Origin: Schizochytrium sp. TIO01
Taxonomy: Eukaryota; Sar; Bigyra; Thraustochytrida; Thraustochytriidae
NCBI GenBank assembly: GCA_004764695.1
Contig: SMSO01000005.1
Location: forward strand, 719,501-783,500
Length of the DNA: 64,000 nucleotides
Reading direction: 5' to 3'
Position 1 is the stretch's first letter. Every line of letters begins with the position of its first letter. Below are positions 1 to 64,000 of the stretch, one piece after another. Below the pieces are notes generated by a model. The model saw only the letters and a list, made by a program, of their open reading frames with translations, had not been told where the DNA came from and did not search any database. The position numbers and the translations under genes are program-made.

Positions 1-1726
1 AATTATCACAAGTGAAACATTAGCTGCCTCTTGCTCCACCACCTCTGGTCAGCCAAGCAAATTATTCTCAGATGCTTTGGGCAATGTATTAAGGTATGCA
101 TTGACCATTTTGTGTATAAGTCGAGTGAACAATTGCTCACAAAGGGGCGTCATTATTATTCACCTAGCATTGGGTGGCTGACACTGGCGCATGCCAATAA
201 TGTTGTTTCCTCACACTTTTGGAGGCTTCCCGTATCGTCTCTTTAGCTGTCCTCAACTCTCGGCACTTTCAGCACTGTCCTCAGCACTGCCTTCAGCATC
301 TCTGTCAGTCAGCTCTTAAGGCGACTTCACCTTCATGGAAGTGATAGCTCCGCTTGAGAAAAAGGTCGCTAGTTCGAAGAAGTTAATCTTCTTCTGTTCA
401 ACCTTGGAAATCAGTCTCACAGGTCAGTCAGACTTGTTTTTTAAAACAAACAAAAACACGTTCTCTCCTATAGCTTGCTACTCAGCTATATAGCTAGCTA
501 CAATTATGCTACTCCTATCAATCCTTTGATGTGGACTAGAAACTCGAGTCAAAGCAATCTCTAAAATTCTCGTCTACATTAGTAGGTACCCTGACTACCT
601 AACAACCGTCATGACGGCAGCATACTGAACAAGTTTCCGGTGCCTCGCGTATCTCCTGTCTCCATTTCCTGCCGTCTTGTTTCTTTCTCTATTTGATCTT
701 TGTAGCTTTAAAAATTAGAATGCCGTCTCAACTATATCTAAATTACTACTAATAGCAGTGGTATAGACCCTGAGTACTTAGGCCATGGTAGATTAATAGT
801 TGAAGATCTGCTGGCTATTCGAGTTGGGCACAATGGCTCCGGCTGGAGGAGCTATCTGTTCGTAGTATAAAAGCCCTATCATGGACTGGGGTGCTGAAGC
901 CAGTCAACTGGTTGAAGAAGATTATTACTGGCTGCCTACGAGTAGAGGTTTTGCAATTTGCAAGCTAACGTGATCTATTCTGAGGCTTCTTTTTTATCTA
1001 AATTTTACATTTCTTTGAGTGAAGCAAAATGAAAACCTAAGAAATGCATTGTCTGGAACTTGAAAGCGCTACCTGTGGCTGGCATATATTGGAGAATGAC
1101 TCCAAATCACACAAGAGTATTGGCAAATACTGCCGCCGTTAGTACGCGGCTAGAACTTCAACCTAGGTTATATAAAGAAAGAAAAGTTTTAATATTCATT
1201 AAATTAAAAAATGAAAGAAAAAGTTATAGCAATAGGAGTAGTTAGAGGTACTAAGGTGCGGACTTCCACCTAGTAGTAGTGTGAATAGCAAAGGCCTACC
1301 AGTGTGCTATTGTTTTGGTTTGACCCAAACTAAAAGATTTTGAACTCATTACCTCAGACTGAGAGTGTCTATGCGCTTCCGATACCCGTGATCCGTGGAC
1401 GCAGAGAGAGAGAGAGAGATCGAATGGATTATTTATTTTTGTAACTTAGTATTAATACTACATAGTACTGGGTACAATGATTGTTGTTTGAAGAGAGGGT
1501 GCATGAGCCAGCAGCAGACTCAAGTTTGCAGTGGTATCCTTCTAACAAGAGGCACGTCCTATGATTTACTAACTCCTTTCTGCTTCTTGAGAACTTATCC
1601 CACGGCGCGCAAGTAAAACCCCAAAACATCAAGGCTCAGAGCACCGGACGGTTCTCTATCGAACCAGGTGCCTTTCGTTTCCCTTGCCTAGTTTATTGAA
1701 CGTCGTAAAAACGAACAGGTAGAACC
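1..1726. other. No convincing gene; upstream spacer
   Basis: Only short, unconserved reading frames are present, none with a recognisable domain. The stretch is AT-rich. It contains a short perfect hairpin at 376-394 (7-bp GAAGAAG/CTTCTTC arms with a 5-base loop) and a few TAGGTA-type motifs. The last part is presumably the promoter and 5' leader of the KH-Smr gene. Confidence 0.6.
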
Positions 1727-2776
1727 ATGACCGGCACCAGCAACACTCAGATCGTGGTTCAAGTTCCCAAGAACCTTCAAGGCAAGGTCATTGGCAGAGG
1801 GGCCGCTACGCTTAAGGATATCGAGAGCGACTATGGTGTCAAGCTCCATATGCCAGCACGGGATTCTGACTCAGAAGACGTCACCATCGAAGGTCCCGCT
1901 GACAAATGCGAATTTGCGAAGCGTCGCATCCTAGACATCATTGGTCAGGCTCCTGATGTCACCACCGACGCACGTGCTCAAGCACAAAAGCTGTATGATG
2001 AAGCAGATCAACTTTTTGAGGCTTCTCGTAACGCAGGATCCCCTGACGAAAGCCACAGGCTCAAAGATGAGGCATTTGCCAAACGCAAGGAGGCAGAGCA
2101 GGCAAATGAACGTGCTGCCCAATCGATTTTTCAGCACAAGAATGGGGGCTACGGTCTTGATCAGATGGATCTCCACGGGCTATACGTGAAAGAAGCCATG
2201 CACTTTGTTCAGGAGAGGCTGCAAAAGGTTGATGCCCAGCTTCGGGCTAAGGAGATGGACCTTGTCATCATCCCTGGTCAAGGCATTCATTCATCTGGTG
2301 CTGCCAAGATTAAGCCAACAGTAGCAGAGTACCTTCGTGAAAATGGCTACCCATTTGTTCTTGACGAGGCTGGAGGTCAGTTCACGGTCTCATTCAAGGA
2401 GGAAACCCCCGAAGGCGAGACCCCCGAGCAACCCGAGCACCCCACTGCCTCAGTCGTTCAGTCTTCTCATCAGGTTCCTGTCGTCAAGCCCGATGTTCCA
2501 TCTCAGCACCCAACTGCTACCCCCGTGCAGCAACAACAGCAACAGCAGCAGCAACAGCAACAGCAACAGCAGCAAAGCTCAGACAACAATTCAGGAGAGC
2601 TTGGCTGGTGCGAGCTTGTCTTCAAGTGTATCTCACTTATATTCCAATCTTCTTCAGATAGCGATAACAAGGACAACAGCAACAACAAGTCAGCAAACCA
2701 GCGTAGCGATAATGTAACCAGCGGACAGGACGCCCCTCAGACGCAGGAGACCTCCCGCAGCCTTGCACAGGTATAA
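1727..2776 (+). CDS. KH domain - DUF1771 - Smr domain protein
   Basis: This 349-residue protein joins three RNA-linked modules. Residues about 7-75 form a KH domain with a GRGA loop at 23-26. Residues about 82-135 are a charged helical DUF1771-type segment. Residues about 146-225 form a Smr domain with the DLHG motif at 148-151 and a GQGIHSSG loop at 184-191. In Smr nucleases such as yeast Cue2 and N4BP2 the DxH and GxGxH motifs form the RNA-cleaving site, and DUF1771 usually precedes the domain. The tail has a 16-residue glutamine run and a low-complexity Asn/Ser end. The start ATG sits in an ACC-ATG-A context. I infer a cytoplasmic RNA-binding or RNA-cleaving role, possibly in mRNA quality control. 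The domains are clear; the substrate is not. Confidence 0.9.
   Translation: MTGTSNTQIVVQVPKNLQGKVIGRGAATLKDIESDYGVKLHMPARDSDSEDVTIEGPADKCEFAKRRILDIIGQAPDVTTDARAQAQKLYDEADQLFEASRNAGSPDESHRLKDEAFAKRKEAEQANERAAQSIFQHKNGGYGLDQMDLHGLYVKEAMHFVQERLQKVDAQLRAKEMDLVIIPGQGIHSSGAAKIKPTVAEYLRENGYPFVLDEAGGQFTVSFKEETPEGETPEQPEHPTASVVQSSHQVPVVKPDVPSQHPTATPVQQQQQQQQQQQQQQQQSSDNNSGELGWCELVFKCISLIFQSSSDSDNKDNSNNKSANQRSDNVTSGQDAPQTQETSRSLAQV
2528..2575 (+). repeat. CAG/CAA glutamine tract in the KH-Smr gene
   Basis: Sixteen consecutive glutamine codons, with CAG and CAA interspersed, encode residues 268-283 of the KH-Smr protein. The mixed codons suggest an older, more stable tract than the purer one near 60.5 kb. 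Confidence 0.95.
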
Positions 2777-3160
2777 AACTGATTCAGACACATGTCTAGC
2801 TTCATCTGAGCATGATCTTTTATTGCATTACATGGGTAGCAAATTGTTCGGGTATAATGTCCACACATTCCTCATGGCTGTAATCCGCATGGTTGATTCG
2901 AGAGTTATCTTTTGTGTATGGATCGCCCGCGTGCATGTATGGCTACGTGCGTCATCTTTGAAGGTAAAAGAAAGAAAATGCATATTTTGTTTTAAGTTGT
3001 TTCTTCTTGCATACATTACCTCCTCTCACCAAAAGACGAATTCTAAAACTTTCAATGATTTGGCCAAGCATGGCTTGGAAGCATTGTGATCTACTTTACT
3101 TGGCAATCAAATGTTCGCTTCATAATCAAAATCTTTACTTTCTCAAACTGTACAAGCCCA
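2777..3160. other. Convergent spacer, no gene
   Basis: This is the 3' space between the KH-Smr gene and the oppositely oriented FAF1-like gene. It is AT-rich and should hold both 3' UTRs. A reading frame of about 108 codons here has no recognisable features and is probably chance. Confidence 0.6.
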
Positions 3161-3685
3161 CTATTTTCTCTCCTTTCGGATTTTAAGCACTCCACCATGG
3201 AAATTGCCATCCTTCCAGTGGTGTATATCATCGAATCGCCGCTTTTCCTTCGATGCAGTTTGCCTGCGCTTCTTGCGTTCGTGGCCAGTCAGCACACCTG
3301 AGCTCTTGATTTCCTTCTGTCGCTTCTCTTCACGCTGAGCGAGCGTTTTGTTACGCGAGAACATAATTTTCAGGGGCACCTTTGCCTGCTTTTCAGCTTT
3401 GCACCCAAGCCGAGCAAGCTTTGCAGCCTGATACGCCTTTTTGTCATTCTTGCTCATTCCACTTGCGCCAAGCTCCATCACTTCATCAAAAGTTGCCTCT
3501 CGCTCAAGTCGGGCCTTTTTCTGGGCCAGCTTCTCTTCACGCGGATCTTTGGCTTCTTTATTGGCTTCCGCGTCTTCCCGTCGTTGTCTTTTACGAGTAT
3601 TGGCCTCTTCTCGAAGCACGCGAGGAGCGGAGGGTTCGTCAAAGACCACAGTCTCTACGCGAGCACGAGACCTTGGCTTGCTCAT
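3161..3685 (-). CDS. FAF1/C1orf131-like ribosome-biogenesis factor
   Basis: A basic 174-residue protein, rich in Lys, Arg and Glu throughout. I start it at the ATG giving MSKPRSR; seven further upstream codons are open but begin with TTG. The central segment has a GASGMSKNDKKAYQ-type motif followed by AKLARLGC, and the tail ends DGNFHGGVLKIRKERK. This order resembles the DUF4602 family (human C1orf131, yeast Faf1), where a conserved K-rich LGA region is followed by a terminal G-K-F-x-x-G-V-L motif. Family members act in the nucleolus in early 40S (SSU processome) assembly. Several long Lys/Arg clusters would serve as nuclear signals. The assignment rests on motif resemblance only; another small basic nucleolar protein is possible. 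Confidence 0.65.
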   Translation of the reverse strand: MSKPRSRARVETVVFDEPSAPRVLREEANTRKRQRREDAEANKEAKDPREEKLAQKKARLEREATFDEVMELGASGMSKNDKKAYQAAKLARLGCKAEKQAKVPLKIMFSRNKTLAQREEKRQKEIKSSGVLTGHERKKRRQTASKEKRRFDDIHHWKDGNFHGGVLKIRKERK

Positions 3686-5008
3686 CTTTCGTTGTTCCTG
3701 GTTCAAATGGACTTCGAGCCTTGAACACTTGGTGGACAGATTCTTCTGCCTCTCTCTGAATCTACCTGAAAATTAGATATGTGCTGCAGCCGCTGGCTGC
3801 ACAAGGTAGGTAAGTTCGCGGCTTAACTTAAAGACTGGTAACAACCCTCGCGCCCAAGTTCTTCGAAGTACTTGGCTTTAACTTGACTACTGTAGTTCTT
3901 CTTTCAATCGAAGAGGCCTCTCCACCACTCGCCCAGTATATTACAACTAATTCTTTATTTCTTATATAAATATATATATATATAGAGAGAGAGGCACATA
4001 TGAGCATATATATCACAAATTTTAAATTTAAATTATGATGATAAAACAATACGAATAACAATAATAATAACTTTTATTATTATAAAACTACTGTACCATT
4101 GATATAATTTTATAGCCCTTCTCAACCAGCTATACTCAACCAGACTCAAGCAAACATAGAACCAAACTTTTCAAACATTCCCATTTAATATCCATTGCAA
4201 ACGATTCGCTTGCTTCCAGGCGAAAATTATTGCAATAAGCAAGAGAAGTGTAAAAAGCACTATACTAACATGATGCTCGCAAAAGCACAGAAGAGCGTAG
4301 CCTAGGATACTTCCCAATACCTAGCCTATTATTTTAAAAAAAATAAACGCCAGCCAGCAAAATATAGCGATTTTTAAACCATGTGCAGAACCAACTATCC
4401 CGAAATATGTGTCACTTGTACGATTTAAATGGTTCTAAATTTAAATAAACATATGCCAAGTCCAACAATTTGAGTTGGGTATCCATTCATAAGAGAGTGC
4501 AGCTTTGGTAGCCTAAATAGCACTCTACCAGAGATGCCGTGGGGGATAGTCGTGTGTAATATTTGGAAAATTTCAAACACGACCAAGCTGAAAAAGATGC
4601 GATTCTGCAATGATCATAAAACATATATAAATATATAGGTTTATTTTAAAAAAATACAATGCTAGCGACATGTGACCCAGCAGATCAAGACAGAACATCA
4701 CAAATTCAACACCGATACCTTTCATCAATTATTACTATCAAGAGTGTAGCAAGAGAAGAACAATATTTTGTTTCGAATCTTTAGTTGTAGTGTATTAGGT
4801 AAGATGGTTTTCATCCCCAGTGTGGTAGTCGCATTTATAGGCTTGTACTCGTATATAAGTCAAAATCCTATAGTGTCCAGACTTTGGGGTACATGTGATA
4901 CATACTTCAAAACTATTCAAGTGTTACCCAATTTGTAATCGTTCGCCTCAGAGGCAAACTCCAAGGAGGTCTTCAACTAAAAATAAAATTTAATTTTAGA
5001 AGCAATAA
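3686..5008. other. AT-rich intergenic region, no gene
   Basis: No reading frame with recognisable content. A short (TA)n then (GA)n microsatellite lies at about 3967-3992. The rest is AT-rich, presumably the FAF1-like promoter at one end and the guanylate kinase 3' UTR at the other. Confidence 0.6.
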
Positions 5009-5719
5009 TTACACAAAGTAGTTCGGGAACCACTGAGTAGTGACGAGCCGACGGAGAAGCGGGTAGGTATGAGACCAACTATCGTAATTAACAATCGTGG
5101 TATCCACAAGATCATCAAGCTTGCAAAACTCAGTCTCTACAACAGCTTGCTTGAGACGCATCTGTAATTGCTCTTCAGTTTCTGACGCCCGCCCACGCAA
5201 GCGAGACTCTAACTCCTCTAAAGAAGGTGGGATAATGCCTGCACATTTCGCATTTACTGGAGATGACTTTATACTCCGGACTCCTTGCATGTCAACATCT
5301 AAAAGAACAATTTTGCCTTCATCATGAACTGCTTGTAGTGTTTTAAAACTTGTCCCATACATATTACCATGAATTGAGACATGTTCGACAAAATCCCCTC
5401 TTTCAATTCCTTGTAGCATAGCCTCCTTGGTAGTGAAATGATAATCTACGCCATCAACTTCACCATTGCGAAGAGATCGGGTTGTATGGCTCACAGAAAA
5501 CCCAAACTTGTTCGGAAACTCTTCCAATAAAAGACGAGAGAGGGTTGACTTGCCAGCGCCGGAAGGACCACAGAGTAAAAGCACATCCGGAGTGCTACCT
5601 GTATCACTACTCATTCTCTTGAGCTGAGCGCAGCGAAACTTGTGACCTGTTCTTGCCATTTGACTTGTTGCATCTCGAACATAGCCTGTCTTTGAAACTA
5701 CTCTTAACAATGCCACCAT
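5009..5719 (-). CDS. GUK1: Guanylate kinase, probably with an organelle-targeting N terminus
   Basis: This 236-residue protein phosphorylates GMP to GDP with ATP. The P-loop GPSGAGKST is at residues 51-59. The GMP-binding region SHTTRSLRNGEVDGVDYHF follows at 77-95. The lid segment contains the RLRGRASE motif, and a TIVNYD motif precedes the C terminus. The first roughly 45 residues are a basic, hydroxylated, acid-poor extension beginning MVALLRVVSKTGYVRD, which looks like a mitochondrial presequence. A second in-frame Met at residue 36 (MSSDTGSTPD) would give a plain cytosolic enzyme of usual length, about 200 residues. Dual localisation from two starts is therefore possible but unproven. 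Confidence 0.95.
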   Translation of the reverse strand: MVALLRVVSKTGYVRDATSQMARTGHKFRCAQLKRMSSDTGSTPDVLLLCGPSGAGKSTLSRLLLEEFPNKFGFSVSHTTRSLRNGEVDGVDYHFTTKEAMLQGIERGDFVEHVSIHGNMYGTSFKTLQAVHDEGKIVLLDVDMQGVRSIKSSPVNAKCAGIIPPSLEELESRLRGRASETEEQLQMRLKQAVVETEFCKLDDLVDTTIVNYDSWSHTYPLLRRLVTTQWFPNYFV

Positions 5720-6446
5720 CTCCGTCTTTACCTTCTATCCTGTCTCTTCTCCTAGTTTATGATAGCTTAAGCACTTGGGTGTCTTCCTCAAGAAAGCCCG
5801 GCGTGAGCTCTTGTGATATCCTGTCGTTCGGTTGCTTAAGAAGGCCAAACCTCCTTTACCTTCAGGAATGGAGAACATGAAAAACCAGCAATTGATATGT
5901 CACTATCATTGTCATTTGTAACTCTTAATAGCTATTGTTAGTGCATATAAACCCTTCATTTCATACTATGGAGTAATAATTCCTTGGACTTGTGTTCATA
6001 CATACCACTAATAGTACCTAGGCAGGATACATACCGACATACTTATATACATAATTTAAATGATTTATAAGGGTGTTGCTTTTGAGAGTGTCGCTTCTAT
6101 ACACTTGAAGAACTGAGAATAGAGCTTTAGTTTTCATAGTCCTGAACCATATACCCTATATTTTGCAAAACACTGTCTCGCAAAACACTGTCAAGTACTT
6201 AGGGTTAGGTGTGTAACACACGATCTACATCGGTTCGTCTGACAGAACTATTTGCTGCAACAACTCCTCTTCGACTCCAGCTTATGAGACTGTTTCCTTT
6301 CCTTTCTCGCTCATCGATAATTTTCTCAGCTGCACGGCTCTCTTCAAATCTACATATGTAAAAGCCTACAAACCCGGTTCAACCTTCTCCTCTTTGCCCA
6401 TGGTCCTGGATCCGATTCCAAGCTCAGTAATCAGGGAACGTAGACA
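5720..6446. other. Intergenic region upstream of guanylate kinase
   Basis: No gene is evident. The stretch near 5720 should hold the guanylate kinase promoter. The right part borders the deleted IS607-like element. Confidence 0.55.
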
Positions 6447-6460
6447 CTTAGAGATTAACC

Positions 6461-6487
6461 TATAAAATTTGCAAAACTTGCATTTCC
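6461..6487. repeat. Left-end terminal motif, deleted element copy
   Basis: About 26 bases nearly identical to 7481-7507 in the full-length copy. The core is an interrupted palindrome, TGCAA-AAC-TTGCA. It lies at the Fanzor 3' end of the element, the part that in TnpB elements carries the guide-RNA scaffold. Confidence 0.8.
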
Positions 6488-6558
6488 TATGGTGAAAAAG
6501 TGGGCTACCTCCCAATCGCGGGTTAAAAACTAACCGGCGACTCAAAGACAATTCTTAA

Positions 6559-7063
6559 ATGACGCCATTGGATAGGCATCGTAAAAGGATGTCTTTGGCT
6601 GCGTGGATATCACGATCGGCTACGTGTTTGCATTTCTGGGGGTATTTGAAAACCGCGGATGCTCCGAGCTTGTCATGGATCGTAGGTACCACCACCCACA
6701 TTCAGTGCATTGTTTTGAGTTGCAGTCCTCTCTGCAAATAACCAATTTGCACCACTGGTAGGGGAAAAGCTCGGCTTTGTGAATGAGCGAGCTAGAGGTC
6801 ACCAAATTGGTGTTGGGGACCCTCGTTTTGATTCGCGGAGGACACCCTGGGGTAGATAATGGCATAGTCAGTGCTGCGTTGCTGTGTCCGCTGGAGCAAA
6901 CCGCAGTTATAGGTGCCCTCAACGTCATCAGCTGCGAATATACGATTGCCTCGAAAGGGCTTGCTGAGACGCCAAGCTTCTGGTGGAGGTACTTTGCTGG
7001 CTTGTCTTGTAGGTTTGCTTCACTTGTAGTGTTTGGAGCTTGGTGGTTCTTCGGCCATTCCAT
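6559..7063 (-). pseudogene. tnpA/Fanzor remnant in the deleted copy
   Basis: Translation from the ATG at 7063 begins MEWPKNHQAPNT and continues KPAKYLHQKLGVSAS, matching the helix-turn-helix start of TnpA in the large copy. The frame then shifts and, after the deletion junction, runs into residues resembling the Fanzor region around the first zinc knuckle (HKAELFPYQW, then CTECG). Further indels relative to the large copy scramble the zinc-ribbon frame. No recombinase or RuvC active site remains, so the product cannot be functional. The value of this remnant is that its ATG is in frame with the TnpA HTH, which shows where the large copy's start should be. Confidence 0.75.
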
Positions 7064-7105
7064 TTTCTTACCTAACCTCCACTAATTAACAATCACATAA
7101 ACAAT

Positions 7106-7466
7106 GATAAACTATTTCATTTTTATACAGAATAGTCAATACTATTCGGAGGTCATCAAAGTTCTCACGTTTTCATAAGTACAGTAAAGTACAGTGGAAG
7201 AAACTTCATATTGATAGAAGTCTTTGAGTTTAGCAGTTTGTGCGACGAACATATAAAGCCCAGAATCTGAAAATACTACCCAGGTAGGTACTACTAGTAG
7301 TTAGTATTTATGTTTACCTACCTAACCTACCTACTACCTACCTATACAGCTTGCACTATCTCCTAGGTAGTCCTAGTATTAGTAGTATTCATGTTTTCAT
7401 TTTGAGAGATAGATCATCATAAGGACGAAATGTGAGCGCTACCTAATCCGTTAAGAGCCCAATTCT
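7106..7466. other. Spacer between two transposon copies, with a hairpin-forming repeat
   Basis: About 360 bp separate the two element copies. No gene is seen. It contains AGGTAGGTA at 7282-7290 facing TACCTACCT at 7315-7323, followed by further CCTA repeats to about 7345. The two arms can pair with a 24-base loop. This is one of many TAGG/CCTA clusters in the window's spacers. Confidence 0.6.
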
Positions 7467-7480
7467 CTTAGATTTTAAAC

Positions 7481-7507
7481 TACAAAATTTGCAAAACTTG
7501 CATTTCA
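7481..7507. repeat. Left-end terminal motif of the full-length element
   Basis: Shared almost base for base with 6461-6487 although the rest of the two copies has diverged. It lies 20-50 bases beyond the Fanzor stop codon. The palindrome TGCAA-AAC-TTGCA could be a recombinase site or part of the guide RNA; which is unknown. Confidence 0.75.
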
Positions 7508-7527
7508 TAGAAGGAGCTAAGACTCCA

Positions 7528-9038
7528 TCACGAGCTAGTTAGACTAACCCGCGACTCAATGAAATGATTTTTTAAAATCATGTCCTTGGATAGGTAGCGT
7601 AAAAGGATGCCTCTGGCGGCATGGACATCACGGTCTGCTACATGGTTGCACTTGGGATTAGGGCATTGGAAAACCTTGGATGCGCCGAGTTTATGGTGGA
7701 GGGTACCGCACTCATTGCATGTTTTTGAAGTGTAACTCTCTTGGCAAAGAAAACAAGCTTGCACCACGGGAACATCTCAGCCTTGTGAACGAGAGCCTGG
7801 CGGAACCCAAAATGGCACCAACGACACATCATTCGAACAGACTTCTTGGATATCCGTCGCTCCATCTTCCTACTCATCTTAGAGGTTTCGAATTTAGGCA
7901 AGAGAATAACACGATAGTTTTCACAAAGCCAAAGTGCAAGCTTGCGATGAATCTCAGTGGTCTTGTTCTTGATCTTGAGTTGGGCGCGATAGAATGCGCG
8001 CTTCAAGGGGGTGTTGAAATTGTCTTTATCACTGGATGCAGTTTTCTTATTATTTTCTTGAGCTTTATCAATCCTGCTCTGGATCTTATCAACGCGGCGA
8101 CAGAGATAGAATATGGTTCTAAAATCTTTCCCTGTGCCCCATTCAATGGCGCGGCCATCAGCGTCATACATCGTCTGAAACGAGCGAACACCTGGATCTA
8201 GAGCAATGACACCATGGTACGCCTTGGGTGCCTGGTCCATTGGACGCTTTTTTTCTTCTCGTAAGAAGCAGAAGTAGACATGCCCAAGGCGATTCATTTG
8301 CACACGCATGGCGTTCGAAATCTGGTCGGGGAACTTTTCTTTACGTGTTCGGAATTTTTTTAGAAAGTCGGAGGTCTTTGATTTCTTCAAATTCCAGGTA
8401 CGTGCATTCACTTCGAAAATCTGTGATTCATCACGCTTGGTCCGAAACTTATAAAAAGATTGCTCATGAACTTTCTTTTGTACAGCGAGTTCTTCGTTTT
8501 TGGCTCGTCCCGAGTTAATAGCCTTGAAGAAATCCAGAATCCCGGAATCACGGATAGCCTGTGGGACCTCGAGAACCCATTCAGGAGCACCATTCCTTTC
8601 TTTAGATCGAACGGCTTTCTTTTCTCCATAGAGGGCACCATACGTTTGGGGATTCCCATCTTCATCTACTAAAACCTGCTTCGTCTTGGAATCCTTTTTG
8701 ATGCACGCTTCTTGATGCAATTTGATGGCTTCTTCCTCGCCCTTCGCCACGTCTCGATGAAACGCAACGCCAGTATTGTAGGCTCTTCTGGTGACACCGA
8801 ACCATTTAAGCAATTGTGTACGCTGATCTTTAGTAGGGTATACCCTAACCTTTCTGGCACGGACAAGGTCATATTCTTTCTTGGTGGTCTTGCGCGCCTT
8901 CGTGCGAGTTCGCTTCTTCCTCGCTGCGTCGTCGCCGTCTATTTTGCGCTGCTCGTTTTCCGTGATGCGATGCCACAAAGACAGTGATAATTCCGAGGAG
9001 GTCTTTGGTGAAGGTGTCTGAGTCTCCGGCATGTGCAT
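7528..9038 (-). CDS. Fanzor (TnpB-family) RNA-guided nuclease, one frame break
   Basis: The probable start is the ATG giving MHMPETQ, within the end of tnpA. About 500 residues result if one frame break near 7769-7772 is bridged. A very basic stretch (residues about 50-75, KKRTRTKARKTTKKEYD) resembles a nuclear localisation signal. Next come RARKVRVYP and the conserved N-terminal fold. The RuvC core follows: ALDPGVRSF with Asp at about 281, and LLPKFETSK with Glu at about 384. After the break, in another frame, are YTSKTCNECG, CPNPKC (zinc ribbon) and DRDVHAARG with the third acidic residue. Family members cut DNA guided by an RNA made from the element's 3' end. All catalytic motifs are present; a base seems missing between FP and VVQ. 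In the same frame the reading continues up to 9566 without resembling any protein, since it is tnpA read out of frame. Confidence 0.87.
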
Positions 9039-9566
9039 CTTGGCCGTGTACCACGAGTTTGACATTTTTTCTTTCGAAAAGGTGTTCCAGGAGGTCGACT
9101 GCGATTCGCGCAAGTCGGTCGCGGTGCATAACCACAACTTGGCCGATTCCTCCGCGGTCGCAGGCGTCCAGTAGGGAGCACAGGCCTTGGCGTTTGAAAT
9201 TGACCCCACTACCGATGTCTTTGTAGACGGCGGAAGCATCTGGGTAGGCGCGCTGGAGATCGCCAATCTGGCGTTCGAGGTCCTCCTTTTGCTTGGCCGA
9301 GGACACTCTGGCGTAGATAACGGTACATCCAGAGTTGCGTTGCTCGCGGCCGGCGGAACCGCGATCAAAGATGCGCTCAACATCGTCGCTGGCGTAGATG
9401 CGCTTTCCTCCGGGGAAGCGCGCGCAGCGCACGCGTCCGCCATCGGCCCAGCCCCGAAGGGCGCTTGCTGAGACCCCAAACTTCCGGTGAAAGAACTTTG
9501 CTGGTTTGTATTCGAGGTTTGCTCCACTTGCAGTGTTTGGAGCTTGACGGTTCCTCGGCTCCCCAT
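8869..9566 (-). CDS. tnpA: IS607-type serine recombinase TnpA, start shifted out of frame
   Basis: In IS607 elements this enzyme performs transposition through a covalent serine-DNA link. The N-terminal MerR-like helix-turn-helix reads KPAKFFHRKFGVSAS then GGRVR and GGKRIY. The resolvase catalytic part follows: VIYARVSSAKQKEDLERQ, where the first Ser of the SS pair is the expected nucleophile, then MHRDRLAR. The tail is Arg/Lys-rich and overlaps the Fanzor start by about 170 bases in another frame. Bridged, the product would be about 232 residues, usual for the family. The ATG at 9566 is one base out of frame with the HTH. The deleted copy has one extra base there and reads MEWPKNHQAPNT in frame, so this copy appears to have lost one nucleotide. 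No other in-frame ATG precedes the HTH. Confidence 0.87.
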
Positions 9567-9611
9567 TTTCTTACCTAACCTCCACTTCTTATCAATAACC
9601 TAAATAAACAT

Positions 9612-9901
9612 AATATATGCAATCATATCGAAATATAAGTTATCGAACTTTTAACGGTTTTGTTATGCTGATTACATATTAATATTAAATACAAATGACA
9701 GAATGCATGGGCTTTTCTAGCATGCGAACAGCAAGACCCAGAAATAACATAACATTTACTACAGTGTTTGAAGAAAGGCCCGGTAATCAATTGATCTTCA
9801 CTCGTCGGAGGGATTTCAGACACGCAGCGGGTTGCCGCCGCCCTGTTGGCACGGGGTTGCGCATGCCTACAGCAAGCGTTTACAAATAAAGCCACTTTAC
9901 C
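9612..9901. other. Spacer and probable promoter of the giant coiled-coil gene
   Basis: About 290 bases between the transposon and the next start codon, with no gene seen. The short AT-rich left part may include the true transposon edge, which cannot be fixed without an empty site. Confidence 0.55.
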
Positions 9902-12900
9902 ATGCTGCGACGCAAAAGACTAAACCCGACGCCTCAGGAGGGCGCAACAAACGAGGTTGATAATAACAATGATGCCAAGGCGATAGGCAAAAACACTGAC
10001 GATAATGAAGAAGGAGGAGTCAGCAATGAAAGCTCGTCCGGCGAAAACGATAGCGAAGACGAAGATTCTTCCGAAGACGATAGCGACGACGACGACGACG
10101 ACGATGATGATGATGATGATGATAGTGATAGTGAAGGAAATCGCGACGAGCTCCCAGATGACCCAGAAGAAATGGAGCGCCTCGCTCGCGAGCAATGGGT
10201 CGAGCGAGGTTACGATCCTGCTGATTTCACTGTTGACAAAATGTATGAAATCTGGGCTCGTGAGGAAGAAGAAGGACTTGGGCGCGCGAGAGCCTCCAAT
10301 AATCTACAGCGAAAGATGGAGCTGCTTCGTATGAATGATGAAGCAAAAGTAGTGAACACTAAGGAGCTAAAGGATTTGGCCAGAGCCAAAGCAGAGATTC
10401 TAAAGAAGCAGGCCAAGTCATTAGCGATGGACGCGAAAGACAGGGTGACGCCTGCATTTGTTAAACGGCATCTCATGTTACGAAAGTATGAGCAAAATGT
10501 TCGCAACCGAATTCAAAAAGCACAACGCATGCATGATAAACGTCTTAAAGTAAAGCAGGAAAAACGAGAGGCGCGAGTTCGCGAGCTTGAAGAACAAGAA
10601 CTTTTGAGAGAACGTGTGCAACGCCAGGAACAATTTAAAGTACACCTTCGAGAGCAAAAAGAAAAAGCCCGACTTGCTGATCGCAAACGTGTCTCCAAGC
10701 TTATTTTAGAGCGTCGAGAAAAAGAACGAGCTGAGCGTGAAGCAGATGAGCTGAAAGCACGTGCCGAGCAGGAAGCACGTGAGCACCAAAGAAAACGTAA
10801 TCGTCGTCGACGTGATATCCAAAGTTGGCTTGCCACTCATAAAGAGGGGAAAGCTGAAGCCATAAAGCTAAAGGCCAACCAAGAACGCATATTGCTTGAA
10901 CAAAAGACGTTGGTCAATGAAAAATTCGAACGAGAGACCCACTATCATCAGGTTCGAGAAGATGCAGAAGCGAATGGCCTTCCAAATCTTGCTCCGGGCA
11001 TTCCTGGAGTGTTCATGAAGCCTATTGGTGCAAAAACAGGCGCACCATTTGGAACTCATTCAGTCGATAGGCCTGCTTTTGTCCAATATGATCCTGAATT
11101 AGACGCACAAACAGTAGAGCCACCATTCTCAAGCTCTGATATTTCCCTTGATGTGCCCTTATTAGAAATTCGTGTGATGGAGGCGGAGTCCGAAGCAGCA
11201 AAGTACTTAAGTGAATGTGGCACTAGGAAGTCAGCAGTAGAACGAAATGAAGCTGCGCAGAAACACCTCAGTGAGCAAATTGCACGACTTGAAGCAGACA
11301 TCCGTCTCGTGGAAGAGGAGCAAGGCAACTTTAATGCCTCTCTTATTAAACCGCCAAGGCGCGAACCCAATCAAAGTGAGATGGACAGAATGAATACGCT
11401 CACTATACAAAAATTTAATTTGAAAAGCAAACTTGAGGAAGAACTGAAGCCGCAATATCAACGAGTGTGTCGGCAACATCAGCAACTGATGTCTGACTCT
11501 TTCCAAGCACAAGAAAGGAGTAGTATGCTTGCTGAAGATGCCCATGCATGGAGACTTCTCCTGGATGAGAGACTCAATACACAGCCTGAGCTTCCAGTTG
11601 TTATAGGTCGTGCGTTGAATAAGGTCGAACAGGTCAAAGACCAGCCTGCAGCAGACCCTATGAAATCCTTTCATGGAGTAGTGCAAAAAACACGTGCAGA
11701 GCTTTTAAGGCACGCTGCGTTAGAATTGGCAAAACATCAGCATGATCTCACACGCATTGCACAGAGAAAGCATGCAGCACATGAAGAAACTATTTATTCA
11801 AAGGCAGAGCTTGAACTAGCAAAATCAAGGCTTGCTCTTGCTCAAGATCGTATACAGAAGCATCAGGAGTCCAAAAAACGATTTGACCTTATCATGGCGA
11901 TTGAGACATTTTTTCAGAAGGGAGGACTTAGTAATTTGGCAAAAGTAAACCATGAATTTAGTGGAGTTCTAGATTGGTGGCAAGGACATCAACCAGAGGG
12001 CACTCAAAATGTTGAACTTGTGGAAGATACCAGCTTCAATGAAGAATTGGACAATGATTCGCATCAGCGTAGTGGGGTAATGTCTGGTACAGAAGATAAA
12101 TATGGAACTATCGAAGGTATAATTCAACTCCCAAAGCACAAATTGTATCGCGTCACTTTAACAATCATACGCTTCGTCCGTCCTGAATTCATTGGCCAAA
12201 CTCGCATGGATGCTACAGATCATATAAACATTCGATTAGGTCCTTCATTACAGCAGCTCAACCTTGTTGGGAAATTCTCTAACCTTCCTGGTCTTCATCA
12301 AAACAATGGTGATTCAGTTAAGCATGTCGCAACTACTCTAATCGCAGGGTCACACGTGGCATATAAGTTTGACTTCCGTAACTCTTCGTCTCAGTGTGTT
12401 CTCAAAGTACAAAATGGGTGGTTCGAATTGGAAAAGGGCGAAGGTCAGACCTATGGAAATGTAGAAGCCAAACAAATACTCTCAGACTTTGTCCGTCAAA
12501 TCCGCATTGAACGGTTTCAAGGGAAGGATCGAATAAATTTTCTATTAGAAGAACTAATTCGCGCCCGAGAGTCTTCTCTTTCGCATTGGGATTCAGCAAT
12601 TTTTCAAGGTACCATGCAACGATTTGAAAGGTCACACTTCTTGCGTATGCTCGAAGAGACGCTCAATAATGAAATCGAAACACGGAAAACACAAGACCTG
12701 CGGAGAAAAGCGCAGCGTGATGCTTTACTCAAGCTGCACGAAGCTGAGGAGCTTAAAGATGAAAAGCACGGGCCTAAGGCGCTAGTCCGTCGACATGCAG
12801 GCAGAAATAATAACACTGATTATTTAGAAACTAAAACACCCGTATCTCCCCCCTCAGCATCAGAGAATATTGCTGACAGCAAGCCTTCAGAGAAACTCGC

Positions 12901-13429
12901 GTCTAAAAGGTTCAGTTTAGCACGTGCACAGTTTCAAGAGCTATTGAAGCGCCGCACTCAAAACAAGCGCCACCTTGAAGCTATGAAGAAAGAGGCAGAG
13001 CTAGACGAGAAGATGATTTTGGCAAAAGAACGCTATATCAATCGTAAGCGTCGAGGCATGGATGGCGCTTCTGCAATGGAAGCTGGGCAGCGCTTATTAG
13101 GTCGAAAGCTTGAAATTTATTTTCCAGACATGTTGCGCTGGCGTGTGGCAAAAGTCGTTGATATGAAAGCTACCTGGGCTGATCAGAATACCCGACTTCA
13201 GATCATACACAAGGTTGAATACTCAGATGAACCATCAGAAAATGAGAGTTGGGAAGATATTCTCTCGCGTCGTTTTGTGGAGCTGAAAGTAGACGTTGGA
13301 GATGTAGAAGCAAGGCGTAAATTTTTAGAGAAGGCATATTTAGAACAGCAGCAGGCTGAGAGAGAAGCCCGAAACCAACGTTTATATGAAGAGCAAGAAG
13401 AAAAAAGGGTAATCAAACTTCCAGGCTAG
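9902..13429 (+). CDS. Giant coiled-coil protein, N-terminal part (frame break at its end)
   Basis: I do not recognise a named family. After an acidic leader (Glu/Asp/Ser) with an Asp-run at residues about 62-76 comes a conserved-looking segment (REQWVERGYDPADFTVDKMYEIWAREEEE). Several hundred residues of Arg/Glu/Lys-rich coiled coil follow. A globular region at about 735-870 (GTIEGIIQLPKHKLYRVTLTI onward) looks beta-rich. Near the end, about 1067-1125, a segment starting GRKLEIYFPDMLRWRVAKVV and ending VEYSDEPSENESWEDIL resembles a Tudor/Agenet-type barrel. The frame ends RVIKLPG-stop in mid-coiled coil, and the coil continues at once in another frame, so this is one gene with the next entry. 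The total would be about 2,585 residues. It may be a cytoskeletal, ciliary or chromatin scaffold; function is not inferable. Confidence 0.85.
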   Translation: MLRRKRLNPTPQEGATNEVDNNNDAKAIGKNTDDNEEGGVSNESSSGENDSEDEDSSEDDSDDDDDDDDDDDDDSDSEGNRDELPDDPEEMERLAREQWVERGYDPADFTVDKMYEIWAREEEEGLGRARASNNLQRKMELLRMNDEAKVVNTKELKDLARAKAEILKKQAKSLAMDAKDRVTPAFVKRHLMLRKYEQNVRNRIQKAQRMHDKRLKVKQEKREARVRELEEQELLRERVQRQEQFKVHLREQKEKARLADRKRVSKLILERREKERAEREADELKARAEQEAREHQRKRNRRRRDIQSWLATHKEGKAEAIKLKANQERILLEQKTLVNEKFERETHYHQVREDAEANGLPNLAPGIPGVFMKPIGAKTGAPFGTHSVDRPAFVQYDPELDAQTVEPPFSSSDISLDVPLLEIRVMEAESEAAKYLSECGTRKSAVERNEAAQKHLSEQIARLEADIRLVEEEQGNFNASLIKPPRREPNQSEMDRMNTLTIQKFNLKSKLEEELKPQYQRVCRQHQQLMSDSFQAQERSSMLAEDAHAWRLLLDERLNTQPELPVVIGRALNKVEQVKDQPAADPMKSFHGVVQKTRAELLRHAALELAKHQHDLTRIAQRKHAAHEETIYSKAELELAKSRLALAQDRIQKHQESKKRFDLIMAIETFFQKGGLSNLAKVNHEFSGVLDWWQGHQPEGTQNVELVEDTSFNEELDNDSHQRSGVMSGTEDKYGTIEGIIQLPKHKLYRVTLTIIRFVRPEFIGQTRMDATDHINIRLGPSLQQLNLVGKFSNLPGLHQNNGDSVKHVATTLIAGSHVAYKFDFRNSSSQCVLKVQNGWFELEKGEGQTYGNVEAKQILSDFVRQIRIERFQGKDRINFLLEELIRARESSLSHWDSAIFQGTMQRFERSHFLRMLEETLNNEIETRKTQDLRRKAQRDALLKLHEAEELKDEKHGPKALVRRHAGRNNNTDYLETKTPVSPPSASENIADSKPSEKLASKRFSLARAQFQELLKRRTQNKRHLEAMKKEAELDEKMILAKERYINRKRRGMDGASAMEAGQRLLGRKLEIYFPDMLRWRVAKVVDMKATWADQNTRLQIIHKVEYSDEPSENESWEDILSRRFVELKVDVGDVEARRKFLEKAYLEQQQAEREARNQRLYEEQEEKRVIKLPG
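10086..10128 (+). repeat. GAC/GAT aspartate tract
   Basis: A run of GAC then GAT codons encodes an uninterrupted Asp stretch in the acidic N terminus of the giant coiled-coil protein. The pure blocks of each codon suggest expansion by slippage. Confidence 0.9.
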
Positions 13430-16400
13430 TCAACAAAAAGAGGAGCTTCTTACCCAAGCAACTGCGGAGATAGCTGCAGCACGTGACCGGATCAAAAACG
13501 AAAGTATTTTCGCGATCAACACAAGTGAACACATAGGAAATTTGGTTTCTCAAAATGCCTCTCGGATTCGGGATGATCTTCTTAAAACAGCACAAGCTGA
13601 GCTGGGGAAACAAGCAATGAGTCGCCAAATGAAGAATAAAATATTTGACACAGCTCAAAGCGAAGCTGAAAAGGCATTTGCTGAAAAGGCAATGAAGACC
13701 GCAGAGATTGATATCCGTGAAAAGTGGCAGCATGCCCTGAAAACGCTTAAGCAAAAGCACGCAGATATCGAGGATGCCTTTGAGTTGAAAATAAAGACTA
13801 GAAGAGAGGAAGAAGCAAATGAGCTACTCAATAAGCGCGCTGTCGGACAAGCAGCACGAAAACGACAGCGTTCGGAGTTAGGCAAGCTTCTTGCTGTTGT
13901 TGATATTGATCGGGCTCTTCCACCTATCGTACGCTGCGAGCACCGCCGTGTACGCTACTGGGGAACGCAATATAAGAACGGAATTCGTTGTCTTCGATGT
14001 AATGCAGAAATCTTAAAGTCACACCTTAATGTTTCTCAGGCATGGGAAGGTGGGGTGGATCTTGGCGCTGCAATCTCACTTCATCGTCGCTCTGAAACTA
14101 GATTCATTGCTGCATCTGTGGACCAGGAACTGGCCATTATGAAAGAAAGATTACGTGTAGAGAAGGAGGATCGTGCAATTTTTCTTGCTACTTGTGAAGT
14201 TCCTGGTGCACAACTTGCCATGAACTTAGAAAAATTTAACGCACGACATCTACTACATCAACAAGAAGAAGGAGCTTTAGGGACATTAACCGTACCATGG
14301 AGCGACCCAACCCCTTTGAAGACATTTTATACTCAGAGAAGGGCGCTAAGATCGGACTATATCAATCACTTCGCTCGCGTACGCAATTTCAAGAGCAAAA
14401 TTTTGGACCTTCAGAGAACGCGCGAGGCTCTCCTTCGTGAACGTCGAGAGACCTCCAAAGCGTTGGAAAATGCACATTTAGACAATTTCAGTATCGAGAA
14501 GCATACTTTACAACTCGAAGAAGAGTACCATCGGGCTCAATTGCTCCTTAAAGAGCGTAAAGAAGCTATGAAGCGGACCGAAGAGCTCGAATCTAAACTT
14601 GAAGAAACCTTAGAGAAACGAATCCAGACTGAGCTCGCCTATGATGCAGCAAGTCGTGACCTTTTCAAAGCAGAAACTAACCTTGAAGTTCGGGCAGAGG
14701 AATCACGAGGTGCACTTTTAATGAGCAAAAAGATGCAAGACGAAGCCGTTCAAGCAGAGACTATGCTCACAAAACATAAAAAAGATTTAGACCTGGCGAA
14801 TAGAAGTCTTACAAAAGCTGCTGAAATACTTCACACTGTAAGATGGCAGCAGCGCGGAATGCCTGTACTCTGGTCTCCCTGGGCTAAAAAGCTTGGAATG
14901 GCAGTGATTATGTTTTGCCGACCTGCCAACCAAGAGAAGAAGCCTGGTTCAGTTGACATGGTGAAAATAAGACTCAAGTGTGGTAAGAGTCAACTCATCT
15001 TTTTGCATACGCCTCTTCAGCCCATTATTGAAGAAGAACTTTGTCGCGAAGCAAGGGAGAGACCACTTATGGAGGAAGAGGATGTACGTTCGGCCGAGTA
15101 TCAGCTTGAAGAAGAGAAATTTCGCCAGTCAAATCTTGAACAAATGCGGAAAGAGGAAAGCATTCAACGAGAAGTTGAGCGTCAAGTTTTTCGCGAGCTC
15201 GAGGAGGAACGTTCAGTCGAGGAAGCGCGGGGTGAAGCCATGCTCAATGCTCTTCATGTTCTTGAATTAAAATGGAAACGAGCCCAGCTTAAACGTTTAG
15301 CTCGCGAACACGTAGACAAAGAGCATCTTGCGCTGGTTGAAGCTCTTGCTAAATATGATATCGAGGGACCAACAAAGACGCAACCAAGAGCCCCAGAACC
15401 ATATTCTAAATCAAAGCGGCGTAACCTTCGTCGTCAAATTTTCCTTGAAATGTGCTCAACTTTTCAAGATGAGCAAGCGGATCTTGCAGAGGCGGAAGTT
15501 CGTGTGCGTTTCAAAGCCATCCGTGGTGTTGAAGATCAAGAAACTGCACTGAACTCCATTTTAGAGGAGATGATAGCAAAAGAGACTAAAGCCATTGCGG
15601 AGGCCTACTTTGCTAGCTCCCTTGATACGGCTCAGCGCCGTATGGATGAATCCAATGTATATATGCTAGCTCAGCAACCAAATTCAATTTCGTTAGCAAA
15701 AGGAAAAGGATCGAAATCAAGAAAAGATCATAGAAGCTCCTCCGTAGGAATTCATTTTGAGGTGTATCGCGACTTATCGCGCTTGCGTCGCTCACGGCGT
15801 ATTGAGTTGGAACGCCTCTTAGCGCACTGGGCACATCACAATGAACTCGATAAAGCGCGTGCTGCTGCTCAGAAAGCTTGGGAGGCTCGGGCAGAGGAAC
15901 GGGAGCGTGAGGAAGCAGAGAATGATCTTATGGAGATGGAAGATTTAGCACTGCATCAATTTTATCTTGCAGAACGGCAAGCATACCTTGCTGAGCGCTG
16001 GGCAATGGCCGAGGAAGAGCAAAGCATGCGCGCATTTTTACAGGAGGAAGCGATGAAGGCTATGAAATCTAAATATGATGTTGTTGGTCTTGAACCCGAG
16101 GAGAAAACCCAGAAACAACTACGACGGGATGAAATTAAAAAAATCGTAGCTGACAGACAACGTGCGAAAAGGGAGCAGAATCAAATGATTGAAGAAGATG
16201 AGCTTGGTCACCATATGCGCCTTGAGTATAATCGTCAGATGCAAAAGCTTCTTTTGCAGCACGAAATGGGTCTCTCCGGAGAGCAACATGATATTCAAGC
16301 ATCTGGTCTTGATGAAGCATCCCGTGCACTAGCAGCAGCTATGGCACGGGCTCACCAACGTGAGATTGAAAAACAACGTCGCAAGCTTGAAGAGGAGGAG

Positions 16401-17669
16401 AGGAAATATGCTCGACGTGTGAATCAAGCATTTTTGGAGAAAGTCAAAGTTGAGCTCCTTGTTTTGAAGCTCGAAGATGAGGTTGCGCGTTGGCAAGTTC
16501 TGCATCAACGGAGGAAGGTCCTTTCGGTTCGGGCAGGGGTTTTCATGCATAATAAGGTTGATGTGGAGAGGAAACTTCGTCGAGAAGTCGAAAATCAAAG
16601 GGCAGTAACTCAGGAGGCTCGAGCTGCTGCAGAAATGACACAGACTCAAGTCGATGACACACGGCCAACCATACGTCAAGCTCAGCGTGACCGAGTTGCT
16701 ATTTTACGTGATACAGAATATGTGAATTCAAATGTGATGCACAACAATATGAATCGCTTCAAGACTCAAGATTTATACAATCAACTTCACTACCAGTTTT
16801 TCTATATGCTCAGTGTTCAAATCGCAAACGCAGCTGAGGTAGTAAGTTTGGAAAGAAGCGCTAGGAAAAACGTGGAAGCTCTTCAAATGATCTCACTAGA
16901 AATTAGTGCCAAAAGAGCTGATTTAAACCGTATTGAGTTAAGTTGGAGAAGAAAAGAATGGCTTCGGTTACGGAGGTCGCAGCTTTCTACTTTATTCTTC
17001 AGTAAGTCGAGACGCAAGGCTTTGGAAAAGTCATTTCACGGCTGGAGTGAGCTTGCTACATGGCAGAAGCGAACCAGACATTCTTTTGAAGTGCGTATGG
17101 GGCTACAAAAATACTCTACCGCTCTTGACAACACTTTCCAACAAACGACCCTAGAAGCCACACGGAATGTGTCTAAACCTGAAACTCAAACAATTATGCG
17201 ACGCCACCAGAATCGTAAAGTGCGCTGCCGTCACTGCCGGCAAGAGTACCTTGAATCTGGGAACCATGCCCAAGCGTGTACTTATCACCCGGGGATTTAT
17301 GAATTGGCCTGTCCTCGGAGCTGTCTTGTGAACAAAAACGTAGGTAAGCAGACTGGAGGCCTTGACACCAGATGTGCTGCGCACTATCGACGACGCTGGA
17401 CATGCTGTGATAAGACAAAGGTAGTACCCTTTGGGGCAGATGGTTGCCAACAACGGTGGCATATTCCTGAAAGCCCGGATCCAACATATGAAAAGCTAGT
17501 TCGTGATGCGACGCTAGGAAAAGACCGCAATGACGGGATCATTCAACGCGCTGAAGATAAAGTTCAAGCGTGGAAAACGTTAGCCAAAAAGGAGCGTCTG
17601 CGCGACCTTGATGACATTCGAGCTCGATTAGCTCGTGACCGTGAAACTGCCGCTCAGTACGACTCGTAG
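13413..17669 (+). CDS. Giant coiled-coil protein, C-terminal part with Cys/His-rich end domain
   Basis: This frame is open from 13413, just after a TAA, and reads QASQQKEELLTQATAEIAAA without its own ATG, continuing the coil of the preceding entry. An early globular segment has PPIVRCEHRRVRYWGT and a CLRCNAEI knuckle (about residues 170-200 from 13413), suggestive of a metal site. Long charged coiled coils follow. The last 150 residues hold a Cys/His-rich domain: VRCRHCRQEYLESGNHAQAC, then YHPGIYELACPRSC, then CAAHYRRRWTCCDK and GCQQRWHIP. The spacing suggests a multi-zinc fold, resembling 'YHPG...RWxCC' zinc domains of protist proteins. The frame could be restored by skipping one base near 13410-13424 or by removing 16 bases (13409-13424, GT...AG). 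Confidence 0.85.
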   Translation, partial: SNFQASQQKEELLTQATAEIAAARDRIKNESIFAINTSEHIGNLVSQNASRIRDDLLKTAQAELGKQAMSRQMKNKIFDTAQSEAEKAFAEKAMKTAEIDIREKWQHALKTLKQKHADIEDAFELKIKTRREEEANELLNKRAVGQAARKRQRSELGKLLAVVDIDRALPPIVRCEHRRVRYWGTQYKNGIRCLRCNAEILKSHLNVSQAWEGGVDLGAAISLHRRSETRFIAASVDQELAIMKERLRVEKEDRAIFLATCEVPGAQLAMNLEKFNARHLLHQQEEGALGTLTVPWSDPTPLKTFYTQRRALRSDYINHFARVRNFKSKILDLQRTREALLRERRETSKALENAHLDNFSIEKHTLQLEEEYHRAQLLLKERKEAMKRTEELESKLEETLEKRIQTELAYDAASRDLFKAETNLEVRAEESRGALLMSKKMQDEAVQAETMLTKHKKDLDLANRSLTKAAEILHTVRWQQRGMPVLWSPWAKKLGMAVIMFCRPANQEKKPGSVDMVKIRLKCGKSQLIFLHTPLQPIIEEELCREARERPLMEEEDVRSAEYQLEEEKFRQSNLEQMRKEESIQREVERQVFRELEEERSVEEARGEAMLNALHVLELKWKRAQLKRLAREHVDKEHLALVEALAKYDIEGPTKTQPRAPEPYSKSKRRNLRRQIFLEMCSTFQDEQADLAEAEVRVRFKAIRGVEDQETALNSILEEMIAKETKAIAEAYFASSLDTAQRRMDESNVYMLAQQPNSISLAKGKGSKSRKDHRSSSVGIHFEVYRDLSRLRRSRRIELERLLAHWAHHNELDKARAAAQKAWEARAEEREREEAENDLMEMEDLALHQFYLAERQAYLAERWAMAEEEQSMRAFLQEEAMKAMKSKYDVVGLEPEEKTQKQLRRDEIKKIVADRQRAKREQNQMIEEDELGHHMRLEYNRQMQKLLLQHEMGLSGEQHDIQASGLDEASRALAAAMARAHQREIEKQRRKLEEEERKYARRVNQAFLEKVKVELLVLKLEDEVARWQVLHQRRKVLSVRAGVFMHNKVDVERKLRREVENQRAVTQEARAAAEMTQTQVDDTRPTIRQAQRDRVAILRDTEYVNSNVMHNNMNRFKTQDLYNQLHYQFFYMLSVQIANAAEVVSLERSARKNVEALQMISLEISAKRADLNRIELSWRRKEWLRLRRSQLSTLFFSKSRRKALEKSFHGWSELATWQKRTRHSFEVRMGLQKYSTALDNTFQQTTLEATRNVSKPETQTIMRRHQNRKVRCRHCRQEYLESGNHAQACTYHPGIYELACPRSCLVNKNVGKQTGGLDTRCAAHYRRRWTCCDKTKVVPFGADGCQQRWHIPESPDPTYEKLVRDATLGKDRNDGIIQRAEDKVQAWKTLAKKERLRDLDDIRARLARDRETAAQYDS

Positions 17670-18671
17670 CTTAGATTATGCGTCCTTTGCTACTATCCAT
17701 CTACTTAAGAATAACACAGCATGCATTGATACCACCATCATTGTTTCGTACTTTGCGGTAACTCACACTCTTGCAATTAAAATAGTTCTGAAAGGACACT
17801 ATTGTGTCGAAGCTAAAACAGGACCCCACTAGACAATTTATATCTCAGCGTCAATCTAATTGAGGCTAGACGAATTATTGTGAGGAAGAGCAAATATTCT
17901 TCTGTATCTTCTTTAGTTTTTGTTGCTGTAATTTTAATTTTTCAGCTTATAAATTATCACCAAAAAGCTCAATAGCTCCCCATTCTCTAAAATCTCATCA
18001 ACAGAGATTCTTCAAAACTTTCATTAGTTTTCATGGGTGAGATTTTGTAGTGAAGATTGTGAAGTTTGGAACATTTTCCTGTTGTTCGCGGAGCTCCTAT
18101 CGCTGTAAACAACTGTGCATTACGATACATGGCAAACCCTGCTTGTATATGTTATTCTTATTTTGGTTGAGGCTAGGTTGATGTTGATGCTATTGCTATT
18201 GCTGAAGCAAATGCAACTTACACGTTGCAGCCTTTGCAACGTTAGTAGGTTTAACACAACACTTCCTACTGAACGCAAAACTGCAACCAAGTCATCGTAA
18301 AGTTGTACCATTGAGCAATTTGGCTGATGGAAGTAGCTTTGGTTCATGTTTATTTTACAAATGAATTTTATAACATCAACTCACTCGGTTAGAGAGTGTT
18401 GCTTTTTCTCTTGAATGATATGCTTTGACATAATTTCTTACCCACGTAAAAGAGTTGATAGGAAGAGTGAGAGACCTGGGTAACGCATGTGTTAAAAGAA
18501 CTACTAGTTTGGGCTAAGTACTCATTGCCTACCTACCTAGTAGGTACTATAACAACATCTACCCTCTACCCTACTACTGAGTAGGTAAAGTCATCAGGAG
18601 CAAGAAAGAGCACAAGCAAAATCAACTATACGCTGCTTCTTAGGGAAGTAAACAATCAATCTACTGAGCAA
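17670..18671. other. Intergenic region with CCTACCTA/TAGGTA cluster
   Basis: No gene is supported. A cluster of CCTACCTAC followed by TAGGTA motifs at about 18528-18588 lies just upstream of the RIB7-like gene. The left half should contain the 3' UTR of the giant coiled-coil gene. Confidence 0.6.
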
Positions 18672-19634
18672 ATGGTCGATCATCTTGAAAAGGTTGCATG
18701 TAGCAATGACAAACACGAGCGAGGTCCTGTCAAGTCGATCTTAGAGACTGTGGATGGAGAGATTGCAACTGTTCGTCTTGCCAGAGATACTGAGCAAGAG
18801 GCAAATCAGCACGCTGCTGGAGCTCACCTCAGCGAAACTTCAAAGAATACTTCACATGTAACCCTCACATTTGCACAAAGTCTGGATGGAAGCATATCTC
18901 GCATTAAAGGCGAGCCTGTGGCTATCAGCAGTCCCGAAAGCTTTGCTTTTACTCATGCTTTGCGAGCAAGGCACTCAGCCATCGTTGTTGGAATTGGCAC
19001 CATGCTCGCCGACAACCCATCATTAACAACAAGGCACGTCGATGGGGAGGACCCAGATCCAGTGATAATTGATGCTAATCTTCAAACCCCTTTGAGTTGT
19101 AAACTTTTTACTGATCCACGATGCCGGAAGAGACCACTTCTTATAGCTTTACAAAAAAATCAAACAGCAAGTGAATCATCGGAAGATCAAAGTATGAGTC
19201 TTAACACTCACTCTCAGGGCGAAGTAACTAGTAGCCAATATACAGCCTCATGCAAGACAACATTCGAAACACGAGCAGCTGCATTACGTGCACTGGGAGC
19301 TGAAATCGTGTTTTGCGAGGCTGATTCTACTAATCCTGGACGTGTTTCTCTAGAGGGAGCTCTGAGAATTCTACGGCAACGATTTGATAGTATTATGATA
19401 GAAGGTGGAGCTGGGATTATTACAGGGATTCTAACTAATGAGACCTGCGTGGCCCAGGTGGACCGCGTTATTCTAACAATTGCACCTGCGTTCTTCGGGG
19501 GGTACAATTACATGCAGCAACTTGCATCGGAAAGAGTGAGCCGCGCGTGGAAACCCGATTTAGTTGAAACAGCCGGAGGGGACATTGTCCTCAGCCTTGC
19601 TCCTAGCAGCTCAGGCCAGCTTACGAGCAGCTGA
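18672..19634 (+). CDS. RIB7: RIB7-like diaminopyrimidine reductase (riboflavin pathway)
   Basis: This 320-residue protein fits the RibD C-terminal/RIB7 reductase family, which reduces the ribosylaminopyrimidine phosphate intermediate of riboflavin synthesis with NADPH. The hallmark LTFAQSLDGSIS is at residues 65-76. RHSAIVVGIGTMLADNPSLTTR lies at about 100-121, and MIEGGAGIITGIL, the nucleotide-binding loop, at 242-254. No deaminase domain precedes it, so it is the stand-alone eukaryotic/archaeal-type reductase. About 60 N-terminal residues have no counterpart in the family and do not look like a strong targeting signal. A Ser/Gln-rich insertion occupies about 164-197. The final eight codons overlap the end of the opposite-strand gene. 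Confidence 0.9.
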   Translation: MVDHLEKVACSNDKHERGPVKSILETVDGEIATVRLARDTEQEANQHAAGAHLSETSKNTSHVTLTFAQSLDGSISRIKGEPVAISSPESFAFTHALRARHSAIVVGIGTMLADNPSLTTRHVDGEDPDPVIIDANLQTPLSCKLFTDPRCRKRPLLIALQKNQTASESSEDQSMSLNTHSQGEVTSSQYTASCKTTFETRAAALRALGAEIVFCEADSTNPGRVSLEGALRILRQRFDSIMIEGGAGIITGILTNETCVAQVDRVILTIAPAFFGGYNYMQQLASERVSRAWKPDLVETAGGDIVLSLAPSSSGQLTSS

Positions 19635-21992
19635 CTCTGCGGTTCGGGTTGATTCAGCGAGAATTGTCAGGACATCTGGGAGAAGTGCGCAAACCACCAT
19701 ACGCGGAGGACTGTGGCTCTTATGAGTTGCTGGGAAATATCTCATAAATTGGTCATCTGCCTTTAGGCGAAGTGCCAGCGGATCGACGAGAAGGGCTGCC
19801 GACTCTGCAATGTCTGGAGTAAGCTTATCGCTCAAGAGCTTGCGGGCAGCTTCCGAAGTCAAAGTCTTTTCCGACACAATCTGCTCGAATCTTTCGGGCA
19901 TTGTAATGATTGCATAATTAGATAAAGGATTAATCTCATCTATCACATTTGCTTGCATCGAAAGAAACTGTCTGTCTTCTTGTGACAGTTGCGGCACAGC
20001 ATCGAGCTCAACTAAGCAATCGCTAAGCTCAAGATGCTGAAGTGCCTGGAAGAGCATTGTCTGAACACGAGGGGGGAGCTCTGTGCGAGCAAATGTAAGC
20101 TGTTGAGAAGGTCCAGACTGGTTATCAAGGACAAAGCAAACAATAACATCAGCCTCACTTACAGTCTCCGAATTGGTAGCTGCAACAGATTTGCCGGTTG
20201 GGCTGCCCACAGAGACTGCAACGAGCGCCCCAGGGATGAGATCTTGCACAAGGCGTGCAATGTGAAGATGAATGGCTTGAACAATGCGCGACTCCTTCGT
20301 TGCGCGACGAAGCAACTTAACAGTGTTACGAGATTCATCAAGTTCCGTTTTTTGGTATGTCAAATCTGCTTCCATAATAAGGTTATCAAAGCGGAAAGTT
20401 GTATCATCTTGCAATGCAGGCTGGCCCCAATTCGAAGCACGCTCTGAAAGATCATCTACAAGATCACGCAGCACAGACACAAAAGTGGTGGCAGAGTTGC
20501 CAAACTGAAGCTCACCAGGGGCAGAAAACGCAAGACTCGAAAGCTCCTCGCAGGCGTTCACCAAGTGGCTCCATGCGGCATGGTCATGAATCGATGCACT
20601 CGGCAGGCGCAATCGACGGTACTGCTCACGGCGCACACTTAGATGAAGCTGCACAATTGCAGCTACTGGTGCGCCCGAGGCATCGGTGGTTGTGCGTTCT
20701 GAAGGGAGCTCCGAGGTGTTTACCAAAGACTCAGGCCAGAGGCGTGTTGCAGCTTGATGAGCAGCAAATACCTTCTTACTGAGTTTGTGACCCTCCACCA
20801 AGTTGTCAAGTTCGGCCATGCTTATGCATACTCGTAGGAGGACTTTGGCGGCAAGAAGTTCATCTGCAACGCTAGCAAAGTGACTCAGGTATGAGCGGGC
20901 TGCGAGAACTTGAGGATCGCTCTCATCTGCCTCTTTTAATGCGAGAGAAAGATTGATAAATTCATGAATCATTTGAGAGGCAGGAAGTTGCACAAGATTT
21001 TCGACAGCAGGTCCTAGTTTACGGACAAGTGCGGGGCTCTGCAAAACAACTGCGCGGAGTTCGTACGCCATTCGAGGTACAACTACGCGTTCTAGCCCGG
21101 ACTCATGAGTGCTTAGAAGCTTGCGATGCAGTCCGAAAAGACGACCATAGGCGGAGGGTGGAATCGGCGAGCGCTTGTTGCTTTCCTCGGCCTCTTCAGC
21201 AAGTTTTCTACCGCCCTCGCGAAGGAATGAAAGGTCCTTCTCGGTTACGCGTTGAGATCCCGATTTCTCTAAAGCAGTCAACTTCTCATCGAGTGAGCGC
21301 AGAGATTGTTGCATACCATAGGCGTGCGAGACCTGTTCGTCTTCAAGCAGCTGTTTCACTGCGACCAAGGCTTGATGCAGCTGTGAAGAGAGAGAAGGGG
21401 CATGCGCAGACCCTGAGCTAGATCCGCTAGTAGCCGGGCTTGTTGATTCATCCTGGTTGCTAGCTCTGCCTGCAGACATGACAGCGCTCAAGCTCTTAAG
21501 TTGGCTCGCGAGCTGGACGCGCTCCTCTTCGCCTTTGCCCTCCAGGATCTTCTTGGGGGCACCTTTGCCATCCAGGGTCTCGCCAGATTGTTTGGAGCTG
21601 TCACCCTTGGTCCTAGTCTTGCTCTGGCCCTGCGTAGACTTCGAAATATCCGCCTTTCCGTCGCTATCTTTGCTATGGTGGTCTGAAAGAAGTCTTAACC
21701 CCGCCTCACTAAGTTTGGGGAGACCTCTCTGACCTGAAGGAGATACCGATGCCAATGTAACCAAGGCCGCCACAAGGAAGAGAACGCTAATGCCAACAGT
21801 AACAGACTTGGACCCAGGTTTGTCACCATCGGCAGTAGAAGAGGAGGAGGGGAAGGGGCGCAGACCTCTTAGAAGAGCACCTGTGGTACGAGAGAGCCAA
21901 GGCAGAAACCCGGGAGGTGGGTCTCTGCGGTAGAGCTGACCTGCGAAGACGAAAAGTTCGCCATCCTCAGGACCAGGACCAAAAAGACCCAT
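19611..21992 (-). CDS. Single-pass membrane protein of unknown function
   Basis: I start this 793-residue protein at the ATG giving MGLFGPGPEDGELFVF; the frame stays open for 43 more codons upstream but only from a TTG. A conserved-looking N terminus with PPPGFLPWLSR is followed by a Ser/Thr-rich linker and one hydrophobic helix (SVTVGISVLFLVAALVTLAS, residues about 62-82). Then come a Lys/Ser/Gly-rich low-complexity region and a long, mostly helical C-terminal region of about 600 residues with no motif I recognise. No signal peptide precedes the helix, so a signal-anchor arrangement with the large domain beyond the membrane is likely. Its 3' end overlaps RIB7 by 24 coding bases on the other strand. 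Confidence 0.8.
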   Translation of the reverse strand: MGLFGPGPEDGELFVFAGQLYRRDPPPGFLPWLSRTTGALLRGLRPFPSSSSTADGDKPGSKSVTVGISVLFLVAALVTLASVSPSGQRGLPKLSEAGLRLLSDHHSKDSDGKADISKSTQGQSKTRTKGDSSKQSGETLDGKGAPKKILEGKGEEERVQLASQLKSLSAVMSAGRASNQDESTSPATSGSSSGSAHAPSLSSQLHQALVAVKQLLEDEQVSHAYGMQQSLRSLDEKLTALEKSGSQRVTEKDLSFLREGGRKLAEEAEESNKRSPIPPSAYGRLFGLHRKLLSTHESGLERVVVPRMAYELRAVVLQSPALVRKLGPAVENLVQLPASQMIHEFINLSLALKEADESDPQVLAARSYLSHFASVADELLAAKVLLRVCISMAELDNLVEGHKLSKKVFAAHQAATRLWPESLVNTSELPSERTTTDASGAPVAAIVQLHLSVRREQYRRLRLPSASIHDHAAWSHLVNACEELSSLAFSAPGELQFGNSATTFVSVLRDLVDDLSERASNWGQPALQDDTTFRFDNLIMEADLTYQKTELDESRNTVKLLRRATKESRIVQAIHLHIARLVQDLIPGALVAVSVGSPTGKSVAATNSETVSEADVIVCFVLDNQSGPSQQLTFARTELPPRVQTMLFQALQHLELSDCLVELDAVPQLSQEDRQFLSMQANVIDEINPLSNYAIITMPERFEQIVSEKTLTSEAARKLLSDKLTPDIAESAALLVDPLALRLKADDQFMRYFPATHKSHSPPRMVVCALLPDVLTILAESTRTAESAARKLA

Positions 21993-24900
21993 GGTACTAC
22001 AAACTGAAGACAATGAAGCAGGGAAAGAGACGACCTCAGTGAGATTAAACAAAGGTTCGGGGATGGGGAGCAATACCGAGTTGAAACGACGGGATCTGAG
22101 TGGATTGACCTGACACGGCAATTAGGTCGAGACTGAACTGAGATAGAGAAGGGAAAAGAGCTCGAGAGGTAGAAGAGGTGAAGACAACTCGTATCTGCCA
22201 GACGAGGTCCTTTGTTGCGTAGGTAACAATGATCGAATAGGTAAAAAGTACGTCGCAAGATATCCACAGGAAGATAGAGGCCCAAAGAATACCCACGGAC
22301 AGCGAGAAAGAAGTAGGGTAAAAGTAGCGAGACCTTTTCGCTTAAATACTGTCGAACTCTAACCCCTTCTTTTCCAAGCACTTGAGGGTTGTACGAAAGA
22401 GGCTAACCCGCCAAAACAGATGACAAGTAGAAAGGATAGGTACTCAGCAACAACGCAAATTGCAGCTTTCCAGCAAACTAAGCGAAAATAGCTAAACTAG
22501 TATCTAACTATCCTCTTTCACACAGTTGAACACAGGGAGGAACGAAGAAGACAAGAGAAGGAGAGGAGTGCGTGAGTGCTACCACACGCGCTCCTCGTTC
22601 TACCTTGCTCACAGAGGGTTCTCGCTTTCAATGAATGTATGTGCGTCTCCTTCTGTCCTTCATGCGACAGACATTGGAGGCTTTGCATTGCTTGTATTAT
22701 GTAGTCCTATTACTAAAAGTTCAACTAGCAGGACGCTTTCTATCTATTTCATAGAAAACTTCTGAAGGTATAGCCTGGGTATGATAGGCCTGTATCTAAC
22801 TACTACCTAGACCTAGACAGTCTTTACTTAGTATACTAGCCTATTTGCATTAGGTAGAGAGGTTAGGGATAGTGCTGGATACTAGCAAATGCAATAGGTA
22901 TATATACCACTACCTACTACCAGGGTTGTGATAACTATGCTGTTCGCGTGTGATCTTTGTTGAAGTGGTTTTGGATCCATCTATACTTCCTAGTTGGTGT
23001 GTAGGTAGGTAGGTAGGTAGGTAAGTAGGTGGGTAGACACTTCATTTTTAACATTAAATCATTGCTTTCATTTTGTCCACGATGCCTCAAACCTCTACCA
23101 TAGTACTTTTGGAGGAATTTCTCTAATGTGTATTTTCTGAATTTAATTCAATGCAAGACTAGGCTGGTGTAGAAATATCATATTTTACTAAGTCTTGCTG
23201 GATAATTTACTGCATTTGACTACGATGCGCGATATTCTCCAAAACCTACCTTTGATGTTGTTACTCATGACAATATTTGTCTTGAAATTAAACACCATGA
23301 ACTCGCTATGTGGACTCAGCATACAGCTTACAACTTGACGAAAACATGGTATAACATCAAAGCTGAATTTTTAATACATAAAAAAAAGAAGATACGTTCA
23401 GGTTTCCCTGCAGGCACTTGAGTCAAGGTGTGAGGCTAGGTTCAAGATAAGTTTTTTTTACGCATGCAACGTCTACAGTAGCTGAAATGCTTTCAAGAAA
23501 TGATGTCTGTTTGTAAGAATCGTTCTATATATCAAGTAGGATAGAATAGTTTCACTTTCTCAGGTATGGCGAAGAGGCCTGAGACCATCAGGCTCAAAGG
23601 TCTTGGGGATTTGGGCTTCTTCTTAACTGAAAAGGAATCAAAGCCTGGCATATTTACGCGCACTTGGTATCATGGACGAGATTTTAGAGGAATGATGAAG
23701 AGACCAAATAATACTGGATGAAATATCTTTAGAACCATGTATCTAGATGCAAGACATAGTAAGCTTGGCTCGTTTCGTGCAATATCTCTTAAATTCATGT
23801 AGATACGATTGTCATTCTTGCTTATAAATAACACATTGTCTATACAGTACTCGACAGCGTTTTGAAGAAACTACTAGTTATGGTCCTGGTACGCTCATCA
23901 ATTAAGGAATAGATATTTAAAGAATATGTAGGGAGCGCAGCGTTACTCATGTTGCATGCGCTATTGGGGAAGAACTACGTACCAAATACAAATTACACAA
24001 AGTATATATACAAAAATCTCAACTAGCACTTCAAGGTCTCATATTGCAATCTGGAGAGCTTGAATTAAAGAATACGAATGAGATTCTGTTTTTTTCCAGC
24101 TCTTTTTTCTGTTTCCAAAAATAAATAAACGAAATGAAAATCAGACTTTGAAAGCTTACCATTGTGACACTCTCCCGGAGCTAGCAACTCTGTACTGTAT
24201 ATGTATTGAATGATCTCCCTGCTGCACTATTAGGTTTACTCTCAATATACCACGTAGGTAAGTTCTCCATATTAGAAGTTAACTACTGCTAAATGTATCA
24301 ATACTACTATTACTATGACTAAAATTACTAAACTTTGCAAATAGAGTTAGGATAATTTGTCCGGTGCGCCGGTCATGGCAAAGGGGGTATATAAGAAGTC
24401 TCGGTGTACAACTATTGTGAACTTCTTTTTCGAAACGTTATTTATCATACAATCTCGATTTGCTTTTTTGTGTATATTATTACATAATACCCCTCCAACT
24501 TACATTTTGGGGTCTCCTGAGAATGTTATTGTTAAGCACACCCTGGACTTATCGTTCCTTTTTAAGTCGATAATTACTCTTGGCGTTGTTTAGCTATTCA
24601 TGAGCATCTCTCAAGGCACTCTTACCCAAACCCCATCTCCCTTCAACTCTTCGCGTAGTGCTTCGCACTGAGGCAAGGCAGAGCGAGAGAGTCTAGCAAG
24701 AGGCTGGCAGGCTGACTGCTGATCACTGCGTGAAAGCTGAGCAGCACTCGTCAGACAAAGACTCGTATTTTCTCCACACAACGGCAACAATAAGCATAAG
24801 TTGCAGCTTGTCTTGGCCCCTTTCGAAATCAGTTTTGTTTAGTTTGCACATCCATTGCAGGTTGTGTAAACTATTTCGTGACTCATTTGTACCGACGGAT

Positions 24901-25038
24901 CACAGCAGTCTAGCCGCAATAATTTATAAATTAACAGGCTTCCTCCTCAAACTGAGTGCTAAAAACAAAGCAAAGTCTGCATATTTCTAGCATTGAAAGA
25001 AGCTAAGCTAATCAATTCCTTAGAAACACCAAGAGAAA
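21993..25038. other. 3-kb divergent intergenic region, no gene
   Basis: It lies between the membrane-protein gene (minus) and the RCC1/SPRY gene (plus), so both promoters should be here. Reading frames are short and featureless. TAGG/CCTA clusters recur at about 22795-22920 and 22999-23035. A 6-bp hairpin (GCCTGA/TCAGGC) is at 23577-23593. No RNA gene could be recognised. Confidence 0.6.
22999..23035. repeat. (GTAG)n tetranucleotide array
   Basis: About eight copies of GTAG/TAGG, slightly interrupted at the end (AAGTAGGTGGGTAG). It is the longest example here of the TAGG motif scattered through the spacers. Confidence 0.9.
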
Positions 25039-28000
25039 ATGGCATCCAGTCATGGCGTAGCAGCCCCGTTGCGTGCTCGTCCTGTAGTTGGACTTGAGGA
25101 GGCAGATCCTATCGAGCAGTTCTGTGAGGAACTGGCGGTGCTAGAGCTCGCGAAAAGATTACGCAGTCGTGATGATGTAGAACAGTTTCTCCACGCAACC
25201 CGTAGCGCGTTGTTTAAGGCCCCTACAGTGGAATTTGATCCATTTACTTTACCTGACATCCTAGAGATTGGGTCGCCAAAGTCGATACTAGGACCTGATA
25301 TCGACGAACCATTGCTATCGACCTGTCCAGAAGATACAAATCTGCCCATGAACGTGCGACTTGGTGTCGAGGTATTTTTGCAAATGATTTCTGCGCTGGA
25401 TCTTGCGAACAATCCTCATGCCCTGTCTGCTCTTCTTCGCAGGCTGCCTAATATGCTTCAGGAGTTACCGCCATTATCCCTTACAGATAGCTGTATGGTA
25501 GCGCGAGAGGTTTATATTGATACACAAATGCGCTTGGCAAATCTCTCTGGGAATGATGGCCATGAGCTTGATAACTTTCAGAAGCGCAAAGCAAAAATCG
25601 CTCGCGAGCTAGAGCGTCGCAAGCGCATGTCAGCAGCTATGACAGCCAATGCTGGGATTCCTTCTGCAGTCTCCCGAGTATTAGAAGATGCATACTATGG
25701 TACAGTCTCAAGTGTGCGCCATCGTAAACACCAGAAACAGGCCGCTGGGACTTCCAGAAAAGTTTATACTGGACCTGCATTTCTTGAAAATGACAGCCAC
25801 TCTCATCAAACAGACCTTACTCATGGAAACCTTTTATCAACTTGGCTCGGGCTCAGTATTAAACGTGGAGCACTTTCTGGCCTAGCCAAAGTCATTCGTG
25901 TTCTTCTTCATCATGGATCTACCGTGAACGCGACAACATTCTTAAGTAATACCAGACCTACTGAGCGTGCAGAGTCGGAGGAGGAAACTAAGTCTCCTGA
26001 GGCATATGATCGTTCTTCAATGTCTGTACGTTGTGAGCAGGAAAGTCTAATCACGGATTTCAAAGGCCCTTCTTTATTACAGCAAGAGGCTAGTGAAGAT
26101 CTTGATGTCGAAACTTTTCTCCGAGAAATTGCGGTGGTTCAAACCAATACTGTATTGCAAGCATTCCAACCTCCTGAACAAGGAGATATTGGAGGCACCC
26201 TTTTCACCTTTGGTAAAGGTGATCATGGAAAGCTTGGCCATGGCAAATGCACAGAAGTTGATCCTAACCCACAACCACACCTTCATGAGCACTGTCCAGA
26301 TGGTTACTGCACAGAAAACATCAAGTCTCCTCGAATGGTTCTTGATCTTGAAAGCGTATCAGTATGCAAAGTTGCTTCGTTATCAACTCACTCCGTTGCA
26401 CTTTCAAGCGAAGGCGTGCTTTATACCTGGGGTAATGGTGACAAAAACAGACTTGGACATGGAACTACAGCTAAAGAGTACTATCCTCGGATAGTGAACT
26501 CTTTGCTTACACGTCCTCCGGTCGTTGATATTGCCTGTGGTCTTGGCCATACATTAGCTTTACTCGAGAATGGCCACCTCTATGCATGGGGAAATGGAGG
26601 GAATGGCCGTCTTGGTCTCGGAGATACCGAGGACCGAGCTTTGGCTTGTCTTGTTACCAAGTTCGTTACAGACCCAAGCGACGAAAAATATCTGCAAGAT
26701 CCAGTGAAGCAATCATCTTTTAAAATGCCAGCAGGCATTCGACTTGTTGGTCTGCATTGTGGTGCTAGTCACTCGATGGCTGTTGCTGAAGACGGGCGAT
26801 GCTTCACGTGGGGCAAAAATAACCAGGGACAATGCGGTCATGGTGATGTGGCAGATAAACTTTACCCTCAACTTGTTGAATATTTTGTTAAGAATAATGC
26901 TGCGAAGGAACAACAAGGTTCTGATGATGAAGGCCCTAGACTTGTGGACGTTGATAATTCTATCAGATCTATGGCTGGTGGGTGGGAGCATACTCTTGCT
27001 CTGACACGTGATGGAAGGCTATTTTCTTTTGGTTCAGGCTATAAAGACTCTCGTCGTTCAGGGTTACCACCGGTGCTAGGCCATGGAGGAACGGAGCGTG
27101 AGCCTCGGCCACGTCAAATTCTCGCTTTGCAATCTCAGACTATCAAATACTGTACCTGTGGATGGGATCACTCAATGGCAATAAACGAGCATGGACATGT
27201 TTATTCATGGGGTGCAGGAACTAATGGAAAACTTGGTCACGGTGATGAAGAAAGTCATCCTCTTCCCAAAAGAGTTGAGTCTCTAATTCGGGAGAACGTC
27301 CGGATTGTCCAAGTCGAAGCTGGATGCGAGCATTCTGTAGCAGTCTCTGATGAAGGTTATTTATTTACATGGGGACATGGAGACTCCGGACGCCTAGGAC
27401 ATGCAACAAGTCGTACCGAGAAACGCCCAAAGCGCGTTGAAAGCCTCGTCGAACAAGGCCTTCCAGTCCTTACAGTTGCTGTTGGTGATAAATACAACTT
27501 AGTCCTGATACAGTCGGATGCAGCTATTAAGGCTTCGCAGGTCTCTTCAACGTACAGCGCGAAGGATACAGCAGAGCAGGAAACAGAACAACATAAACAA
27601 GACGAAGAATGCGATGAAACTGACCCAGAGGTATTCCCAGAGGAGAAGAACGGTCAGACATTCCTAAAAGAAAATGACCGCATCCAGTCCGATGTCTTTA
27701 AAGTGAAGGCGTCGCTTGCTGAGTCTACCAAGAAAACTATGGGTAGGTCATCTCAAGGAGCGCTTGAAAAGGGTCGGCTATCCGAAGCACTACTTGGTCT
27801 GGCATCGTTCGAACTTCCTTGTGACGATGACGAGCTTCTCTCTGAATGGCTTCTGCGTGCAGATCGTTCAGCCCTTTTTGTTCTAGCGCATATGGAACGT
27901 ATCGCTTCGAACGTAGCAAATGTATTTATTTCAGAAGGTATGAATACAAATGATGGAGAGAATGAGACAAGCAACACTTCTACTCAACAAAGTTCATCTA

Positions 28001-31000
28001 TTTATGCTCCTGGATATATCCCCTCTTGGAAACAATTCTCAGTTTCGAACCAATCTTCTGACAAGTCATCGTGCGATACAACTCATAATGATGAAGAGCA
28101 AGATGACCGTGGCAGTATATTTGTCCCTGGAACGCGTGCTTGGAAAGAGGCAATCTGGCGTAATTTACTCGACGGTGGGTCTCTTGACAAAATTTCCCTT
28201 CCTTATTGTATTGAAACAACATCAGAGGGGTTTTCAGGTCTCGTGCAACTACTCAAGGAAACCCTTTCCCTGATAAAAACACAGCAGCAGGACCATCAGA
28301 CTTCTGCAGAATATCAATGCGCATGCCAAGAAGGGCAAGACTCGTGTTCAGATGCTCGCTGGTTTGCTATCTGGGCAACACTACGAATTGTTTGCGTAAA
28401 CCTTATGACCCTTAATAAATTGGAAGCCAAAGAAGGTAGCCAGGAGTACCGCCTCAAACCTAGTGGAGCTAAATGGGATCTTACGATGAAACAATTACAT
28501 GAAGTCCTCTTAAAAATTGTTGGAATGGACTTTGAGGGACACAAAGCCCGACAAGCCTCTTCAAATTCACCCCGTTCAAATAATTCTGACAAACGTATCA
28601 CATGTTTTGAGATTAATGAAAAAGCTAAGCAAGAAGTCGTCATGGTTGCAGCTACTGCATTACAGGAAGGCTTCAAAGAATTTTATCCCACAGCAGAATC
28701 GCGCCTTGGACTTTTGCGATATATGCTCGAGACTAGTACCAAGGCTCGAGCAGGAGGTGATTCAAACAGTCGGGTTCTGGACATCCTAATGACAAACCTA
28801 GCTAGGGATGACGCAATGCAACCGCTTGTTGCCGGCATGGCTTCTTCAGAATTTGACACTCTAAGCTTGTTGAGCGATTTACTTCAGAACTCCCATCGCC
28901 CATCTCACTGTCAGCTGCTTCTTGCATTTCAATCCCATGCCTTTGCTGTATGGAGTGATACCGAATACTCAAAGCTTCGCGATGTTTTGATTCAGTTTAG
29001 CGTGCAGGTATTTAATGTTTCTGCTTCTCGAGTAGTAGCTATGAAGAACAAAACACTCGAATCGGATAAATTACTCTCTGTGGTACTGCCTCAACTGGTG
29101 TCTGCTCTGATAGTTACTCAAACAGTCCCCCTAAAGGAACAGTCCGCTCTGCTTCCGCCTCTCCGTGCTTTATTTGATTGCATGATTAAAAGTTCTATGA
29201 CCTCAGTTGTTGCAGGCGAGACAGGACGTCTTGTAGCTCGTCTGTGTGGTAAATTTTTATGCCAGGATCTCTGCCAAGGCCTTGGCGAACTACTGTTGTA
29301 TATTCGCCATGTCAAGACTAAACCGACTCTCGTAGCAGAACTCACATACCACCTCCCTTATGCACGTACTTGGTGTGGCGAATCAATTGTTGTATGTGGT
29401 AATCCAGACCTCTTTGGACCAACTCGTAGCGAGGTGACTCGCTTAAACAACCAAAACCTTCTCCACAAGAGAAATCAAGCATGTGTACCCTTGGAAACAG
29501 CTGTTGCATTCATATGTGAGCTTGTTGTACTGGACACATCAAGCAGTGCACAAATCGCTTTGATAAGTCTTATTGCCGCACATCAAGAAAATATATCTGC
29601 AAAACAACTCGAAACTCTTCTTGATGCTGTATTATCACGATACGAATCAGTAAACCACTTCCAGTCCCAGGAAATTTGTAGCAGCAATAATTTCACATTT
29701 AACTCTGACCTTGAGCAGATTTGGAGGTCCATGATTGCCCTTGCAACAGCGGCCTCGAAACGACCAGATCTCTCCACTTCCACACTGCGACGTAAGTTCT
29801 CTGATTGGGTGGTTTCTGAAATATCTATTTTGAACAAGGAGTTGCACGATTACGCAGAACATGAGACGCGACTCGGTATGTTTCTCAGTGAAGGCGCATT
29901 TGTGAGCACACAGCTTAACGGAAAGCTTGTTCCAGAATCCATACCAGAAGGTAGCATTCAAGCTGAAGACGATGATGACCTTGATCGAGCTGTCGACAAA
30001 GTTTTGCGCGGCGCCCTAGGCGAGAATGCAACCGCAAGTAACACCGCTGAGCTCGTGGCTCAAGTTCCACCAGATCAGATAGCCGCAAAGGGCTTTTCGT
30101 TATCATTTTGGATGACCAAAAGTTCTGGGCATACACTAGACGAAGAGTTGCTTGATGGTAATCCACGTGTAATTCTGGCTCGGTGCCAACGTCGAGATAA
30201 TGAGGATGATGGACCTCTTCAATCGCAGCATCCTCTATTGCAGCAGGGTTTATCATGTGAAGAACACAGCATTGTAGCACATCCAATTATACTTCTTCGT
30301 AAACCAGATAGGGGTGACAAGTGCTCTTCGCAAGACGCTGTTGTGGAAGTTCTCATCTCGACCATTCTTCTTGAGGATGCTAAACGAAGTACACTTGTTG
30401 AGCATGCGTCAGTGGGTGTTCCGATTGATAGTTTTCAGTCATGGATGTACGTGAGCATTTCTGTGGACATGGTGTCAAGATCATTAATCCTGTCAGTAAA
30501 TGGTGGAAAATTTTCCAAAATTGTTAAGCTGCGGGGTCAGGTTTTGCGAAAAACTTCAAGCTCAGTCCCGGTCCGTTTCGGTGGTTGGAAGGGGAGCACA
30601 GAAATTTCCAAAGCGAATGCTGATCAATGTACAGCTGCCCAAGACGGCTGTAGCCTAAATTTTTTCTCTCGAGTCCTAGATAGGGGTGCCCCTGTAGTTG
30701 TCTCTGACGTAATGTGGCACCAAAAGAGTGCGACAGATTCAGAGATGCTGCAACTTTACAAGCTGGGGCGATGTGCTGATTGGCAAGCTTCTGCGGCTCG
30801 CGCAGAGCTGCATGCCAATCGTTTGCTACAGTTTGTCGAAGATGGTTTGCTTCCACTCAGTCAGAATGGCCTTGCCTTGACAAAAGAGTTGTTCAGCCTC
30901 ACACGATGGCTTTCTGTGCAACAACGCGTGCTTCTGGTACTGGAGGCTCATGAAGACTGGTCTGGGCTTCTAAAACTCTACCAAGGTTACGTAAAAACTA

Positions 31001-34000
31001 GAGCGGCAAAGGCGTACTGTCCTTGTTGCCAGGAAGGTGCGCCAGGTCTGTTGCTGTCCCTTCGAACACGTGCTGGCTATGAACCTTTTTTGCGGGATGA
31101 ATTCTTTCAAGATTTTGTTCTGGCAGCGCGTGCTCAGCTCTCCCGTCGATGCACCGATCTTTTACCTCCTCCTTCGAAACAGGGAATGTGCGAAGCATGT
31201 TCTGCGATAAGTAAAACGTTTGATTGGTCTAGAACGCTGGCACATCAAGCGTCGTTCAATGCTGCTCTTATTCGAGGTGCTCAGGCTGCGCTTGTACATC
31301 TAAAAACAAGCGAGGCAGATTCTTTGTTAGCAGAACCTGAAGGTGTGCTTGATTTATATGGTGTAAACCCTTCAGGTGCACTATGTCAACAGAGCTCTGT
31401 ACTCTTAAAGACACCGTATGGCATCGTGGCTGGTAAGATCATTGATGTTTTTGAGACTGGGCGTTTGATGAAAACATTTTGTCTTCAACAGGAAGATCAC
31501 TTTCTCCCATGTCACGCTTCTATCTTCAACGCAGGGGGTGTGGACGGCTTGTACCCATTCTATGTGTCAGATGAAGCAGCAATTGCTGCACTTGAAGTTG
31601 CACGTCTTAAAGGTCTATTCTCAACACTCGATGAACCATTAAGTCCGAAGTCACCGGGGTCCCCAACAGGGCGAATGCCTGGAAAGCATGCTGGACTAAC
31701 GGTCTGGGAAAGACAGGGTGCTACTTTGGTGAGGCGTACAGGATATCTCAGTGAGAGGGACCGTGACGCACTTCTTCGTCTCGATTATAATGCGCTCTGC
31801 AAGCCAGTTGCGAAGAAGCAATCTGATAAGTTTGGACCTGCAAGCTGGTATCTTGATATGGTGGCTCATGTTGAGCTCGAGGGCGGAGAGCAGCGGTGGA
31901 TCCCAGTTGCTCATTTATGCTCCGTGCCAGATGAACCTAAATTCAAATTCCCCGAAGTTCATACTCTATTGAAACTTTGCGACGAAGCAATGCCGTCAAA
32001 GACTTTGATCAAGGAGAGTAACAGAGATGGTATAGCAGCACTCAAAACTCTTCGAGACTGCCTTAGAGTGTTGTGTCAGGCTTCAGGTTTGGAAGATCGG
32101 TCTGAGAGTATTGGAAACGCTTTAATTCAATCCTCGAAGGACACCATTCTTGCGATTCTAAATCTTGCTCTCTCCAACAACGAAAAGCTTACAGCTGAAT
32201 TTTTGAAGAAGTGTGGTTGCAGAGAAGGCTTGAGCCCCGATGTTGCTCGTGTCCTTCGTCAAGTTTCCGGCAACACACGCACATCGCTTCGTCTCTTGGA
32301 AGCTGCGAGTATACGTTTGCACGAACGACTTTGCACGGAAGAAAACTCTTTTGGCACGAACAGTGGCAGCAGTGTCCTTACCAAAGGTAGTTGTTTCGAA
32401 GAAAACGGTGATTCAAATAGCACTACACAGGTCCTCTCTAGAGTGGGGGGGTGCCAGAGTACAACTCAGGCGGTTTCTGCACAGGGTCAGCCACGCCAAT
32501 CCTCCTCTTTGTTTAGCTTAGAAACAATGAGCGGAGATATACAACTCGATCAGCGAGGGCTTCGTGCTCAAGGCGTAGGCAACTTTTCGACCGTTCGTTT
32601 GAAGCAAATTGTTCCTCCTATGGCTTCTGAAGCAGGTCTAGACGGTGTCATTGCTCTTAAAGAAGGGAAGTGGTACTACGAAGTTGTTCTTATGAGTGAC
32701 CAAGCCATGCAAATTGGTTGGGCCGACTCCCGCTTTCAAACTTCAGTGGAGCAGTCGATAGGTGTTGGGAACCATGCCAATAGTTGGGCATTCGATGGAT
32801 TTCGGGGACGATTTTTATCGGGTAGCGAAATTCATTCCTACGGACCAGGAATGCCATGGCAGGTTGGGGATGTTGTTGGATGCTCACTTGATATTGATGC
32901 ATCAATTCTGTCCTATTCGCTCAATGGATTGAACCTTGGCATCGCTACGAGACTTCCTTCAGTTTCAGAAGGGCTATTTCCAGCTGTCTCGTTTACGATG
33001 GGACAAAGCGCTCGCTTCGTGCTTGATAACTTTAACTATTCTCCGCAGGATGGATACCAGAGTATTCTAAACTCATTAGGGGGTACTAGTTGCAAGATGT
33101 TTATGCCATCATTGAATGAGGATCTGGCCGAAATTGAACAAGATATTCAATTTATTCAGGAGACACTGGGACAAGATGACGGCACAATAGCGGGAGATGG
33201 TGCACCATTAGACCAATCTCCTCAAGAGTTTCAAGAAAATGCTGCGCATTCACCATCTCAGGAGGAAAGAGGTCAACGCATAGTCGATGCTTTGCTTGCA
33301 ACTGGGTTACCTATGGAGTGGTGTCGACGCGCGGTAGATCATGTGGCTCGAGAAGCAGAAGAAACGGGGTCAGCATTCGACGAAAATGCTGCAATATCGT
33401 GGGTTATGGATCGTATGATGCAAGAGGATGGTCAAGAAAGTCTTATCCGAAGTATGGTTCTCGAGGGTGCAGGCATCGGTATGTCTGAAAACAGCGAGCG
33501 ACATGATGATGCGAAGACGCCGCGGGAGTTTCTGGTGTACGAGGAGGCTTTATCAGGAGATGCCTTTAATCTGGAAGCCGAAGTTGCTCAAAGTCAGATG
33601 CAGAGTTACTCAAGCTCCCCAGTCTGGGAACGTGTAACAACTGCCGCCTTCGATGAACCTACAGGCGCTCAAGCACGGAGACGCGCGATTGCAACGACTT
33701 GGTCCGAAGCAAGCGGTTCTACGTCTACGTCCTTGATTGGAGGGGATTCTGCTGCCCTGGGAGGTCTTTCTCTTTCTATTCCAACTCTTGGAAAGTCCAA
33801 TAATTTTGATCGAGGTGAACTACCCATCCCCGCTCTTTTACAATTTGTAGAAAGAGCACGCTCATCTGAGCTTGAAGCTTGTACAGTAGCGGTAAATAGC
33901 GCTCTGACTATTGAGTATGCGAGATCGAGCCTTCTTGCTTTGGCTAACGCTTCGTCGGCTTTGTTTCAGATTGGGAAACATGAAGATTGGATTAAGCTCA

Positions 34001-35658
34001 TGCGTCTCACTCTATTTAGAGGTGTCAATTTATATGAGCACCTTCATATTTACCCGTTACCGAGACCCTATTTAAGCACATCTGGCTATGATGCATTGCA
34101 GCATGTACTTGCGGGTGCTTCTCAAGAGCTTCTTCATTCTCTGACCACTGAGGCCTTACGAGATTTACGTCGTGCCACAAAACCTGCTTTTGGGTCTGTT
34201 TCATGGGGCTCCATACGGGGCACACGGCGATACACCATTATGTCTGTGATCAACAGCACATCTCGTTATGACCCTCAACTTGATCATGCACTATGTGTAG
34301 CGACTAATGGTTTTCGAGGTGAACCGCATCTCATGTTGAGTGATGAAGAAGCTTTGACTCAGCCCAGTGTTGAGCTTGCAGTCTTTCTTCTTAGCGGTAT
34401 ATTGGATACCGTACGGGAGACCCCAGATTTTGATCCGGAAAGTTCTGTAATTATATCAGCCGACATTCTTGGTCAGCTTGTGGACTGCCTCTTTTGCAAG
34501 AATGTGGCGATGAAAGATGCAATCATTCGTCTCTGTAGCAAGGTCCTACGATCTGTAATTCGCTTATTTCAGCAAGGCAGTGTCTCAGCAGATTGGTCGC
34601 GTAAACTTCTGTCTTGTATTCCTGTTCCAATTCTGCAGCGACTATTTACAAAGCGCTATCAGAAGGAGCAACCATTCTTGAATGGAACGCAACATACAGG
34701 CTATATCCATGGTCTTCTTGAGCTTTTAGTCGCTGTTGAACGACTTGAGCGTCTTCTGAAATGTAGAAGCTCAGCTACTTTGAATTCAGCAGACGATGCA
34801 AACAAAATCAGTTCCAATCTTCGTTTGAATGCGAGCCATATTACCGAGGATTCAATTCTTTTAACATGGAAGCGGGGTCTTGTTAGCTCTTCCTCACAGT
34901 CAGATTTTCACAACGAAGAAGATGCAGATCATATTGATCAAAGCGAAAGAGTGCACGGCTCTGGGGAAGCGAATGCCCGCAGAGAGTCAGCCTCCATCTC
35001 TCGAATCAATTTCCGCCGTGGCAGTGGTCAAGCTGATTCCGGGTCTAATCGCTCACACGATACTTTTGCAAGCGAGTATGGGCGAGGAGACGACGAACAA
35101 CCCTCACCATATGGATCATTCCGTGGTATAGATTTGGCTGAAGATGATTCAAATGGAGGTACTGCAGACCCCCAATCAAGTCTACGTCATATTGGCCGAA
35201 CTCGGGCCTCAGTGAATCGTGAGCCTTCAGATAGAATAGCGCAGCAGGAAGAGTTTAGAGTCCGCCCAGGCACCGTGAGAGTTCTTGAATACTCTCTTGA
35301 CCGTGAAGGCTTAGAGTGGAAGACTCTTGCAGAGCTACCAGCTGCTGCTCAAAGTTATCTCATGGAGTGTGCCCATCCAGATACAACGTATCGGTTTAGG
35401 ATGCGGCTTCGGGCACCATTTGAGGAAGATGTTCAGTCCCCAGGCTCCACTAAAACCCGAACACCTACTGGTCCAGTTACAATCGTCGATACTCTTTTAC
35501 AGCCTGTTCTTATGCTGAGCTCAGAGCAGTGTGGGCCAAACTTAATTCTAAGTAGTCTCAATCGCTCTGTGAGGAATACTGTGAATAAAAAATGGAATGC
35601 TGTGCGCTGTAATGTTGGATTTACTCGTGGGGTTCCATTCATGGGAAGTGCACATTGA
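25039..35658 (+). CDS. Giant RCC1/ConA-like/SPRY/UBA/FN3 protein, N-terminal part (frame break at end)
   Basis: This is a HERC-like scaffold of about 3,888 residues when joined with the next entry. Seven RCC1 repeats occupy residues about 385-820 (for example FTFGKGDHGKLGHG, YTWGNGDKNRLGHG), enough for one seven-bladed propeller. A LamG/ConA-like sandwich lies at about 1680-1905 (GFSLSFWM to MWHQKSATDSEMLQLYKLG). A Cys pair region (CPCC, CEAC) follows near 2000-2050. The first SPRY domain is at about 2510-2665 (WYYEVVL, QIGWAD, SYSLNG), a UBA-like helix bundle at about 2745-2800, and a split FN3-like module at about 3262-3457. The second SPRY begins at about 3507, and the frame ends inside it. 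RCC1 plus SPRY recalls HERC1-type ubiquitin ligases, but no HECT domain is found. A role in ubiquitin signalling or GTPase regulation is inference. Confidence 0.9.
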   Translation: MASSHGVAAPLRARPVVGLEEADPIEQFCEELAVLELAKRLRSRDDVEQFLHATRSALFKAPTVEFDPFTLPDILEIGSPKSILGPDIDEPLLSTCPEDTNLPMNVRLGVEVFLQMISALDLANNPHALSALLRRLPNMLQELPPLSLTDSCMVAREVYIDTQMRLANLSGNDGHELDNFQKRKAKIARELERRKRMSAAMTANAGIPSAVSRVLEDAYYGTVSSVRHRKHQKQAAGTSRKVYTGPAFLENDSHSHQTDLTHGNLLSTWLGLSIKRGALSGLAKVIRVLLHHGSTVNATTFLSNTRPTERAESEEETKSPEAYDRSSMSVRCEQESLITDFKGPSLLQQEASEDLDVETFLREIAVVQTNTVLQAFQPPEQGDIGGTLFTFGKGDHGKLGHGKCTEVDPNPQPHLHEHCPDGYCTENIKSPRMVLDLESVSVCKVASLSTHSVALSSEGVLYTWGNGDKNRLGHGTTAKEYYPRIVNSLLTRPPVVDIACGLGHTLALLENGHLYAWGNGGNGRLGLGDTEDRALACLVTKFVTDPSDEKYLQDPVKQSSFKMPAGIRLVGLHCGASHSMAVAEDGRCFTWGKNNQGQCGHGDVADKLYPQLVEYFVKNNAAKEQQGSDDEGPRLVDVDNSIRSMAGGWEHTLALTRDGRLFSFGSGYKDSRRSGLPPVLGHGGTEREPRPRQILALQSQTIKYCTCGWDHSMAINEHGHVYSWGAGTNGKLGHGDEESHPLPKRVESLIRENVRIVQVEAGCEHSVAVSDEGYLFTWGHGDSGRLGHATSRTEKRPKRVESLVEQGLPVLTVAVGDKYNLVLIQSDAAIKASQVSSTYSAKDTAEQETEQHKQDEECDETDPEVFPEEKNGQTFLKENDRIQSDVFKVKASLAESTKKTMGRSSQGALEKGRLSEALLGLASFELPCDDDELLSEWLLRADRSALFVLAHMERIASNVANVFISEGMNTNDGENETSNTSTQQSSSIYAPGYIPSWKQFSVSNQSSDKSSCDTTHNDEEQDDRGSIFVPGTRAWKEAIWRNLLDGGSLDKISLPYCIETTSEGFSGLVQLLKETLSLIKTQQQDHQTSAEYQCACQEGQDSCSDARWFAIWATLRIVCVNLMTLNKLEAKEGSQEYRLKPSGAKWDLTMKQLHEVLLKIVGMDFEGHKARQASSNSPRSNNSDKRITCFEINEKAKQEVVMVAATALQEGFKEFYPTAESRLGLLRYMLETSTKARAGGDSNSRVLDILMTNLARDDAMQPLVAGMASSEFDTLSLLSDLLQNSHRPSHCQLLLAFQSHAFAVWSDTEYSKLRDVLIQFSVQVFNVSASRVVAMKNKTLESDKLLSVVLPQLVSALIVTQTVPLKEQSALLPPLRALFDCMIKSSMTSVVAGETGRLVARLCGKFLCQDLCQGLGELLLYIRHVKTKPTLVAELTYHLPYARTWCGESIVVCGNPDLFGPTRSEVTRLNNQNLLHKRNQACVPLETAVAFICELVVLDTSSSAQIALISLIAAHQENISAKQLETLLDAVLSRYESVNHFQSQEICSSNNFTFNSDLEQIWRSMIALATAASKRPDLSTSTLRRKFSDWVVSEISILNKELHDYAEHETRLGMFLSEGAFVSTQLNGKLVPESIPEGSIQAEDDDDLDRAVDKVLRGALGENATASNTAELVAQVPPDQIAAKGFSLSFWMTKSSGHTLDEELLDGNPRVILARCQRRDNEDDGPLQSQHPLLQQGLSCEEHSIVAHPIILLRKPDRGDKCSSQDAVVEVLISTILLEDAKRSTLVEHASVGVPIDSFQSWMYVSISVDMVSRSLILSVNGGKFSKIVKLRGQVLRKTSSSVPVRFGGWKGSTEISKANADQCTAAQDGCSLNFFSRVLDRGAPVVVSDVMWHQKSATDSEMLQLYKLGRCADWQASAARAELHANRLLQFVEDGLLPLSQNGLALTKELFSLTRWLSVQQRVLLVLEAHEDWSGLLKLYQGYVKTRAAKAYCPCCQEGAPGLLLSLRTRAGYEPFLRDEFFQDFVLAARAQLSRRCTDLLPPPSKQGMCEACSAISKTFDWSRTLAHQASFNAALIRGAQAALVHLKTSEADSLLAEPEGVLDLYGVNPSGALCQQSSVLLKTPYGIVAGKIIDVFETGRLMKTFCLQQEDHFLPCHASIFNAGGVDGLYPFYVSDEAAIAALEVARLKGLFSTLDEPLSPKSPGSPTGRMPGKHAGLTVWERQGATLVRRTGYLSERDRDALLRLDYNALCKPVAKKQSDKFGPASWYLDMVAHVELEGGEQRWIPVAHLCSVPDEPKFKFPEVHTLLKLCDEAMPSKTLIKESNRDGIAALKTLRDCLRVLCQASGLEDRSESIGNALIQSSKDTILAILNLALSNNEKLTAEFLKKCGCREGLSPDVARVLRQVSGNTRTSLRLLEAASIRLHERLCTEENSFGTNSGSSVLTKGSCFEENGDSNSTTQVLSRVGGCQSTTQAVSAQGQPRQSSSLFSLETMSGDIQLDQRGLRAQGVGNFSTVRLKQIVPPMASEAGLDGVIALKEGKWYYEVVLMSDQAMQIGWADSRFQTSVEQSIGVGNHANSWAFDGFRGRFLSGSEIHSYGPGMPWQVGDVVGCSLDIDASILSYSLNGLNLGIATRLPSVSEGLFPAVSFTMGQSARFVLDNFNYSPQDGYQSILNSLGGTSCKMFMPSLNEDLAEIEQDIQFIQETLGQDDGTIAGDGAPLDQSPQEFQENAAHSPSQEERGQRIVDALLATGLPMEWCRRAVDHVAREAEETGSAFDENAAISWVMDRMMQEDGQESLIRSMVLEGAGIGMSENSERHDDAKTPREFLVYEEALSGDAFNLEAEVAQSQMQSYSSSPVWERVTTAAFDEPTGAQARRRAIATTWSEASGSTSTSLIGGDSAALGGLSLSIPTLGKSNNFDRGELPIPALLQFVERARSSELEACTVAVNSALTIEYARSSLLALANASSALFQIGKHEDWIKLMRLTLFRGVNLYEHLHIYPLPRPYLSTSGYDALQHVLAGASQELLHSLTTEALRDLRRATKPAFGSVSWGSIRGTRRYTIMSVINSTSRYDPQLDHALCVATNGFRGEPHLMLSDEEALTQPSVELAVFLLSGILDTVRETPDFDPESSVIISADILGQLVDCLFCKNVAMKDAIIRLCSKVLRSVIRLFQQGSVSADWSRKLLSCIPVPILQRLFTKRYQKEQPFLNGTQHTGYIHGLLELLVAVERLERLLKCRSSATLNSADDANKISSNLRLNASHITEDSILLTWKRGLVSSSSQSDFHNEEDADHIDQSERVHGSGEANARRESASISRINFRRGSGQADSGSNRSHDTFASEYGRGDDEQPSPYGSFRGIDLAEDDSNGGTADPQSSLRHIGRTRASVNREPSDRIAQQEEFRVRPGTVRVLEYSLDREGLEWKTLAELPAAAQSYLMECAHPDTTYRFRMRLRAPFEEDVQSPGSTKTRTPTGPVTIVDTLLQPVLMLSSEQCGPNLILSSLNRSVRNTVNKKWNAVRCNVGFTRGVPFMGSAH

Positions 35659-36706
35659 TCATTGTGTGAGCAAAAATATTTTTGTTGGAGTTTGCACCAA
35701 GGAAGCTAGCATGGATAACTATGTTGGTGCTGATGCCTACGGTTGGGCGTACCTATCTAATCGTGCAATTTGGCATAATAAGTCGAAGCTGAAGAGTTAC
35801 GGCGAGGTTTTCCGAGAGGGAGATGTGATTCGTGTTACTTTGGACTGCGATGCCAGAACACTCAGCTTTGCAAGAAACGGTATCGACTATGGTGTTGCGG
35901 TTGAATCTTTGCAGCCCGATATGTATTTTCCTGCTGTGAGCCTTTACAATGAAAAGGATGCTGTGACAATTCGATTTATGTCTAAAGACTCTGATGTGGA
36001 CGAAACTCAAGTATCGAGCAATCTTGGTACAGCTACTGCAAACCGGACTGTAAAGCATGTCTACCTTATACAGACGCTACTTGAACTTCTTGAAGGCAAA
36101 GTAGCTGTTTCTGATCTAGAACCCACATTGACTACACGTCTACAAAATATGCTAGCATGTCTACCGCCCACTATTCGAGAGCGTCGTAAGTCTCTCTCAC
36201 GTAGCCAAACAGTTCCAGCTTTGGAAGCAGATCCTGATACTAAGGATGAGCTTCCAACAACGTCGCAAACATATTCAGACCATAGCGCAGAGCTACATCA
36301 GGAGTCAGGGTCTATCGGGAAAAAACTACAGAACCTGCTTACTGGTTGGACTCTAGAGCAAGATAAACATCTGTGCTCTATACTACGCTCTCTGTCTGTT
36401 GTTGAGCAAGACTTTTCTTCAGCAAGTTTAGAAAGTGTTGTATTGAACAGAGAATGTCTTGAGCAATATACCGAAGAGAAGGTACGTGCCCGAGCATGCT
36501 TATTTCTTCTGGTTCATCAACTACTTGCCGAATCATGGCCTCTAGTGGAAGATTTCTCAAACATTTCGGACGATTCCTACGAGACAAGCATGCGGAAGGA
36601 CGTGCCATTTCACACTTTGGCTGAAAGCCAGCGACAGAGTTTGTCATTGTGCGGTCCTGGTAGTGTTCTCGAGCATCTAAGACTTCGGGATTGTGACTTA
36701 TTCTAG
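35642..36706 (+). CDS. Giant RCC1/SPRY protein, C-terminal part
   Basis: The second SPRY domain continues here in a different frame. The previous frame ends ...FTRGVPF and this one resumes with WEVHIDH, the tryptophan-containing strand expected at that point in SPRY domains, then YGEVFREGD, RVTLDCDARTLSFARNG and PAVSLY. One extra base (35641) accounts for the break. About 354 residues are encoded from this point, ending LRDCDLF. After the SPRY comes a helical tail with no HECT, RING or other catalytic domain. An ATG at 35597 lies in this frame but before the break, so it is unlikely to be a real start. Confidence 0.85.
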   Translation, partial: WEVHIDHCVSKNIFVGVCTKEASMDNYVGADAYGWAYLSNRAIWHNKSKLKSYGEVFREGDVIRVTLDCDARTLSFARNGIDYGVAVESLQPDMYFPAVSLYNEKDAVTIRFMSKDSDVDETQVSSNLGTATANRTVKHVYLIQTLLELLEGKVAVSDLEPTLTTRLQNMLACLPPTIRERRKSLSRSQTVPALEADPDTKDELPTTSQTYSDHSAELHQESGSIGKKLQNLLTGWTLEQDKHLCSILRSLSVVEQDFSSASLESVVLNRECLEQYTEEKVRARACLFLLVHQLLAESWPLVEDFSNISDDSYETSMRKDVPFHTLAESQRQSLSLCGPGSVLEHLRLRDCDLF

Positions 36707-36954
36707 TGAGTAACCCTTAACTATTTTTAACGCTAAATTTTGCATATTCAATAAAATATTCTCTTCACGACGAATGCCATCAGATATATTGCTGGTTAAT
36801 ACTGTCAATAACTCTAACATTCAAACTTCTGAGCAAGGTTTTAAAAACATTGTTGATAAACTAGTGCACTGAAATTTAGAAAAAAAAAAATACGAAAATT
36901 ATTTTGTTTGTCATTCTAACGGTTTTTGCATCCTTTTTCCTGTTGTACTATTTT
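36707..36954. other. Convergent spacer, no gene
   Basis: An AT-rich stretch of about 250 bases separates the ends of the RCC1/SPRY gene and the K+ channel gene. It includes a run of As near 36880. It should contain both polyadenylation regions. Confidence 0.6.
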
Positions 36955-39900
36955 TCATGGAACAAAACTATACCTTTCACTATCTTGCGAAGCAACTTTT
37001 GTCGCTAGATCACTTTCCAGGGCGCCTGGCTCTGTTTGAGTTGATCTTATAGTGCCCTCCGGTTGAACTGAAGATAGAACAAATACCAAGTCCGCTTCAT
37101 TCAGATCCTCGTCAGCAGGCGGGTTTGTGCTCACATAACTATTCATCCGCAAGGCTTCTGAGGTACTGTGAGAAGAAGAATTCTCATTTTGAGTATTTAG
37201 CTGTCCAAACATCTGTCGCAGTAGACCAAGCGGAAGGATCCCCCTCTCTTTTGTAAGATATTGAAATAATGTTCCATACGAAGCACCAACAAAGTTTGGT
37301 GGAATCCTCATCTGGTACAGGTTGGAGTCAGAAAATGGTCCTACCCGTGTAATTAGTTCTTCACGAAGCTCATCTAGCAGCGAACTACCGTAGGATGAGA
37401 TGAGCATTTGAATCACTGACAGTAAATGAGGGTTGTAAAAGCTTTGACAAATGAGTATATCCAAAGTCGATGTTGGAAACACTTGTCCAGAAGCCAATAA
37501 TTTTAGCGTGCTCTCCTCTTGCTTCATTTTTTGTAAATGCTGTTCACCTTGTAAGGCATGAAAAATATCTGCCAAGTCAGCCATCGGAGCAGGAGTATCT
37601 ATCGAGTCGCCTTCCATACCTACGTCAAAGGAGACACTCTGGCCACCAAATTTTGATGGTAGATTATCATTTTTAGTCTCATTTGTAGTATCAATAAGAA
37701 GGTGAAGGTTGTCAGAGTTAACAATCTCAACAATTAAATCTACGTGAGGATTGATCTCGAGTATCATTTTTCGTACAAGAATAGCTTCTGCGTCTACTCC
37801 AGTTTGGGCATTCAGAGCATGGACCATGTCATTCTGGTGCTCATTGCTTTCTTTTGTTACAATTACAACAGTTCTTGCGAATTCGATACCAGCACGGTCG
37901 AGGTCATCGGGGTTAAGTGGTGTCCCACGCACAAAAAATAAGAATGGGAAATTTGAGAGTCTGCTCCAAACACTTTCAGTGGGTGGATGTTCAGCTAAGA
38001 GAACAATTGGTATGGTATCAGTGAGGTATTTGAGTCTCAGTGTCCGGACAAAGCTAATGATGTGATCCATGTTTCCAATTACTATAACGTGGTCTTTAAG
38101 ACTTGGGAGCTCTGCTGCTACTGACGATTCAATCGTCGCATGGCTGAGAGGGACTGATATTCTAGACATGTGAAAATGATGTGTGTCTTCTGTTTCATAT
38201 AGTGAAGTTTCCTTCGTAGTCGGCCCGCCAGGTCCTCCATTAAGATCATTACGCATAGCAGACCAAAGGCCACCCTTCTTAACTGCTGATGAAACATTGG
38301 TTGGGGAGGAAGGGTTTCCTTTATTGATAAAACCCATTTTTGAAACTGGTTGCTTTGACAGAGATTCAGAGAAACTATCGGGCCCAGATTTTGAGGTGTG
38401 AGACAGGGTAGTGCTAGCTGGGGGTAGGTTTGTATGTAGTTCTGCTGTTTGAGATCGCATTGCAGCTAGGTCGCGCAGTACACCCCGAGCGGTACGGTGA
38501 GACGAATCAAGGGAAAGGTGCCGTAGCATAGATGCACTGCGTTCATCTTCAGCAATTACGTAAGCATGTGCATGGAAAGTGCCAACATCGGGTATGCAAA
38601 ATGAGCCAGGGTTAAGGATTACTCTTTGTCGCTGTGTAAGTGGGGCACGAAGATCGATAGCGAACAGAACAATTCCAAGACGCCTATATAGAATTTCAGA
38701 TGCATCAGCAAAAGGCACTCCAGTGAATGCGTTTCCAAGCATGACGCGATAAATCTCATATCCAGACCCACGTTTATAGTCATGCATCCAATCAGAAGAG
38801 CGCCGCATCTTGGTTTCTCTCAGATGCCGCGAGGACATCTGTTTTCCTACAGGCGCTGGTGCTACAGCATTGTGTCTTTTGGAATTAGTTGAGTCAGCTC
38901 CTCGATCCCCACCCATCGTATATGCCTTACCAAACGTATGATCATCGACTGCTACGGAATCGTCACCCTCCATGGAGCCCACCAAATTACTGAGCATAGT
39001 CACGAACCCAGGACACAAACATGACTTTGCTATGATATCCATTTTAACCTGCTCAATACTAATGACCTGGTCCGCAAGATGGCAAGGTATACTTGCACGA
39101 CTAATCGTGAACAATGCTCTACTTTCAGCTCGGAGGAACTGAACGCAAACTAAGATGTCGGAACGATTATGATGCATAGCAAAACGTTTGATAGAGAGTG
39201 CTTTCAAAATAGCAACAGCATCGTCGTTATGGGGAGTTGAAGTAAACTTGTTCGCCAATATGAAGCATGCACTTGCAAAATCTACCTTTGCTCGAGCTAA
39301 ATCGTGGGAGCTTAACGGGGAACCGTCTAGATATGTTGTCCTGGATCTGTATGCTGGCAGCTCTAAAACCTTTAGAAGCGAGAGAGAAGGAGTTCCCTGC
39401 ATTAAAAATACAACGTGCAAGGTGGCAGTTCCATGATCAGGGTGATAGAGCTCCTTTAAGAAATCCCTTGCACTTACAGCATCTGTGTACCCTGTTACAA
39501 TTACATGACAAATATGAGGTGATGCTTGATATTCTGCACGTTTGTAGATTGTTGTACTCCCAATATTGCGCATAATTATATTTGTCCACTTTGGAATGTA
39601 CAAAAGTGTGAGACAGATAATGCCTGTTACAATCATTTTACCTGGAACTGTTACCATACAAATATCTCCATATCCAACTGTTGAAAAGGTTACAACCATA
39701 AAGTACATGATTTCGTGGTAGGCAAGCTGTGTCTCTCGAAGGACAAGCCGGAAACTATTTTCAACCGTGAAGATGACTGCAGCCAGGAAAATAAGGCCAG
39801 TCAATACATGCAGAAAAACCATACCAATTTCCTTTTTTTGCTCTTGTTTGAGGTATAAAAGTAGACGTCGTAGGCGTAGAAGGCGGAATATGCGAATGTA

Positions 39901-40662
39901 CGAGGTGCCAATAGTAACTAAAACTGTGATCCAGGGCTGTTCATTAAAGTCGAAGTTAAATCCTGCTTCGTCATTTGTAGCCCAAAGTGCAGCAAACGTT
40001 GGTAATATCGTGATTGCATCTAGTTGAGCTTGCCAGGATAATATCTGTTCGATGCGCGAATCTGCAATATAGAAACGCAAGACATAGTCAGCGAGGAAAA
40101 ATGCGCAAAGCCCGAGATCAAGCTTAAGCAGTAGATCATAGTCCGAATAGTACATGTTAAGAATCACAAGAACTACTGAAAAAATAGAGAAAATCCCATT
40201 TAGGAGGTCCAGCAGGTAGCCCAAAGTTGTGTTTGTAAGATAGATTCGGATTCTTTTTCGCATGTCATCTTTTGCGTCTGTTTCTAAGACATCCACTTCG
40301 CTGAGCCGAATTTTATGATTCGTTGCACGAAGACCTTTTGCGGAGGCTTCACCATAATTTCCCTCTTGAGAGGTGCGTAAGCTTGAGGCGGAACTGCGTT
40401 TGCTTTGCGATCTTCGAAGCTGTGCGCTTGAGCTATTTGAGTCTTGAGGCATAGTAAAGCGCTGCTCGACATCATCCGGGCCATGTGGAAGGTCTCTAGA
40501 CAGGGCATATGATGAAGTGCGTCGCGAGCGAACTGAGCTTTTCCTTCTATGTGCGCTTGAGACGTCATTTGGAGCTCCTGGTTGGGTAATTGTTGACACA
40601 AACCTTTGAGGAGAGTGTAGGATAGATGTGACGAAACTCTGACCTGAGTTTGTTTTGGTCAT
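36955..40662 (-). CDS. Slo/BK-type potassium channel with tandem RCK domains
   Basis: This 1,235-residue protein is a six-helix voltage-sensing K+ channel. After a Ser/Arg-rich cytosolic N terminus of about 135 residues come S1 (about 147-170), S2 (177-199), S3 (207-228), S4 (252-271, with Arg257, 260, 263, 265 and 266 in RIFRLLRLRR), S5 (280-300), the pore with selectivity filter TVGYGD at 328-333, and S6 (342-357). Two Rossmann-like RCK domains follow: the first begins at HICHVIVTGYTDAVSARDFL, the second at LKDHVIVIGNMDHIISFVRTL. This is the layout of Slo channels, where RCK domains gate the pore in response to Ca2+ or other ions. A clear Ca2+-bowl Asp run is not seen, so the ligand is uncertain. 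It lacks the extra S0 helix of animal BK. Confidence 0.93.
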   Translation of the reverse strand: MTKTNSGQSFVTSILHSPQRFVSTITQPGAPNDVSSAHRRKSSVRSRRTSSYALSRDLPHGPDDVEQRFTMPQDSNSSSAQLRRSQSKRSSASSLRTSQEGNYGEASAKGLRATNHKIRLSEVDVLETDAKDDMRKRIRIYLTNTTLGYLLDLLNGIFSIFSVVLVILNMYYSDYDLLLKLDLGLCAFFLADYVLRFYIADSRIEQILSWQAQLDAITILPTFAALWATNDEAGFNFDFNEQPWITVLVTIGTSYIRIFRLLRLRRLLLYLKQEQKKEIGMVFLHVLTGLIFLAAVIFTVENSFRLVLRETQLAYHEIMYFMVVTFSTVGYGDICMVTVPGKMIVTGIICLTLLYIPKWTNIIMRNIGSTTIYKRAEYQASPHICHVIVTGYTDAVSARDFLKELYHPDHGTATLHVVFLMQGTPSLSLLKVLELPAYRSRTTYLDGSPLSSHDLARAKVDFASACFILANKFTSTPHNDDAVAILKALSIKRFAMHHNRSDILVCVQFLRAESRALFTISRASIPCHLADQVISIEQVKMDIIAKSCLCPGFVTMLSNLVGSMEGDDSVAVDDHTFGKAYTMGGDRGADSTNSKRHNAVAPAPVGKQMSSRHLRETKMRRSSDWMHDYKRGSGYEIYRVMLGNAFTGVPFADASEILYRRLGIVLFAIDLRAPLTQRQRVILNPGSFCIPDVGTFHAHAYVIAEDERSASMLRHLSLDSSHRTARGVLRDLAAMRSQTAELHTNLPPASTTLSHTSKSGPDSFSESLSKQPVSKMGFINKGNPSSPTNVSSAVKKGGLWSAMRNDLNGGPGGPTTKETSLYETEDTHHFHMSRISVPLSHATIESSVAAELPSLKDHVIVIGNMDHIISFVRTLRLKYLTDTIPIVLLAEHPPTESVWSRLSNFPFLFFVRGTPLNPDDLDRAGIEFARTVVIVTKESNEHQNDMVHALNAQTGVDAEAILVRKMILEINPHVDLIVEIVNSDNLHLLIDTTNETKNDNLPSKFGGQSVSFDVGMEGDSIDTPAPMADLADIFHALQGEQHLQKMKQEESTLKLLASGQVFPTSTLDILICQSFYNPHLLSVIQMLISSYGSSLLDELREELITRVGPFSDSNLYQMRIPPNFVGASYGTLFQYLTKERGILPLGLLRQMFGQLNTQNENSSSHSTSEALRMNSYVSTNPPADEDLNEADLVFVLSSVQPEGTIRSTQTEPGALESDLATKVASQDSERYSFVP

Positions 40663-42900
40663 TGAAATGTATGTAAGACTTAGACCACTCGTTGGTAAGA
40701 CTACGCAAACTGGTGTTCAAACATGAAGCGTCAACTTGGCAAGCTGTATTTACAGTGAACGATTGAAGTTGTTCTTGTGATCTAAACGTCAATGGCCTCG
40801 TATGGTATTACTCTTGAAAAGTCTGTGTTATTCTCAAAGTAGTCAACCAATAAAGTGTTATGTGTCAGATACCCGGTGGAAACAAGATCCTTCTGCCTGG
40901 TTGTTTGTTGCAAGGCTGCTCGCTAGCTACGTTGCTGAGTTGACAAACACACAATTGAGCACGGGTAGCTACTCATATCTTTGAATATGGACACAATAGA
41001 ATCTTCGAAGCAGTATTCTGGTTCAAGGAAGCAGGTAGCAAGGTAGTAGAACGTTGGTCATATTCAGTACACATCTATCGATTGGAATGACAATAATAAT
41101 AAAAGAAAGTGAACTTCTCCTTGCACACCCTGCGAGGGCCTCGTGCTAAACAGGGTAACAATTTTAAAAGTAATACGTAGCTTCAATAATCAAATACAAT
41201 GATCAGGGATAAACTGACGAACCAAAAGTTACAGTGGAATGTAAATTAATCTCCGAAACAGAGGGATTTGTTTTACCTTATCTGTTATAAAAATAGCAAT
41301 AGAAATAATTGTCAGAAAAAGAAAAGAAGTATAGGTCAAATTCAACGGATACAAAATTTCTATTATTATTCAAATATATCGTTAAATATTTTTTTTTGCT
41401 GTTCGACATAACCAATTCTTTTAGAGTCTCACAATGGAGCATAGAACAGCCAAATGCGCAGATATGAAGTTCTATGATTTTTGTTTGTGAGCTTGGAGGT
41501 CATTTTATCGGTTCAAAATTAGGAGTCCCGAGCCAGTTTATATTTTCAAAACCTGTTTCTTGTAAAGGTAAGAATGGTTGAGGTGAGCGTGGGCCAGAGG
41601 CTAGTTCCAGTTGAGCAAAAAGAACCCTTTTAATTATATATGCATGTCACGAAAGCCCTACTGGGGCTAATGACCTGAGAAATGCTGGAAAAAGCTCCAA
41701 TTACTTCTCTAGAGAGAGTTACGCGATATTTTTTTTGTTGGTTAGTTGTGAAATCATGTTAGACTATAGAATCCGCGGAAAGCCTTATTAAATGCTGAGG
41801 GTGTTTCAAACGAAATCATATTGCCCTTCGTACTACAGAGATTCGTCCCCCGACCTGGTCCTGAATTCATCGCCGTTCATTAATGTTTAGCATATTTTGC
41901 ATATGATGTTTGCTAAGGTTGGTCCTCCGGTTCGGTTCGGGTCTTTTGAAATTAGAGCAGATATCGTAAATATTATCTTAAAAAAGAAGTGCATACTATC
42001 TCAGCAATATTGGACTTCCACACTAATCATATTAAAAAAAAAAACATCATAGTTGTTGAAGTGAAGTAAAATAATCAACAAATATAACACCGAAAAGCTC
42101 TGTATAAGATGCCAAACAGCGTTTGTTCGTGTGTATCTGTACCAAAGGTATGGAACTCTAGTGCAACATAACAAATGGAGGTAATGAAAAGTATAGCTGC
42201 ATGCCAGAATGTCCTTCCTCTCAACAATTTCAAAACCTTTAATGACTTGGTTTAAATAATGAAAAAACAAAACTGTTGATGTATTGATGTTATCGATTTT
42301 TTATAATCAAAACAAGAAACCCTGAAAGCATGAATGGGTTTTTATTTTGTTGCATAGGGATTAGCAAACGATATGCTTCTGCTTGGTTAGAATTGATGCC
42401 ACGAGAAAGGAGCCCGGCTTTAATTGTTTAGAGCGTCTGCATACGTGAAGCCTTTAATTGAGTTATTCTTGAGTTTTATTCTTAGTCTTAGCAATGAACT
42501 GCAAAATCTCAAATAGTTCAAAAGATTAAAAAAAAGAGAATGCATGGATTCCGGATACCGATTCAAAAACCAGGAATCAGACCTGCCTTACGAGGAGCCG
42601 CAACCCAAAATTCGTAAAGTTAGTATCCTGAAATCACCTTTCATAAGGAGAACAACAATTTTCAGTCAAGCAAGTCGTCCTTTTTTTCACTGACTGGTTT
42701 TTGGCACGACCAGCGCGGCCAAAAACTGAGACCTCACAAACCCATAACTTGAGTCCTGCAAGATTAGAATTACATGATGGCTTCGTTAAGAAACGGGTAC
42801 AGAATAACTTAAATGGAGATCATTTTGTAGTCTGACTCAATGACCAGATTAATTGCATTTATAGCCTTATATATATACAACAATAAAAAACAACTTTAAA
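40663..42900. other. Intergenic region, no gene; one perfect hairpin
   Basis: It should contain the K+ channel promoter at its left edge. Otherwise only short featureless frames are present. A perfect inverted repeat with 9-bp arms lies at 42697-42726. Confidence 0.6.
42697..42726. repeat. Perfect inverted repeat
   Basis: GTTTTTGGC and GCCAAAAAC flank a 12-base GC-rich loop. It has no associated gene. It could be a chance hairpin or part of a decayed element. Confidence 0.7.
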
Positions 42901-42918
42901 ACAATTACAACCAATTAC

Positions 42919-42920
<2 letters not shown>

Positions 42921-42981
<61 letters not shown>

Positions 42982-42996
42982 TAACAACAACAACAA
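42921..42996. repeat. (CAA)n microsatellite
   Basis: About 25 triplets of CAA/ACA with occasional CAT and ATA interruptions, in a noncoding context. The short frames crossing it are products of the repeat. Confidence 0.95.
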
Positions 42997-45900
42997 AACA
43001 TCATTTCTAACTACGGGCCTAGGTAGGTACATACCTATCTGACTACCAACTGAAAGCAAACAATGATGCATATTGTGAATACTTATGATGAATAAATGAT
43101 ACTAACAGCTCGCGCATTTTTGTTGCCTCATGTTCATACAAAGTTGATAGAAATCTTGATGCATTCTTGCACAATATCATAAAAGGCCTCAAGTTTAGGA
43201 TACTAGTGAGAAATTATGTTATTAAACATAAACTAAAGATTGCGCAAGCGACGGTGCGGTACTACAGACCCAAAGATGTATATTGGCCGCCTGAGATGCT
43301 GCAACGTTCTACCACGAAGCCGACGAAGTTACCCACTTTCAAGCTCAAGGGGAATACATTTATTTTTCTTTCTACGAATACCTGTAGGTAGGTAGGCACA
43401 TGTAGCCTTATGCAGTACGCTGATGCCTGACGACCAGACCGCAGCAGAATGAATCAGATACCTAGTATAACCGATCATTAGGTTTTAAAGCTTCGCAATG
43501 GTAAGACGCCACCTTTCTTCAGACATTGCTCATCAGTGATGTCTTATTTGGTCCAATGGAGTTCCTTCGAGCGTAAAATTGAATCATCTTTGAAATTGGG
43601 AAAATGCTCCCTAGTAGGCATTTGTTCATTTGTTGATATATCACAATAACTCCACATTAAGGGAATCTTTCTTTGAATAGTCAGTCATGCTACTCGTGGA
43701 ACAACATCTTTTTAAAATTGTTGCTTCTACTCTGGACTAGAAACACCGCGCTGACGGTGTCAAACGTCTTATATAAATCCCAGCGCTAAACTTTCACTCG
43801 TAGGTGGAGGCATCTTTTAGTAATTAGTAATCATTCTGCTTGAATAAAAGCTCAAGTCAAATTTCAAAGCACTCAGCACTCATGGTGCTCTCAGCATCGT
43901 ATCATTGTGCATGTCCAGATGACTTTTTAATTAAAAAACATTAAAAAATTAAAAACGACTTAGTTTTATAGCTAACTATATATGTACTGATGGTAGTGTT
44001 GAGCAGACTGGAATTGGCGCGGGACGATGGTACCCACCTAGACCTAATAGTTATGTTCTTAGGAGAGGAGGGTGGGTACTTTCATCATCAAAACGGCACT
44101 ATGATGCCCAGTCGGGAACATATTTGTAGAGATATTACTTCTGAAGACGAAGATAGGTGACAGGGCAGTCAAAGGAAGCTCCGCGAGGTCAATGGAATAG
44201 AGCACGTAAGCTACTTTTCTTTTCAGCAACAAGTAATTTTAAGTAGGCAGAATGATTGCGATTGCTTTCCGAACCACATTTTTCACACATAAGGCCAAAA
44301 GAAAGCTTCGGTAAACCTCAAAACTTTGTCAACTACCATTTCTTTGGTCTGCATTGCAATATCATTGAGGAATCAGCCAATTCAACAAGAAATAGTCAAC
44401 GGTTAGTCTGCTACTGGCAAGCTGAAAAGCGCTTGCCAAGCCACAGTTCTCTGTCCTCTTTGACAATTTGTAATGAACTATTATTTTATTCGGGTGATCA
44501 ATTTCTGCATTGTTTGATCGTTAGGCTTATAGCAAGTATACACCCACTGCATTTGCAAGGTTACTCCCATATTTCTATTTGAAACAGAGGAGCTAGGTAT
44601 TGTCCCCCGGCTCGGACCTTTTTGGCTCTTTCTTTGTCTAGGTCTGGTGCCTGGAGGTAATTGGCTTTCTAATACGTAGCAGCTAAGCTTGTGAACTATA
44701 TGTATTTCCCGCCTCGAGGTAGGCCAACTCCATGTGTCACACTAATTTCAATTTGTTTCTAATTCTGCCCCGATTCCGGCTCATCGCTAAGGTAAGTTAA
44801 CTCTTTCAAGTGGGCAGGTAGACCACTCTGTGCTTGGTTGTGCCAGAGGATTAGTCATACTCGATGGTCGATAGTAATCGTGAATCGCCCGCGATTGAGA
44901 GGACAGCAATATATCCAATCTCTCTTTTTTTCGACTTTAATTCTTAAAAACTTTATTTCATTTTAAATTAAAAATTAATTGATATATATATATATATATA
45001 TGTACATATATATAATATAATATAATTTAAAAAAATAAAAAAAGAAGGAAAGAAAAGAAGATAAAAGGAAGGTAGAGTACATAGGAAGAGAGAAAGAGAA
45101 ATAATTTGAAAGGCGTACAATAAGCGTAAAAAGCAGGAAGGAAAAAGTCTGAGGAAGGGGAAAAGAGGATACGTATTATTCAATTATCTCTTTTCGCAAA
45201 GCAAATACAGAGAGAAGGCACGGGCTTGCAGTTCAGTCCAAAGGATAGTCGGCCGCGGATTTTGAAGAAGTGTGTATCTAATCCTTGTCAACTACTTCAC
45301 CAGGATCTCGCAAGTTCGAGAAGTTGAAGCAAACTTCAAAAGACATTTAGGTAGAAATCATCCAGCTAATTCTTCAGCCACCCTGAAACTTTACCCATTC
45401 AACAACCACTGCCGAGGAGACAGAGAACTACTAGGTGCCGCCAGCTCTAGATCTTCTCATTTTCTTGGCGCAACCTCGTACCTGGCAAAACTATTTACTA
45501 GACATAGGGAGACAAGAGAGTCTTTTGCGCCTCCACGGATACTTTGGTTACCTACAACTGATTTGAGAGTCGAGCTACAGTCATTGATCATTCAATATCA
45601 TTGAAGTCGAGACCAACAGCATACTATTGGTTTCGATTTCCTTGAGATCACAATTATTGAGTTCAACACCACGGATTGGGTTCATCAATAGGTATTGTGT
45701 TCAATACGATTGACTGACTTCAGTATTATTGCGTTGAACGCGCTCTTTCATATCCTATTAATTTGCTTGCTCTGAAGCCGCCTCGTGTCTTTTCCAGGCT
45801 CTCATAGTCCATTGATGCCTAGGAGGTTGGTAGATAGACAGACACCTAGAACTAGCCAAGGCAAGAATTTAGAGCACCCGCCTCCGCACGCGCCGAGGCG

Positions 45901-46265
45901 CGCTAAGCAGGCCCTCCAAGTCCAGCTTTCTTCCTGCCTTTGAACTTTCTTGGCTCCCCTTGCCTCGCCACTTGGAGCTGCTTGTATTTCCTTGTGCCTG
46001 CCTGCGTGCCTGCGTGCCTACGTGCGTGCGTGTCGTTGCAGTTGTTCGAGCGTTGCGCTCAGCTAGCGAGGTCGCTCAAAATCGAGCTTACAGGAGAGGC
46101 AAGGAGAGCAACGCAGTGCGAAAGTTAGCAAGCTAGCTAGCTCGCGAGTGACAGTGGGTGAATAGTCGACTCAGCGAGTGTGTGAGTGCTCTTGAGGCCA
46201 AGGTGAGCATCTCGCTCTCAAGTTCAGGCTCTCTAAGAACCAATCGGCGGGTTGTTTGTCGATCG
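42997..46265. other. Gene-poor region
   Basis: No reading frame has recognisable content. TAGGTAGG motifs occur at about 43018-43030 and 43384-43398. A (TA)n-rich stretch lies at about 44980-45025, followed by purine-rich sequence on the plus strand. I see no RNA gene. Confidence 0.55.
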
Positions 46266-46345
46266 ACTGATCAATCAAACAATCAAACAATCAAACAATC
46301 AATCAATCAATCAATCAGTCAGTCAGTCAGTCAGTCAGTCAATCA
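46266..46345. repeat. Compound (AATCAAAC)(AATC)(AGTC) microsatellite
   Basis: AATCAAAC-type units pass into about five AATC, then about six AGTC, then CAATCAAAC again. The gradual unit changes point to mutation and re-expansion of a single tetranucleotide array. Confidence 0.9.
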
Positions 46346-46711
46346 AACAAACAGTTCGTCACTCGAGTGATCAATCGATCGACCAAAAGACTCCAAGCAA
46401 GCTGCTGCTGACCAGGGGGGCACGCACGAAAGCTCGAACCAAGTCAAGGAGCTAGGCCTGACTGTTTGACGAGAGAAAGTCAAGACTAGTAGTAGGAGGA
46501 GGTCGTTGGGACCTGCAAAGCCGCTTGTGAAGAAGGAAAAGAGAACAAGATCAAGAGCAAGCTTGTTCACCTTCGAGCGCTTAGGGACCATAATAGGAGT
46601 CCAAAAACGCTATCTGAGTGTTGCGTCTTTAGAGGTAAGTGGCCGTCTAAGAATCCGAGCTTGAGCTTGGGTAGAGGCAAGGTGAGCAGTGCGCTTGAGC
46701 AGATGTGGCGA

Positions 46712-46752
46712 ATGGTGGTCTGGCGTCATGGTGGTCTGGCGTCATGGTGGCG
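46712..46752. repeat. 16-bp tandem repeat
   Basis: ATGGTGGTCTGGCGTC occurs twice in tandem with a third partial copy. No gene is associated. Confidence 0.8.
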
Positions 46753-47014
46753 TACTCTTGCTTGCACCCTTGCTTGCACTCTTGCCAGCTGGTTTCCTAG
46801 CTAGCTAGTTCAAAGTTCTCATTGATTCATATGAGGACTGACTGCTCAGGGGACAGCACGGGATCTTTTGTGAGAAGCTGCGGCGGAGTGGGGTTAGTGC
46901 ATGCGCTAGGAGCAGAGTAGAGTAGGCAGGTAGTAGGTAGCGATAGATAGCTATAGCTTGGCTCTCTCTCTCTCTTACATCGCAACTCGCCTGTGAAATG
47001 GTGAGGCACGTACG

Positions 47015-47160
47015 ATGTATGTATGTATGTATGTATGTATGTATGTATGTATGTATGTATGTATGTATGTATGTATGTATGTATGTATGTATGTATGTAT
47101 GTATGTATGTATGTATGTATGTATGTATGTATTTATGCATGTATGCATGTATGCATGTAT
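47015..47160. repeat. (ATGT)n microsatellite
   Basis: About 29 perfect ATGT units (to about 47130) are followed by degenerate ATGC/ATGT units. Open frames across it (Met-Tyr-Val-Cys or His-Thr-Tyr-Ile repeats) exist only because the repeat lacks stops. Confidence 0.97.
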
Positions 47161-47402
47161 TTGCTTTCAGCCTTCTGGGTATATCGCGATGGTGATCATC
47201 AGCACCATGGCCGTCACATCACCGGCAGCAGCAGCACAGCGGCAGCAAGCGGAATATAGATCTCCAAATTGGGGTCCTTGGAGCTTTCCCCTTTCGCCCG
47301 AGTTACAGCCGGTGTGATCAGACTTTGAGAGTGCAAAAAGGAGAGAGAATCGTTTCGTTCTTACTTGTTAGTCTTTCTGTCTCTTGCTCGTTACAGAGAT
47401 GG

Positions 47403-47405
<3 letters not shown>

Positions 47406-47439
<34 letters not shown>

Positions 47440-47444
47440 AAGAG
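47406..47444. repeat. (GA)n microsatellite
   Basis: About 15 GA units pass into GAAA units. Confidence 0.95.
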
Positions 47445-47683
47445 ACATACAATCTCGTCAGAGAAAGTACTCGGAATGCCGACGGCATTGAAGAATCGGG
47501 ACGTTCTCGCGTTCTGCTTCACTGTGTCGATGCGTTCCTTATGAAGCGTCTCAAGGGAGGTGCGGCATATCTATTGGAGAACTAAGTATCTTGGTGCAAT
47601 GGATTAATGAAATGACTGACTGACTTACTGACTTAGTGTCTACCTCTCTACTGACTCACTAATTGAGGGACTCACAGACTCAC

Positions 47684-47824
<141 letters not shown>

Positions 47825-48036
47825 AGATTTTCTTCGTCCAAGTGTATTCTCGAGTGAGTTGTGCATTCATGCAAAGCGTCAAAATGTAACATGGCGCAAT
47901 CTACCTAGCTGCGTGCTTACCTCATTGCATTGATTTTTTGCTTTGCATGCTGCAGATGACCTATCTTTCCAGTGCATCTCGTCATTCCGAGTCATTTGAC
48001 GACAAACTTGGTCTCGAAGGAAGGCATTTGCTCATG

Positions 48037-48086
48037 GATTGATTGATTGATTGATTGATCGATTAACTGACTGACTGACTGACTGA
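48037..48086. repeat. (GATT)n then (GACT)n compound microsatellite
   Basis: Several GATT units are followed after a short break by about five GACT/TGAC units. Similar unit types occur near 46.3 and 47.6 kb. Confidence 0.9.
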
Positions 48087-48296
48087 TCCTCTCCCTCCCT
48101 TATTCGAAACAACAGCCCACTCATCCTTTTTACTTCCCTACTCCTTCCGAGTCCTTCCTTCCTTCCTTCCTTACTCGATCCATTGACTGACTGATCGATC
48201 GATTCATCGATCGGTATTTTGGGCAATTTACCACATTTTCTCTTTCCGCCAGCCGGTCATCTCCTCTCGCATCAAGGTCTCCTCGGGCTCTGCTCT

Positions 48297-48388
48297 TCTT
48301 CTTCTTCTTTGCTCTTCTTCTTCTTCTTTGCTCTTCTTCTTCTTCTTTGCTCTTCTTCTTCTTTGCTCTTCTTCTTCTTTGCTCTTCC
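48297..48388. repeat. CTT-rich minisatellite with 16-19 bp units
   Basis: Units made of TGCTC followed by CTT repeats recur five times, three of 19 bases then two of 16, giving a two-level repeat. Read on the minus strand it gives Lys/Glu-rich frames that are not credible genes. Confidence 0.9.
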
Positions 48389-48440
48389 GTCTCTGCGCAA
48401 GTCTGTGTGGGCCAGGGCAGACAGACCAAGTTCGCACAAG

Positions 48441-48494
48441 TAAGTAGGTAAGTAAGTAAGTAAGTAAGCAAGCAAGAAAGAAAGAAAGAAAGAA
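48441..48494. repeat. (AAGT)n/(AAGC)n/(AAAG)n compound microsatellite
   Basis: A run of AAGT units passes through AAGC into AAAG units. Confidence 0.9.
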
Positions 48495-48940
48495 GGGAGA
48501 GGAGGGTTCTCGTCTGTCTGTTTGGACCAATTCCACTTACATCGCGTCCTCAGTCCCGAACAACGGAGACAGAGAGAAAGGACCAAACCAAAGAAAACAA
48601 AACAAACAACTCCGTCGAAAAGAACCCTTTTCTAGCTAGGCCACTCCTAGCGGGAAGCTACGAGGCGCTACTGCGTTCTACGTAGAACAACAACAACAAC
48701 AACAAAAAGCGGAGAGGAGCAGGCAGAACTTGACGGACAAGCAAAGAAGAAGAAGACAAGGGATACATACTCGCAAAGGCTGTCCGCTACCTAGGTCGGC
48801 AGAGTAGATAGTATAAGTGGGCTTGTCTACAAGCGGACTTTGGCCTGCTCGCAAGCCTAGTGCGATTTTTTGGTTACGAGCATTGGGAGCAACGTGAAGA
48901 AGGTGAGTAGTTTGGTCGTCTTTTTAGAGACGTAGACTTC

Positions 48941-49026
48941 TTTCTCTTTTTCTTTTTCTCTTTTTCTGTTTTGTTTGTTTTGTTTTGTTTTGTATTTGTT
49001 TTTGTTTTTGTTTTTGTTTTTGTTTC
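48941..49026. repeat. Pyrimidine-rich T-runs with C or G interruptions
   Basis: CTTTTT-type units change to GTTTTT-type units. It lies about 200 bases upstream of the Ser-rich gene and may be in its leader or promoter. Confidence 0.85.
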
Positions 49027-49207
49027 GAGTCGTTTGTTTCAACAATTTTGAAAACACAAAAGCAAAACAGGCAAATAGCCCATCAGACTAACATACTTAC
49101 AGAGACACCCGTTGATACAGCAGGCTAGCAACAACCCTGGAGCAGAACAGTAGGCACCAGACTTTAATTAGAGCAGCCCAAGGCACGCCACACTACGCCA
49201 CGCCTCC

Positions 49208-51076
49208 ATGCGCAACCTAGCTGCCAGCGACCTTCGTGGTCGTCGCGTGCAGAACCTGTCTTGGCATGCAGACGTGTCTTCTGACGCCCTCCCACCTCCT
49301 CTCCTGCGTCTGAGAGCTCCTACCTGCGAGCCCAAGCCGCCCAAGCCCACGTTCTTTTGGTCGTCCTCTTCTTCTTCTTCTTCTTCTTCTTCTTCGTCTT
49401 CCTCGGGTTCTTCGTCAACTTCGAGTTCGTTCTCCTGTTCAAATTCTTCTTGTTCTTGTTCTTCTTCTTCAAGTTCCTCTCTCTTCAGCTCGCGTCAGTA
49501 CAGTTCTTCCTGCTCTCTACCTCTGAGCGCCTCTATCTCCCTCAGTCCTCCTCTGTCTCCTTCTTCCTCTTCCTCTTCCTCTTCCTCCCTATCTCCCTCC
49601 TCTGCGACCACAATTCCACTCACGCGAGAACAAGAACAGGAACAGCGTCGACTGCGACGAAGACAGCAGCAGCTACAACCACAACCACAACGAGCGCAAG
49701 CACAGCCACTGCACAAACAGCTAACTCAAAGACATTCAGGCCACTCCACGCACAGCAACAGCGAAGGCTCGGTCAGAGTTGGGTCACAGCAGGAATCAGC
49801 AGAGAGGCCCACGAGTTCTCAACAACGACGACTTGAGCATCGTCATCAACGCTCAAGGCTGCAGTACTACTCCTCTTCTGCCGGCTCAAATACGAAATCT
49901 GGGCTAAAACCTGAGTCTTCGTCGCCTTACGAGCTCTCGGTTGAGATTGTGCCTGCACTTCGTCCTCCGCACCCGTCCCTGGCTCCTCGTTGTGCATCAC
50001 TCACACCGCGTACTCTTCTGCGCCGCGCTTCGGCAGGACAACTTGCGGAGCGAAGACGCCGCATTGAAAATCAATCTTCAAACTCAACTGTACCATCCAT
50101 CTCATCTGTCTCTTCTTCAAGGTCTTTCAACTCTCTGGAAATCCAATCCTCAAGTTCTGCAGGAGCGTCGAGATCTGACAGCTCTTCGGCTGCGTCTTTG
50201 TCCTCGTTCTCATTGAAGTCTTCTGCTGCAGATTGTTTTGAAGATCGCTCTGAAGACTTTTCATCAAGGTGCAAAATGACCACAACTTACAATGCTTCTA
50301 CTGCAGCAGCTGTTGCAGAGACAGCTGAGTTCCACTATGCTCAGGTCGCAACAGAGAACCTTTGCTTTGCCCTGCGCCTTCAAACTGTTCTACAGGAGGA
50401 CCACCGTCGCGTGGCCTTTGCAGCGCCCCCCAAGATGCACAAGGGCTCATTCAAGAAACAATTCAAAAACCAAATGGAAGAGACCATGCATCAGCCGCGC
50501 TGTGGCAGCATCATCATCAGCAGCAACAACAACAATAACAGCGACAACAATGACAGTGGTAATAGCGATGCTCATAGTGCAGACAACTTCATGGAGGCAA
50601 TTAGTCCACTCAGCAAAGAAACACAACCCGAGGGGCCAGCGGAGGACAGTTATCTTGACGAAGAAGATCGAGATGAGGAAGAGGAAAAGAGGTACGACAC
50701 GCAGGGGCAATATGCTCAGATAGAGACAAGTATCATGGAGGAAAACCACACGCGCCAGAGTACAACCGAATACCTCATGCCACACGAGACTTGTGTCAGC
50801 GAATCTCCTCGTGAAGGCGACATGCGCCACTCTCAGTTGGAAGAAGAGCCTCAAAGCGATAGCGAGCACTTGGAGGAAGCGGCAGAGCACAAGGCTATAC
50901 AGTCCCCAATCGTTCCGCACTGCGAAACCGATCCCATCCTTATTGAAAGAAGCGTCCAGCTTTGCGCGATGCTCCAGAATGACAATCGCCGAATCTCTCT
51001 GGGCCGACCTTCCTTGAGCCGGCCCTCGACCGCTTCTTCTGCCACATCCTCTATAACTACGGCATCAACCTTGTAA
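49208..51076 (+). CDS. Ser-rich low-complexity protein of unknown function
   Basis: A 622-residue frame with no domain I recognise. Residues about 50-140 are almost pure Ser with some Pro and Phe, from CTT/TCT-type repeats. Residues 140-350 are Gln/Arg/Ser-rich. Two short related segments suggest a real protein: TENLCFALRLQTVLQEDHRR at about 383-402 and ERSVQLCAMLQNDNRRIS at about 580-597, both ending L-Q-x-D-x-R-R. Acidic and Asn-rich low complexity fills the space between. The start is uncertain, since the first ATG lies just before the Ser run; an internal Met at 50275 would still give both paired segments. Disorder and possible phosphorylation or RNA binding are inferences from composition only. 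Confidence 0.65.
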   Translation: MRNLAASDLRGRRVQNLSWHADVSSDALPPPLLRLRAPTCEPKPPKPTFFWSSSSSSSSSSSSSSSGSSSTSSSFSCSNSSCSCSSSSSSSLFSSRQYSSSCSLPLSASISLSPPLSPSSSSSSSSSLSPSSATTIPLTREQEQEQRRLRRRQQQLQPQPQRAQAQPLHKQLTQRHSGHSTHSNSEGSVRVGSQQESAERPTSSQQRRLEHRHQRSRLQYYSSSAGSNTKSGLKPESSSPYELSVEIVPALRPPHPSLAPRCASLTPRTLLRRASAGQLAERRRRIENQSSNSTVPSISSVSSSRSFNSLEIQSSSSAGASRSDSSSAASLSSFSLKSSAADCFEDRSEDFSSRCKMTTTYNASTAAAVAETAEFHYAQVATENLCFALRLQTVLQEDHRRVAFAAPPKMHKGSFKKQFKNQMEETMHQPRCGSIIISSNNNNNSDNNDSGNSDAHSADNFMEAISPLSKETQPEGPAEDSYLDEEDRDEEEEKRYDTQGQYAQIETSIMEENHTRQSTTEYLMPHETCVSESPREGDMRHSQLEEEPQSDSEHLEEAAEHKAIQSPIVPHCETDPILIERSVQLCAMLQNDNRRISLGRPSLSRPSTASSATSSITTASTL

Positions 51077-52066
51077 CAAGTTCGACATTTTCACGTCAAA
51101 CCTCTCACCAAAATAGACATTGCTGCTCGAGGCACATTCCTCCACGACATCATCATACAGAAGGGCTCTGGTTTGGCAATTTGCGTTTTTCATAAGTTTG
51201 GGTTGTATGCTCTCCCTTATTTTGTACCTTTAAATTTTTTTTTGCGGTGAGAGCACAGACCCCATCGAAACTCGAAAGCTGCAAATTTCACCAGCTTGTC
51301 TACTTCTTTGCCAGACTGTAGAAAAGCTCTTTCTTTTCTATCAACTTCAATGTATGGTCAGAGTAAATACATTTGATCTTTACTTTTTATATCACGATCA
51401 CATTTTTTTGCCGAGGTCTTGTCCTGTCCCAATCACTCTATTTCGGCACAACTTAGACACAAGAATCCCCCTTTGTACACTCCGGGACCAACTTCATCTC
51501 AAAATTCTTACTTTGATAAATCTTACTAGTGGGAAGTACTTTGCTTACTCGTGTCACTGGGTCGGAATTCAGCAATGCATGCGAAGAGAAGGCTAGGTCT
51601 AGACTTTGGTGTTTAATTTTATACTGTCGTTGCTTGTCACCAACTACAGAGAGGCTATATAGTGAAGGGATCCGCGAGGTTTTCTAATTTACTAAACCAT
51701 ATACTCTAAAAATCTCATATATAAAGTTCTTACGGCTGATAACGGTGAACTGCTAATTGTTTACTAAGATTGCGCAGGAACGTATACCAGATTTTGGTTT
51801 CGATTGAGCTACACAAATTTTGACTTGGAGTGCAATTATAGAGCTTCAACAAGTATAAATATAAATCTCGTACAGATTTCAACAAGAGGTAAATATTGTT
51901 GTTCGAAAGAAGATAGAAGAGACGATTCTGTATAGATCAAGAATGAATAAAAGTATTACATGACCTATTAAGATCCAAAGAGCTTCATGTTAAAGTGAGA
52001 CCTCGCTTGTCTTAACATATCCGAAAAACGTTTTGAGAATCAATATAAGCACGGGTACATGGATTA
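51077..52066. other. Convergent intergenic region, no gene
   Basis: About 1 kb between the ends of the Ser-rich and LRR coiled-coil genes, with no supported gene. It is AT-rich and should contain both 3' UTRs. Confidence 0.6.
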
Positions 52067-55000
52067 TCATCCAGATCGCATGTCTAATATAAGTTTCTCA
52101 AATTTTGCCACATTGCGAGTGTTCTTCCCGCGCTCCTGTTCCAAAGCGCGACCTAGGACCTGAATCTCATGTCGTAGTTCTGCTGCTGTAGCACGCCAAC
52201 GCTTTATTTGAGCTTGCAAGTCTACCTCGGATTGCTTCGTGAGGTCTAGTCGTCCTTGCAGACTGTGGTTACTTGCAATAACTTCGTCATACCTACTCTG
52301 GAGTTTGTGAACTTTTTCGATATGTCGAGCTTTCTCCTCAAGGAGAGTTTTCTCTTCGTTTTCGAGCTTAGTTTGGGTAGTTGCGAGTAGCTCTCGTGTT
52401 TCTTTCAAACTTGTTTCAAGAATTTTAATATGTTCGACTTGGTCAGCAAGTTTTGAATCGCGATGCTCGACTAAGTCACGAAACTGCTCCATTTCTTTTG
52501 CAGCCTGTTCAAGTGCGGAAGACTTTCGCTCAAGGTCCTTGCGCAGAGCAGGCACATCCTCTTGCTCTCGAGCACTTTCTTCATAACTCTCAATAATCCC
52601 TTCTTGTTCATCAATGGTATCCTGGGTTTCCTGCAGTTGAGATTTTAATTCCAAGATGCGGTCTTCTGCCATTTGGAGCTGCGAGGCTACATCAGCATCC
52701 TCAGTAGCTTTGCGCCGAAGCTCCTCAATAGTTTCATTTTGATCTCGAAGCATGGTGTCTTTTACTTTTAGGGCTGCTCGAGCTTCGTCCAGCTCCCTTG
52801 CTATACGTTCACGCTCTGATGTTGCTGTTAAGGTTAGCCTTCGGCATTCTTCTTTTGTAGCATCACGCTCAGCCTGTGCACGCAGCGCATCGGCCCGCAA
52901 TTCATCGATATCTTTGATTCGTCTTTCCAAAGAGCGCATTTCTAGCTCCAAAGAGGATGCTTCTTCTGCGTGCTTTTTAGACATGTCATTGAGACTTTTA
53001 TGAGTTTTTTTGAGTTCTTCATCTTTAATCCGCAAGAGGTCCATCATTTTCTCTAGCTTTTGTTTTTGCTCGCGGACTACACCAAGAGCGTTATGTAGCT
53101 CCATTGAGCTCCTTTGAACTCGGAGATCGTGGTGTGAGCTTTTTTCACGCTCGTTATGTAAAGCCTTTTGTGTGATCCGAAGTTGGTGAGTAATTTCGTG
53201 AATTTGCTCTTCTGCCGTTTGAAGTCTCGTACTAAGCATCTGGTTCTCTTTTTCCCAATGCGCCTGGGTAGTCTTTGAGTTTTCTTTTTGCTCAAGCAGT
53301 TCTTGGCGTAGCTGTTGTGATTCAGATAAAACAACTCCAAGCCGTTGCTCTAGTGCCGTGGCTTCTACACTACGATCGCGTGCCTGAGCCGCATATTCTT
53401 CACGTCGAGATTCAGCCAAAGCCAACTTTGAAACGAGCTCGTCTGCTCGAGCAATTAGCTGGTTTTGTGTCTGCGAGTGTGCTTCCTGATAACGATCAAG
53501 ACGATCTTTCAGAGCTCGCCTGCTTGCCATACATGTTTCTAAGCGCTCAGACAACATTGCATTATCCTGTTCTGATTTTAAAAGAGAAGTGTTGCATACT
53601 TCTAGATCATGTTCGAGTTTGGCAATTCGAGTGCGCGCTTCTTCCTGAGCAGAAGCAAGCTCTGTTTCCTTCTCTGTTTGGATATTCATAAGAGCTTTTT
53701 GGTAATCCTCCATTCGTGATTCTAGCTCACCAAGCATACGCTGGCATACTTGAGATGAGTTTCGCTCTAATTCATCGAGGCGTTGCTTCCACACTTGATT
53801 TTCCTGGCTATCAAGTCTCTGCCGCAACATAGAAAGCTCCGATAGAAGATACTGTTGAGCACCTATGCCTGATTCGCGACAAACTTCATTGGGTTGAATA
53901 GTTTCGAGTTTTTGTGCAGATGCAGGGCTGGCATGTTGTGACGAAGGCGCACAAACTTCGTTCTGGAGTTGCACTTCTGCAATGTGGTCGTCCTTTTCTT
54001 CTCCTGGTTCCGTTGAGGGCTGCTCATTCTCCGCATTGCTACCCTTCTGTTCATCATTTGTGTCTGTTGACTCAACAGGGGCATCTGGATTTCTGTTATG
54101 GTCAATTTCAGGAGTGCCATCAACAGCACCTTTTACTTGGCTTTCGCTCTTCGTATAAAACTTTTGGGGGTCTGAGTTGCTAGAAGGGCTAGAAACCGAA
54201 TTGGCCTTATCTTTCGCGTTATGAGGCGAGTCCAAGGAGCTTTCTTCAGAACAAATGGATTGAAGCTCTTGCTGCTGCCGCTGATATCGTTGCGATACCT
54301 CATGCCGTAAGATCACCAAACATTCAACAAAGTGCCCGACCTTAAGCTCTTTGCAAAGGCCAGCATGCCGTAGATGGTGAATCTGCCGTGTAGTAGCCTG
54401 AACTCGTGCAGAGCGAAGCAAATCTTGAAATTCAAGATCTTCAAGATCGATGCTTCGAGATAATGCCTCTTGACCGGACCATTCTAGCAAAACTTCTGAA
54501 GGACGGCGAGGACATTCTATTTGAGTTCCACACCAATCGTTCACAAGTTGAATTCTTTGTGCCTCTGTAAGCATCCTCTGGCGAAGGATGCGTGTATGTA
54601 CAATACGCTTATCGTTCTGAGAAGTTTGTGTTTTAGCAAATTGCGACCAAGGGTTAGAGTGGAATCCGCTATTCTTTTCATCAAGGGCCCTTGAACTTTC
54701 GTTTGGTGATGATTCCCCCATTCGGACTTGGTTCGAATTCGACTCTGGGCTTGTCAATAGTTTCCCATGCGTGCGTTGCATACGAAGAAAAAACCTCTCA
54801 GCAGCACGCTCAAAACGAGGAAGCTCCACAGGCGAATCCGACGAAGCAGGTGGAGCATCTTGTGGCTCACGCTGTGCGCTAGCCTTTATCGATTCTTCAG
54901 CATCTGTTTTTTCAATTTGAGGTAAAAGAGCTGAAACCTTTTCGCCCAAAGATTGTGTTGTTGATAAGGGGTTGTCACGAAGCCAAAGACTTTTAAGATT

Positions 55001-55825
55001 TTGGCAAAGCCTAAGTGGAGAAAGGCTTAAGACTGTGTTCATCTTATTCTGGCGTAGATTCAGGACACCTAGGCTCTCAAGGACACTGAGACCTTCAATG
55101 TCGTCAATCACATTATAAGAAAGGTCAAGTTCACGGAGGCTTCTCAGAGGTGGAAAGCTACCTGCAGGGATAGCCTCCAGTAAATTGCTAGCCAAACTCA
55201 GAATGACAAGATGGTCCAGCCCGGCAAGGTCCATAGCGGAGATTTTGGGTATATCATTCGAGGCAAGATTTAGTTGTCTTAGACTTTGAAAATCTGCCAA
55301 GCCGTTCAAACAAGTTATTTGGTTGCCTTGTAGATTCAGCGTCTTCACGCGGTACGCCTGAGCAAGTTGTTCATCAGAAAAGTTCGTCTCTATCCTGCCC
55401 TCCATATTGCAGTTTATGTAGCTCCAGTGTTCCAAGCCATCCTCAAAATTGCAATATGCATCTTCAGCACAATTTTCGTTGCCATTGTTTCCCACCATCT
55501 CATTATTTACTGGTTTTTCGGAATCCTTTGGATCCCAAGGGGTGTTTTCTTCATCACCTATGTCGTTTTTGCTGTCCACAAGATGTTTCCCTCGCTCTTG
55601 CTCGAGTTTGAATTCTTGGTTTCCTCCGTCTTTCTTTAAGCTGAGTTCTTCACCCGTTTTTATCCTTCGTGGACGAAGGCTACGCCGGCGAAGTAGATTG
55701 TCGCTAAGAGGATCCCCACCTCTGTTCTTGTGTCCAAGGTCGTCACCGCTCTGCGTCTTGAGTCCCTTGACCTCCTGAGCGCCTCTTTGGCGCCCCTTCC
55801 CACTAGCTGCGGACGCCCCCTGCAT
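52067..55825 (-). CDS. Leucine-rich repeat plus long coiled-coil protein (LRRCC1/centriolar-like)
   Basis: A 1,252-residue protein. A disordered, charged N terminus of about 150 residues is followed by an SDS22-type LRR array at about 158-290 (VKTLNLQGNQITCLNGL, LRQLNLASNDIPKI, LRELDLSYNVIDDIEGL, LGVLNLRQNKMNTV) with a capping LRDNPL. A mixed linker with Ser/Asn-rich parts leads to an almost continuous coiled coil from about 655 to the end, which closes EKLILDMRSG. LRR plus long coiled coil is the layout of LRRCC1 and other centriole or basal-body proteins. I infer a structural role at microtubule-organising centres or cilia, but orthology cannot be shown here. No catalytic domain is seen. 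Confidence 0.85.
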   Translation of the reverse strand: MQGASAASGKGRQRGAQEVKGLKTQSGDDLGHKNRGGDPLSDNLLRRRSLRPRRIKTGEELSLKKDGGNQEFKLEQERGKHLVDSKNDIGDEENTPWDPKDSEKPVNNEMVGNNGNENCAEDAYCNFEDGLEHWSYINCNMEGRIETNFSDEQLAQAYRVKTLNLQGNQITCLNGLADFQSLRQLNLASNDIPKISAMDLAGLDHLVILSLASNLLEAIPAGSFPPLRSLRELDLSYNVIDDIEGLSVLESLGVLNLRQNKMNTVLSLSPLRLCQNLKSLWLRDNPLSTTQSLGEKVSALLPQIEKTDAEESIKASAQREPQDAPPASSDSPVELPRFERAAERFFLRMQRTHGKLLTSPESNSNQVRMGESSPNESSRALDEKNSGFHSNPWSQFAKTQTSQNDKRIVHTRILRQRMLTEAQRIQLVNDWCGTQIECPRRPSEVLLEWSGQEALSRSIDLEDLEFQDLLRSARVQATTRQIHHLRHAGLCKELKVGHFVECLVILRHEVSQRYQRQQQELQSICSEESSLDSPHNAKDKANSVSSPSSNSDPQKFYTKSESQVKGAVDGTPEIDHNRNPDAPVESTDTNDEQKGSNAENEQPSTEPGEEKDDHIAEVQLQNEVCAPSSQHASPASAQKLETIQPNEVCRESGIGAQQYLLSELSMLRQRLDSQENQVWKQRLDELERNSSQVCQRMLGELESRMEDYQKALMNIQTEKETELASAQEEARTRIAKLEHDLEVCNTSLLKSEQDNAMLSERLETCMASRRALKDRLDRYQEAHSQTQNQLIARADELVSKLALAESRREEYAAQARDRSVEATALEQRLGVVLSESQQLRQELLEQKENSKTTQAHWEKENQMLSTRLQTAEEQIHEITHQLRITQKALHNEREKSSHHDLRVQRSSMELHNALGVVREQKQKLEKMMDLLRIKDEELKKTHKSLNDMSKKHAEEASSLELEMRSLERRIKDIDELRADALRAQAERDATKEECRRLTLTATSERERIARELDEARAALKVKDTMLRDQNETIEELRRKATEDADVASQLQMAEDRILELKSQLQETQDTIDEQEGIIESYEESAREQEDVPALRKDLERKSSALEQAAKEMEQFRDLVEHRDSKLADQVEHIKILETSLKETRELLATTQTKLENEEKTLLEEKARHIEKVHKLQSRYDEVIASNHSLQGRLDLTKQSEVDLQAQIKRWRATAAELRHEIQVLGRALEQERGKNTRNVAKFEKLILDMRSG

Positions 55826-58239
55826 CCAAGCCTAGTGGGTTTTTGCTCGAAGGCTAAGACGCGGCCTCTGAATGAATTTTATAGAGGACTAGTTTGCAGG
55901 TCCTTTCGAAGACCTCAAGTATGCGACGTTTTTCCCATCCTCCTTTAAATCGGCATATGTCAGTCATTCGTCGTTGCGTATTTTTAGTCACATTCTTTCT
56001 TTACGAGAGACAGAGCTAGGCGATACCATAGTAGTGCTATTGTAACGAAGTGCTTGAAAAAGCAATAAACGAAAGATAGTAGGGTAGGTGCTATTAGGGA
56101 AAATATGTAGTACTTAGGTATCTGTGTTGATTGCCTTGATGAGATGGGATGGTACTTTGAACGTGGAGAATCGAATAGCGCGAGATGATGTAATGGCCAT
56201 GGGTGGATAAGACGATACTTTAACTCATGAAATACTAGCATATATCGCAGGGTAGGTTTGCTGCAGTGTAGATTGTTTGATGAATAAGGAAGTCTTGTCT
56301 GTTGTTGTGCATCTTTTAGACATTTGTTTTGCTGTCATGTAAATATGAAACTACTTTGGTCGTTATAGCCAACAGCAACCATCACAAACCTACCCCATTT
56401 AACAAAGCAATAGATCTAAGAGAATAAATAGTCTACGGTACCTCTTTTGCGTTTGATTTTGTTGATGAAAAGGACTCCCAGTTCTTTTTCTGGTAAACAA
56501 ACATTATAAAGAAGCCAATCAATGACACTTAGACGGATGATATTCTTCAATCCACACATACATGCATACAAACAACTTTTCCTTTCCTTCCTAAAAAATA
56601 GATGCGAAGGTACAACGGTGATTTAAATAAATAGTAAATATATATATATAAACAAGTATCACATTGCCTCTCTAGAGTACAAAACCGAATGTTAGTAATA
56701 CTACCGAAAGAAACAGGAAAATGTCTTCTCAAGTTGGCCTAAATGGACACAGACTGTTTTTAGAGAAATTAACACAGACTTATTCTTGTTTGAAAGATGT
56801 AAGTGGCCTTCTCTCTAGCTAGACTCCATCCTAATACAAAATGGGCGTTGCAGTGTATCGTCAGCCTTGCCGAATGGCACTAAGCCCGAACTGGTACCGA
56901 TGACAGTAATCACTGGCACTTTATGGTAGCCTGCTTGAAAGAGCTCTACGAAGTCCACTCGGCCACAGATTCCTTCCCCGAATTGCGTTCACTTTGCAAA
57001 TCCCTGTTTTCTTTTGTCTTCAAAAGCATCACTAGGCCATTTACAAAAATGTCTAGCTGCTATTGCTTCTGGACTATTACACTTATGCTACAACTTTGTG
57101 TTTGCACAACTTAATCTAAGACTCCATTCATGCATAGGCCTAGTGTATATAAGAACTAGATATGGGTCTCATTTGCACAATAATTGTTATCCCGATGCTG
57201 CGGTGTGTGTATTTCTGGTTGTGTATTTTCAACTGCTAGTAGGTAGCCAGAGCCTTTTCCATTATATAGAGCCCATTAAAAATAATAAAAAATAATAAAT
57301 TGAATTTTGAAAATACATTGCAGTTTGCTGATTCTAGTGGGTATTTATTTCGTTGCTTCTAAATGCAATCAATTGAGAATGCTTGTGTTTGTTTCTGTCT
57401 TTATGTATTGGTTGTCGATCGCCTTTCTGAGTAAAGTTCGCTTTCTTGGAGAAATCCAGCTTGTTCACTCGCTCGTCGCTCGTTTTCATCCCCTCTTTCC
57501 TCTTTTTTTTTTTTTCACCTTTGTTTCTTTGAAGCAAAAAAGCCTCTCAGTACCACCTAGTAGGTCCCTAATATCACTACTTCCTAGACACTTCGTCAGT
57601 CTGAAGGAACTCACTCTCTTTCTTCTTTTTATTTTTCCCTCCTGTGAATCAGTTCGCAAGCTTTCCAATCCTTACGGCAAGGGCTTCTAAGGATCAGAAT
57701 CATAATTTTAACAACTTCAGAGTGTTGTTTAACGCAGACGCGGTGTACGTGACATTTTACTACCTGCCTAGCTAGGTGGTCGTTGTGCATTCCTTCCAAG
57801 CGCCTTTCTTCTTCATTGTTACTTTCTCTCTCTTTCTTATTCCCTCTCAGAGTGGCTGAAAGTTATATATACCAGATACCAGAAAGTAAAATGGTTTATA
57901 GAATAGGTACTTTAGAAGTATAAAAAGTTGTGTGTTTTATAAATATTGATTCTTTATTGTAAAGCCTGAGAACATAAGATTTTTTTTTAAATTTTTTTTA
58001 TTAAATGTATCATAATAGTAGGTGTCTACTAAGGAGTAATAGGCCTGATTGTTGACTTTTCTAACTTACAATTGCGGCTCTTTGACAAAAACCTGGATTC
58101 ATAGCGCACGCTCGCTCGCTCGCTCGCTCGCTCGAACAAAAGTAAAGGCAAATCTTGTTGAGTGCTGATAACCTCTTGGTCTTACGGTGGAGATCAGACT
58201 TACGCAGATCATCCTTGTCAGAGTAGCTTAAGTAGCAAC
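55826..58239. other. 2.4-kb divergent intergenic region
   Basis: It lies between the LRR coiled-coil gene (minus) and the CAP gene (plus), so it should hold both promoters. It has no supported gene. It contains a short (TA)n near 56640, poly-T at about 57505-57518 and a (CGCT)n array just upstream of CAP. Confidence 0.6.
58109..58134. repeat. (CGCT)n array upstream of CAP
   Basis: Six and a half CGCT units end about 105 bases before the CAP start codon. It lies in the probable promoter or 5' leader. Confidence 0.9.
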
Positions 58240-58890
58240 ATGGGTTCGAGCAGCTCGAAGAAGGCCAGTAGCGCTGCAAAACGTGCTAGCCGTGCAGACA
58301 ATTCTAAGGCAAGCCTGCCTGCCAAAGCCTCTTCTCACGGTCACCAACCGGTGCACCACGCGGCCGAGCCGCCTGTAGCCGCCCCGGCATCGAAGTCTGC
58401 TGGTGGCAAGGTTGTTGAACCTTTTCTTCAGGGTAACCAATGGATTATTGAGAATGTGGAGAACGGCTCATCCAGTGTAGATGTTCCCAAGCGCATGCAG
58501 GCAGTGGCACTATATGCCTGCAAGAATAGTGAGATCCACGTCAATGGCAAGTGCGCATCTGTGCAAATTGCTGGTGTCAACAAGTCAACCATTTACGTGG
58601 AGAATGTCGTCGGCAGTGTGGAGATCTCCAACTGTAAGAGCGTGAAGATCTTCGTCTCTGGTCTCGTGCCTTGCTTTACTATTGACAAGTGCGACGGTGT
58701 GCTCATTACTTTGAGCCAGGAGTGTGTGGAGAACCCCGACTTCATGATTGTCGCGGCTAACTCATCTGAAATGAACTGTGCTTTTGAGTTCCATGGTGAA
58801 ATGCGTGAGTTGCCCATTCCTGAGCAGTTCGTGCATAAACTAGATGGAGATCAGGTCGACACTCAGGTATCCTCTCTCTACAGCGCATAA
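58240..58890 (+). CDS. Minimal CAP (cyclase-associated protein) C-terminal domain, likely myristoylated
   Basis: A 216-residue protein, starting at the ATG giving MGSSSSKKAS; upstream codons are open but lack an ATG. Gly2 with Ser at positions 5 and 6 and following lysines fits an N-myristoylation signal. Residues about 10-57 are a basic Ala/Ser linker. Residues about 58-205 match the beta-helix CARP domain of CAP/Srv2: NQWIIENVENG, ALYACKNSEIHVNGK, VEISNCKSVKIFVSG, PCFTIDKCDGV, then SSEMNCAFEF and ELPIPEQF. This domain binds ADP-actin and recharges it with ATP. The N-terminal oligomerisation and adenylyl-cyclase-binding half of CAP is absent, as in short apicomplexan CAPs. The clean, biased codon use suggests high expression. 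Confidence 0.92.
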   Translation: MGSSSSKKASSAAKRASRADNSKASLPAKASSHGHQPVHHAAEPPVAAPASKSAGGKVVEPFLQGNQWIIENVENGSSSVDVPKRMQAVALYACKNSEIHVNGKCASVQIAGVNKSTIYVENVVGSVEISNCKSVKIFVSGLVPCFTIDKCDGVLITLSQECVENPDFMIVAANSSEMNCAFEFHGEMRELPIPEQFVHKLDGDQVDTQVSSLYSA

Positions 58891-60291
58891 AGTAACATCT
58901 TCGAAGGATTTAGTAGAGTTCTTTTACACGACCCGTTTCCACATAGAGGTTTTTTGCTTTGGGCTTCTTCCTTTTAAAAGTAAGGACGTCGCCTCCTTTT
59001 TTTTCGTACAAAGCTTAAGCTTCTGCGCGCTTATGGGTATTTCAAAATTGTAACCACATTTTTATCCTAATGTGTCACAATTGCGCTTTGTTTCCTCATT
59101 TGGCAATTACCTTTGCAGTTTAAATTTTAACACCATGTGATTTGTTCTTCCTTTGCGTGCTATTCAATGTAGTTTCTATTGATTGCATCTGCCTCCCAGA
59201 CAGATTAGTCTGTATGACATTTCATAGAGGAACAGAGAATTTGTTGTGCTGCTGAGTTTACATGTTTCTGTCATACAACTGTAGAGTTCGTAGCTTTGCA
59301 CATTGGTAATTTAAGAATCCAAAGTTTGAAATTGTGTCTAATTTGAGCTGGTAAAACTTGATGGACGACCAAATAGATCACGGTAACGAGACAAGCTATT
59401 TGATAATGAGAGTTTTCAACTTTACAGGTAACGCAGATAGAAAACGAGGCATGCTAGATCCCATCTCAGGGATCTCAGATAGTCCACAATAGAGAACTTC
59501 GTTTCTTGTCTCCTTCAACACGTGTTTACCACGAGATGAGAAATGTTGCCACAAACTATTGCTCTGCCTCCCTTGTAACCGAGCCGTGAATCAAACCCTT
59601 GGAAAAGATCTAAATTCCCTCCCTCTGATCGCTATTCCGAATTTTCCAGGATTGAAATAGAGAGCGTTTGATGGAGACAAATGAGATCCCGGTTCATCGC
59701 TTTGGATTTTTTAAAATAGGCCGCCTATATGTCTTTATTAAATCCATAAAAGCAGAATGAGTTAGCTTGATCGTTTTCTTTATAGACTGTTTGCAAGCTG
59801 CGTATTTAAGTTTCGAGATTTCATGCAGAATGTAATTCTTTTAACGTATATACATCTAAGCCTGACTTAGAAGATTACAAATTCTAAATTTTGATGATTA
59901 CGTGCACACAGAGGTCTGGCAGTTCGTTCAGGAGTCAAACACAGCCTCAAAATATACAAACAAAAAGTTAAATCACTAGACAGATGGAGGGTCACGAAAA
60001 AAGGACATCACACAATAGTGTGGCAAGCAGTTATGACGCTCAAAGAAGGTGTTAAGCTGATCGAAATGATCAATTCTGTATATCATGCGCAGGTATTTCA
60101 TAGTAGGTGGTTAATCCTACTAATCAGTAAATCGGTCGGTGTTAAGTCTGACTACCTTTCTACTATTATCTACCTTTTCTATTAGTTAATTTGTTAGTAA
60201 AACTATTGCTAAGGCTATTGTTTTTAGTTAGACTTCCATGGTATCTATCTTACTTAGGCAGTCGAAAAGCCAAAAGATTGTTCATATCTGA
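58891..60291. other. Intergenic region, no gene
   Basis: It contains the CAP 3' UTR and the probable promoter of the polyQ gene. Only short featureless frames are present. Confidence 0.6.
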
Positions 60292-60488
60292 ATGATCGCC
60301 GAGCCGCCCTCTGTTCCTTCGCTCTTCTTGCTTCGCGCAGTCAGAGATACTAGAAAAAGGAAGCCGTATCCTTTGCCTCGGCCTAGCCCGATAGGGCTTT
60401 GCGGACCTATGAACCCGCAGCAAGCTCTTGTTGTTCGTCTGTGTAGACACCTCGCCTCTAGAGACGATGTAGCAAAAGCCCTGACACA

Positions 60489-60537
<49 letters not shown>

Positions 60538-61950
60538 CAACAACAACAACAATCTCAGCAGTATGTACAACAAAACGCGCAGCAATCCTCCAGCGATGCG
60601 GTGTCTCGAAATGGAACAACCTCGCTCTTAGACGATGCGCTTCGTTGCCGAAAAACACTTGAAAACGCAGCTGCCAATGCAGATGAAGATAAATTTGATG
60701 AGATGGTGCAAACATTCTCCACACCGACACTTATGGAAACCCTTGAAATCTGTTGTGGAGATTTGGGACTTCTTTCTCCAGAATCAGTATTGGACACTTT
60801 GGAACGGTATGAATTTCGATCCGTGGACCACAGTGATGACCAGGAGGTTCTCTATGATTCTCTTCAAACTGTACTTATGTCTGGGCTAACAAGCCCTCAA
60901 GCCGGAGAGGTGTTCTCTGCGTTATGCTCCATGCTTAGGTCATGTCCCGAGAATGTTCGTGATGAGGCAGCTTTGTGGGCTGGCCGTTTTGTTCTCCTTG
61001 ACCAGTCCAGAAGTGAGGCCACAAGAATTAATCGTAAATTGAATATGGCCGGCAAGATCATGCGTGTATTCATTGAACGGCATGGTGTAGAAACAGAGGA
61101 AGGGTCTCTACTTATGAGTCCTTCGTCTTCTGTTGTGGGAGACGGGTCCTACATTGACCCATCAACGAGAAGTGATAGCTTGCATACTTCTGCAGCTGCG
61201 ATGCCGGATCAGAATGGCCACCACCAAGCTACCTCCTCATCTCCTGGAGAACCTGCAGGTACTGATACTCCTTCTTCCTCAGGAACAGCATCATCAGGAC
61301 GAAAATCCTTTGTAGTAAAGAAAAGGGGCCTTTTCTCAAGTTTGAAGTCAAAGATGAAAGGATTTAGTCGTAGTGCAGGAAATTCTGGAGACGCGCATGC
61401 CGCACCTAGTAATGCACCATCAAACCACACTGCGAATTCCACTGCCAGCGAAGCGCTTCGTCATTCCAATATAGCTCGTGATGAAATCCCTGCAACACAT
61501 CGGCTCAGCATCGCAGACTATAATATGCTTTCTGTACGCAAATCACAAACTAAGGAGGAACTTATTCAAAAATACGGCCGACCCCCTGCACCTCCACCTC
61601 TTCACTCACCCCACCCACCCTCGCATGCTTCAGCTTCAAGTGGTGAAATTCATTCATCCGGACGGATGTTGCAGCATCAGCACGAAAAGCAGCGTCCACA
61701 CTCATTCCGTGCCTCGATGACTGTATCTGCGCCTCCAACAGAACAGTCTCAACATCAACCTAAAGATCAGTGGCAACATACTGGTTCCCAGAGGTTAGCT
61801 GGTGCAGCGCCCAGTGAATTTCAATCACAGCGAGACTCTTCATCTCAAGGAGGCGTGTTTAATTCAGTGGAGAGGCGGCGGTCGCTTTCTACCTCAGATG
61901 TTAAGAAAACTGATGAGTCTTCAGCTACCGAGCTTGAAGATATTTTGTAG
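60292..61950 (+). CDS. Polyglutamine protein of unknown function
   Basis: A 552-residue protein, or 513 from a second ATG at 60409 giving MNPQQALVVRL. A stop codon lies immediately before the first ATG. After a short N-terminal helix (LCRHLASRDDVAKAL) comes a 22-residue glutamine run. A helical, conserved-looking domain follows at about 110-265 (DALRCRKTLENAAANADEDK to AGKIMRVFIERHG). The rest is Ser/Pro/His-rich and probably disordered, with a basic patch (FVVKKRGLFSSLKSKMKGF) and a short structured-looking motif (RLSIADYNMLSV, then EELIQKYGRPPAPPP). Proline-rich segments could bind SH3 or WW domains. I recognise no family. The helical domain suggests a protein-interaction adaptor, which is inference. 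Confidence 0.75.
60487..60552 (+). repeat. CAG then CAA glutamine tract
   Basis: CAG-CAA is followed by 12 pure CAG and then 8 pure CAA codons, giving 22 glutamines. The pure CAG block makes this tract likely to vary in length between alleles or strains. Confidence 0.95.
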
Positions 61951-62965
61951 TTTCTCATCCAAAGTAAATATAGGCCCCTTACATCATTACCATATAGGCA
62001 CGCTATCGCAGAGCTCGTTTATGTCGCCAAGGCCTACCCCATATATCATTGTCAGATACTGAAAATAAATACTACAAAGAACAACTTCATCTCCCTAGCG
62101 ACTATATTTTGACATGTCTTCAAAGTAAGGGATATGGCAGTCTATTCAGACAAAAGAAGAAGAAAAAAAGAGGGAGGGAGTGAGCAATATTTGGACGACG
62201 ACACAGCAAATGAGGAAGATATTTAAGTCCAATCGTAGCATCCATTCCCTTGCTTATTCTCATTATGCTGTCCTATTTTTGTGGAAACGTAGTTTGAAAA
62301 TAAACTCAGAGTCCCCAAAGCTAATTCAGTGAACTACTCAATAATTCCCAGAAGTATCTGAGACATTTCAAGTTACTGAAGCTAATGCAGCTCTTTTCAA
62401 CATGTCAAAACCTAATTTTCGAGACAGTACAGAATTTCATGTTAAAACTATTTTAAAAGATGCACCATTATTTGTATCACTGAGGTCTAGGTAGGTTATT
62501 GCTCCATGAGCATATGCTTTATGGGATACATACGGAACAACTCTCCACCGAAACAATACCATCTAAATGATTTGAATCTGTACAGAACACGATGTTTTGT
62601 TGGATTTTCCCAAATTTCAGGGGTCTAATAACCAACAGGGACCCTATTTACCACTTAAGGTACTGCCTACCTACTTTGCGGCTAGTAGTATGCTGTTTTT
62701 GCCTCATAGCAAAATTAATAGTAAGACATAGTGGGTAAGCAGAACAGAGCTCAGACCACTCGCGGTTGGTCCACGGTGGGTACTATTAGTAGGTAGGTAT
62801 ACCGATGACTTACCGGTGGTCTGTAGTACAACAACAAGGGAGGAACAGCAAAACTTCAGGTTTGACGGTGGCTGAGGGTTTCTTGTGCTGTTTGGGTCGG
62901 AGACAACTTGGTTGGCTTGTGACTAAAACGTAGGGAAGATAACTTCAGAAGAGTGTCCTACCGAG
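61951..62965. other. Intergenic region with TAGG/CCTA motifs
   Basis: No gene is supported. TAGGTAGG or CCTACCTA motifs occur at about 62485-62495, 62668-62678 and 62790-62800. The right end should contain the DUS1 promoter. Confidence 0.6.
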
Positions 62966-64000
62966 ATGGCGGCGCCTGTTCGTCAGTGCGCCGCACAGCT
63001 GCTTGGACTGCCAACCAAGCAGCTGATTCTTGCACCTATGGTTGATGCGAGTGAACTCGCGTTTCGCGCTTTATGCCGCAAGTATGGTACCCGCATCTGT
63101 TGGACCCCTATGTTGCATTCTCGGTTATTCTGTGAGAATGAGGTGTACAGAGCGGAAAAGTTTACTACAGACGCAGCAGACCGTCCTTTGGTTGTGCAGT
63201 TCTGTGGTCATGACAAAGACGTGCTTCTTGAGGCTGCAAAGATGGTGGAAGCTCAATGCGATATGATAGACCTTAACCTAGGCTGTCCCCAGGACATTGC
63301 TCGCCGCGGTCGGTACGGAGCTTTTCTCATGGAGGAGGTTGAATTGCTTGAGGAGATTGTCTCGCATTTAAGCAAGAACCTCAAGGTTCCTGTCTCATGC
63401 AAAATCCGCATCTTTCCCGAATTGGAGCGCACGCTAGACCTTGCACGGCGCCTCGAGGCTAGCGGAGCTTCGCTTATCACGGTTCATGGACGCACAAAAG
63501 AACAAAATAAGGAGGGTCGTGGTCATTCTGATTGGCAAGTTATCCGGAAAGTAAAAGACTCTGTCAAGATTCCGGTCATTGCTAATGGAAGCATCGGTGT
63601 TCGCTCCGATATTCAAAGGTGTCTTGATGCTTCAAATGCAGATGGAGTTATGTCTGCGGAGGCGATCTTAGAGAACCCTGCTTTAGGGCTGCCTGAGGGT
63701 GAAACTATGCCAGAACCAACACAACTAGCAAGAGAGTACCTGGATTTTGCTGAAAAGTACAATGAGGGTTGCAAAATCACCCGTGCACACTTGTTCAAGA
63801 TTCTGCATGGAATTTTTGATGTGCACAAAGACTTTCGTCTTGCATTTGCGGAACGTAGCTCTTCTGAGGGTTGGCTTCCTTTCTACCGCACTATGCTTGA
63901 CAAGGTTGAAGCTATGCACGGTGAAAACGGGTCTTGTAAAGAGGTGCGTTGCCGTACTCAACAAAGTGGCTATGGTCCAGGCTATGACCGCCACTTACAT
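62966..64000 (+). CDS. DUS1: Dus1-type tRNA-dihydrouridine synthase (cut by window end)
   Basis: The first 345 codons are present and the frame is still open at the window edge. The enzyme reduces uridine to dihydrouridine in tRNA; the Dus1 group acts at positions 16 and 17. The FMN-binding start LILAPMVDASELAFR is at residues 20-34. NLGCPQDIARRGRYGAFL is at 104-121, with the catalytic cysteine at about 107; the CPQ-I-A-x-R-G form is typical of Dus1 rather than Dus2 or Dus3. Next come SCKIRIF, TVHGRTKEQ and PVIANGSIG, completing the TIM-barrel motifs, then the helical tRNA-binding domain (ILENPALGLP onward). The start is the first ATG of the frame, MAAPVRQ. The missing part is probably a C-terminal tail. 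Confidence 0.95.
   Translation, partial: MAAPVRQCAAQLLGLPTKQLILAPMVDASELAFRALCRKYGTRICWTPMLHSRLFCENEVYRAEKFTTDAADRPLVVQFCGHDKDVLLEAAKMVEAQCDMIDLNLGCPQDIARRGRYGAFLMEEVELLEEIVSHLSKNLKVPVSCKIRIFPELERTLDLARRLEASGASLITVHGRTKEQNKEGRGHSDWQVIRKVKDSVKIPVIANGSIGVRSDIQRCLDASNADGVMSAEAILENPALGLPEGETMPEPTQLAREYLDFAEKYNEGCKITRAHLFKILHGIFDVHKDFRLAFAERSSSEGWLPFYRTMLDKVEAMHGENGSCKEVRCRTQQSGYGPGYDRHLH

Follow-up and report, generated by a model that had tools for sequence, protein, structure and literature searches.

A decayed IS607-type Fanzor2 element in Schizochytrium sp. TIO01 and the probable nesting of the nuclease reading frame within tnpA

The window analysed here, a stretch of 64,000 nucleotides of contig SMSO01000005.1 of the thraustochytrid Schizochytrium sp. 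TIO01, carries on its reverse strand an IS607-type Fanzor2 element at positions 7465..9667. This extent is judged from ends common to siblings with different flanks, located by a DNA search of the genome, and it corrects the span of 7467-9611 given in a sequence-only reading of the locus. The right end of the element, at 7465, has the tip CTAAGAG, and the left end, at 9667, adjoins the putative target CTG at 9668-9670 (CAG on the coding strand). All features described below for this element are on the reverse strand.

The tnpA frame (8869..9566) codes for a serine recombinase, the start of which is broken here and which is 232 aa long in intact siblings. The resolvase domain (PF00239, 73.2 bits for a cut-off of 23.3) follows an N-terminal DNA-binding part, as first read, and this part aligns with IS607 TnpA in a sibling. 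The Fanzor2 frame (7638..9566), in +1 relative to tnpA, comprises 642 open codons and is broken before the zinc ribbon. Its candidate start codon (9441..9443) lies in the Fanzor frame; in intact siblings it is the second AUG, counting from that of tnpA. The overprinted N-terminal Fanzor segment CAPYW...LW...SWYTAK (9039..9182) covers, in another frame, the part of tnpA that codes for the catalytic region; its frame is read in the window, and its constraint was computed in siblings and relatives. The HTH_OrfB_IS605 domain (PF12323, a Pfam match) is at 8757..8861, and the zinc ribbon with RuvC-III (PF07282) at 7606..7746, displaced to another frame. The TnpB/Fanzor motifs listed in the sequence-only reading are indeed present: DPGVRSF and LLPKFETSK in the Fanzor frame, and the CNEC/CPNPKC/DRDVHAA ribbon after the frame break.

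Comparison with three siblings revealed two frame-breaking indels in the window copy, one directly 3' of the tnpA start codon and one between RuvC-II and the zinc ribbon. The 642-codon open frame results from the tnpA start codon having been moved into the Fanzor frame. Because of the two indels, neither protein can be made whole, and the break before the zinc ribbon leaves this copy without an intact catalytic Fanzor protein; this is why the translations had to be bridged when the locus was first read. The claim of a copy with both genes thus holds for siblings (8 of 21 long copies) and fails for the window copy, in which both genes are broken.

A second, internally deleted element of 737 bp, with left and right ends of its own, is found on the same strand at 6445..7181; it had been passed over in the first reading. 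Its 147-codon open frame (6620..7063) combines what is left of the TnpA N terminus with remnants of the Fanzor C terminus, and a Pfam search of this frame gave no match. Its right-end RNA (6445..6570) is recognized with E 4.2e-24, the copy itself being in the model. The short element belongs to a dispersed family with at least a few dozen copies among the matches listed, about 75 per cent identical to it and many with both ends, of which 20 were fetched and aligned. Where clear, the right end is CTAAGTG in the short family versus CTAAGAG in the young long family. Judged by sequence, the short family consists of non-autonomous relatives of the Fanzor2 element.

The genome searched has 64.06 Mb in 37 contigs. 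PF00239 matches at 27 places, and the search for further copies suggested in the sequence-only reading, carried out with the DNA of the whole element, gave at least 62 matches (40 of 203 candidates scored). At least 19 of these, the window copy counted, are long copies 90-100% identical, present on many contigs with different flanks; the remainder form a tail at 66-85% identity, together with short pieces. The closest copy among the matches scored is 275 kb away on the same contig and differs by 29 substitutions in 2,199 aligned bases. Intactness was counted in a set of 21 long copies (L009-L029). The 232-aa TnpA is present in nine of them, and 14 combine the N-terminal SWY with DPGVRSF and RDVHAA in a single Fanzor frame; both genes are open in eight. 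The window copy has neither, and its frame-breaking indels are missing from the siblings compared. The element is eukaryotic, as first proposed: its copies are dispersed in the genome, and the RibD_C gene of the window shares 99% identity with an MMETSP transcript protein (four member sequences).

In five copies with different flanks, tnpA is interrupted upstream of the Fanzor start by an insert of 294-295 bp, and three of these (L021, L023 and L025) keep a complete Fanzor frame. The possibility that the insert is an intron was rejected: it has no GT-AG ends and is itself a dispersed repeat with 41 matches, five of them being those in tnpA. It is most simply read as a nested insertion in tnpA, which would later have spread with TnpA supplied in trans.

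The assignment to the IS607 type made in the sequence-only reading is supported by the sibling L013. Its TnpA scores 144.9 bits with the NF033518 (transpos_IS607) model, over residues 27-210, for an equivalog cut-off of 110, which places it by profile in the IS607 TnpA family; the PF00239 match of the window copy agrees. The L013 Fanzor matches PF12323 and PF07282 above their cut-offs and falls just below that of the NCBIfam guided_TnpB model (NF040570; 94.7, cut-off 100). In 18 proteins, RuvC-I has an invariant D, P and G, and DRD an invariant R and D. With the DPG form of RuvC-I, the zinc ribbon, the RD residues and an IS607 TnpA partner in a eukaryote, L013 has the features by which a predicted Fanzor2 is recognized. 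The sibling Fanzor groups with Fanzor2-like proteins of MMETSP, metagenomes and Durusdinium, in a quick tree only. Its best database match is an MMETSP transcript protein of 601 aa, 91% identical over the whole 514-aa query, which carries the N-terminal segment.

The right end of the window element includes an RNA scaffold (7465..7588; E 1.5e-26, the model alignment including the window copy) that is a candidate fRNA/omegaRNA; the predicted guide of this copy would be the flank 7445-7464. The right-end hairpin folds with z-scores of -4.5 to -7.1 in four young copies and weakly in two old ones (-1.6 and -2.4), and RNAalifold across both families is poor. Hairpin pairs form in 89% of cells versus 38-50% when the partner is slid, and covariation in the hairpin is not above that of shuffles (42-92 of 500 equally high). 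An Rfam search of the right-end RNA gave no match. On this modelling, the right end probably encodes an fRNA. Of the 18 left ends that are clear, 14 have a CAG on the 5' side of the left-end block, at a distance of up to 12 nt, for a background of 15%. The few bases separating the CAG from the block vary even among near-identical copies, and the left boundary is approximate. In the young family, the base after the right end is A or T in all 20 cases listed. The right-end CTAAGAG and the left CAG are compatible with a candidate AG core; the core described for ISXfa1 is GG (Yoon et al. 2023, PMC10711439).

The two genes overlap deeply. This was passed over in the first reading and is, in our opinion, the interesting part of the locus. 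Over some 500 nt the Fanzor frame shares the catalytic half of tnpA, in +1, and has there the conserved N-terminal segment PYW...LW...SW[FY]S. From the first AUG of the Fanzor frame to the end of tnpA, the distance in the intact sibling L013 is about 570 nt, and the Fanzor segment CAPYW...LWSCTATDLRESQSTSW...KSWYTAK overlies the TnpA catalytic segment ...VVVMHRDRLARIAVDLLEHL...VKIVVHGQ. In all eight intact copies, the second AUG from the tnpA AUG is in the Fanzor frame (at +124 in seven, at +172 in one).

Relatives were collected by the DPG pattern: 29 from IMG/VR, and the best 80 of 280 from GTDB genomes, the latter mostly from cyanobacteria, with some from Poribacteria, SAR202 and others. 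There are 109 loci in all, some of them near-duplicates, and a TnpA frame adjoins the nuclease in 103 (28 IMG/VR, 75 GTDB); in one of the others, L153, the contig starts inside the nuclease. The nuclease frame is offset by +1 in all 103 pairs, near-duplicates included. In 94 of the 103 the overlap stays open for 150 nt or more (medians 509 and 536 nt), and a [SWK]W[FY] motif is found upstream of the nuclease core in 96, leaving seven without it by the pattern used. The nine pairs with a short open overlap or none comprise four GTDB loci in which the nuclease open frame begins after the end of the tnpA frame, and five IMG/VR contigs that are almost the same in sequence and have a TnpA stop. The two genes are nested far deeper than in ordinary IS607, both in the window family and in nearly all of the relatives examined.

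An ATG in the Fanzor frame is available upstream of the motif region in 42 of 42 loci. The candidate start codon itself is weakly conserved: an ATG occupies the aligned site in 13 of 42, versus 8 ± 2 after shuffling, and the idea of a conserved nested ATG in the A-D-E/G codons of TnpA was dropped. Among the relatives listed, the proteins P0010, P0013 and P0114 (374 aa) start downstream of the segment. A similar segment is carried by P0031 and P0043 from EukProt, the former reading SWS.

Selection on the nested frame was analysed by shuffling synonymous codons within each gene 100 times, which preserves the protein and its codon usage. Seventy-six TnpAs were used, one from L013 and the others from the 75 of 103 pairs in which the TnpA frame is no shorter than 540 nt and the nuclease frame overlaps it; removal of relatives at least 75% identical left 42. 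Under PYW-SWFS (76 columns, 3,116 codons), the +1 frame of these 42 has 0 stops for 110 ± 8 expected, and its BLOSUM similarity is 1.40 versus 0.10 ± 0.03 in shuffles (z 44). The +2 control frame of the same stretch has 170 stops for 192 ± 9, and a BLOSUM z of 22; such excess similarity is expected from shared ancestry, and the z of 44 is accordingly inflated. For the opening part of the overlap, the +1 figures are 23 stops for 79 ± 7 expected and a BLOSUM z of 12 (5.6 for +2). Upstream of the overlap there are more +1 stops than expected (60 versus 45), and the BLOSUM z is -0.8. With the overlap condition removed, which readmits L104 and L128, the counts for 43 genes are 0 stops for 114 ± 8 in +1, and 174 for 193 in +2; an earlier set of 17 TnpAs gave the same outcome. 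It is the stop counts and the contrast between frames, rather than the similarity scores, that carry the argument for the overlap. The alternative frame is open beyond chance and constrained at the protein level, as predicted for an overprinted pair.

Individual residues are informative. In an alignment of 48 proteins chosen to span the segment (P0010, P0013 and P0114 excluded), Ser130 and Trp131 do not vary, and conservation reaches at least 90% at Trp92, Ser100 and Leu103, beside the RuvC residues. At the Fanzor Trp, the TnpA codon has TG as its last two bases in all 41 of 41 cases, whether it codes for Val, Leu or Met. At one other position, Fanzor retains Ser in 38 of 41, through TCN (24) and AGY (14) codons, the TnpA residue at this site being V/I (24), K/Q (16) or S (1). 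The use of two unrelated codon sets for the same Ser points to selection on the amino acid of the Fanzor frame. Recent substitutions do not separate the frames: 12 are silent in TnpA and change Fanzor, and 8 the reverse, and the substitutions between L084 and L090 are equally uninformative. Diversity is 1.9% in the overlap, 4.2% in Fanzor-only and 1.7% in TnpA-only sequence; the overlap being close to the TnpA-only level, this comparison proves nothing about selection there.

No stop depletion is found in 12 ordinary IS607 TnpAs (+1, 59 stops for 57.5 ± 4.7; +2, 70 for 79). In seven such elements (six plasmid controls and H. pylori IS607), annotated overlaps range from -29 to 26 nt and none has the motif, and in most controls the TnpB frame is closed inside tnpA by 1 to 19 stops. 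A Thermus control has 58 open codons upstream, with the motif absent. In Paraburkholderia L184, about 300 nt are open inside tnpA, in the +2 frame; the translation is rich in Arg, Gly and Ala and has no motif. Four loci were not counted as TnpB controls: L185 and L186 have no nuclease by the core profile, and L175 and L177 none annotated. Their TnpAs are among the 12.

The segment survives where TnpA is broken or was not found. The locus L069, 6.1 kb of a 174-kb IMG/VR contig, codes for a complete nuclease in which the segment SPYWTDKIEQISKQLF...TNSWFTVK is kept; no TnpA frame was found nearby, and what corresponds to the TnpA frame has 15 stops in 80 codons. In L068, L082, L130, L134, L151 and L170, there are 1 to 4 TnpA-frame stops in this stretch and the Fanzor frame is open, with SWF. 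The segment lies outside the curated models, guided_TnpB beginning at residue 198 of L013, and comparison with solved chains gave no significant match (best E 0.62). The Microcoleus phage record OR578706 annotates the long nuclease but not the TnpA frame, which is open there.

Several other readings of the locus were considered. The +1 frame might be translated by ribosomal frameshifting out of tnpA, giving a nuclease fused to the TnpA N-terminal HTH. That 94 of the 103 pairs keep both frames open for 150 nt or more, always at the same +1 offset, would suit such a mechanism. Frameshifting nevertheless appears unlikely, given a Fanzor-frame ATG upstream of the motif region at every one of the 42 loci, the position of the next AUG in the Fanzor frame in all intact copies, and the existence of L069, which has no nearby tnpA to shift from. 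It is very improbable that the +1 frame is a mere by-product of codon bias, base composition or a nucleotide signal in tnpA, with the nuclease starting downstream. The +2 frame is likewise more similar than shuffles, and some database proteins, such as P0114, do start downstream of the overlap. However, the shuffles preserve each protein and its codon usage, and there is no comparable stop depletion in the +2 frame, in the upstream part or in ordinary IS607. Neither the Ser kept by two unrelated codon sets, nor the survival of the motif in L069 despite 15 TnpA-frame stops, nor the presence of the segment in P0031 and P0043 fits a by-product.

The two remaining alternatives concern the window copy itself. 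Bacterial DNA joined into the contig, which the sequence-only reading had named as a possible refutation, or a lone assembly artefact, could be suspected from the many bacterial, mostly cyanobacterial, relatives. This is excluded with near certainty by the dispersed long copies and older decayed ones on many contigs, each with different flanks; the non-autonomous relatives, at least a few dozen among the matches listed, and the 91%-identical MMETSP transcript protein argue in the same direction. That the window copy is an intact, working TnpA-Fanzor element can hardly be maintained: its motifs are readable if the frames are bridged, but both genes contain frame-breaking indels missing from the siblings compared.

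The explanation that we consider very probable as a whole is that the window copy is a dead copy of a recently active protist IS607-type transposon, in which the Fanzor/TnpB frame begins inside tnpA, in +1, so that one stretch codes for both the TnpA catalytic domain and the nuclease N-terminal segment (PYW-LW-SWFS). It builds on computed results for the families, the copy number, the broken state, the +1 frame, the protein-level constraint and the survival without TnpA. In intact siblings, TnpA would catalyse insertion at CAG-like targets; sites that have lost the element would be cut by Fanzor2, with the right-end RNA as a presumed guide. If Fanzor also acts in trans, every shortened copy would supply its own guide. 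The simplest candidate mechanism for making the nuclease in eukaryotes is leaky scanning, in which ribosomes would pass over the AUG of tnpA and start at the following one. The N-terminal segment may have been born by overprinting.

More generally, it seems likely from the sequences that Fanzor2 and its bacterial pro-Fanzor ancestors have an N-terminal domain overprinted on tnpA, which the nuclease would still need after loss of the recombinase and which would tie the two genes together; annotations that start at the HTH, and possibly constructs already tested, would then be truncated. Fanzors are eukaryotic RNA-guided nucleases, and the overlap, if so understood, would help to explain why they travelled jointly with IS607 TnpA into eukaryotes and viruses, since neither gene could change freely within it. 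The segment could serve as a marker for the pro-Fanzor/Fanzor2 lineage. Some database entries would lack the domain, P0114 among them, and activity tests of truncated proteins could mislead. The system would also offer a testable case of a protein domain that arose from an alternative frame and outlived the gene of its birth.

Eukaryotic and viral IS607 elements with both TnpA and Fanzor2 were published in 2013 (Bao and Jurka, PMC3627910), in line with the sequence-only reading; those named there include ACa-1, ACa-2, CRv-1, ISvMimi, ISvNY2A and ISvAR158. The window family resembles these elements in its TnpA_IS607-like serine recombinase and Fanzor2 and in their occurrence in eukaryotes or large viruses. 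The host of the ACa elements, read from the element name, is presumably Acanthamoeba. The window family differs from the published elements, as the paper describes them, in its new host genome, its at least 19 long young copies and its non-autonomous family. It is thus fair to call it a useful new case, as was first claimed, but the novelty is modest, the combination having been reported in 2013 (PMC3627910). According to that paper the N-terminal regions vary greatly, and its main text does not contain the word 'overlap'. In Saito 2023, Fanzor2 is among the proteins said to have gained N-terminal extensions.

Overlap as such is familiar in IS607: one paper speaks of 'two orfs, which often overlap' (eLife 2018, PMC6188088), and another describes ORFs that either overlap or are separate in six species of bacteria (PMC9956272). 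The same order, TnpA then TnpB, often with an overlap of a few bases, is found in ordinary IS607 elements (H. pylori IS607 and those of Thermus, Thermaerobacter, Methanocaldococcus, Bealeia and lactobacilli). They differ from the window family in the extent of the overlap (-29 to 26 nt in seven elements), in a TnpB frame that is mostly closed and in having neither the motif nor the stop depletion. No report of a deep conserved overlap, or of a domain derived from one, was found in the open-licence literature searched, which is not proof of absence; as far as the search extends, nested coding is a new feature of the Fanzor2/pro-Fanzor lineage.

The closest bacterial counterparts are the pro-Fanzors described by Yoon et al. 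(2023, PMC10711439), which are IS607 TnpBs with DPG, most of them from cyanobacteria. The main text of that paper has no mention of overlap, reading frame or 'N-termin'. The DPG signature in RuvC and the IS607 TnpA partner are common to these pro-Fanzors and the window family. Judging from their hosts, the DPG and TnpA, the GTDB loci are presumably the pro-Fanzors of Yoon et al. These bacterial loci share with the window family both the +1 overlap and the PYW...SWFS segment.

In five genome copies (L039–L043), the tnpA gene carries the same insert of 294–295 bp. This nested repeat, common to the five transposed copies, lies upstream of the start of the Fanzor frame. Because tnpA is interrupted by the repeat in copies that have transposed, with the Fanzor frame lying beyond it, this arrangement suggests that the five were mobilised in trans. 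The repeat itself has 41 matches in the genome, some of them close to contig ends.

Among 42 TnpA genes, the 29 columns upstream of the overlap contain an excess of stops in the Fanzor frame (60, versus 45 ± 4 expected from synonymous-codon shuffles), as if read-in from upstream were selected against. In the record of the Microcoleus phage OR578706, the long nuclease is annotated as a hypothetical protein and the open TnpA frame overlapping it has no annotation.

At the left ends (L009–L030), the few bases separating CAG from the conserved left-end block vary, even among otherwise almost identical copies, which is odd for a precise serine recombinase. Immediately beyond the right end comes an A or a T in each of the 20 young copies listed (20/20). 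Elsewhere, the window includes an intronless RCC1/SPRY frame of 3539 codons (25039–35658) and the frame of a BK-type calcium-activated potassium channel (36955–40662).

The non-autonomous family of the short element at 6445–7181 (genome copies L046–L065) has a few dozen copies among the matches listed, about 75 per cent identical. Both ends are found in many of them; the family retains the predicted right-end RNA and lacks any whole gene. Each copy would have its own guide. At C13:3962501–3965397, about 130 bp separate a full and a short element (L012 and L056) that are oppositely oriented; this is another close pair like that of the window.
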